Counted from the stretch's first letter, positions 1-41,472 are shown. The stretch: 41,472 nt of DNA from Halothiobacillaceae bacterium (GCA_006212015.1 SDAY01000006.1:1-41472), one strand, 5' to 3'. Notes: a model not told the origin generated them from the sequence alone. Numbers and translations are program-made.

Positions 1-73
1 CGGCTGGAAGAACGCCAACCTGCCGTGGTCCTACGAGATGAACAAGGACACGATGTACTACATCCTGAACTGA
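1..73 (+). CDS. 3' end of an unidentified gene (partial)
   Basis: An open frame enters the window from the left and stops at the TGA at 71-73. Only the last 23 residues are visible (ending NKDTMYYILN), rich in tyrosine and tryptophan. They are too short to assign a family. A clear intrinsic terminator follows about 20 bases later, which supports this being the true end of a gene and of a transcript. Confidence 0.6.
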   Translation, partial: GWKNANLPWSYEMNKDTMYYILN

Positions 74-93
74 TCCCCGCGCGCCCCGCGAAC

Positions 94-128
94 AACCCCG
101 CCTCGGCCCTGCCCGGCGGGGTTTTTCT
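94..128 (+). terminator. Rho-independent terminator
   Basis: Perfect 9-bp inverted repeat AACCCCGCC (94-102) / GGCGGGGTT (115-123) with a 12-base loop, running into a T-tract (122-126). It ends the transcript of the partial gene before it and separates it from the PhnD-like/kinase operon. Confidence 0.85.
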
Positions 129-197
129 TGTCCATGCTTGACGCATCCAGCGCACCCGTCGAGGATGACGGAAAGAACATCCCAGAATTGCGACCTC

Positions 198-1040
198 ATG
201 CACCTTCTCCCCCTACTTGCTGCCCTGCTCGGGCTGATTCCGGCCGCGATGGCCGCCGAACCGCCGCTGCGCTTCGCCCCCCTGCCGATGGTGAGCCAGG
301 AGGCGATGGTGCAGGAATACATCGGCCCGGTGCGCTACCTGGAGGAAAAGGCCGGTCGCGCGATCAAGCTCGTCTACACCAAGGACTACCAAGAGCTCAT
401 CGAGCGCTTCCGCCGCGACGAGATCGACCTTGCCTATGTCGGCCCGCTGCCCTACGTGATGCTCAGCCAGGGCTTCGACGCCGCCACCCCCCTGGTCCGC
501 TTCCTCGAACCCGACGGACGCGACAGCTACACCTGCGCCCTGGTGGTGTTCGGCAACAACCCCCTGCCCCCCGGCGGGATGCGGGGCAAGCGCCTGGCCC
601 TGCCCGATCCGCTTTCGACCTGCGGCGACGTCGGCATGGGCGCCATCCTGGGCCAGGCGGGCGTGCCCCTGCGCGAGACGCGGCGCAGCCACCTCGACCG
701 GCACGACGCCGTCGCCATGGCGGTCATCCTCGACCAGGCGGACGCCGGCGGGCTGAAGACCTCCATCGCGCGCAAATACGCCTCGCTCGGCCTCAATGTC
801 TTGACCGAGAGCCCCCCGGTGCCGGGCTTCGTGCTCGTGGCCAACCGGCACACCGTGCCCGCCGAGACGCGCCGCCTGCTGCGCGAGGCCCTGCTGGACC
901 TGCACCCGAGGGACAACCCCGCCGATGCCGAACTCATGCGCGGCTGGGGCGGCAACATGCGGCATGGTGCCGTGCCGTCCTCCGACACCGACTTCGACAC
1001 CCTGCGCCAGCAGTGGACCCAGACCGAGATGGATCGCTGA
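198..1040 (+). CDS. PhnD-like periplasmic phosphate/phosphonate-type binding protein, probably sensory
   Basis: 280 residues from the ATG at 198. The product resembles the PhnD/TctC-like type 2 periplasmic binding proteins of phosphite/phosphonate ABC transporters: the mature chain opens with PLRFAPLP, followed by a long-axis helix (YLEEKAGRAIKLVYTKDYQEL) and the DLAYVGPLPYV segment that lines the ligand pocket in this family. The ATG at 198 was chosen because it yields a clean signal peptide (MHLLPLLAALLGLIPAAMAA). In-frame starts at 138 (TTG) and 165 (ATG) would add a polar extension. No ABC permease or ATPase gene is nearby. The next gene, 3 bases downstream, is a hybrid histidine kinase, so the protein probably presents a ligand to the kinase sensor domain rather than serving uptake. 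The ligand is unknown. The start is the least certain part of the call. Confidence 0.8.
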   Translation: MHLLPLLAALLGLIPAAMAAEPPLRFAPLPMVSQEAMVQEYIGPVRYLEEKAGRAIKLVYTKDYQELIERFRRDEIDLAYVGPLPYVMLSQGFDAATPLVRFLEPDGRDSYTCALVVFGNNPLPPGGMRGKRLALPDPLSTCGDVGMGAILGQAGVPLRETRRSHLDRHDAVAMAVILDQADAGGLKTSIARKYASLGLNVLTESPPVPGFVLVANRHTVPAETRRLLREALLDLHPRDNPADAELMRGWGGNMRHGAVPSSDTDFDTLRQQWTQTEMDR

Positions 1041-1043
1041 ACC

Positions 1044-4591
<3,548 letters not shown>

Positions 4592-4595
<4 letters not shown>

Positions 4596-5821
4596 CATCC
4601 CCAGCCATCACGCCGGTGCTCATCGCGGAGGATGACGCCCCCACCCGCAAGCTGCTCGCCGCGCTCCTGCACAAGCTCGGCTTTTCCCCAATCGAAGTCC
4701 GTGATGGCCTCGAGGCCCTGGAGACGATGGAGACATCCGGCATCCACATCGTGATCAGCGACTGGGACATGCCCGGCATGGACGGGCCGACCCTCTGCCA
4801 GACCCTCCGTGAGCGCCACCCTGGGCGTTTCATCTACATCGTCATGCTGACAGGCCGCGAAGACGCTGGCGCGCACATGAGCGCCCTGGACGCCGGGGCG
4901 GATGACTTCATTCGCAAGCCCATCAGCACGGCCGAACTAAGGGCGAGGCTGCGGACCGCCCAGCGCATGCTGACGCTGCACAGCGATCTGGCCATCCGCA
5001 ACCAGAAGCTGAACATGGCCCATGCCTTCCTGAGCAAGGAGCTGGCCTCGGCCCAGAAGGTCCAGTTCGACCTGCTGCCGAAGCCCGCCTCCCTCGGCGC
5101 CGCCACCTTCGACTGGATACTCGACCCCTCCTGCTACATCGGGGGCGACACGTTCGACTACTTCATGGTCAACGACCGCCTGGCGGCGCTCTACATCCTC
5201 GACGTGTCCGGACATGGCGTCGCCGCGGCCATGCTGGCCTTCACCGCGCACACCCGCCTGATGTACACCCCCCAGCAGATTGCCGCCGTGGCGGAAAAGG
5301 GGGAGGGGATCGAGATCATCGTTCGCGAGGTGGTCACCGGCATCAACCGCCATTTCCTTTCGATGAAGGACACCGGTCACTACATGACCATGATCTTCGG
5401 CATCCTCGACACGGAGACCGGCCAGCTCTGTCTCGCCCAATCCGGACACCCGCCGCCCCTGCTCCTCGCGGACGCGGACACCATCGCCCAGCCGCTGGGG
5501 ACCGGCGGGCTGGCCATCGGCATGTTCGAGTTCGACCCCGGTGATGTCGAGGTTTCGAACCTGACCCTGCCCCACGGCAGCCGCTTGTTCCTCTATTCCG
5601 ACGGGGTCACCGAGTGCGAGTCCCCTGCGGGGGATCCGTACGGCCAGGATCGCCTGGGCGCGCGACTCGGCGCCCTCTCCCGCTTGTCGCTCCATGAGGC
5701 CCTCGCAAGCCTCAAGGACGACCTGCTGGCATGGCGGGGCAGCGACCTGCCCGAGGACGACGTGACCGTGATCGCCATGGAATTCGGAACCCCGGGGCCT
5801 TGCGCCCTTGACCGGGCATGA
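4592..5821 (+). CDS. Response regulator with PP2C (SpoIIE/RsbU-type) serine phosphatase output
   Basis: 409 residues. The N-terminal receiver (about 5-120) has acidic residues in IAEDDAPTRK, acceptor D57 in SDWDMPGMDG, and the conserved lysine in FIRKPIS. After a helical linker (about 125-165) comes a PP2C/SpoIIE phosphatase domain (about 170-400). Its metal-binding motifs are intact: GGDTFDY, DVSGHGVAAAM, SDGVTE and EDDVTV. This is the RsbU/HsbR-like class, in which phosphorylation of the receiver controls removal of phosphate from a STAS protein. The STAS gene lies 186 bases downstream. The start codon overlaps the stop of the kinase gene (ATGA), indicating translational coupling. The kinase and this protein are inferred to be a cognate pair because all catalytic residues are retained and the genes overlap. 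Confidence 0.95.
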
Positions 5822-5823
5822 CT

Positions 5824-5856
5824 CGCCTGGCCGCCAGGGGGATGCACGGCCAGGCG
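5824..5856 (+). terminator. Hairpin after the phosphatase gene, possible terminator or attenuator
   Basis: Perfect 9-bp inverted repeat CGCCTGGCC (5824-5832) / GGCCAGGCG (5848-5856) with a 15-base loop, starting 3 bases after the stop at 5821. No T-tract follows, so it may be a weak terminator, an RNA-stabilising end or an attenuator between the signalling operon and the STAS operon. Confidence 0.45.
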
Positions 5857-5870
5857 GGTGCGCGAGGGTA

Positions 5871-5899
5871 TTGTTCAGGCCCCCCTCCAACCGTATGAT
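5871..5899 (+). promoter_or_regulatory. Sigma70-like promoter of the STAS/polysaccharide operon
   Basis: -35 TTGTTC (5871-5876), 17-base spacer, -10 TATGAT (5894-5899). Predicted transcription starts near 5906, about 100 bases before the STAS start codon. It is the best promoter match between 1 and 18243, and so the likely source of the whole downstream operon. The leader (about 5906-6000) is very GC-rich and may fold. Confidence 0.6.
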
Positions 5900-6007
5900 G
5901 AAGACGGCGGGGTTGATCCGGGCCCGTCCGCCCATCGGTCAGGAGCCTCGCCATTCCTACGGCGGGCGGGCAGGCAGACCGGCCGTCCATACACAAGGGA
6001 AACGCAC

Positions 6008-6346
6008 ATGCACACTGAAATCAGCCAAGTTGATGGCATCAGCATCGTCCGCATTCAGGAAAAGCGCATTGACGCGGCGCGGGCCTCTGACTTCAGGGCG
6101 ATGTTCCAGGAGCTCATTCAAGCGGGTCACAGGCGCATCGCCCTGGACCTCAGCAAGGTTGAGTTCATGGATTCAAGCGGTCTTGGCGCGCTCGTGGGAG
6201 GGCTGAAGCTCATGGGCGACAAGGGTGATCTGGCCCTGTTTGGGGTGACCGGGCTTGTAGAGAGCCTGTTCCGCCTGACGCGCATGGACAAAATCTTCCC
6301 CATCCTGGGAAACGAAGCCGACACGCTCGATCGACTGCGTACCTGA
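6008..6346 (+). CDS. STAS-domain anti-sigma-factor antagonist (RsbV/SpoIIAA-like)
   Basis: 112 residues forming a single STAS domain. The hallmark EFMDSSGLGALVGG surrounds the phosphorylatable serine (S56 or S57), and the fold pattern RIALDLSKV / GDLALFGV is typical of RsbV and SpoIIAA. The ATG at 6008 is preceded by AAGGGA (5995-6000) at good spacing; an upstream in-frame start at 5858 would add a non-conserved tail and was not used. In this family the unphosphorylated protein binds the RsbW-type kinase and frees its partner; phosphorylation by that kinase inactivates it, and a PP2C phosphatase reverses this. Both partners are encoded next door (phosphatase upstream, kinase 75 bases downstream), so a complete partner-switching module is present. 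Confidence 0.93.
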   Translation: MHTEISQVDGISIVRIQEKRIDAARASDFRAMFQELIQAGHRRIALDLSKVEFMDSSGLGALVGGLKLMGDKGDLALFGVTGLVESLFRLTRMDKIFPILGNEADTLDRLRT

Positions 6347-6421
6347 ACGGGCGAAGGACGAGCGACGCGCTCCATGGCGTGCGCCGCCCATGGATCCGGA
6401 ACGCATTGATGGAGGTGCGTC

Positions 6422-6874
6422 ATGGACATGCCAAGGCATCATCTGGAACTCACCAGCCGACTCGAACATCTTGCGGGCGCCTCGGAAGCGTTGCGTGCGT
6501 TTTGCGCCAACCTGCCCATCCCCCCGTCCGATCTCGACAGGCTGGATCTCGCATTGACGGAAGCGCTCACCAATGTCATCGAGCATGCGTACAAGCTCGA
6601 AGAACACCATTCGATTCACCTCGACTTCCTCCGGGGAGAGCGCAACATCACCGTCGAGATTTCCGATGAAGGGCTCAGCCTTCCGCCGGAGATGCTGATA
6701 TCACCGCCGGTCGCGCGCGAGCTGGCCCGCGACAACCTCGATGCCCTCCCGGAGGGCGGCTGGGGGCTGATGCTCATTTTTGAGCTCTGCGACAACGTCG
6801 AATATCAAACCCATGGGGGGCGGAACAAGCTGCGGCTTCATGTCAATTTCACCCAGAACCCGAGGCCATCCTGA
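6422..6874 (+). CDS. RsbW-like serine kinase / anti-sigma factor (HATPase_c_2)
   Basis: 150 residues, the usual size for RsbW/SpoIIAB-type GHKL kinases. The N box is E47-x3-N51 (EALTNVIEHAYK); the G1 box is ISDEGLSL and the G2 box is GWGLMLI. The ribosome-binding site GGAGGT (6411-6416) lies 5 bases before the ATG at 6422. The predicted role is ATP-dependent phosphorylation of the STAS protein encoded just before it and sequestration of a target when the STAS protein is phosphorylated. No sigma factor gene is present in the window, so the target is unknown: it could be a distant sigma factor or a non-sigma effector, as known for some proteobacterial partner-switch kinases. The stop overlaps the start of the GH2 gene (TGATG at 6872-6876), which ties the regulator to the polysaccharide genes. 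Confidence 0.9.
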   Translation: MDMPRHHLELTSRLEHLAGASEALRAFCANLPIPPSDLDRLDLALTEALTNVIEHAYKLEEHHSIHLDFLRGERNITVEISDEGLSLPPEMLISPPVARELARDNLDALPEGGWGLMLIFELCDNVEYQTHGGRNKLRLHVNFTQNPRPS

Positions 6875-9117
6875 TGCGCGCTCTTCGGCTTGCGCTGTTG
6901 ATGCTGATCGTGGCGGCGCACAGCGGATGCGCCAGCCATTCCACTCAGCTTCAGGATGCGGAGCCCCGGACACACGCCCTGAACGGTACATGGAGCTTCC
7001 TGGCCGGCGAACTTCGTCCCGCCGCGCCAGCCGCGGTGGATGCGGAAACCGGCTGGCGCGACATCCAGGTGCCGGACAACTGGTACCGCCAGGGGCATGA
7101 AATGCATGGCCGGGTCTGGTATCGGCGCACGTTCACGCTCAATGCCAAGGACATGGACAGGCATATCCGACTGGTCTTCAACGCCGTCGATTATGCCGCC
7201 GATGCATGGCTCAACGGACACCACCTCGGCCACCACGAGGGCTATTTCCAGCCCTTCGACTTCGACATCTCACGCCATGTCCGCCAGGGCGAGAACACCT
7301 TGCATGTCCTTGTAGACAGTCCCATCGAAGACCCCCTGCACGCCTGGTCGCTGCGCAAGCGGCTCATCAAGGGCATTTACAGCCACCACGACACCCGCCC
7401 GGGCGGTGCGTGGTCTCCACGCGGGCAGGAAAGGAACACAGGGGGCATCTGGGCCCCTGTCACCCTGGAACTATCCGATGCAGCCGCCGTGCGCACGCTG
7501 CGCGTCACGCCCCGTTCGCAAGCGGGCGGCGCCTGGACGACCCATGTCGATGCGGCCATCGGCGGTGAGGCCGACGCCATCTCCGAGGTCGAGGTCCACA
7601 TCAGACCAGAAAACTTCGATGGCGCGCCCATCGTGCAAATCCAGCCAGTTTCGCTCCGGCGCGGGGAGGGCCTGAGCCTCGACATTCCCATCCATCAACC
7701 GAAGCCATGGTGGCCGCGCGAACATGGCGCACCCAACCTGTACCGCCTGAGCCTGATCCTGCGCGATGGCCAGCGCATCCTTGATCGCAAGGAGACCGTC
7801 TTCGGCTACAGGACCTTCACGGTCGATCCCGTCACCCAGGCCTGGTTTGTCAACGGCAGGCGGCTGTTCATCCGCGGCACCAACTACATCTCGACCCAGT
7901 GGCTCGCGGAAATGGATGCCGCGCGCTATGCGCAGGATCTCCGCATGATGACCGAGGCGCATGTCAATGCCGTTCGGGTCCATGCACATATCGAGGCCCC
8001 CGCCTTTTACGAGGCCTGCGACCGCGCCGGAATGCTGGTGCTCCAGGACTTCCCGCTGCAATGGGGCTACAGCGACAGCGCCGACTTCCTGGCTGAGGCG
8101 CGCTCGCAAGCCCGCGACATGGTCGAGCACCTCCAGAACCATCCGTCCATCGCTGTGTGGTCCATGCACAATGAACCGCCATGGGATGCGTCCTGGATGA
8201 AATGGAAATATCCCGACTATGCGCCGGACCAGAACAGGATCCTCGACGACCTGCTCGAGCGCGATGTGTCGAGACTGGATTCGACGCGCGTGACGCACAA
8301 GGTATCGGCCACCTACGAGCACCCATGGTTTGGCTGGTACTCGGGCGACTGGAAGGATTATGGCAAACCCGCCGTGACGCCATGGATCACCGAGTATGGC
8401 GCGCAGGCCCTGCCGGAACTGGCCTCGCTTCGCCGCATCTTTAACGAGGACGAGCTCTGGCCCGACAACGATCAGGACTGGTCGAAATGGTCCTACCACA
8501 ACTTCCAGCGGCATGAAACCTTTGACCTCGCCAAGGTTCCGGCGGGAAGCCATATCGGCGAGTTCATCGCCAACACCCAGCAATACCAGGCGCGCTTGAT
8601 CAAGTTCGCTGCGGAATCCTATCGAAGGCAACGGTATCAGCCTGTCAGCGCGATCTTCCAGTTCATGTTCGTCGAGGACTGGCCCTCGATCAACTGGGGG
8701 ACGGTGGACTACTGGCGCATCCCCAAACCCGGCTATGAGGCGCTTAAAATCGCCTATCAGCCGGTACTCCCGGGCATCGATGGATTGCGTGACGCCTACG
8801 CGGCAGGGGAGCGCCTGAGCCTGCGCCCGTGGGGCATCAACGACCTGTGGCAGGACATCAGGAATGCACGCTACCAGCTCGACCTGCGCGCCGGAGAGCG
8901 TGTCCTGGTCCAGCGCGAGTGGGCGCTTGATCCTTTGGCCGCAGACGCAAGTCACGAGCTCGGGCCGCTGGAGATCGACACTGCGGGGTTCCAGCCGGGC
9001 GACTATGTACTGCTCACCCGCATCGTTTCCGCGGATGGACTCACCCTGGGACATAACCGTTATCCATTCACCATCACCCCGTCCACGCAGGCCCGGACGC
9101 CCGTGGCGCCACGATGA
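6874..9117 (+). CDS. Glycoside hydrolase family 2 lipoprotein
   Basis: 747 residues. The N terminus is a signal sequence ending in a probable lipobox with C19 (SGCAS). The residue after Cys is Ala rather than Asp, which by the Lol rule favours the outer membrane; His at -3 of the lipobox is atypical. A jelly-roll sugar-binding domain (about 35-210; VWYRRTF, YAADAWLNGHHLGHHEGYF), an Ig-like domain and a TIM barrel follow. The catalytic acid/base is E434 in SMHNEPPW and the nucleophile is E507 in WITEYGAQAL, both as in GH2 beta-galactosidases, beta-glucuronidases and beta-mannosidases. Substrate specificity cannot be read from the sequence. It sits between the RsbW-like regulator and the GH9 gene in a polysaccharide operon, so it probably trims or remodels the polymer at the cell surface. 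Confidence 0.9.
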   Translation: MRALRLALLMLIVAAHSGCASHSTQLQDAEPRTHALNGTWSFLAGELRPAAPAAVDAETGWRDIQVPDNWYRQGHEMHGRVWYRRTFTLNAKDMDRHIRLVFNAVDYAADAWLNGHHLGHHEGYFQPFDFDISRHVRQGENTLHVLVDSPIEDPLHAWSLRKRLIKGIYSHHDTRPGGAWSPRGQERNTGGIWAPVTLELSDAAAVRTLRVTPRSQAGGAWTTHVDAAIGGEADAISEVEVHIRPENFDGAPIVQIQPVSLRRGEGLSLDIPIHQPKPWWPREHGAPNLYRLSLILRDGQRILDRKETVFGYRTFTVDPVTQAWFVNGRRLFIRGTNYISTQWLAEMDAARYAQDLRMMTEAHVNAVRVHAHIEAPAFYEACDRAGMLVLQDFPLQWGYSDSADFLAEARSQARDMVEHLQNHPSIAVWSMHNEPPWDASWMKWKYPDYAPDQNRILDDLLERDVSRLDSTRVTHKVSATYEHPWFGWYSGDWKDYGKPAVTPWITEYGAQALPELASLRRIFNEDELWPDNDQDWSKWSYHNFQRHETFDLAKVPAGSHIGEFIANTQQYQARLIKFAAESYRRQRYQPVSAIFQFMFVEDWPSINWGTVDYWRIPKPGYEALKIAYQPVLPGIDGLRDAYAAGERLSLRPWGINDLWQDIRNARYQLDLRAGERVLVQREWALDPLAADASHELGPLEIDTAGFQPGDYVLLTRIVSADGLTLGHNRYPFTITPSTQARTPVAPR

Positions 9118-9272
9118 CAAGGAGCCAGGCCGGGAGCGCGCCACCTCAAGGCCCGGAAGGTCGCGCGGTGCGCCCCAAGCGGGACTTCATATCGGCCACG
9201 GGCTATCCCCGTGGTCCTTCCATAGACGCGGAGTGCATGCCTTGCCAGCGACACATCGAAGACATCAAGTGA
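9114..9272 (+). CDS. Candidate 52-residue small protein with a CxxC motif
   Basis: A short frame fills the gap between the GH2 and GH9 genes. Its ATG (9114) overlaps the GH2 stop as ATGA, and its TGA (9270-9272) overlaps the GTG start of GH9 as GTGA. The product starts MTRSQAGSAPPQ and carries ECMPCQRH near the C terminus. About 70% of third codon positions are G or C, broadly like its neighbours. Double start/stop coupling is the pattern of a translated gene, but chance cannot be excluded in a GC-rich gap of about 150 bases. It may be a real small protein, or a leader frame whose translation delivers ribosomes to the weakly initiated GH9 gene. No family is recognised. Confidence 0.35.
   Translation: MTRSQAGSAPPQGPEGRAVRPKRDFISATGYPRGPSIDAECMPCQRHIEDIK
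9196..9214 (+). other. Intra-operon hairpin before the GH9 gene
   Basis: Perfect 7-bp stem CCACGGG (9196-9202) / CCCGTGG (9208-9214) with a 5-base loop, located about 55 bases before the GH9 start and inside the candidate small gene. It could be an RNA processing or stabilising element. No T-tract follows, so a terminator is unlikely. Confidence 0.3.
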
Positions 9273-10996
9273 GGCCGCAGCTCCTAGCCTGGCTCATGAT
9301 GATATGCGGCGGCCTTGCCGGCCACTCCGCGCAGGCCGACGAATCCGTCCCTCCGCCATCTCCCCATGTTGGCGGCATCATGGTGAATCAGGCCGGGTAC
9401 ATGAACGGCCTGCCCAAGACTGCCCTGCTGTTGAACAGCGATGATGCGCCGGTCCTGCTCAGGCATGCGGACACCAACAAGGTTGCTGAACTGATCGTCC
9501 CCGCGCCCCCCCGCATCGTCGACGGGATGAGCATTCGCGAAGTCTCCTTCGGCGCCCTCAGGACGCACGGACGCTATCGCCTGACCCAGGGCGCGCTCCA
9601 TTCCCCCGCATTCGAAATAGGGCCATGGCCCTATGCCGGGGTGTCGAACCTGCTGATGCGCGCGTACTATCTGCAACGCTGCGGCGTCGCCATCCATGAC
9701 CAAAAGACCGGACTGAAGCACGCGGCATGTCACCTTGGGGACGGGGTCATCGCGCATGCCGATGCGATCAATGCCAAGGGCGCGCCCTGGCCCGCCATGG
9801 GCGGCTGGCACGACGCCGGGGACTACGGAAAGTACATTGCGCCGGCTGCCGTCACCGTTGCTCGACTGCTTGATATCTACGAAAGGCGTCCGGATCGCTA
9901 TCCGGATGGCCAGCTTGACATCCCCGAGTCCGGCAACGGCAAGCCCGACCTGCTCGACGAGGTGCGCTACGAGCTGGACTGGATGCTGCGGATGCAGCGC
10001 CAGGATGGCGCGGTCTACCGCAAACTGTCCGGCGCCCGCTGGCCCGAGGAGGCCGGGCCGGAGCGCGATCATCAGCCACGCCTCGTCTATGGCATTTCCA
10101 GCCCCGAAACGGGCAAGTTCGCAGCCGTCATGGCGCAAGCCGCCCGCGTATACAGAAAAACGGACCGCGATCTTTCCGAGCGGTGCCTCATGGCCGCGCG
10201 CAAGGCCTGGCACTGGCTGGAGCAAAATCCGGACATGCGCGTCGACCACCGGCCGGGCGACGACGCCGGGTCGGGCGGCTACATGGCGTCCGACATCGAT
10301 GGAGAGGCCGCGCTCCATACGGACAGGGATGACCGCCTGGCGGCCGCCGGCGAACTCTTTGTCACCACCGGTGAAATCCCTTTCCTGGAGGTCGTGCAGG
10401 CCCTCGCCCCCTCCTCGCCCTACACGCTGTTCGAGTGGAAAGACCACTCGGCGCTCGTCCTCTGGACCCTGCTTCAGCATCCGGACAAACGCCTGGACGA
10501 GCTGCGTCCGATCATCAAGTCGCGCCTTCTTGAACGGGCCTCCGCCATACTCCAGCGCGTGCACAACCACCCCTTCAGGCTCGCCAATACCCGGTTCATT
10601 TGGGGTTCGAACAAAATGACTGCGGAGGAGGGCATCACCTTGCTGCATGCCTACACCCTGACCGGCGACAAGGTCTATCGCGACGCTGCGGCGGATCAAG
10701 TACATTACCTGCTGGGCCGCAACGCCTTCGGGATCAGTTTTGTCAGCGGGGTGGGCGAACGGCCCGTGCGGCGGGTGAACCATATCCTGAGCCGCAATAC
10801 CGGCATGTACATCCCGGGGCTGCTGGTCGGCGGTCCGAACGATAGCGCCCAGGATGGCGTCGCCCCCAAGGGCCTGGGCATGTTGAGTTATTTGGACCAC
10901 GACCACTCCTACGCCACCAACGAATTCGCCATTGATTACAACGCGGCGCTGATCGGCCTCATCGAGCTGCTTGGCTCCACACTGAACGGAGACTGA
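9269..10996 (+). CDS. Secreted glycoside hydrolase family 9 endoglucanase-like enzyme
   Basis: 575 residues from GTG at 9269, which gives a good signal peptide (MRPQLLAWLMMICGGLAGHSAQA, cut before DES). The frame is open further upstream, but that extension overlaps the GH2 gene and reads as low-complexity arginine-rich sequence. Domains: an N-terminal Ig-like CelD_N domain (about 35-115; IMVNQAGYMNGLPKTALLL), then the (alpha/alpha)6 GH9 barrel. The catalytic aspartates are in GGWHDAGDYGKYI (D182, D185), and the catalytic acid is E552 in TNEFAIDYNAAL, matching the GH9 signature. GH9 enzymes cleave beta-1,4-glucans. In bacterial cellulose loci a periplasmic endoglucanase (BcsZ, GH8) assists export, and this protein may fill the same role for the adjacent BcsA-like synthase. 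The stop is 3 bases before the synthase start. Confidence 0.92.
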   Translation: MRPQLLAWLMMICGGLAGHSAQADESVPPPSPHVGGIMVNQAGYMNGLPKTALLLNSDDAPVLLRHADTNKVAELIVPAPPRIVDGMSIREVSFGALRTHGRYRLTQGALHSPAFEIGPWPYAGVSNLLMRAYYLQRCGVAIHDQKTGLKHAACHLGDGVIAHADAINAKGAPWPAMGGWHDAGDYGKYIAPAAVTVARLLDIYERRPDRYPDGQLDIPESGNGKPDLLDEVRYELDWMLRMQRQDGAVYRKLSGARWPEEAGPERDHQPRLVYGISSPETGKFAAVMAQAARVYRKTDRDLSERCLMAARKAWHWLEQNPDMRVDHRPGDDAGSGGYMASDIDGEAALHTDRDDRLAAAGELFVTTGEIPFLEVVQALAPSSPYTLFEWKDHSALVLWTLLQHPDKRLDELRPIIKSRLLERASAILQRVHNHPFRLANTRFIWGSNKMTAEEGITLLHAYTLTGDKVYRDAAADQVHYLLGRNAFGISFVSGVGERPVRRVNHILSRNTGMYIPGLLVGGPNDSAQDGVAPKGLGMLSYLDHDHSYATNEFAIDYNAALIGLIELLGSTLNGD

Positions 10997-10999
10997 TCC

Positions 11000-12835
11000 A
11001 TGGGCTTCTACTTTGACCGCTTCGAGGACAGGAAACCCGAACCGCCACTACCCTATTCGCCCTGGGTCGAGGCCATCTGGCAGTTTCTTCTGGTCATCGC
11101 GCTCGTGATCGGCGGCTGGTACATCGCGTGGCGGTGGACCAGCTCGCTCAACATGGAGGCGCTCTGGTACGCCATCCCTCTCGTCGTGGCGGAGACGGGG
11201 GCCTACATCGGCCTGCTGCTCTTCGGCTTCAACCTGTGGAAGGTGCGGGACTACCCCATGCAGCCCGCGCCGTCGGACATCCTGCAATGCCTCGAAACCT
11301 CGGAGGGGCACCTTTCCCGTCCCGTGAAGGTCGACATTTTCATTGCCACCTATAGCGAAGACGAAGAGCTCGTGCGTCTCAGCATTCGGGATGCGAAGAA
11401 GGTCAGCTATCCGGGCGACATCACCCTCAGGATTCATGTGCTGGATGACGGCCGTCGCGAGGCGATGCGCAAGGTCTGCGACGAGGAGGGCGTGAACTAC
11501 ATCAGCCGCGGCAACAATGTCGGCTTCAAGGCGGGCAACCTGCGCAATGCCATGGAGCAGACGGATGGCGACTTCATGGCCATTTGCGATGCGGATACCC
11601 GGCTATTTCCCTCCTTTCTGGAAAACACCCTGGGGTACTTCCGTGACCCCCAGGTCGCCTGGGTGCAAACGCCGCAGTGGTTCTATGACATTCCGGAGGG
11701 CACGCCCCTGCCGAAGGCCATGGAGCGCTGGCTGGGCGCCCCGGGACGCTGGCTTGGGCGCATGGCGGAGGCCCTCATGGGCCCCATACGGGTCGGCCAG
11801 GACCCCTTCGTCAATGATCCGAAGATGTTCTACGACATCATCATGCGCCGCCGCAATCCCTACAACGCCTCCTTCTGCTGCGGGGCGGGCTCCATTCACC
11901 GCCGCGAGGCCGTCATGGAGGCCGCGCTCAAGGGCTGGGTCGAGCAGGTGGACCATGAGTCGCACCGGCGCGCGGAGGAATTCAAGCGCCTGACTCAAGA
12001 GGACACCATAGACGCAAGCGCCACGAACATGCTTCGCCAGCACACCATGCTGGAAGAAGAGTTCACGCCATACAAATTCCACGTCTCGGAAGACATCTAC
12101 ACGTCCATCGTGCTGCACTCCGACCTCGACAGAAAATGGAAGTCGGTGATGCACCCGCAGGTGGAATCCAAGATGCTCTCCCCGCAGGATCTTCTGGCGT
12201 GGTCCATCCAGCGCTTCAAGTACGCAGGGGGAACGCTCGACATCACGCTGCATGACAACCCGCTGACCCGCAAGGGCCTGACCACATCACAGCGCGTTCT
12301 TTACGGGGCCACGATATGGTCTTACCTGGGCGGCATCTGGAACGTCCTGTTCCTGATCGCTCCGCTCATCTACCTGTTCACCGCCATCGCCCCCGTCAGC
12401 GCCTACTCGATGGATTTTTACGTCCACATCCTGCCCTTCCTGTTCGCCACCGAACTGGCCTTCATGGCCGCCTACTGGGGGCTGGCGAGCTACCAGGCCA
12501 AGGCGAACTACATTTCGTTCTTCCCCATCAACCTGCGCGCGCTGTGGACCGTTCTTCGCGGCGAAAAGATCAAATTCCCGGTCACCCCGAAGGACCGCCA
12601 GGAGGGTACCTTCATTCGCCTGGTCTGGGCCCAGCTCGCGGTCATCGCGCTGACCGTCGCCGGGCTGATATTCGCCTGGATCAGCTATCTGTTCTTCTAC
12701 AGTCACCACAACCTTGACGGGCTGCTGGTCAATACCTTCTGGGGCATCAACAACATATGGGCGCTGATGGGCATTGTCCTTGCCGCTTTCTGGAAACCCG
12801 AACAAGACACCGAACCCTCTGGAGCATCCACATGA
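11000..12835 (+). CDS. Membrane glycosyltransferase family 2, BcsA/cellulose-synthase-like
   Basis: 611 residues. Two membrane segments (about 26-48 and 55-78) precede a cytosolic GT-A domain (about 105-420), followed by about four more (near 440-470, 475-500, 545-570, 580-600). The processive GT2 signature is present: D149/D150 (LDDGRRE), D197 and D199 (CDADTR), QTPQWFYD, FCCGAGSIHRR, and the base D365 in SED. The acceptor-site QxxRW motif appears as QRFKY (404-408), a conservative but unusual change. BcsA proteins end in a PilZ domain that binds c-di-GMP; here the chain ends soon after the last membrane helix, so direct c-di-GMP activation by that route is absent. The polymer is probably a beta-linked glucan or related chain, given the adjacent GH9, but the sugar is not proven. 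GGAG lies just before the ATG at 11000. The stop overlaps the next start (ATGA). Confidence 0.93.
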   Translation: MGFYFDRFEDRKPEPPLPYSPWVEAIWQFLLVIALVIGGWYIAWRWTSSLNMEALWYAIPLVVAETGAYIGLLLFGFNLWKVRDYPMQPAPSDILQCLETSEGHLSRPVKVDIFIATYSEDEELVRLSIRDAKKVSYPGDITLRIHVLDDGRREAMRKVCDEEGVNYISRGNNVGFKAGNLRNAMEQTDGDFMAICDADTRLFPSFLENTLGYFRDPQVAWVQTPQWFYDIPEGTPLPKAMERWLGAPGRWLGRMAEALMGPIRVGQDPFVNDPKMFYDIIMRRRNPYNASFCCGAGSIHRREAVMEAALKGWVEQVDHESHRRAEEFKRLTQEDTIDASATNMLRQHTMLEEEFTPYKFHVSEDIYTSIVLHSDLDRKWKSVMHPQVESKMLSPQDLLAWSIQRFKYAGGTLDITLHDNPLTRKGLTTSQRVLYGATIWSYLGGIWNVLFLIAPLIYLFTAIAPVSAYSMDFYVHILPFLFATELAFMAAYWGLASYQAKANYISFFPINLRALWTVLRGEKIKFPVTPKDRQEGTFIRLVWAQLAVIALTVAGLIFAWISYLFFYSHHNLDGLLVNTFWGINNIWALMGIVLAAFWKPEQDTEPSGAST

Positions 12836-14160
12836 GCATGAAGGAAAACCTGATCCGCGCTCGCAGTCACATCGTCTTCCTGGCCGGGCTCACCGCCGCC
12901 TTCGGCCTGGTGATCACCCTTGATCGGCTGGAGCTTGAGGAAAAGACGGCAGACTATCTTCAGGTCAAGAAGACTCATGATATTCCCCTGGCCAAGCCCA
13001 CGCCGTTGACCGAGCAGGAAATGAGTTGGGCGCGGACTGCATGGCTCTATTTCCAGAACAACACTCAAGCCGCAACCGGCCTGGTCAACTCGGTGGATGG
13101 CTACCCTTCCACCACGCTATGGGACACATCCTCCTACCTGCTCGCCACGATCGCGGCCGAGCGACTCGGCATCATTCCCCGGAAGGAGTTCGACCAGAGG
13201 ATCACGCAGTCGCTCCGGTCGCTGGCGCGGGTACAGCTGTTCGACGGCAAGCTGCCCAACAAGGCCTATGACACCCGCACCCTGGCCATGGTGGACTACA
13301 ACAACCAGCCCACGGACAAGGGGATCGGCTGGTCGGCCATCGACATTGGCCGCCTGCTGTCGCCGCTGAACATCCTGATCTGGAACTATCCATCCCACAC
13401 CGACGAGGTCAAGAGCGTCGTTGCCGCATGGGATTTCAACGCCCTGCTCAAGGACGGCGCGCTCCAGGGCGCCGCCCTGGACGGAAACAGTGTCATTCAA
13501 CTCCTGCAGGAGGGGCGGCTGGGCTATGAAGAATATGCAGCCAAATCGCTCAGCCTTCTTGGGCTGGATGTCTCCCGAGCCATGCTCTACGGCGATCACC
13601 TCCAGTACATCGACATCTACGGGGTCAATGTCCCCACGGACAGTCGCGTGCCCGAGCGCTACCACGCGCACAACTATGTCGTCAGCGAGCCTTACATTCT
13701 TGACGGCATCGAATACGGCTGGGACAACACCTCGAAAGAGTTCGCCTTCCGTGTATTCCGCGCGCAGGAAGAGCGCTTCGAGCGCACCGGCCAGCTGACC
13801 GCCGTCTCGGAGGACAACATCGATCAGGCGCCATACTTCGTCTACAACACCGTCTTCACCTCGGGCAAGTCATGGAACACCATCACGGAAAAGGGCGAGG
13901 ACGCCTCGGCCTTCCGCAGCATCAGCACCAAGGCGGCGATGGGGTGGCACATGCTCTACCGCACCAGCTACACCGAAAAGCTGATGCACGCCGTCGAAAA
14001 GCTCCATGACCCGAAGAAGGGCTGGTACTCCGGCCTTTATGAGCAGACGGGCAAGCCGAACACCGCCATCACCGCGAATACCAATGGCATCATTCTCGAG
14101 AGCCTTTGCTACCGTAAATTCGGCCCCATGGTACGGCCTTACATAGAGATGAAGGATTGA
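12832..14160 (+). CDS. DUF3131 protein, membrane-anchored, polysaccharide-associated (first paralogue)
   Basis: 442 residues from ATG at 12832, which overlaps the synthase stop and is preceded by GGAG at 12821-12824. A single N-terminal membrane segment (about 13-31) is followed by a large domain that should face the periplasm. Conserved blocks shared with the paralogue at 14683: WLYFQNNTQAATGLVN, YPSTTLWDTSSYLLA, PNKAYDTRTLAMVDYNN, LQEGRLGYEEYAAK, AVSEDNIDQAPYFVYNT and AITANTNGIILESL. This matches the DUF3131 family, which has no established biochemical function. The helix-rich, Trp/Tyr/Asp-rich pattern recalls (alpha/alpha)-barrel carbohydrate-active proteins, so a role in handling or modifying the nascent glycan is inferred from context only. 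Confidence 0.88.
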   Translation: MSMKENLIRARSHIVFLAGLTAAFGLVITLDRLELEEKTADYLQVKKTHDIPLAKPTPLTEQEMSWARTAWLYFQNNTQAATGLVNSVDGYPSTTLWDTSSYLLATIAAERLGIIPRKEFDQRITQSLRSLARVQLFDGKLPNKAYDTRTLAMVDYNNQPTDKGIGWSAIDIGRLLSPLNILIWNYPSHTDEVKSVVAAWDFNALLKDGALQGAALDGNSVIQLLQEGRLGYEEYAAKSLSLLGLDVSRAMLYGDHLQYIDIYGVNVPTDSRVPERYHAHNYVVSEPYILDGIEYGWDNTSKEFAFRVFRAQEERFERTGQLTAVSEDNIDQAPYFVYNTVFTSGKSWNTITEKGEDASAFRSISTKAAMGWHMLYRTSYTEKLMHAVEKLHDPKKGWYSGLYEQTGKPNTAITANTNGIILESLCYRKFGPMVRPYIEMKD

Positions 14161-14164
14161 TGCC

Positions 14165-14686
14165 ATGTCCCTGCTATTCCGGGCCATGACCGTCGCTGTT
14201 TTCATCATGACCAGCTTTATCGTGTTCAAGATCCAGTCCATGCACGCCGCTCTCGATACGGGGCTGGCGGACATACGCAACGACATGGCAAGCATCAGGA
14301 CGACGAACGCCGATCTGGCAAAAAACCTCGAACAATCAGGCAGCGAGGTCGCCGCCTTCCGCAAGGAAGTCAACGATCGCGAGAGGGCGCGTGAAAAGAA
14401 GGCGGAAATGCTTGCCAGCCTTCGAAAGGCTCGCGCGCGGATTGCCGAGGCCGACGCGCTCCGGGCAGCCGGGAAGTTCGAAGAGGCGGCTGCCCGACTC
14501 ATCGCCACGAAGGATCCGCTCTGGATGGCCGGCGACTACTACGTCGACCAGCAGGGCGATCTTCGCGGCTTGATGGAGCCCATCGACATCACCTCCGCGA
14601 AATGGATGGGCGGGGACAAGGCCGCCTCGGCCGAGGCCGTCCTTGCAAGAATCGACAACATTATTTCCCGGGCGGGGGCTGAATGA
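14165..14686 (+). CDS. Small bitopic membrane protein with periplasmic coiled coil, unknown function
   Basis: 173 residues. The N-terminal membrane segment is at about 7-25 (FRAMTVAVFIMTSFIVFKI). A long heptad-like, charged coiled coil follows (about 30-115; ADIRNDMASIRTTNADLAKNL, then EVNDRERAREKKAEM). The C-terminal region (about 115-173) contains DPLWMAGDYYVDQQGDLRG. No family is recognised. It lies between two DUF3131 genes, its start is 4 bases after the first and its stop overlaps the start of the second (ATGA at 14683). By position it could be a scaffold linking the two DUF3131 proteins to the synthase. Confidence 0.8.
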   Translation: MSLLFRAMTVAVFIMTSFIVFKIQSMHAALDTGLADIRNDMASIRTTNADLAKNLEQSGSEVAAFRKEVNDRERAREKKAEMLASLRKARARIAEADALRAAGKFEEAAARLIATKDPLWMAGDYYVDQQGDLRGLMEPIDITSAKWMGGDKAASAEAVLARIDNIISRAGAE

Positions 14687-16143
14687 TGGACGAGAAACAG
14701 GCACAACGACGCGCCCTGATACTGGGGGGGCTTACCCTCGCGCTGGGAGGGGGAGCCGCCTCCCTTATCATCATGAGCAGCGACCAGGGCGGGGCGAAGG
14801 ATGCGTCCCGGACAACGAGCGAACAGAAGGCTGCGTGCGCCGTCTACATGGACAAGCCAGCCTGCCTGAATCCGCCTAGGCCGCTGTGCGACGAGGACCT
14901 TCGGATCGCGCGCATCGCCTGGCGCTATTTCGAGAACAACTATCAGCCCGCCACGGGCCTGTACAACGCGGCGGACAAGTATCCGTCCACGACCATGTGG
15001 GACAGCGCATCCGCGCTGGCGGCGACCATCGCGGCGCGCGAACTGGGATTCATCGACCAGAAGACCTTTGATGACCGCATCATTGCCATGCTGACCACGC
15101 TGAACACCATGGAGCTGTTCAACGGCGAGGCGCCGAACAAGGTGTACAACACCATGACCGGCAAGATGGTGGACTACAACAACAACCCCACGCCCGATGG
15201 CATCGGCGTTTCCGCGCTCGACCTGGCGCGCATGATCGGATGGCTGAACATCCTGTCGTGCATGCATGCCAAGCATGAGCTTGCCGCGCGTGCGGCCATT
15301 CTCCGCTGGAACTATTGTCGACTGATCAAGGACGGTCAGATGTTCGGCCTGATGCTCGACCCCGTGACCAAGAAGATCCAGGTTCTGCAAGAGGGGCGAC
15401 TTGGCTATGAGCAGTACGCGGGCAAGATCTTCCAACGGCTCGGGTTCGACCAGCGCATTGCCGCGCACTACGACAACAAGTTTGCGACCAAGACGGATAT
15501 TTACGGGGTTCCCATCGCCTATGACAGCCGCGACCCCCGCCAGCTTGGCGCCTACAACTACGTCGTGACCGAGTCCTATGTCATGGACGCGATGGAGAAT
15601 GGCGTCGACGACGGCAACCGCGCCCTGATCGACAACATCTACGAGGTGCAGAAGCGCCGCTGGAAGCGTACGGGTCAAGTCACGGCGGTATCCGAGGACA
15701 ATATCGACCGCGATCCCTACTTCGTCTACAACACCATCTTCGTGGCGGGGACCGCATGGAGCACCATCACCGATACGGGCGTGGACATGGACAAGCTGCG
15801 CTCGGTTTCCGTCAAGGCCGCCATGTCGATGGCCTACCTCAAGCCGAACGACCCGTATTCGGGCGTACTCTACGATTTCGTCAAGAGCGCGCATGACCCG
15901 GAACGAGGCTGGTATTCGGGCATCTACGAGAAGGGCCTCGGTTACAACAAGGCGATCACCGCCAACACCAATGGCGTGATCCTCACCAGCATCCTTCACA
16001 AGATGTACGGCGAGCTGACGCCGCGCTGCGAGCGCTGCAAACTTGGTTTCGAGATCGACGAGGGCGCGCTTGCCGACCCGAAAAACCAGGGCAAGTGCCT
16101 GCCGGGCCAGCCCGTCTGCACGCCTTGCGCATCGCCCCAGTAG
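14683..16143 (+). CDS. DUF3131 protein, membrane-anchored, with cysteine-rich ends (second paralogue)
   Basis: 486 residues. A short cytosolic lead and one membrane segment (about 11-31) precede a periplasmic DUF3131 domain homologous to that of the gene at 12832: WRYFENNYQPATGLYN, YPSTTMWDSASALAA, PNKVYNTMTGKMVDYNNN, LQEGRLGYEQYAGK, AVSEDNIDRDPYFVYNT, AITANTNGVILTSI. Unlike the first copy it has cysteines at both ends: C52, C61 and C69 before the domain, and C449, C452, C472, C479 and C482 in a C-terminal tail with two CxxC pairs. In the periplasm these could form disulfides or a metal site. The start overlaps the preceding stop. The two copies probably arose by duplication and then diverged. 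Biochemical function is unknown. Confidence 0.88.
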   Translation: MMDEKQAQRRALILGGLTLALGGGAASLIIMSSDQGGAKDASRTTSEQKAACAVYMDKPACLNPPRPLCDEDLRIARIAWRYFENNYQPATGLYNAADKYPSTTMWDSASALAATIAARELGFIDQKTFDDRIIAMLTTLNTMELFNGEAPNKVYNTMTGKMVDYNNNPTPDGIGVSALDLARMIGWLNILSCMHAKHELAARAAILRWNYCRLIKDGQMFGLMLDPVTKKIQVLQEGRLGYEQYAGKIFQRLGFDQRIAAHYDNKFATKTDIYGVPIAYDSRDPRQLGAYNYVVTESYVMDAMENGVDDGNRALIDNIYEVQKRRWKRTGQVTAVSEDNIDRDPYFVYNTIFVAGTAWSTITDTGVDMDKLRSVSVKAAMSMAYLKPNDPYSGVLYDFVKSAHDPERGWYSGIYEKGLGYNKAITANTNGVILTSILHKMYGELTPRCERCKLGFEIDEGALADPKNQGKCLPGQPVCTPCASPQ

Positions 16144-16215
16144 GCTCGCCCCGAGGATGGCGGAGCGCGTGACCTGCCTACCGCACGGCGTGGCCCGCGC
16201 GACCGGCCGTTCATC

Positions 16216-18243
16216 GTGTTGAGCGCCTTCATCCAGCGCCCCCTCATCCCACTGGCGCTTGTGTTCGGACTGGGCCTTGCCTCGCCTTCGGCGGCAGGTC
16301 CATGGGCGACAACGACCTCCACGCTGTTGAAGCAACTGGAAACGCTGCATTGCTCCATCGAGTCGAACGAGGCGCTCCAGGCGCTCGAGGCGCTCTGCAA
16401 TCAACCTCTATCCTCCCTCGGTCTGCCGGCGGACAGGCGAGGCGAAGACCACGCCGAACTGCACGCCGGTTCGCTCGACATCATGCTCAGGGTGATGGAC
16501 CAAACCGCCGAGCGCTTCCCCGAACTGGGCGGGGAGGTCGAGCGCTGCGTCCTGTCATGGGATTTCTGCGCCCTGCGTCGCGAGCGCGATTTCATCGATG
16601 TGCGCCAGGATGGCGCGGCGCGCTCGACCTGCCCGCCCGCCGGACCGTATCCCGCGCAAGGCGTCGGACTCAGGCGCTGGGGGTTTGACAGGAAAGATCC
16701 GCCGGACCGGCGCGTTCCGCGCCTGTTGCTCAACTCCGGCCTGGGACACGCGGAGCATACCCTCTTGTTACACCGTATCCACCGCCTGCAGTGCTTTCCG
16801 CACCCGCGGACCGGCCTGCTGCCCGACGAGGAGGCCCGGGATACGCCTTACGGCCCCAACCGCCATGCCACCGAGCGGCTCGACTGGACGGGGTGCGAGA
16901 CAACCTATCCATTCGGCTGGTCGCCCCGCTGCGAGCTCGACGCCGGGTATCGCGCGGGTTTCGCGACCGGGTATCGTGGCGGCTTCACGGCGGGTCTCAA
17001 GAAGGGGCAGGCCGAGGCCATCGCCCGCCTCAGGCGCAAATATGATGCACGCAGGCAGGAAGGCATGCGACAGGGGCGCGAGCATGGACTCATGGAGGGG
17101 CGGCGTGGCCTGGCTTCAACCCTGTCCGCGGACCCGGGCGGCATGGATGAGGCTGCGATTCTTGCCTCCATGGCCCCACCCCAGGAACCCGGCATCATGG
17201 GCGCGGACATGAAATCCATCCAGGCGATGATGGCGCGCGCCTGGAACCGCGAGGCCTTCGACCAGGCTTTCGGACAAGGCAGGCACGAGGGCCGGCGCGC
17301 AGGCGAAGTCGAAGGATTCATGGCTGGAATGAACGACACGCTCGCCGCTCGACTGGAGCAGGTGGGCGAGGCGGGCTTCAAGGAGGGGGTTCGCGCAGGC
17401 TACGCGCAGGCCTGGGCGGCGGGCCGGCAGATCGCCATGCAGGAGCGACAGGAACAGACGCCCCCTCCGCCTCGACCGCCCGAGCATCATCCGGCGCCCG
17501 CGCCCCAGCCCCCCCCCGTCGTTCCGCCGATGGCCCAGGCGCCGACGGAGTCGCCCGCGGAACAGGTCCCGACGGTCAAGGCGACGCCCATGGCACCGCC
17601 CGTCCAAGCCTCCGCGGCGGCGCCATCGGGCCCCGTCACGCCGCCACCGGGACCGCATGGCCTGTCGGGCAACCTGTTCCACTCCTGGAAGCTCGCGGAT
17701 GGCGAGCCCACCCTGGGCGCCAACATGCTCTGGGAACCCGCGTCTTACTGGTTCGTGCGGGCTGGCGCGAACTTGGACTATCGGGACGAGAACGATGCAC
17801 TGAGCTACAGCTGGGGTATCGGCTATGACGATTGGCACCCGGGCACATGGTCGTTTCAGCTGAACAACTGGGGGCCGATCCTGCCGGGCGAGGGCCTCAA
17901 GCCTGAAACTGCGGTCTTCAGCATCGGCTACAAACTGGAACACGAGCTTCTGGCAGGCAACCATATTGCCGCAAGTGTGGGGCTGGATATCCCGATGCAG
18001 GGCGAGAAGACCCTCGGCACCACCTGGCAGTGGTCGCCCATGCCGTCCTGGTTTGTACGCGCCGGGCTAAGCGTGAAGGAAGACGATCCCTCGCGGGTCT
18101 ACTGGAGTTACGGTTTCGGCCGCTGGGACTGGAAGGCATTCACCTGGACGCTGCAATACAACAACTGGGGACCGAACCCCGCCTTCACCCCGAACATCAA
18201 GCAGAACGGAGCGGTCATGCTGGGCTGGAGTTGGGCCTATTAG
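16216..18243 (+). CDS. Secreted composite protein with a C-terminal outer-membrane beta-barrel, unknown function
   Basis: 675 residues from GTG at 16216 (TTG at 16219 is an alternative; no clear Shine-Dalgarno). The signal peptide is MLSAFIQRPLIPLALVFGLGLASPSAAG. Residues about 28-240 form a cysteine-containing globular part. Residues about 241-410 have glycine at every fourth position in stretches (AGYRAGFATGYRGGFTAG; GRHEGRRAGEVEGFMAG), suggesting tightly packed helices. Residues about 415-475 are a Pro/Ala-rich linker. Residues about 482-675 are alternating aromatic/polar strands with two similar units (WFVRAG...NNWGP at about 511-560 and 611-660), ending in GWSWAY, whose terminal aromatic is the usual Bam recognition signal. 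It resembles neither BcsC nor PgaA (no TPR array). As the last gene of the polysaccharide operon it may be the outer-membrane exit or an anchor. No family recognised. Confidence 0.8.
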   Translation: MLSAFIQRPLIPLALVFGLGLASPSAAGPWATTTSTLLKQLETLHCSIESNEALQALEALCNQPLSSLGLPADRRGEDHAELHAGSLDIMLRVMDQTAERFPELGGEVERCVLSWDFCALRRERDFIDVRQDGAARSTCPPAGPYPAQGVGLRRWGFDRKDPPDRRVPRLLLNSGLGHAEHTLLLHRIHRLQCFPHPRTGLLPDEEARDTPYGPNRHATERLDWTGCETTYPFGWSPRCELDAGYRAGFATGYRGGFTAGLKKGQAEAIARLRRKYDARRQEGMRQGREHGLMEGRRGLASTLSADPGGMDEAAILASMAPPQEPGIMGADMKSIQAMMARAWNREAFDQAFGQGRHEGRRAGEVEGFMAGMNDTLAARLEQVGEAGFKEGVRAGYAQAWAAGRQIAMQERQEQTPPPPRPPEHHPAPAPQPPPVVPPMAQAPTESPAEQVPTVKATPMAPPVQASAAAPSGPVTPPPGPHGLSGNLFHSWKLADGEPTLGANMLWEPASYWFVRAGANLDYRDENDALSYSWGIGYDDWHPGTWSFQLNNWGPILPGEGLKPETAVFSIGYKLEHELLAGNHIAASVGLDIPMQGEKTLGTTWQWSPMPSWFVRAGLSVKEDDPSRVYWSYGFGRWDWKAFTWTLQYNNWGPNPAFTPNIKQNGAVMLGWSWAY

Positions 18244-18262
18244 CCACAGGGCGTGCTGCAGC

Positions 18263-18862
18263 TCAGGCCTTCTCCAACCTGTACACCGCCGCCTCGCCCA
18301 TCAGGTTGGGCATCAGGCGCATCAGCCTGCCGCTGCGGTGCCGGTTGTCGACGATCTCGCGGTCGAGGATGCGCAGGCCCAGCTCATCGCACAGGGCCTC
18401 GAAATCGCGCACCGTGCACAGGTGGATGTTGGGCGTGTCGAACCAGCCGTAGGGCAGGGCGCGGGTCACCGGCATGCGGCCGCCCAGCGCGTACTGCACG
18501 CGGTTCTTCCAGTAGCCCATGTTGGGGAAGGTGACGATGGCCTCGCGGCCGATGCTGACCATCTCCCGAAGCAGCCGCTCCGGGTGGCGCGTGGCCTGCA
18601 GGGTGTGGGTCATGATGACGTAGTCGAAGCTGCCCGCGTCAAACCACGGGCTCAGGCCCTGGTCGAGGTTGGCCTGGATGACCGGGATGCCGCCCTCGAC
18701 GCACCTGGCCAGCTTCTCGACGTTCAGCTCCAGGCCGTAGCCGGTCACGTCGTGCGAGTCGCGCAACTGGCGCAGCAGGGCGCATTCGCCGCAGCCGAGG
18801 TCGAGCACGCGGCTGCCCGGCCTGATCCAGTCGCCGATGATTTCCAGATCGACGCGCATCAC
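18263..18862 (-). CDS. metW: Methionine biosynthesis protein MetW (SAM-methyltransferase fold)
   Basis: 199 residues. It has a Rossmann methyltransferase motif I ([15 protein letters not shown]) followed by [14 protein letters not shown], and the MetW-specific segments [16 protein letters not shown] and [22 protein letters not shown]. MetW is the usual partner of MetX in proteobacteria and is needed for, or stimulates, homoserine acylation in several species. The ATG (18860-18862) overlaps the metX stop (18859-18861), so the two are translationally coupled. The gene converges on the barrel-protein gene with only 19 bases between the two stops. Confidence 0.95.
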
Positions 18863-20016
18863 GCCTCCCCCTTGGTGAATTCGGCCGCGACCCGGCCCAT
18901 GTAGGCGCGGAACACGTTCATGTAGTCGGGAATCGGCACCAGGAAGGCGTCATGGCCATGGCTGGACTCGATCTCCGCATAGCTCACATGCTTGTTCACA
19001 TCCAGCAGCGCCTTGACGATCTCGCGCGAGCGCGCCGGCGAGAAGCGCCAGTCGGTGGTGAAGGACACGACCAGGAAATCGGCCTCGGTGGCGGCGAAGG
19101 CCTTCGACAGGTCATGCCCGAACTCGCCCGCCGGGTCGAAGTAGTCCAGCGCCTTGGTCATCAGCAGGTAGGTGTTGGCATCGAAGCGGTCGACGAAGCT
19201 CGCGCCCTGGTAGCGCAGGTAGCTCTCCACCTGGAATTCGACATCGAAGCCGAAGTTGATCTTGCCCGCGCGCAGCTCGCGGCCGAACTTGGCGCGCATG
19301 GCGTCGTCGGAGAGGTAGGTGATGTGGCCGAGCATGCGCGCCAGCATCAGGCCCTTGCGCGGCAGGGTGCCATGCTCCTGGTAGTGGCCGTCGTGGAAGT
19401 CCGGGTCGGCGAAGATGGCCTGCCGCGCCACCTCGTTGAAGGCGATGTTCTGGGCGGAGAGGCGCGGCGCGGCGGCGATGACCGCCGCGTGGCGCAGCAG
19501 CTTCGGGAAGCCGATGGCCCACTGCATGACCTGCATCCCGCCCAGGCTGCCGCCGATCACCGCGGCCCACTGGCCGATGCCGAGGCGGTGCATCAGGCGC
19601 TCCTGCGAGCGCACCCAGTCCGCCACGGTGATGATCGGGAAGTCCGGGCCATACACGCGCCCGGTGTCCGGGTTGACCGAGGTCGGCCCGGTGCTGCCCC
19701 TGCAACCGCCGAGGTTGTTCAGGCAGACGACGAAGAACCGTGTCGTGTCGATCGGCTTGCCGGGGCCGATGGCCGAATCCCACCAGCCCGGCTTGCGATC
19801 CTCCATGCCGTGGTAGCCGGCGGCGTGATGGTCGCCGGACAGGGCGTGGCAGATCAGCACCGCGTTGGAGCGGTCGGCATTCAGCTCGCCATAGGTCTCG
19901 ACGACCAGGTCGTAGCGCGGCAGGGTCTTGCCGCTGTCGAGTTCGAGCGGCTCATCAAAGGCGAGGGTCTGGGGAATCACCAGACCAACGGAATCCGGCG
20001 GAAGGACGGTGGGCAT
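18859..20016 (-). CDS. metX: Homoserine O-acyltransferase MetX
   Basis: 385 residues, normal for MetX alpha/beta hydrolases. The nucleophile elbow is GGSLGGMQ (S157); the catalytic aspartate is in [11 protein letters not shown] and the histidine is in SSHGHDAF. The N terminus has the expected [14 protein letters not shown] oxyanion segment. The enzyme activates homoserine for methionine synthesis using acetyl-CoA or succinyl-CoA. Many gammaproteobacterial MetX proteins partnered with MetW use succinyl-CoA, so the acyl donor should not be assumed. It follows yggU by 32 bases and overlaps metW, in the order proC-yggT-yggU-metX-metW. Confidence 0.96.
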
Positions 20017-20048
20017 GATGCTCGGCGGGATAGGACTAAAGGTTGATA

Positions 20049-20345
20049 TTAACGCGGGGGCAGGGGTGGCGGAAGGATGCGGGGCGCATCAATCGCCACG
20101 CGCTTCTCGCGCCCGCTCTCGCCGGACAGCAGTTCCACCCGGGACCTGGGCACCCCGAAGGCGTCCGCCAGCAGTTCGATCAGCGCCTTGTTGGCCGCGC
20201 CATCCACCGGCGGGGCGTTGAGGCGCACGCGCAGGCGGCCCTCGCGCACGTCCTCCAGCCCGGCCTTGCTGGAGCGCGGCTGCACGCGCACGCTCAGGAT
20301 CAGGCGCTCGCCGTCCCAGCGGAACCAGTCGCCGGAATCCGTCAA
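20049..20345 (-). CDS. yggU: YggU/DUF167 family protein
   Basis: 98 residues from a TTG at 20343-20345 that overlaps the yggT stop (TTGA), giving [19 protein letters not shown]. The family core is clear: [62 protein letters not shown] longer reading of the same frame runs antisense through yggT and is rejected. DUF167 proteins are small, widespread and of unknown biochemical role, and are commonly encoded next to yggT. No ATG lies near the start, so TTG with coupling to yggT is the best choice. Confidence 0.88.
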
Positions 20346-20905
20346 AACACCAGGCCCAGCAAGGCGGGCATGAGCAGGATCTTGGCCATCTGGATGACCA
20401 GCAGCAGGGCGATGGGCGAGAGGTCGATGCCGCCAAGCTCCGGCAGGATGCGGCGGATCGGCCGCAGCAGCGGGGTGATCAACCCGTCGAGCAGGCGCGC
20501 GGCCGGGGCGCCCTGGGCGTTCGGGAACCAGCTCAGCAGGGCGTGGATGATCACGCCCCAGAACAGCATGTCGAGCGCCAGTTCGAGCAGGTGCAGCGGC
20601 GCGAGCAGGAGCAGCAGGGCGACATGGGGCACGCCGCCGCTGATCGTGTAGGCCAGCAGCAGGAACAGGAAGGCCACGGCAACGGCCGCCACCAGCGCGG
20701 CGGAGTCCTGCCCGGCCAGCGGCGGGATGACCTTCCGCAGCGGCGCAAGCAGGGGGTTGGTGGCGCGCACGATGGCCTGGGTGACCGGGTTGTAGAAATC
20801 CACGCGTGCGGCCTGCAGGAAAAAGCGCAGCAGCAGGAAGATGATGACCAGGTCGAACACCATGCGCAGCAGCAGGACCATCGGGTGGGCGAGAGACGTA
20901 TCCAT
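20342..20905 (-). CDS. yggT: YggT family integral membrane protein
   Basis: 187 residues with two repeats of the YGGT domain. Each is a hydrophobic hairpin followed by a short amphipathic segment (FYNPVTQAIVRATNPLLAPLRKVIPPLAG in the first, AARLLDGLITPLLRPIRRILPELGGIDLSPI in the second). There are about four membrane segments: 10-28, 66-84, 90-115 and 165-185. Homologues are implicated in osmotic stress tolerance and, in chloroplasts and cyanobacteria (Ycf19/CCB3 relatives), in membrane organisation; the exact role here is unknown. The gene abuts proC (shared base at 20905) and overlaps yggU. Confidence 0.93.
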   Translation of the reverse strand: MDTSLAHPMVLLLRMVFDLVIIFLLLRFFLQAARVDFYNPVTQAIVRATNPLLAPLRKVIPPLAGQDSAALVAAVAVAFLFLLLAYTISGGVPHVALLLLLAPLHLLELALDMLFWGVIIHALLSWFPNAQGAPAARLLDGLITPLLRPIRRILPELGGIDLSPIALLLVIQMAKILLMPALLGLVF

Positions 20906-21729
20906 CAGGCCTGGTCCAGCATGTTGGCGAGCTCGGCGGCGCGGTCGGAGGCGGCCTTGAGGGCGGTGTCGAAGGCATCGCGCAGGCCGGCCTGCTCCAG
21001 CGCAGCGATGCCGCGCTCGGTGGTGCCGCCGGGCGAGGTGACGCGGGCGCGCAGGGTGGCGGGGTCCTCGTTCGACTCCAGCGCCAGGCGCGCCGCGCCG
21101 AGCATGGTCTCAAGCGTCAGCAGGCGCGCGGTGGCGGCGTCCAGGCCGAGCTTCTCGCCCGCCGCCTGCATCGCCTCCATCATCAGGAAGACATAGGCCG
21201 GGCCGCTGCCGGACAGCGCCGTGACGGGATCGAGCAGGGCCTCGCTGTCCACCCACACGCACACGCCGACGGCGCGCAGGATGGATTCGGCCACCGCGCG
21301 TTCGTCGCTGCCGACCTCGGCCGGGGCGAACAGACCGGTCGCGCCCGCCTGCACCAGCGCGGGCGTGTTGGGCATGGCCCGCACGATGCGGGCATGGCCG
21401 CCCAGCCAGCGACGCAGGGTGTCGATGCGCACCCCGGCGGCGATGGAGATGACCAGTGGGTCGGCGCGCAGGGCCGGGGCCAAATCCCGCGCCACCGCGC
21501 CGAGGGCCTGCGGCTTGACGGCCAGCACGATCACTCGCGCCTGCTCGATGGCCTTGAGGTTGTCAGCCACGGCGCACACACCCAGCTCGACAAGCCGGTC
21601 GCGCACGTCGGCGTTGGGATCGGACACGCACAGGCGATCGGCCGGGTGCTCGTTGCGGATCAGGCCGCCGATCAGCGCGCGGGCCATGTTGCCGCCGCCG
21701 ATGAAGGCAATGTTCGGTTTGTCGTTCAT
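20905..21729 (-). CDS. proC: Pyrroline-5-carboxylate reductase ProC
   Basis: 274 residues. The N-terminal Rossmann motif is AFIGGGNMARALIGGL. Next come VLAVKPQALGAV and IVRAMPNTPALVQAG, then the ProC signature ALSGSGPAYVFLMMEAM and the C-terminal VTSPGGTTERGIAALEQAG. The enzyme reduces 1-pyrroline-5-carboxylate to proline with NAD(P)H, the last step of proline synthesis. It is followed directly by yggT and preceded by yggS (58-base gap), the standard gammaproteobacterial order. Confidence 0.97.
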   Translation of the reverse strand: MNDKPNIAFIGGGNMARALIGGLIRNEHPADRLCVSDPNADVRDRLVELGVCAVADNLKAIEQARVIVLAVKPQALGAVARDLAPALRADPLVISIAAGVRIDTLRRWLGGHARIVRAMPNTPALVQAGATGLFAPAEVGSDERAVAESILRAVGVCVWVDSEALLDPVTALSGSGPAYVFLMMEAMQAAGEKLGLDAATARLLTLETMLGAARLALESNEDPATLRARVTSPGGTTERGIAALEQAGLRDAFDTALKAASDRAAELANMLDQA

Positions 21730-21787
21730 GGTCTTCGAGGCTCGTTCAATGTGGGTTTGAGACTATCAGAAAGACAGGAGTCCGTGC

Positions 21788-22510
21788 TCAGGATCGCGCG
21801 CCGAAGATGGCCGTGCCGACCCGCACCAGGGTCGCGCCTTCCATGACGGCGGCCTCCAGGTCGTCCGACATGCCCATCGACAGGGTGTCCAGCGGCAGCC
21901 CCTCGCCGCGCAACTGCTCGAACAGCTCGCGCACGCGGCGGAAGCTGTCGCGCTGCACGGCGGGGTCGTCCGATGGCCTGGGAATGGCCATCAGCCCGCG
22001 CAGGCGCAGGGCCGGCAGGGCGGCGACGGCATGGGCCAGCTCGGCAAGCTCCTCGGGCAGGGCGCCGGACTTGCTGTCCTCGCGGTCGATGTTGACCTGG
22101 ATGCAGACATTCAAGGGCGGACGGCCTGCGGGCCGCTGCGCGCTCAGGCGCTCGGCCGTGCGCAGACGAAAGACGCTATGCACCCAGTCGAAGGACTCCG
22201 CAATGGCGCGCGTCTTGTTGGACTGGATCGGCCCGATGAAATGCCACTCCAGCGGCAGGTCGGCCAGCGCGGCCTGCTTGATCAGCGCCTCCTGGACATA
22301 GCTTTCGCCGAACGCCCGCTGGCCGCAGCCATGCAGCTCTTTCATGCGTTCGGCCGCAACCGTCTTGCTGACCGCGACCAGGCGGGCCGCATCGGCCGCG
22401 CGACCGGCCTGGCGCAAGGCCTCGTCGAGCCGCGCCTGGACCCGGCGAAGCCCCGCGCATGCATGGATCTCCGGTTGCGCCGGATCGTGGGTCGAAGTAC
22501 CTTCGCTCAT
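21788..22510 (-). CDS. yggS: YggS/PROSC family pyridoxal-phosphate homeostasis protein
   Basis: 240 residues from ATG at 22508-22510 (MSEGTSTHDPAQ). The PLP lysine is K49 in LVAVSKTVAAE. Other family blocks are FGESYVQEALIK, LEWHFIGPIQSNKTRAIAESFDWVHSV, VCIQVNIDREDSKSG, LRLRGLMAIPRP and LSMGMSDDLEAAVMEGATLVRVGTAIFG. The protein binds PLP without enzymatic turnover and balances B6 vitamers and amino/keto acid pools. The frame remains open far upstream, but that part is antisense to pilT. It is divergent from pilT with only 25 bases between the two starts. Confidence 0.96.
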   Translation of the reverse strand: MSEGTSTHDPAQPEIHACAGLRRVQARLDEALRQAGRAADAARLVAVSKTVAAERMKELHGCGQRAFGESYVQEALIKQAALADLPLEWHFIGPIQSNKTRAIAESFDWVHSVFRLRTAERLSAQRPAGRPPLNVCIQVNIDREDSKSGALPEELAELAHAVAALPALRLRGLMAIPRPSDDPAVQRDSFRRVRELFEQLRGEGLPLDTLSMGMSDDLEAAVMEGATLVRVGTAIFGARS

Positions 22511-22535
22511 ATTTTTCGCATCATCAGGGTATGCC

Positions 22536-23570
22536 ATGGATATTGAAACCTTACTGGCCTTTTCCGTGAAGAACGGCGCCTCGGACCTGCACCTGTCCGC
22601 CGGCGAGCCCCCGATGATCCGGGTGGACGGCGACATCCGTCGCATCAACGCTCCGGCGCTGCAGCACAAGGACGTGCACAGCATGGTGTACGACATCATG
22701 AACGACAAGCAGCGCAAGGAGTACGAGGAAAACCTCGAGACCGACTTCTCGTTCGAGATCCCGGGCCTGGCCCGTTTCCGTGTCAACGCCTTCGTGCAGA
22801 ACCGCGGCGCGGGCGCGGTGTTCCGCACCATTCCCAGCAAGGTGCTGACCCTGGAGGAGCTGGGCGCGCCGAAGATCTTCAAGGAGATCGCCGACCAGCC
22901 GCGCGGCATCGTGCTGGTGACCGGCCCGACCGGCTCGGGCAAGTCGACCACCCTGGCGGCGATGGTCAACCACATCAACGAGCAGGAATACGCCCACATC
23001 CTCACCATCGAGGACCCGATCGAATTCGTCCACCAGAGCAAGAAGTCGCTGATCAACCAGCGCGAGGTGCACCGCGACACCCACAGCTTCAACAACGCCC
23101 TGCGCTCCGCCCTGCGCGAGGACCCGGACGTGATCCTGGTGGGCGAGATGCGCGACCTGGAGACCATCCGCCTGGCGCTGACCGGCGCGGAGACCGGCCA
23201 CCTCGTGTTCGGCACCCTGCACACCTCCAGCGCGGCCAAGACCATCGACCGTATCGTCGACGTGTTCCCGGCGGCGGAGAAGGAGATGGTGCGCGCCATG
23301 CTGTCCGAGTCCCTGCGCGCGGTCATCTCCCAGACCCTGCTGAAGAAGGTCGGCGGCGGCCGCGTGGCGGCGCACGAGATCATGATCGGCACCCCGGCGA
23401 TCCGCAACCTGATCCGCGAGGGCAAGATCGCGCAGATGTACTCCGCCATCCAGACCGGCCAGCAGCACGGCATGCAGACCCTCGACCAGAACCTCAAGGA
23501 GCTGGTCGCGCGCAACACCATCGCCCGCGATGCCGCCCGTTCGGCCGCCATGAACAAGGCCGATTTCTGA
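22536..23570 (+). CDS. pilT: Type IV pilus retraction ATPase PilT
   Basis: 344 residues, standard for PilT. Motifs in order: N-terminal PAS-like domain (SDLHLSAGEPPMIRVDGDI), Walker A GPTGSGKSTT with K136, Asp box ILTIEDPIEFVH, Walker B DVILVGEMRDLET, His box TGHLVFGTLHT, and the retraction motif AIRNLIREGK. PilT is a hexameric cytosolic motor that depolymerises type IVa pili for twitching motility and DNA uptake. ATG at 22536 preceded by CAGGGT. It is divergent from yggS, as in Pseudomonas. An upstream in-frame extension overlapping yggS was rejected because PilT proteins begin with MDI. Confidence 0.97.
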   Translation: MDIETLLAFSVKNGASDLHLSAGEPPMIRVDGDIRRINAPALQHKDVHSMVYDIMNDKQRKEYEENLETDFSFEIPGLARFRVNAFVQNRGAGAVFRTIPSKVLTLEELGAPKIFKEIADQPRGIVLVTGPTGSGKSTTLAAMVNHINEQEYAHILTIEDPIEFVHQSKKSLINQREVHRDTHSFNNALRSALREDPDVILVGEMRDLETIRLALTGAETGHLVFGTLHTSSAAKTIDRIVDVFPAAEKEMVRAMLSESLRAVISQTLLKKVGGGRVAAHEIMIGTPAIRNLIREGKIAQMYSAIQTGQQHGMQTLDQNLKELVARNTIARDAARSAAMNKADF

Positions 23571-23578
23571 CCCCAAGC

Positions 23579-23598
23579 CCTCCCCCATGACGGGGAGG
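23579..23598 (+). other. Hairpin between pilT and pilU
   Basis: Perfect 7-bp stem CCTCCCC (23579-23585) / GGGGAGG (23592-23598), 6-base loop, in the 56-base gap. No T-tract follows. It could give partial attenuation or stabilise the pilT message end. Confidence 0.35.
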
Positions 23599-23626
23599 CG
23601 ACAAGGAATACCGAGGTATTTATTTT

Positions 23627-24790
23627 ATGGATCGCAACCAGGCCATCGGCTACATCCACGACCTGCTGCGGCGGATGGTGGAGAACGGCGCCTCCGACCT
23701 GTTCATCACCGCCGGCGCGCCGCCCAGTGTCAAGCGCAACGGCCTGGTGCAACCGCTCACGCCGCAGATGCTCTCGCCCTCGCACTGCGAGCTGCTGACC
23801 CGTTCGATCATGAACGACAAGCAGACGGCGGAATTCGAGGAAAAGCACGAACTCAACTTCGCCATCGCCCTGCCCGGCGTGGCGCGCTTCCGCATCAACG
23901 CCTTCACCCAGCGCGGCTCGGTCGGCATGGTGCTGCGCATCATCCGCACCGACATCCCGAACTTCGAGGAGCTGCAGCTGCCGCCGGTGCTGCGCGAACT
24001 CGCGATGACCAAGCGCGGGCTGGTGATCTTCGTCGGCGCCACCAGCTCCGGCAAGTCCACCTCGCTCGCCGCCATGGTGGACTACCGCAACCAGAACTCG
24101 CAGGGGCACATCATCACCATCGAGGACCCGATCGAGTTCGTGCATCAGCACAAGAAGTGCCTGATCACCCAGCGCGAGGTCGGGGTGGACACCGAGAGCT
24201 ACGAGGTGGCGCTGAAGAACACCCTGCGCCAGGCCCCGGACGTGATCCTGATCGGCGAGGTGCGCGAGCGCGAGACCATGGACCACGCCATCGCCTTCGC
24301 CGAGACCGGCCACCTCTGCCTCTGCACCCTGCACGCCAACAACACCAACCAGGCGCTGGACCGCATCATCAACTTCTTCCCCGAGGAACGACGCGCCCAG
24401 CTGCTGATGGACCTCTCCCTCAACCTCAAGGCCATCATTTCCCAGCGCCTGTGCCGCAAGGAGGACGGCAAGGGCCGGGCGCCGGCGGTCGAGGTGTTGA
24501 TCAACACCCCGCTCATGTCCGACCTGATCTTCAAGGGCAAGGTCCACGACATGAAGGACCTGATCAAGCGCTCACGCGAGCACGGCATGCAGACCTTCGA
24601 CCAGCACCTGTTCGACCTGTACGAGGAAGGCAAGATCAACTACGAGGAGGCCCTGCGCAACGCCGACTCGGTCAACGAATTGCGCCTCAATATCAAGCTG
24701 AACGGCAAACGCGACCGCAGCCATGACCTGCTTTCGAAAACGGACAGCATGGAACTGCACGAGCATGTCGACGATGGCATGGGAGGCTGA
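23627..24790 (+). CDS. pilU: PilT-dependent retraction accessory ATPase PilU
   Basis: 387 residues, longer at the C terminus than PilT as expected for PilU. It has SDLFITAGAPPSVKRNG at the N terminus, Walker A GATSSGKSTS with K143, Asp box IITIEDPIEFVHQHKK, Walker B DVILIGEVRERET and His box GHLCLCTLHANNTNQALDRI. The PilT AIRNLIRE motif is replaced by LMSDLIFKGKVHDM, typical of PilU. PilU assists PilT under load and normally does not retract pili alone. GAGGT (23613-23617) precedes the ATG at 23627. It follows pilT in the conserved order and is followed 11 bases later by a third related ATPase. Confidence 0.95.
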   Translation: MDRNQAIGYIHDLLRRMVENGASDLFITAGAPPSVKRNGLVQPLTPQMLSPSHCELLTRSIMNDKQTAEFEEKHELNFAIALPGVARFRINAFTQRGSVGMVLRIIRTDIPNFEELQLPPVLRELAMTKRGLVIFVGATSSGKSTSLAAMVDYRNQNSQGHIITIEDPIEFVHQHKKCLITQREVGVDTESYEVALKNTLRQAPDVILIGEVRERETMDHAIAFAETGHLCLCTLHANNTNQALDRIINFFPEERRAQLLMDLSLNLKAIISQRLCRKEDGKGRAPAVEVLINTPLMSDLIFKGKVHDMKDLIKRSREHGMQTFDQHLFDLYEEGKINYEEALRNADSVNELRLNIKLNGKRDRSHDLLSKTDSMELHEHVDDGMGG

Positions 24791-24801
24791 GGTAGGCGCG
24801 C

Positions 24802-25950
24802 ATGAGCATCACCCTGCAACTCGACCCCTATCTCAGGCTGCTTGCCGAGCGCGGCGGCTCCGACCTGTTCTTCACCGTCGGCGCCCCGCCCCAGGCCAAG
24901 ATCGAGGGGGACATGCGCCCGGTCGGCCAAAACCCCATTCCTGCGGGCGGCGTGGCCAAGCTCATCTACCCTGTGCTCACCCCCGAGCAGATCCACCAGT
25001 TCGAGCAGGACCTGGAGCTCAACCTTGCGACATCCCTCGAGGGTTATGGACGCTTCCGCATCAATGTGTTCATGCAGCGCGGCGAGGTGTCCTCGGTCAT
25101 CCGGCATATCAAGGACAAGATCCCAAGCTTCGATGACCTGCGTCTGCCCGCCCATCTCAAGGAGATCATCCTGGAGAAAAACGGGCTGATCCTGATCGTC
25201 GGCGCCACCGGATCGGGCAAGTCCAGCTCGCTCGCGGCCATGCTCGGCCACCGCATCCAGAACGTATCCGGGCATGTACTGACCATCGAGGATCCGGTCG
25301 AATTCACCTTCAAGCATGGCCGCTCGATCATCAACCAGCGCGAGGTCGGCGTGGACACCCATTCCTACACCAACGCACTGAAGGAGGCGATGCGCGAGGC
25401 GCCCGACGTCATCCTGATCGGCGAGACGCGCGACAAGGAGACGATGAACCACGCCATCGCCTTCGCCGACACCGGCCACCTGTGCCTGACCACCCTGCAC
25501 GCCACCAACAGCCACCAGGCGCTGGACCGCATCCTGCGCTTCTTCCCGCCCGACGCCCGCGACCAGCTGCTGATGGACCTCTCGCTCACCCTCAAGGCCA
25601 TCATTGCCCAGCGGCTGGTCATGGGGGTGGATGGCAAGCGCCTGCCGGCCGTCGAGGTGCTGATCAATTCGCCCTACATCAGCGACCTGATCCGCCGTGG
25701 CCGCGTTGATGACCTTCCTGAAGTGATGAGCAAGGGCGGCCTGTCCGGCATGCAGACCTTCGACCAGGCCCTGTTCGAGCTCTACCAGCAGGGCCAGATC
25801 AGCAAGGACGAGGCCCTGAAGCAGTGCGACTCCCGCCGCGACCTCGAATGGCGCATGAACTTCAGCGGCGAGGAGATTCTTCCGGGCGCGCACAACATGG
25901 AAGCCCCCACCGAGGCCCCAGGCGAACTGACCCCGCTGCCGCCGATTTGA
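24802..25950 (+). CDS. Third PilT/PilU-family twitching ATPase (PilU-like paralogue)
   Basis: 382 residues. It has SDLFFTVGAPPQAKIEG, Walker A GATGSGKSSS with K140, Asp box VLTIEDPVEFTFKHG, Walker B DVILIGETRDKET, and His box TGHLCLTTLHATNSHQALDRI. The C-terminal motif is YISDLIRRGRVDDLPEV, closer to PilU than to PilT, and the protein ends in a Pro/Glu-rich tail (EAPTEAPGELTPLPPI). All ATPase residues are intact, so it is not a decayed copy. It starts 11 bases after pilU behind an AGGTAG sequence and is presumably cotranscribed. A third motor in tandem is additional to the usual pilT-pilU pair. It could modulate retraction force or serve a different pilus. Confidence 0.93.
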   Translation: MSITLQLDPYLRLLAERGGSDLFFTVGAPPQAKIEGDMRPVGQNPIPAGGVAKLIYPVLTPEQIHQFEQDLELNLATSLEGYGRFRINVFMQRGEVSSVIRHIKDKIPSFDDLRLPAHLKEIILEKNGLILIVGATGSGKSSSLAAMLGHRIQNVSGHVLTIEDPVEFTFKHGRSIINQREVGVDTHSYTNALKEAMREAPDVILIGETRDKETMNHAIAFADTGHLCLTTLHATNSHQALDRILRFFPPDARDQLLMDLSLTLKAIIAQRLVMGVDGKRLPAVEVLINSPYISDLIRRGRVDDLPEVMSKGGLSGMQTFDQALFELYQQGQISKDEALKQCDSRRDLEWRMNFSGEEILPGAHNMEAPTEAPGELTPLPPI

Positions 25951-25960
25951 GTCAGGATGG

Positions 25961-25985
25961 TGCAGGAGCGGTGCCCTCGCCGCGA
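25961..25985 (+). repeat. REP-like element (25 bases), same family as copies near the right end
   Basis: Begins TGCAGGAGCGGTGCCC and ends TCGCCGCGA. It matches 22 of 25 bases with 41365-41389 and also resembles the inverted copy at 41243-41267. It lies in the 102-base gap between convergent genes, the usual position for REP sequences. Confidence 0.7.
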
Positions 25986-26009
25986 CAGGGCCACCCGTAG
26001 CGACGCCCT

Positions 26010-26027
26010 CGCGGGGTCACCCCCGCG
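26010..26027. terminator. Hairpin between convergent genes, possible bidirectional terminator
   Basis: Perfect 7-bp stem CGCGGGG (26010-26016) / CCCCGCG (26021-26027), 4-base loop, placed between the end of the third pilus ATPase gene (plus) and the end of xth (minus). No strong T-run on either side. Confidence 0.45.
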
Positions 26028-26052
26028 TTCGCCATGATGGATTCACAGCCTC

Positions 26053-26817
26053 TCAGTCAAACTGCGCCCAGGCCGGCGCATGGTCAGACGGGCGTTCCCA
26101 GCCGCGCGGTGTCCTGTCGATGCCGGAGGCCGTGCAACGCGCCGCGAGCGGCGTGCTGGCCAGCACCAGGTCGATGCGAAGGCCAAGGTTACGCCGGAAA
26201 CCGTTCATGCGGTAGTCCCACCAGCTGAAGCTCTTCTCCGGCTGGTCGAACTTGCGGAAGACGTCCTCCAGTCCGAGCGCGCAGAGGCGTTGCAGGGCCT
26301 CGCGCTCGGGCGTGGAGCAGAGGATCTTCTCGTGCCAGGCCTTGGGGTCATGCACGTCGCGGTCGTCCGGGGCGATGTTGAAGTCGCCCAGCACCACCAT
26401 GTCCGGGTGGCGGCTCAGTTCGCCCCTGACCCAGTCATGCACGGCATTCAGCCAGTTCAGCTTGTAGGCGTACTTTTCCGACCCCACCGCCTCGCCATTG
26501 ACGACGTACAGGTCGATGACGCGCAGGCCGCCGATGGTGGCGGCCATGACCCGGCGCTGGTGGTCCTCGAAGCCCGGGATGTCGGTGACCACGTCCTCGA
26601 TCGGCTGCCGCGCGATGAGGGCCACGCCGTTGTAGGTCGGCTGGCCGGAGAAGGCGATCTCATAGCCCAGATCGCGGAAGGCCTGCGCCGGGAACAGGTC
26701 GTCGGTCAGCTTGGTCTCCTGCAGGGCCAGCACGTCGGGCTGCTCGGTCTTGAGCCAGTCGAGCACCTGCGGCAGGCGCACGCGCAGGGAGTTCACGTTC
26801 CAGGAGGCAATCTTCAT
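26053..26817 (-). CDS. xth: Exodeoxyribonuclease III (AP endonuclease)
   Basis: 254 residues from ATG at 26815-26817, giving the family N terminus MKIASWNVNSLRVRL; an in-frame ATG 15 bases upstream would add a non-conserved MTGSS. Catalytic motifs of the exonuclease-endonuclease-phosphatase fold are present: LQETKLTDD (metal Glu), IDLYVVNGE, MVVLGDFNIAPDDRD (Asp/Asn), WWDYRMNGFRRNLGLRIDLVL and the terminal SDHAPAWAQFD (catalytic His). It acts in base-excision repair, cutting at abasic sites and trimming 3' blocks. The gene is transcribed in the direction away from the origin, after the GIDE and lemA genes, with a 54-base gap. Confidence 0.95.
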   Translation of the reverse strand: MKIASWNVNSLRVRLPQVLDWLKTEQPDVLALQETKLTDDLFPAQAFRDLGYEIAFSGQPTYNGVALIARQPIEDVVTDIPGFEDHQRRVMAATIGGLRVIDLYVVNGEAVGSEKYAYKLNWLNAVHDWVRGELSRHPDMVVLGDFNIAPDDRDVHDPKAWHEKILCSTPEREALQRLCALGLEDVFRKFDQPEKSFSWWDYRMNGFRRNLGLRIDLVLASTPLAARCTASGIDRTPRGWERPSDHAPAWAQFD

Positions 26818-26871
26818 CGAGGATCCGGTCATCGGGCAACAGGGCCGCCCATTGTTTCACATCTGCCCGCT

Positions 26872-27783
26872 TCACATCTGCGGGGGCAGCCCGCGGGTCA
26901 GCAGGTGGATGAAGGCGCCGAGGGCGGCCAGCGCGCCGGCCAGCCAGAGCCAGGCCTGGATGCGCAGGCGCGCGGCCAGCTGGCGCGGGTCGTGGGTGGT
27001 GAGGATGAAGGGCCGGCCCTCGGGATCGGCCTTCAGCACATGGGTCTGCGGGGCGCCGGCCCGTTCGCGATGGCTGGCCATGGCGTGCCGGCGGGCCTCC
27101 TCGCGCAGGGCGGCAAATTCGCCCTCGTCGAGACGTCCGTCGCCATCCGCATCGAAACGCTGCCTGATCGCGGGGTCGGTCTTCCAGGCGATGACCGTGT
27201 CGCGCACGCCATCCTGCGGGCTGATCTGCAGCGGGTCGTGGCTGGTGAACCAGCCCAGGGCATAGAGCCGCTCGCCGGGCTGGATGAGCTCTTCCGTGTA
27301 GCGGTAATCGTTCGCCTGCCACCATGAGGTGCGGGCCATCATGCCCGGATCGGGCGTGTCCCCCTGCCAGACCCGCTTCCAGGCCGGTTCGACCAGGGCA
27401 TCGTCCGGGTCGATCACGCACTCGCCCGTGTCGTCCTGAAGCAGGAACAGGCTGCCGCTGGCGCCCTGGCGCACGGTGTTCCAGCGCGTGCGGTTGCTGC
27501 CGCCCTGTTCGCGCTTCTCCACCTTGAACCGCCACCAGGTGCAGGGGGTCCGGGTCAGCGGGGAGAGGATGGGGAGGCCTTCCATCAGCCGGGCGGCGCC
27601 CTCCAGCTCGACATAGCCCTGCGAGGCGGAGCGGACGAGCGAGGTCGGCACGTCCTCCATCCAGCGGCGCCTGGCCTGCAGCTTCAGGAACATGATCGTG
27701 CCGAGGATGAAAATCCCGCCCATGAACAGGGCGAACATGGCCCGTTCCGGATCGGCATGGAACAGGTCGATCAGGGCCTGCAT
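26872..27783 (-). CDS. GIDE-domain membrane protein with an EF-hand loop
   Basis: 303 residues. An N-terminal membrane segment (about 16-34) and a C-terminal one (about 276-296) enclose a soluble region. The segment VELEGAARLMEGLPILSPLTRTPCTWWRFKVEKRE, followed by TGECVIDPDDALV and the later YTEELIQPGERLYALGWF, is typical of the bacterial GIDE family, related to the BAM/GIDE part of the eukaryotic E3 ligase MULAN/MAPL. There is no RING finger. Inserted at 211-222 is a canonical EF-hand loop (DADGDGRLDEGE, acidic residues at positions 1, 3, 5, 9 and 12), which suggests calcium binding. It sits 14 bases downstream of lemA; lemA and GIDE-type genes are often neighbours. Function is unknown; annotation as an E3 ligase would be unjustified. 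Confidence 0.85.
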   Translation of the reverse strand: MQALIDLFHADPERAMFALFMGGIFILGTIMFLKLQARRRWMEDVPTSLVRSASQGYVELEGAARLMEGLPILSPLTRTPCTWWRFKVEKREQGGSNRTRWNTVRQGASGSLFLLQDDTGECVIDPDDALVEPAWKRVWQGDTPDPGMMARTSWWQANDYRYTEELIQPGERLYALGWFTSHDPLQISPQDGVRDTVIAWKTDPAIRQRFDADGDGRLDEGEFAALREEARRHAMASHRERAGAPQTHVLKADPEGRPFILTTHDPRQLAARLRIQAWLWLAGALAALGAFIHLLTRGLPPQM

Positions 27784-27797
27784 GCGGGGTCAGCCCG

Positions 27798-28376
27798 TCA
27801 GTGGCTGCCGAACAGCTTGCCGATATTCACGTCGGCCTTTTCCTGCTCGCTGAACTCCAGCAGGTCGGCAGAGCGGAAGCCGAACATGTTGGCCACGATC
27901 ACGTCCGGGAACTGCTCGATGCGCACGTTGTTGGCATTGACCGACTCGTTGTAGAACTCGCGCCGGTCGGCGATCGAGCTCTCCAGACCGGAGATGCGCG
28001 CCTGCAGGTGCTGGAAGGTCTCGTTGGCCTTGAGCTCCGGATAGGCCTCGGCCACCGCGAACAGGTTGCCCAGGCCCAGGCGCAATTCGCCCTCCGCCAT
28101 GCCCAGGTCAGGCACATCGTGCGCCTCGCGCGCGGCCTGCACGGCGTTGCGCGCGCGCATGACCCGCTCCAGCGTCTCCTGCTCGAACTTCATGTACTGG
28201 CGGCAGGTTTCGACCAGCTTGGGCAGTTCGTCGTGGCGCTGCTTGAGCAGCACGTCGATGTTCGACCAGGCCTTGCTCACCGCATGCTTGAGGCGCACGA
28301 GGTTGTTGTAGATCAGTATCCCGTACAGCAGCAGGGCGCCGACCAGGGCCAGAAAGACGATCAGGGCAATGCTCAT
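27798..28376 (-). CDS. lemA: LemA family membrane protein
   Basis: 192 residues. One N-terminal membrane segment (about 5-24; IALIVFLALVGALLLYGILIYN) leads into the LemA signature NLVRLKHAVSKAWSNIDVLLKQRHDELPKLVETCRQYMKFEQETLERVMRAR. The C-terminal helical bundle contains AYPELKANETFQHLQARISGLESSIADRREFYNESVNANN and FPDVIVANMFGF. LemA proteins have no settled function and are found in many bacteria together with membrane partners. A good ribosome-binding site (AAGGAGCG, complement of 28381-28388) and an extended -10 promoter precede it. It is transcribed together with the GIDE gene. Confidence 0.94.
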   Translation of the reverse strand: MSIALIVFLALVGALLLYGILIYNNLVRLKHAVSKAWSNIDVLLKQRHDELPKLVETCRQYMKFEQETLERVMRARNAVQAAREAHDVPDLGMAEGELRLGLGNLFAVAEAYPELKANETFQHLQARISGLESSIADRREFYNESVNANNVRIEQFPDVIVANMFGFRSADLLEFSEQEKADVNIGKLFGSH

Positions 28377-28405
28377 GGAACGCTCCTTGGGATCACGCCC
28401 GACCG

Positions 28406-28414
28406 ATCATAGCA
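28406..28414 (-). promoter_or_regulatory. Extended -10 promoter of lemA
   Basis: On the minus strand the sequence reads TGCTATGAT: an extended -10 TG followed by TATGAT (complement of 28406-28411). It lies about 30 bases before the lemA start. A -35 match is weak, as is common with extended -10 promoters. It would make lemA-GIDE a unit separate from gyrB. Confidence 0.5.
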
Positions 28415-28473
28415 GGACATTGGAAAGGTCCGACATCGGGCCTTGCGCTGAAAGTGACAGGCCTGTCGGCGGA

Positions 28474-30993
<2,520 letters not shown>

Positions 30994-32061
30994 TCATAGC
31001 ATGGTCACCGAACCGTCCCGCACGACGAACTCCCGGGTGGAGGCGGGCAACCATGGGCTTACTTCGTCCTTGTCCAGCGCGGTCAGCAGGATTTGACCGC
31101 CGAGCTGGGTCAGGTGATGGAGCAGATGCCGGCGATGGGCTTCATCAAGCTCCGCCGCAAGGTCGTCAAGCAGGATGATCGGGGCTTCCTGCTTCTGCGT
31201 TCGACAGGTTTCGGCCAGGGTCAGCAACATCAGGATGGCAAGGGTCTTCTGCTGGCCGCGCGATAGGACCTCCCTCGCGTCCTTGCCCATGACCTGCAGG
31301 CGCAGTTCAGCGCGATGCGGACCCTGGCTGGTAAAACCCTGTTCCCGGTCGCGCATCCTCGTCCGTTGCAACTGATCGAACAGGGCTTCTCCCCGCGTCC
31401 AGCCCGGATGCAGCGACCAGGCAAATCCGGGAAAGTCGCGGAATTCCGTCAGGCGACCTTCGAGATGCCGGACAAGCTCGTCGGCAGCCTGCTGGCGAAA
31501 AATCGCAACCCTTTCTCCCGCCTGCGCAAGCGGTTCATCCCAGCTCGGCAATTGGGATGGATCCTTGCGCAGCGCGGCATTCCGTTGCTTGAGCAGGCGC
31601 TGATATCGAAGCCATTGCGGGAAAAATTCCGGCTGGACATGAAACAGCCACCAGTCCAGGTAACGCCGGCGCTGTTGCGGTCCGCCCTGAATGAGCTGAT
31701 CGCTGTCGGCATGCAGGGTGATCACCGCAAGGTAACGGGCCAGGTCGGAAAGCCTGTCCGCGGGCGCCGCATCCAGTCGCAGGGTCAAACCATCGGGCTG
31801 CTTGCGCAATCCAAGCTGATGGGTCGAATGCCGATCCGCAACCCGTGCGGCGATGGTCAGGTCAGTCTGTCCATGCTGGCGAATGGTGTCCAGTTGCGCG
31901 GCGCGGAAGGATCGACCTGTCGCGAGCACATGCACGGCCTCCAGCACGCTGGTCTTGCCCGCGCCATTCTGACCGACGAACAGGTTGATCCCAGGATCGA
32001 GGTCCATGTCCGCGGCCGTGAAGGCGCGCAGATGCCTGATCGAAAGTTGCTCGATGAACAT
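30994..32061 (-). CDS. recF: DNA replication and repair protein RecF
   Basis: 355 residues. Walker A is GQNGAGKTSVLEAVH (K36), preceded by the N-terminal MFIEQLSIRHLRAF. The central RRYLDWWLFHVQPEFFPQWLRYQRLLKQRNAAL is typical of RecF. The ABC-type signature LSRGQQKTLAILMLLTLAE and Walker B PIILLDDLAAELDEAHRRHLL are intact. RecF loads RecA at gapped DNA with RecO and RecR. It lies between dnaN (45-base gap) and gyrB. Confidence 0.97.
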   Translation of the reverse strand: MFIEQLSIRHLRAFTAADMDLDPGINLFVGQNGAGKTSVLEAVHVLATGRSFRAAQLDTIRQHGQTDLTIAARVADRHSTHQLGLRKQPDGLTLRLDAAPADRLSDLARYLAVITLHADSDQLIQGGPQQRRRYLDWWLFHVQPEFFPQWLRYQRLLKQRNAALRKDPSQLPSWDEPLAQAGERVAIFRQQAADELVRHLEGRLTEFRDFPGFAWSLHPGWTRGEALFDQLQRTRMRDREQGFTSQGPHRAELRLQVMGKDAREVLSRGQQKTLAILMLLTLAETCRTQKQEAPIILLDDLAAELDEAHRRHLLHHLTQLGGQILLTALDKDEVSPWLPASTREFVVRDGSVTML

Positions 32062-32106
32062 GAATCAGCGGTCTTCCTGTCCGCTTGAACCTGTGGAAAG
32101 CGACAA

Positions 32107-33213
32107 TCAAAGACGCATCGGCATGATCACGTAGGTGCAGCGCATGCCTTCGCTGTCCTGACGACGGATGACGCCGCTGCTCTCGGCATTGCGCATCTCG
32201 ATCACGATTTCCGGGTCCTGCAGGGTGTTCAGCACGTCGAGCAGGTAGGCGATGTTGAAGCCGATGCTCAAGGGATCGCCCTGATAGTCGGCCAGCAGCT
32301 CCTCGCGGGAGTTTTCGCGCTCGGGGTTCTGCGTTTCGATGGACAGCAGTTCGCCCTCCATCGTGAAACGGGCGCCCTTGAACTTTTCGCTGGAGAGGAT
32401 GGCTGCGCGGGTCATGGCCTGACGCAGGGCCTCGCGGCTGATGGTCAGGCGCTTGTCGCTGTTGCCGGGGATGACGCGCTGATAGTCCGGGAAACGTCCA
32501 TCGATCAGCTTGCTGGTCAGGCGCAGCGTGCCCATGTCCACCCGCAGGTGGTTGGCATCCACCTCGATGCGCGCTTCCGCATCGCCCTCCCCAAGCAGTC
32601 GCTGAAGCTCGATCACGCCCTTGCGCGGCACGATCACCTGGCGGATTTCACTGATGGACAGATCCGCAGGGGCTTCGCAGAGGGCCAGTCGATGACCGTC
32701 CGTGGCGGCCCCGCGCAGCGCCTGGGGGGCGAGTTCCAGCAACATGCCGTTGAGGTAGTAACGGACATCCTGCTGCGCCATCGCGAAGGCCACATGCTGG
32801 ATGATGCCCTTCATCACGCCCTGGCGGATCACCAGGGCTTGCGGATCGCGCAGGCCTTCGATGCGAGGGAAGTCCTCGGCCGGCAGGGTTGCCAGCTGGA
32901 ATCGACTCCGTTCCGCCTGGATCACGGCCTGGCCATCACTCACGCTCAGGGTGATGTCACAACCTTCGGGGAGAGTTCGGCAAATGTCGAGGAGTTTCCT
33001 TGCCGGCAAGGTCGTTGCGCCCTCCTTCTCGACCAGCACGCTGACTTCCGTGACCAACTCCATTTCCAGGTCTGTCGCCGTCAGCCGCAGCCCCTGGGAA
33101 CTTGCCTCCATCAGCAGGTTGGCAAGGATGGGCAAGGTCTGGCGACGTTCCACGGCGCCCATGACCTGGTGAATGGCGGGAAGGAGAGTCTCTCTCGGAA
33201 TGCTCAGGCGCAT
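32107..33213 (-). CDS. dnaN: DNA polymerase III beta sliding clamp
   Basis: 368 residues, the normal length. It starts MRLSIPRETLLPAIHQVMGAVERRQTLPILANLLMEA and ends with the conserved MRCTYVIMPMRL. The three clamp domains follow the standard pattern, including YYLNGMLLEL, TDGHRLALCEA, RFPDYQRVIP and NIAYLLDVLNTL. The dimeric ring tethers polymerases and other clamp-binding proteins to DNA. GAGGAGCC lies just before the ATG (complement of about 33217-33225). The AT-rich origin-like region is immediately upstream. Confidence 0.98.
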   Translation of the reverse strand: MRLSIPRETLLPAIHQVMGAVERRQTLPILANLLMEASSQGLRLTATDLEMELVTEVSVLVEKEGATTLPARKLLDICRTLPEGCDITLSVSDGQAVIQAERSRFQLATLPAEDFPRIEGLRDPQALVIRQGVMKGIIQHVAFAMAQQDVRYYLNGMLLELAPQALRGAATDGHRLALCEAPADLSISEIRQVIVPRKGVIELQRLLGEGDAEARIEVDANHLRVDMGTLRLTSKLIDGRFPDYQRVIPGNSDKRLTISREALRQAMTRAAILSSEKFKGARFTMEGELLSIETQNPERENSREELLADYQGDPLSIGFNIAYLLDVLNTLQDPEIVIEMRNAESSGVIRRQDSEGMRCTYVIMPMRL

Positions 33214-33475
33214 GGCGGCTCCTCGTTAATAAATACAAATGATTTATAGAAAATTAAGATATTGATGTTGTTGTTGTAGCAAGCCGTTTGCTGTGGATGA
33301 ACAGAAAAAATCCTTTTATTTCAATGCATTGGAACAAAAACATCGGTGGATGAACAGGGCTGTTCATGCGGGAGCATGCTGGGGTCATGCTGTGAATGAT
33401 TGTGGATAAGTATCATGCACAATCTCATCCCCCGGCTTGTCCACAGCTTGCTCCATGCTGTTATCCACGCCCAGT
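33214..33475. other. Probable chromosomal origin (oriC) in the dnaN-dnaA intergenic region
   Basis: This 262-base non-coding gap combines an AT-rich stretch (about 33226-33285, and again about 33301-33340) with several DnaA-box-like sites. TGTGGATAA at 33401-33409 is a perfect box. TTATCCACG at 33461-33469 differs from the consensus by one base; TGTGGATGA at 33292-33300 and TTGTCCACA at 33437-33445 also each differ by one; GGTGGATGA at 33345-33353 is weaker. The layout (unwinding element plus box cluster beside dnaA) is that of a bacterial origin. In some gammaproteobacteria oriC is instead between dnaA and rpmH; here that gap has one perfect box and little AT-rich DNA. No GATC site is seen in the region. 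Confidence 0.65.
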
Positions 33476-34879
33476 TTAACCACTGCTGAGCGTGCGCAAG
33501 AGCGTGATGTAATCCTCGCCAAGGCGGCCATCGCTTTCGCGCAGTTCGGCGATCTTCCGGCAGGCATGGATGACGGTGGTGTGATCGCGCCCACCAAAGG
33601 CCTTGCCAATTTCAGGGAGGCTGTGGTTGGTCAGTTCCTTGGCCAGCGCCATGGCCATCTGGCGGGGGCGGGTGATGGAGCGGCTGCGGCGTTCCGACAG
33701 CAGGTCATCCACCTTGAGCTTGTAGTACTGGGCCACGGTCTTCTGGATGTTGTCGATCGTGACCAGGCGATCCTGCAGGGCGATCAGGTCCTTCAGCGCC
33801 TCGCGGGTGAAGTCGAGCGTGATCGGCCGGCCGGTGAACTGGCTGCTCGCCATGACACGGCGCAGGGCGCCCTCGAGCTCGCGGATGTTGGAGCGGATGC
33901 GCTTGGCGATGAAGAAGGCGACCTCGCTCGGCAGGTCGATGCCCGACTGCTCCGCCTTGCTCTGCAGGATCGCGACCCGGGTCTCCAGCTCCGGCGGTTC
34001 GATGGCGACGGTGAGCCCCCATCCGAAGCGGGACTTGAGCCGCTCTTCCAGACCGTCGATCTCCTTCGGGTAGCGATCGCAGGACATGACGATCTGCTGG
34101 CCGCTTTCCATCAGGGCGTTGAAGGTGTGGAAAAACTCTTCCTGGGAGCGATCCTTGCCGGCGAAAAACTGGATGTCGTCGATCAGCAGCAGGTTGAGCG
34201 AGCGGTAGAATTGCTTGAACTCGTTGATGGCGTTGTGCTGGATGGAGCGGATCATGTCCTGCACGTAGCGCTCTGAATGCAGGTAAAGCACGCGGGCATG
34301 CGGGTTATGGGCCAGCATCTGGTTGCCGATGGCATGCATCAGGTGGGTCTTGCCCAGGCCCACGCCGCCATAGATGAACAGCGGGTTGTAGCCGCTGCCC
34401 GGATTCTCGGCGACCTGCATGGCCGCCGCGCGCGCCAACTGGTTGGATTTGCCGCCGACGAACGAGGCGAAGGTGAAGTTCGGATTGATGTTGTGCGCCG
34501 GGCTTTCATCCCGGGTGACATCACGGACCTCGTTGACCCTTTGCGGAGCGACCTTGCTCGGTGGGGTCGGGGCGGGCGCTTGCTGAGCCGTGGCCAGGCG
34601 GGATCGAGGCGTACTGCCGACCTCGAGGCTGACCGTGTAGCCATCATCACCGCTCGCACGGCGGGCCAGCTCCTCGATCCGGGCCAGGAAGTTCTGCTTG
34701 ATCCAATCCTGCACAAAGCGGTTGGGCGCGAGCAGGCGCAAAAGCCCCTTTTCCTCGACGGCTTGCAGGGGGCGTATCCAGGTGTTGAGTTGTTGTTCGG
34801 GAAGTTCGCTTGCCAGTTGGTTCTGACAGTGCGACCAGAGAGTCTGGTTGCTCAAGGGCGTTTCTCTTGCGAGCGTCAT
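33476..34879 (-). CDS. dnaA: Chromosomal replication initiator DnaA
   Basis: 467 residues. Domain I (about 1-85) has [26 protein letters not shown] variable linker rich in Ala/Pro/Thr (about 90-130) follows. The AAA+ domain begins [20 protein letters not shown]; Walker A is [10 protein letters not shown] (K177) and Walker B is [12 protein letters not shown]. Domain IV carries the DNA-binding helix-turn-helix with [22 protein letters not shown]-DnaA opens the origin and also autoregulates transcription. A DnaA box at 34914-34922 lies upstream of the start. The gene heads the dnaA-dnaN-recF-gyrB series and is divergent from rpmH. Confidence 0.98.
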
Positions 34880-34913
34880 CGCGTGTCATGTAAAGACGAG
34901 CAATCTTAACCCT

Positions 34914-34922
34914 TTATCCACA
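34914..34922 (+). promoter_or_regulatory. DnaA box upstream of dnaA
   Basis: A perfect TTATCCACA sits 35 bases before the dnaA start, with a weaker relative (CCATCCACA) at 34926-34934. The position suits autoregulation of dnaA, or a minor part of the origin. The dnaA promoter itself could not be placed with confidence. Confidence 0.65.
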
Positions 34923-34964
34923 GATCCATCCACAACTTTCCTTGGTCTCATGGAATCAATTCCA

Positions 34965-34993
34965 TTGACGGCAGGGTCTTTTTAGGATTAAAT
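34965..34993 (+). promoter_or_regulatory. Sigma70-like promoter of rpmH
   Basis: -35 TTGACG (34965-34970), 17-base spacer, -10 TTAAAT (34988-34993). Transcription would start about 35000, roughly 40 bases before rpmH. It would drive rpmH-rnpA and probably the yidD-yidC-mnmE genes behind them. Confidence 0.6.
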
Positions 34994-35037
34994 CCTCGGT
35001 TTGCCATCCGCTTGTCCCGTCTTTGGGAGTCCATGCC

Positions 35038-35172
35038 ATGAAAAGAACGTTCCAACCTAGCAATCTTCACCGCAAGCGTACCCACGGTTTCCGTGCCCGC
35101 ATGAGCACCCGTGGTGGTCGCGCCATCCTGAATGCCCGCCGCGCCAAGGGCCGCACGCGCCTGTCTGCCTGA
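35038..35172 (+). CDS. rpmH: 50S ribosomal protein L34
   Basis: 44 residues, the standard length for L34. It starts [22 protein letters not shown] and continues [22 protein letters not shown], an almost textbook L34. TTGGGAG lies a few bases before the ATG at 35038. It is the first gene of the plus-strand block and is divergent from dnaA, as in most bacteria. Confidence 0.98.
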
Positions 35173-35204
35173 TCCCTGTCGGGCCAGCTGACGGACGCGA
35201 ACGG

Positions 35205-35561
35205 GTGGAAGGACACTTTCCAAAATCGGCGCGTCTGCTCAGGCCGGCGGAATTCAAGAACGTATTTGCCAACCCCGTACGCGTTTCACGCAACGGGGTT
35301 GTTGTTCTTGCGTGCAGGAATGATCTTGGCCATGCCCGCATGGGCCTGGCCGTGGCCAAGCGCCATGTCCGCCGTGCGCACGAGCGCAATCGCATCAAGC
35401 GTCTTGCCCGTGAAACATTCCGCCAGCATCCTTTTCGCGCCTGTGGCATGGATTGCGTGGTCCTGACCCGGGCGGGCGCGGATCAGGTGAGCAGCAAGGA
35501 CCTGGGTCTGGCGCTGAATTTTGCGTGGCAAAGGTTGTTCGACCAATGCGCAAAATCCTGA
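35205..35561 (+). CDS. rnpA: Ribonuclease P protein component
   Basis: 118 residues starting with GTG at 35205 (MEGHFPKSARLLRPAEFKNVF). The RNP-binding signature is RMGLAVAKRHVRRAHERNRIKRLARETFR, followed by DCVVLTRAGA. The protein assists the RNase P RNA in 5' maturation of tRNA. It lies 32 bases after rpmH and overlaps yidD by 16 bases. Confidence 0.95.
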   Translation: MEGHFPKSARLLRPAEFKNVFANPVRVSRNGVVVLACRNDLGHARMGLAVAKRHVRRAHERNRIKRLARETFRQHPFRACGMDCVVLTRAGADQVSSKDLGLALNFAWQRLFDQCAKS

Positions 35562-35824
35562 TCATCCTCGTCAAGGGTTATCGACTGCTGTTGAGCCCCT
35601 TTGTGGGGAGGCATTGCCGCTTCGAGCCCACATGTTCCTGTTATGCTATCGACGCTCTGGAGCGTCATGGCAGCTTGCGCGGCAGCTGGTTGACCGTTCG
35701 TCGTCTCCTGCGCTGCCATCCTTTCAGTCCCGGCGGGTATGATCCCGTCCCGGACATTCATCACACGCCCAAAGACAAGCCCAATCATGGACAGTCAACG
35801 CCTCCTTCCGATCATCGCGTTTAG
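35546..35824 (+). CDS. yidD: Membrane protein insertion efficiency factor YidD
   Basis: 92 residues from ATG at 35546 (MRKILIILVKGYRLLLSPFVG). The family signature CRFEPTCSCYAIDALERHGSLRGSWLTVRRLLRCHPFSPGGYDPVP is complete, with the conserved cysteines. It overlaps the end of rnpA by 16 bases and the start of yidC by 38 bases, the usual compact arrangement. YidD is thought to aid YidC-dependent membrane insertion. A reading from further upstream (35453) would overlap most of the 3' end of rnpA and was rejected. Confidence 0.93.
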   Translation: MRKILIILVKGYRLLLSPFVGRHCRFEPTCSCYAIDALERHGSLRGSWLTVRRLLRCHPFSPGGYDPVPDIHHTPKDKPNHGQSTPPSDHRV

Positions 35825-37451
35825 CTTTGTCATGCTGCTGATGTGGCAGGCTTGGAATGACGATCAGGCCGCCCTTCTTCAGTCGCAGGTTGTCGCGGTG
35901 GACACGCCGGCCCAGCAGACCGACATACCGACAGCCGGGCAAGCGATTGAAAAGGCGCGGGATGACATTCCCGCCACGCCCGCCCAGCCCCTTGCCCAGG
36001 CTGCGGCGAGCGGTGATGTGGTGCGGGTCGTGACCGATGTCCTGGATCTGGTCATCAACACCCGCGGGGGCGTGGTCCAGCAGGCCGATCTGCGTGCCTA
36101 TCCGCAGGAACTGGAGCATCCGGACAAGCCGGTTCGCCTGCTCAGCGATGCCTCCGGCATGGTCAACGTGGCCCAATCCGGGCTGCGCGCGACCCGTGGG
36201 GCGGCCCCGGACCATTACGCGACCTATCGCAGTGAAGCGGGTGAATACCGGCTTGCCGATGGCGAGGACAAGATCGTCGTCCCCCTTGCCTGGGAACAGG
36301 ATGGCGTGCGGGTGACGAAGACCTTCACCCTGACCCGCGGCAGCTACACCATCGATATTGGCCATCAGGTCAGCAATGGCGGCGCTTCGACCTGGGTCGG
36401 CAGCCAGTATCGCCAGTTGCAGCGCAATGCGGCAGGCGAAGGCATGGCGCTGGTCTACACCTACACGGGGGGCGTCTATGCGGGCACCCAGGCCGATGGC
36501 GAGCGCCGGGCCTACGAGAAGGTCGACTTCGACGACATGGCCAAGACCGGGCTGGATGCGTCGCTGAGCGACGGCTGGGTCGCCATGATCCAGCACTACT
36601 TCCTCAGCGCCTGGGTGCCGGGCGACAAGGCCGAGGCCAACCGCTTCTACACCCTGACCAGCCAGAACGGCACGCCGCTCTACACCCTGGGCATGATCTC
36701 GCCCGCGCGCACGGTCGAGCCGGGCGCGAGCAGCGCGTTCAGCTCCAGCCTCTACCTGGGCCCGAAGATCCAGGACGACCTCGAAGCCTTGGCGACCGGC
36801 CTCGACCTGACCGTCGATTACGGCATGCTGCACTTCATCGCCAAGCCGATCTTCTGGCTGCTCAACCTGTTCCACGACTGGGTCGGCAACTGGGGCTGGG
36901 CCATCGTGCTGGTCACCGTGCTGATCAAGCTGGTGTTCTACCGCCTGTCCGAGAGCAGCTACCGCTCCATGGCCAACATGCGCAAGCTGCAGCCCAAGCT
37001 GAAGTCGCTCAAGGAGCGCTACGGCGACGACAAGCAGAAGTTCTCCGAAGAGATGATGAAGCTCTACCGCACGGAGAAGATCAATCCGCTCGGCGGCTGC
37101 CTGCCCATCCTGGTGCAGATCCCGGTGTTCATTTCCCTGTACTGGGTGCTGGTCGAGTCGGTCGAGCTGCGCCAGGCGCCGTTCATCCTGTGGATCAACG
37201 ACCTGACCGCGATGGACCCGTACTTCGTCCTGCCGGTCATCATGGGCGTGAGCATGTGGCTGCAGCACAAGCTCAACCCGCAGCCGATGGACGAGATGCA
37301 GCGCAAGGTCTTCATGATCCTGCCGCCGGTGTTCACCGTGTTCTTCGCCTTCTTCCCGTCCGGCCTGGTGCTGTACTGGGTGGTGAACAACGTGCTGTCG
37401 ATCGCCCAGCAGTGGGTCATCAACAAGCGCATGGGCGCCATGGACGTCTGA
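35787..37451 (+). CDS. yidC: Membrane protein insertase YidC
   Basis: 554 residues from ATG at 35787 ([23 protein letters not shown]). An N-terminal membrane helix is followed by the large periplasmic beta-supersandwich (about 60-340) found in Gram-negative YidC. The conserved insertase core then begins at [26 protein letters not shown], with the membrane-cytosol hairpin [27 protein letters not shown] and the later [24 protein letters not shown] and [21 protein letters not shown]. YidC inserts and folds inner-membrane proteins alone or with SecYEG. It is flanked by yidD and mnmE in the normal order. Confidence 0.97.
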
Positions 37452-37467
37452 CGTCCATGGCTTGCGC

Positions 37468-38847
37468 ATGAACGGCGGACCGTCCGACACCATCGTCGCC
37501 GTGGCCACCGCGCCGGGGCGCGGGGGCGTGGGCGTGGTGCGGGTCTCCGGCCCGCTGGCCCCGGCCATCGCCCTGGGCATGCTCGGCGGCCTGCCCAGGC
37601 CCCGCCTGGCCGTGCATCGCGTGTTCCGCGACGGCGCGGGCGAGGCGCTCGACGACGGCATCGCCCTCTTTTTTCCCGGCCCGCACTCCTTCACCGGCGA
37701 GGACGTGCTCGAACTGCAGGGCCACGGCGGCCCGGTGGTGCTCGATTGCATCGTGCGCGCCTGCCTCGCGTTTGGCGCAAGGCTGGCGCGTCCCGGCGAG
37801 TTTTCCGAGCGCGCCTTCCTCAACGACAAGGTCGATCTCGCCCAGGCCGAGGCCATCGCCGACCTGATCGAGGCCGGTTCCGAGGCGGCGGCCAAGGCCG
37901 CGCTGGCCTCGCTGCGGGGCGCCTTCTCGCGCGAGGTGCATGACCTCACCGAGCGGCTGATCGCCCTGCGCATGTACATCGAGGCGGCGCTGGACTTCCC
38001 CGAGGAGGAGATCGACTTCCTCGCCGATCAAAACCTGCTGACCCGGCTGGACGACATGCTCGCCCAGGCGGCGCGAGTGCGGTCAGCGGCCCACCAGGGC
38101 AGTCTGCTGCGCGAGGGCCTGCATGTGGTGATCCTCGGCCAGCCGAACGCGGGCAAGTCCAGCCTGCTCAACGCCCTGTGCGGGCATGAGGCCGCCATCG
38201 TCACCGACATCCCCGGCACCACGCGCGACCTGCTGCGTCAGCACCTGTCCATCGACGGCCTGCCGCTGCACCTGGTCGATACCGCCGGCCTGCGCGAGAG
38301 CGCGGACCGGGTCGAGCAGGAGGGCATGCGCCGCGCCTGGCTGGAGGTCGAGCGCGCCGAGCGCGTGCTGCTGGTGGTGGACGACCGGGGCGGCATCGCG
38401 CCCGGGGATGCCGCCATCCTGCGCAAGCTCCCCGCCGGCAAGCCCTTCACCGTGGTCCGCAACAAGATCGACCTGTCCGGACGCGCGGCGGGCGAACGCC
38501 TGCTCGACGCGCTGCCCGAGGCCCCCGGCCACGGCGTCACCGAGATCGCCCTGTCGGCGAGGGGCGGCGAGGGGCTCGACCTGCTGCGCGCCCACCTCAA
38601 GGGCTGCCTGGGCTACCAGCCGGGCGAGGGCGGCGTGTTCCTCGCCCGCCGCCGTCATCTCGATGCGCTGGAGCGCGCCGGACAGCACATGCACGCGGCG
38701 CGGACCCAGCTGCTCCACGCCCGCGCCGGCGAGCTGGCCGCCGAGGAGCTGCGCCACGCCCAGGCCGCCCTGGGCGAGATCACCGGCGCGTTCAGCCCGG
38801 ACGACCTGCTGGGGCGGATCTTCTCCTCGTTCTGCATCGGCAAGTAG
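37468..38847 (+). CDS. mnmE: tRNA uridine-5-carboxymethylaminomethyl GTPase MnmE
   Basis: 459 residues from ATG at 37468 ([28 protein letters not shown]). The N-terminal domain binds the formyl-folate cofactor. The inserted G domain has Walker [13 protein letters not shown] (K230), the switch [18 protein letters not shown] and NKID. The C-terminal catalytic FCIGK has the conserved cysteine. With MnmG it modifies the wobble uridine of several tRNAs. It lies 16 bases after yidC. Confidence 0.97.
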
Positions 38848-38888
38848 GCCGTTCAGCCCGGCCCCAACCGCAGCTCAGGTGAAGCGTC

Positions 38889-41162
38889 ATGCATGTTGAG
38901 CAAGCCCAGTCCTCCATCAGTCTGATCCGACGCGCCGCCATCGCCCTCGTCCTGCTGAGCGCGCTGGGCATGGGGCTGTACCTGCAGCAGGCCTACCAGG
39001 CCGGACGCGAAGAGGTCGCCCGCAATCTCGCCATCCAGTCCGCCTTCGCCGCCAGCCATGCCCAGACCTTCCTCGACCGGATCGGCGACGGCATGGTGCT
39101 GATGGGGCGGGAGTTTGTCGACAACCCCGGCTATTCCAGGCACGCGATCCGGCAGCACCTGCACGAGTTCCTGGACATCTATCCCGAGGTCTCCGCCCTC
39201 GTGCTGTTCGATGGCGAAGGCCAGCGCTTCCTGCACACCGCCGCCGCGCCGGATCAGCCGCTGCCCCAACTGTGTCTGCCTCCAGGCGCCTTCAGCGGCA
39301 AGGCGGGGCGCAGCCGGTATGGCGTGGGACCGACCGGCACAAGCACGGTGACGGGCGTCTGGCGCGTGCCCCTGCGGGCGCCCATCAGGGACGCGCAGGG
39401 CGTGGTCCGCCTGGTGATCCAGGCGGACATTCCGATCAGCGAGCATGAAGCGCTCTGGCAGGGCATCCTCCTGCCGCCCCATGCCGTGATCGGCATCCTG
39501 CATGGGGATGGCATGCACATGGCGCGCTCGCCCCTGCGGGATGCACAGAGCCTGTTCAGCACCCCGGAACAGGGGCCGCTGGTCGAGGCCATGCGGCGCG
39601 ATGGCGGGGCGAGTCAGGGGGCCTTCGAGGGCCGGGCGGGCGCGGATTCATCCTCCATGTTCGGTGCGTACACGCGCATGGAAAGGCATGCGCTGGTGGC
39701 CTACGTGGCCATGCCGCGCGCCGTGTTCTGGCTGAAATGGCTGCGTCATCACGGCTATGTCCTCCCGCTCTTCCTTGGCTACCTGCTGTTCCTGGTCGTG
39801 GGCGCCCGCCTGATGATCCGCCACCAGCGTCGCCACATCGATGCCCTGCTGGAGCAGGCCCGTCGCGATCCCTTGACGGGCCTGCCCAACCGCTTTGCCG
39901 CAGGCGAGTGGCTGCAGCAGGAACTCGCCCACGCCAGGCGGAAGTCCAGCCGCGTGGCGGTGCTCGTCCTCGATCTCGATGGCTTCAAGGATGTGAACGA
40001 CAGCCTGGGCCACGGGCTGGGCGATCAGCTCCTGCGCATGGTCGCCAGGCGTCTGGCGGACGGGGTGCTGGAGGCCGATTTCCTGGCCAGCCTCGGCGGG
40101 GACGAATTCATGATGGCGGTAAGCGATGTGGATGTGGATGCCCTGGCTGACCAGGCGGGTCGCATCGTGGAGCTGCTGAGCGCACCCTTCGTCGTGGATG
40201 GACACACCCTGTCCGTGGGCGTCAGCATCGGCATCGGCCTCTTCCCGGAGGATGGCGACGGCATGGATGTCGTGCTGAGGCATGCCGACGCGGCCATGTA
40301 CGAGGCCAAGCGCAAGGGGCGCAACACCTTCGAGTTCTTCGACCCCGCGCTCGAGCAGGCGGTCCATCGGCGCCTGCGGCTGCAGCAGGACATGCAGCGG
40401 GCGCTGGCGAACGGGGAGTTCGAGGTCTATTACCAGCCGCTGGTGGAGATGCGGTCGGGACGGATCGTCGGCGCGGAGGCGCTGGTGCGCTGGAACGATC
40501 CGGAGCGTGGCCTGCGCGGCCCGGCGGAGTTCATCCCCCACTCGGAGTCCACGGGCCTGATCCTGCCGCTGGGCCAGTGGGTCCTGCGGGCGGCCTGCGT
40601 CCAGGCCGTGCGCTGGGCGGGGCAGGGGTGGCCGCTGAAGATGTCCGTCAACCTGTCCGCCCGCCAGTTCCGCGATCCGGAACTTCCCGCCCAGGTGGGG
40701 GCCATCCTGCGGGATACGGGGATGGTTGCCGAAAGTCTCCAGCTCGAGATCACCGAGAGCACGGCCATGGAACATCCCGCGCAGGCCCTCGAAGCCATGA
40801 GCGCGCTCAAGGCGCTCGGCCTGCGGCTGGCCATCGACGATTTCGGCACGGGCTATTCGTCGCTAAGCTACCTCAAGCGCATCCCGGCGGACCTCATCAA
40901 GGTGGACCAGAGTTTCGTCCGCGAGATGCTGGCCGACGCCAGCGACAGGGCGATCGTCGAGGCCATGATCGGCCTGTCCGCGACGCTTGGACGCAGCAGC
41001 CTCGCCGAGGGCATCGAGACGGCCGAGGTCTTCGATGCGCTGCGGGCCTACGGCTGCCACTACGGCCAGGGCGATCTCTTCGCGCCGCCCCTGCCCGCGG
41101 ACAGGTTCGAGGCGCTGCTGCGACAGGGGATTCGCTACGGGGCGGGCGAGGCCGGGGGCTGA
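38889..41162 (+). CDS. Membrane GGDEF-EAL protein (c-di-GMP synthesis and breakdown)
   Basis: 757 residues. A membrane segment (about 11-31) and another (about 290-310) enclose a periplasmic sensor region with Cache-like character. The GGDEF domain (about 325-480) starts DPLTGLPNRFA and has an intact GGDEF at 403-407. The inhibitory RxxD site just before it is absent (LEAD in its place). The EAL domain (about 500-745) has EAL at 530-532, NLSARQF, EITEST, IDDFGTGYSSLSYLKR, KVDQSF and EGIET, so phosphodiesterase activity is expected. Both activities may be retained, with one dominant depending on the periplasmic signal. AGGTGA precedes the ATG. It follows mnmE by 41 bases. It is separated from the polysaccharide operon by more than 20 kb, and the synthase there has no PilZ domain. 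Confidence 0.93.
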   Translation: MHVEQAQSSISLIRRAAIALVLLSALGMGLYLQQAYQAGREEVARNLAIQSAFAASHAQTFLDRIGDGMVLMGREFVDNPGYSRHAIRQHLHEFLDIYPEVSALVLFDGEGQRFLHTAAAPDQPLPQLCLPPGAFSGKAGRSRYGVGPTGTSTVTGVWRVPLRAPIRDAQGVVRLVIQADIPISEHEALWQGILLPPHAVIGILHGDGMHMARSPLRDAQSLFSTPEQGPLVEAMRRDGGASQGAFEGRAGADSSSMFGAYTRMERHALVAYVAMPRAVFWLKWLRHHGYVLPLFLGYLLFLVVGARLMIRHQRRHIDALLEQARRDPLTGLPNRFAAGEWLQQELAHARRKSSRVAVLVLDLDGFKDVNDSLGHGLGDQLLRMVARRLADGVLEADFLASLGGDEFMMAVSDVDVDALADQAGRIVELLSAPFVVDGHTLSVGVSIGIGLFPEDGDGMDVVLRHADAAMYEAKRKGRNTFEFFDPALEQAVHRRLRLQQDMQRALANGEFEVYYQPLVEMRSGRIVGAEALVRWNDPERGLRGPAEFIPHSESTGLILPLGQWVLRAACVQAVRWAGQGWPLKMSVNLSARQFRDPELPAQVGAILRDTGMVAESLQLEITESTAMEHPAQALEAMSALKALGLRLAIDDFGTGYSSLSYLKRIPADLIKVDQSFVREMLADASDRAIVEAMIGLSATLGRSSLAEGIETAEVFDALRAYGCHYGQGDLFAPPLPADRFEALLRQGIRYGAGEAGG

Positions 41163-41214
41163 GTGGAGGAGGGGTGAAGAATTCACGGCCTCGGAGCGCG
41201 GGCCTCCCATGTCG

Positions 41215-41232
41215 GTGCGAATTCATTCGCAC
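41215..41232. repeat. GTGCGAAT palindrome, copy 1
   Basis: Arms GTGCGAAT (41215-41222) and ATTCGCAC (41225-41232) are perfect complements around TC. The same unit recurs at 41332-41349 with one arm mismatch (ATTTGCAC) and again from 41459. Confidence 0.75.
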
Positions 41233-41331
41233 ACCGCCTTCATCGCGCCGAGGGCGGCGCTCCTACATGCAGGAGGCCGTCCCGGGCCGAAAGACGCGCC
41301 TCCCATTGGATGGAAGCGCATCAGGCGTCAT

Positions 41332-41349
41332 GTGCGAATGAATTTGCAC
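41332..41349. repeat. GTGCGAAT palindrome, copy 2
   Basis: GTGCGAAT (41332-41339), GA, ATTTGCAC (41342-41349). One mismatch relative to copy 1. It lies just before the plus-strand 25-base REP copy at 41365. Confidence 0.7.
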
Positions 41350-41425
41350 CGACAGGCGCCGGTGTGTAGGAGCGGCGCCCCCGCCGCGATGAAGATCGCG
41401 CTCCCTTTGGCCCGGGGGTGACAAG

Positions 41426-41451
41426 CCCCTCGCCCCTCGCGGGAGAGGGGG
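41426..41451. repeat. GC-rich inverted repeat near the right edge
   Basis: CCCCTCGCCCCTCGC pairs imperfectly with GGGAGAGGGG around a short loop. It resembles intergenic hairpins dispersed in many GC-rich gammaproteobacterial genomes and might also help end transcription of the GGDEF-EAL gene. Confidence 0.4.
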
Positions 41452-41472
41452 TTCTGGTGTGCGAATGAATTC

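Follow-up and report, generated by a model that had tools for sequence, protein, structure and literature searches.

An operon pairing a BcsA-like synthase with two DUF3131 proteins and a putative two-repeat barrel, proposed as a dedicated beta-glucan pathway, in a Halothiobacillaceae bacterium

The window, meaning the whole stretch of 41,472 nucleotides from a Halothiobacillaceae bacterium (SDAY01000006.1) that was analysed, carries 11 genes on the + strand that form one tight operon, from a kinase gene starting at 1044 to the end of the gene for a barrel-like protein at 18243. The consecutive spacings are, in order, -4, 84, 75, -1, 82, 3, -4, 4, -4 and 72 bp, a series in which the GH9 gene was counted from 9200, its real start being uncertain. 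The first gene encodes a hybrid sensor histidine kinase (1044..4595), in which Pfam recognized dCache_3, PAS, HisKA and HATPase domains, two receivers and an Hpt domain, and it overlaps the following SpoIIE gene by 4 bp. This second gene (4592..5821) codes for a response regulator joined to an RsbU-like SpoIIE/PP2C phosphatase, as assigned by Pfam, and precedes the genes of a STAS anti-anti-sigma-type switch protein (5906..6346; Pfam and NCBIfam) and of an RsbW-like anti-sigma-type kinase (6422..6874; Pfam). The SpoIIE, STAS and RsbW proteins constitute a partner switch, which may be wired to the putative glucan pathway of the same operon.

Two glycoside hydrolases follow: a GH2 protein (6874..9117; Pfam) bearing a probable lipoprotein signal (LMLIVAAHSGC), and a GH9 endoglucanase with a CelD_N domain (about 9233..10996; Pfam), in which a GTG start codon at either 9233 or 9269 would yield a signal peptide. 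The initial annotation had grouped both hydrolases with the synthase; they do belong to its operon, but lie upstream of the interval 11000-18243 to which that grouping had been tied. The remaining genes encode a BcsA-like GT2 synthase devoid of PilZ (11000..12835; Pfam, PDB matches and motifs); a DUF3131 protein, Da (12832..14160), with an N-terminal membrane anchor and a predicted SGL-clan domain at 13015-14136 (Pfam, AF2 with Foldseek and TM prediction); a coiled-coil protein that is anchored in the membrane and whose C-terminal end includes a small conserved portion (14165..14686; sequence, TM prediction and homologues); a second DUF3131 protein, Db (14683..16143), also with an N-terminal membrane anchor and with its DUF3131 domain at 14890-16023 (Pfam and tree); and a signal-peptide protein (16216..18243; sequence and profiles) composed of FliH-like repeats, a proline-rich linker and a C-terminal barrel-like domain (17623..18240). 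The Da gene overlaps the GT2 gene by 4 bp. The synthase, the two DUF3131 proteins and the coiled-coil protein, all annotated previously, were confirmed as real genes at these positions by Pfam, TM prediction and sequence features.

The GT2 protein resembled BcsA in comparison with the PDB (E ~1e-36), and the DDG, DAD, FCCGAG and SED motifs were retained. The Q(Q/R)xRW motif was replaced by QRFKYAGG, a form shared by nearly all proteobacterial orthologues, whereas two cyanobacterial orthologues instead read QRLRW. No PilZ domain was matched by Pfam in this protein, while one was present in the other BcsA of the genome. Moreover, the GT2 scored 595-913 bits against the full-length ORFs of proteobacterial orthologues from such loci, compared with 91 bits against the BcsA of its own genome.

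Both Da and Db exceeded by far the cut-off of 20.3 bits of PF11329 (DUF3131), the former with 514 bits over model positions 2-366 and the latter with 438 bits over positions 1-366. A profile built from 28 DUF3131 domains of these loci retrieved from the PDB chains of cyclic beta-1,2-glucan synthase (CGS), namely the cyclisation domain of TiCGS (8wy1, GH189; E=7e-6) and the CGS chains 8rf9/8rf0 (7e-5), and the HH comparison of DUF3131 with CGS-type proteins gave E=2e-12 over ~120 residues. Similarly, in relatives of CGS size or shorter, Pfam placed weak DUF3131 matches beside a Glycoamylase domain. The AF2 model of the Da domain reached a pTM of 0.86, and when this predicted model was compared with the PDB by Foldseek, the leading matches were beta-1,2-glucanases/transferases of GH192, GH144, GH194, GH189 and GH162 together with putative glucoamylases, with E down to 3e-8 and TM-scores of 0.56-0.70 on the query. 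The families GH144, GH162, GH189 and GH192-194 make up the SGL (beta-1,2-glucanase) clan (PMC12102758, PMC10834661), whose conserved Glu, Tyr and Phe correspond to E239, Y367 and F286 of XcSGL (PMC12102758). DUF3131 has conserved Glu columns of its own, its HH alignment with the CGS domain being reliable only in the first ~120 residues, and nine acidic positions are retained in both copies of the window. By profile comparison and by the AF2 model, DUF3131 is a predicted (alpha/alpha)6 domain of the SGL clan, akin to the CGS cyclisation domain. Such a fold, together with the conserved acids, indicates that these proteins are most likely processing enzymes and not conduit parts, and they are probably periplasmic, inner-membrane-anchored enzymes acting on glucan. 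To our knowledge, no enzyme activity is on record for DUF3131 proteins, and the literature on them is restricted to passing mentions.

In the tree of DUF3131 domains, Da and Db fell into two separate groups (support 85/98 and 95/91), each of which spans Alpha- and Gammaproteobacteria; judged from this topology, the divergence of the two copies is ancient. The GT2-adjacent copy of Pantoea and Salmonella has lost several of the acids, so catalysis by the copy in that position is not universal. Some acids were also lost in the extra DUF3131 copies found in Vibrio, Pantoea, Salmonella and Paracoccus, which may be non-catalytic.

The protein encoded at 16216..18243 had been annotated previously as a barrel protein. 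Its N-terminus is signal-like, its C-terminal domain is beta-rich, and homology to proteins encoded in other loci, among them those of Pantoea, Salmonella, Vibrio and Rhodobacterales, covers the C-terminal ~200 residues; a profile built without the window sequence recovered the domain at E=6e-6. The two halves of the domain align with each other at E=1.6e-27, compared with 0.06 for the reversed control, the alternation of residue hydrophobicity exceeds that of all 500 shuffles, and the final residue is aromatic in the window domain and in most family members. No match was found among PDB sequences, and the AF2 model computed from one sequence had a pLDDT of 33, so that the earlier barrel call stands here on the two-fold repeat and the alternation, which suggest a 12-strand outer-membrane barrel. 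The homologues of this domain lay within GT2/DUF3131 loci in all 15 cases among the loci read. In a sample of 398 genomes, strong DUF3131 matches were present in 20, and these included all 12 genomes that carried the barrel (hypergeometric 4.5e-18, phylogeny being ignored). In the stretches read, the barrel was not seen in four loci that carry GT2 and DUF3131 genes (L010, L070, L074 and L075). As far as these comparisons reach, the barrel-like domain represents a genuine family built of two repeats, seen only in genomes bearing DUF3131.

The order GT2-DUF3131-coiled coil-DUF3131-barrel was identical in four further loci (L069, L071, L072 and L073), all from one family that belongs to the phylum of the window organism and to a different class, and in L073 a GH2 gene was also placed upstream. 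Equivalents of the coiled-coil protein were recognisable in these four loci; most loci lack it, and it recurs in a subset only. Carriers of the locus include Klebsiella, Salmonella, Pantoea, Vibrio and Rhodobacterales, in addition to cyanobacteria, whose loci showed no barrel over the portions read. None of four other members of the window's genus harbored the locus, and some of its relatives are plasmid-borne, which together indicate horizontal movement of the locus. In sister loci, the same partner switch is accompanied by OpgC or another acyltransferase and by GH16, GH3 or GH2; OpgC or acyltransferase-3 adjoins the GT2 gene there. OpgC was identified in the loci of Pantoea, Salmonella and Paracoccus, and is absent from the window locus by Pfam. 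Related gene lists have been published for Salmonella Mississippi SGI3 (PMC3401170) and for block 3b of Klebsiella pneumoniae (PMC12974863), and the available portions of both sources contain no functional work. Among the K. pneumoniae blocks associated with the principal axis along which the population is structured, one consists of such a gene set (PMC12974863).

The locus combines traits of several known systems. It resembles the Bcs system (BcsABC/BcsZ) in its BcsA-like GT2 with DDG, DxD, SED and Q-R-x motifs and in having a glucanase in the operon, but differs from it by lacking PilZ, BcsB, BcsC and GH8, by the QRFKY sequence in place of QxxRW, and by the addition of two DUF3131 proteins, a new barrel-like family and partner-switch genes. 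With CGS (GT84-GH189-GH94) and the SGL clan it shares the homology of DUF3131 to the GH189 domain over ~120 residues and, in the predicted model, the (alpha/alpha)6 fold; unlike in CGS, the synthase and the processing proteins are separate, the GT family is another one and the GH94 part is absent. The osmoregulated periplasmic glucan (OPG) system (OpgH/OpgG/OpgC) likewise joins a GT2 synthase to putative periplasmic glucan-acting proteins, and OpgC occurs in sister loci; however, the window locus has a barrel-like protein and neither OpgC nor OpgG/OpgD (GH186), the two MdoG/OpgG homologues of the genome being unlinked to the operon, in which none was found. SGI3 and block 3b share with the window locus or its sister loci a cellulose-synthase-like protein, OpgC, a hybrid kinase and anti-sigma parts, to which block 3b adds DUF3131 and SGI3 a beta-galactosidase. 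This likeness is one of gene lists, and the DUF3131 fold, the barrel and the function are not described in the available portions of those sources.

The initial annotation had reported that BcsB, BcsC and known porins were missing, which holds for the locus, where BcsB, BcsC, PgaA and other known porins were not matched by Pfam or NCBIfam, but not for the genome. Contig C145 carries BcsA with PilZ, BcsB, GH8 and BcsC in a row, that is, a complete bcs operon, and contig C98 carries a second BcsC-like gene adjoining GH8. The GT2 of the window could then be viewed as an ordinary cellulose synthase that uses the BcsB and BcsC of C145, a reading compatible with the GH9 gene, which represents a beta-1,4-glucanase family. 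It is nevertheless very improbable, given that a BcsA with PilZ is already encoded in the C145 operon and that the proteobacterial GT2s of these loci are mutually close and far from BcsA by the bit scores above. Moreover, BcsB matches were missing in 12 of the 15 other genomes with the locus and BCSC_C matches in 14 of them, and therefore this synthase does not, in general, rely on BcsB and BcsC; their service from elsewhere in the genome, named earlier as the finding that would overturn an export route independent of them, was rejected as a general explanation, and the BcsB and BcsC of this genome belong to its own bcs operon and not to the GT2 locus. The PgaA barrel (PF21197) had no match in the window's genome or in the 15 other locus genomes. 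The sole case of such a barrel was a Paracoccus plasmid locus, as a protein with TPR and PgaA-barrel parts, which hints that, in this locus at least, the product passes through the outer membrane. A Wza-like Poly_export protein was encoded somewhere in every genome tested, and its presence is therefore uninformative on Wza-type export here.

The DUF3131 and coiled-coil proteins had also been proposed as structural parts of an envelope-spanning conduit in place of BcsB and BcsC. Part of that proposal is borne out, as there is a conserved module, independent of BcsB/BcsC, whose gene order is kept in another class and whose barrel occurs only with DUF3131; in addition, Da, Db and the coiled-coil protein are all membrane-anchored, and the degenerate DUF3131 copies of Enterobacterales and Vibrio suggest that some are non-catalytic. 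The structural role itself appears unlikely, since both window copies retain all the conserved acids and the predicted enzyme fold of the SGL clan, and most loci have no coiled-coil protein. A further reading, less likely than not though to be taken seriously, is that an OPG-like glucan stays in the periplasm with no pore, the DUF3131 pair sizing or cyclising it, OpgC succinylating it in sister loci, and the barrel-like protein anchoring the complex or being an unrelated uptake or sensing porin. The relationship of the DUF3131 fold to the CGS cyclisation domain and to beta-1,2-glucanases, the OpgC genes of Pantoea, Salmonella and Paracoccus, and the lack of a linked BcsC or PgaA in the window are in its favour. 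Against it stand the conservation of a signal-peptide barrel-like protein with the locus, its replacement in Paracoccus by the TPR and PgaA-barrel protein, the two MdoG/OpgG homologues that the genome already possesses, and the GH9 enzyme and GH2 lipoprotein, which suggest that the product reaches the surface.

The interpretation to which we give somewhat better than even chances is that of a self-contained, dedicated beta-glucan pathway comprising the GT2 synthase, DUF3131 processing, a barrel for exit or retention, the GH2 and GH9 hydrolases and partner-switch control. In such a pathway, the GT2 would use a nucleotide sugar to synthesise a glycan that it extrudes into the periplasm, where the two inner-membrane-anchored DUF3131 proteins, assisted by the coiled-coil protein, would trim, cut or transglycosylate the emerging chain. 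The two-repeat barrel protein would be the outer-membrane component, either releasing the processed product or holding it at the surface, the GH2 lipoprotein would act at the surface and the secreted GH9 would trim the product, while the sensor kinase and the SpoIIE/STAS/RsbW switch would set the activity of the pathway or its transcription. As to the linkage, OpgC and the beta-1,2-glucanase fold suggest a beta-1,2 or OPG-like glucan, and GH9 suggests a beta-1,4 one; by analogy, the OpgC or acyltransferase of the sister loci points to an OPG-like acylated glucan as the product. A more specific version, offered tentatively and doubtful as a whole, is that the synthase and a DUF3131 transglycosylase pair produce a size-controlled or cyclic glucan, succinylated in some species, that exits by the novel two-repeat barrel under partner-switch control.

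The locus can be regarded as a variant of synthase-dependent glucan systems that is widespread, moves horizontally and has not yet been studied functionally. The placement of DUF3131, a family without assigned function, in the SGL clan, together with its association with a single synthase and a single new barrel-like family, provides the locus with a testable function, and the proposed pathway, if true, would show that a glucan can be produced and delivered without BcsB and BcsC.

Within the barrel protein, the N-terminal portion (window 16216-17620) carries FliH-like, glycine-rich repeats (GYRAGFATGYRGGFTAGL) and a proline-rich linker. In a related locus carried by a Paracoccus plasmid, a protein combining TPR and a PgaA-like barrel (L025:17503-19626, minus strand) occupies the place of the two-repeat barrel found in the other loci. 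Another related locus, L011, belongs to a record entitled Mycobacterium sp. KBS0706 (NZ_VCCH02000117.1), yet it is Alphaproteobacteria-like, and BcsB and three MdoG matches were found in that genome; the record is probably mislabelled.

In the same assembly as the window, a third, unlinked protein, weakly matched by DUF3131 and also presenting a Glycoamylase domain, is encoded on contig C157 (L009:5406-7430, minus strand), adjoining an ABC ATPase, and resembles the cyclisation domain of cyclic β-1,2-glucan synthases standing alone. A second BcsC-like gene (L008:1406-4605, minus strand) was observed on the 4.6-kb contig C98 together with GH8 and an SGNH-like protein, apart from the bcs operon of contig C145.

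Elsewhere in the window, three consecutive putative PilT/PilU-like ATPase genes, recognized from their translations, span positions 22344-25950 (22344-23570, 23627-24790 and 24802-25950). Immediately 5′ of the hybrid kinase gene, positions 138-1037 encode a PhnD-like phosphonate-binding protein; ligand sensing for the operon may be its role.
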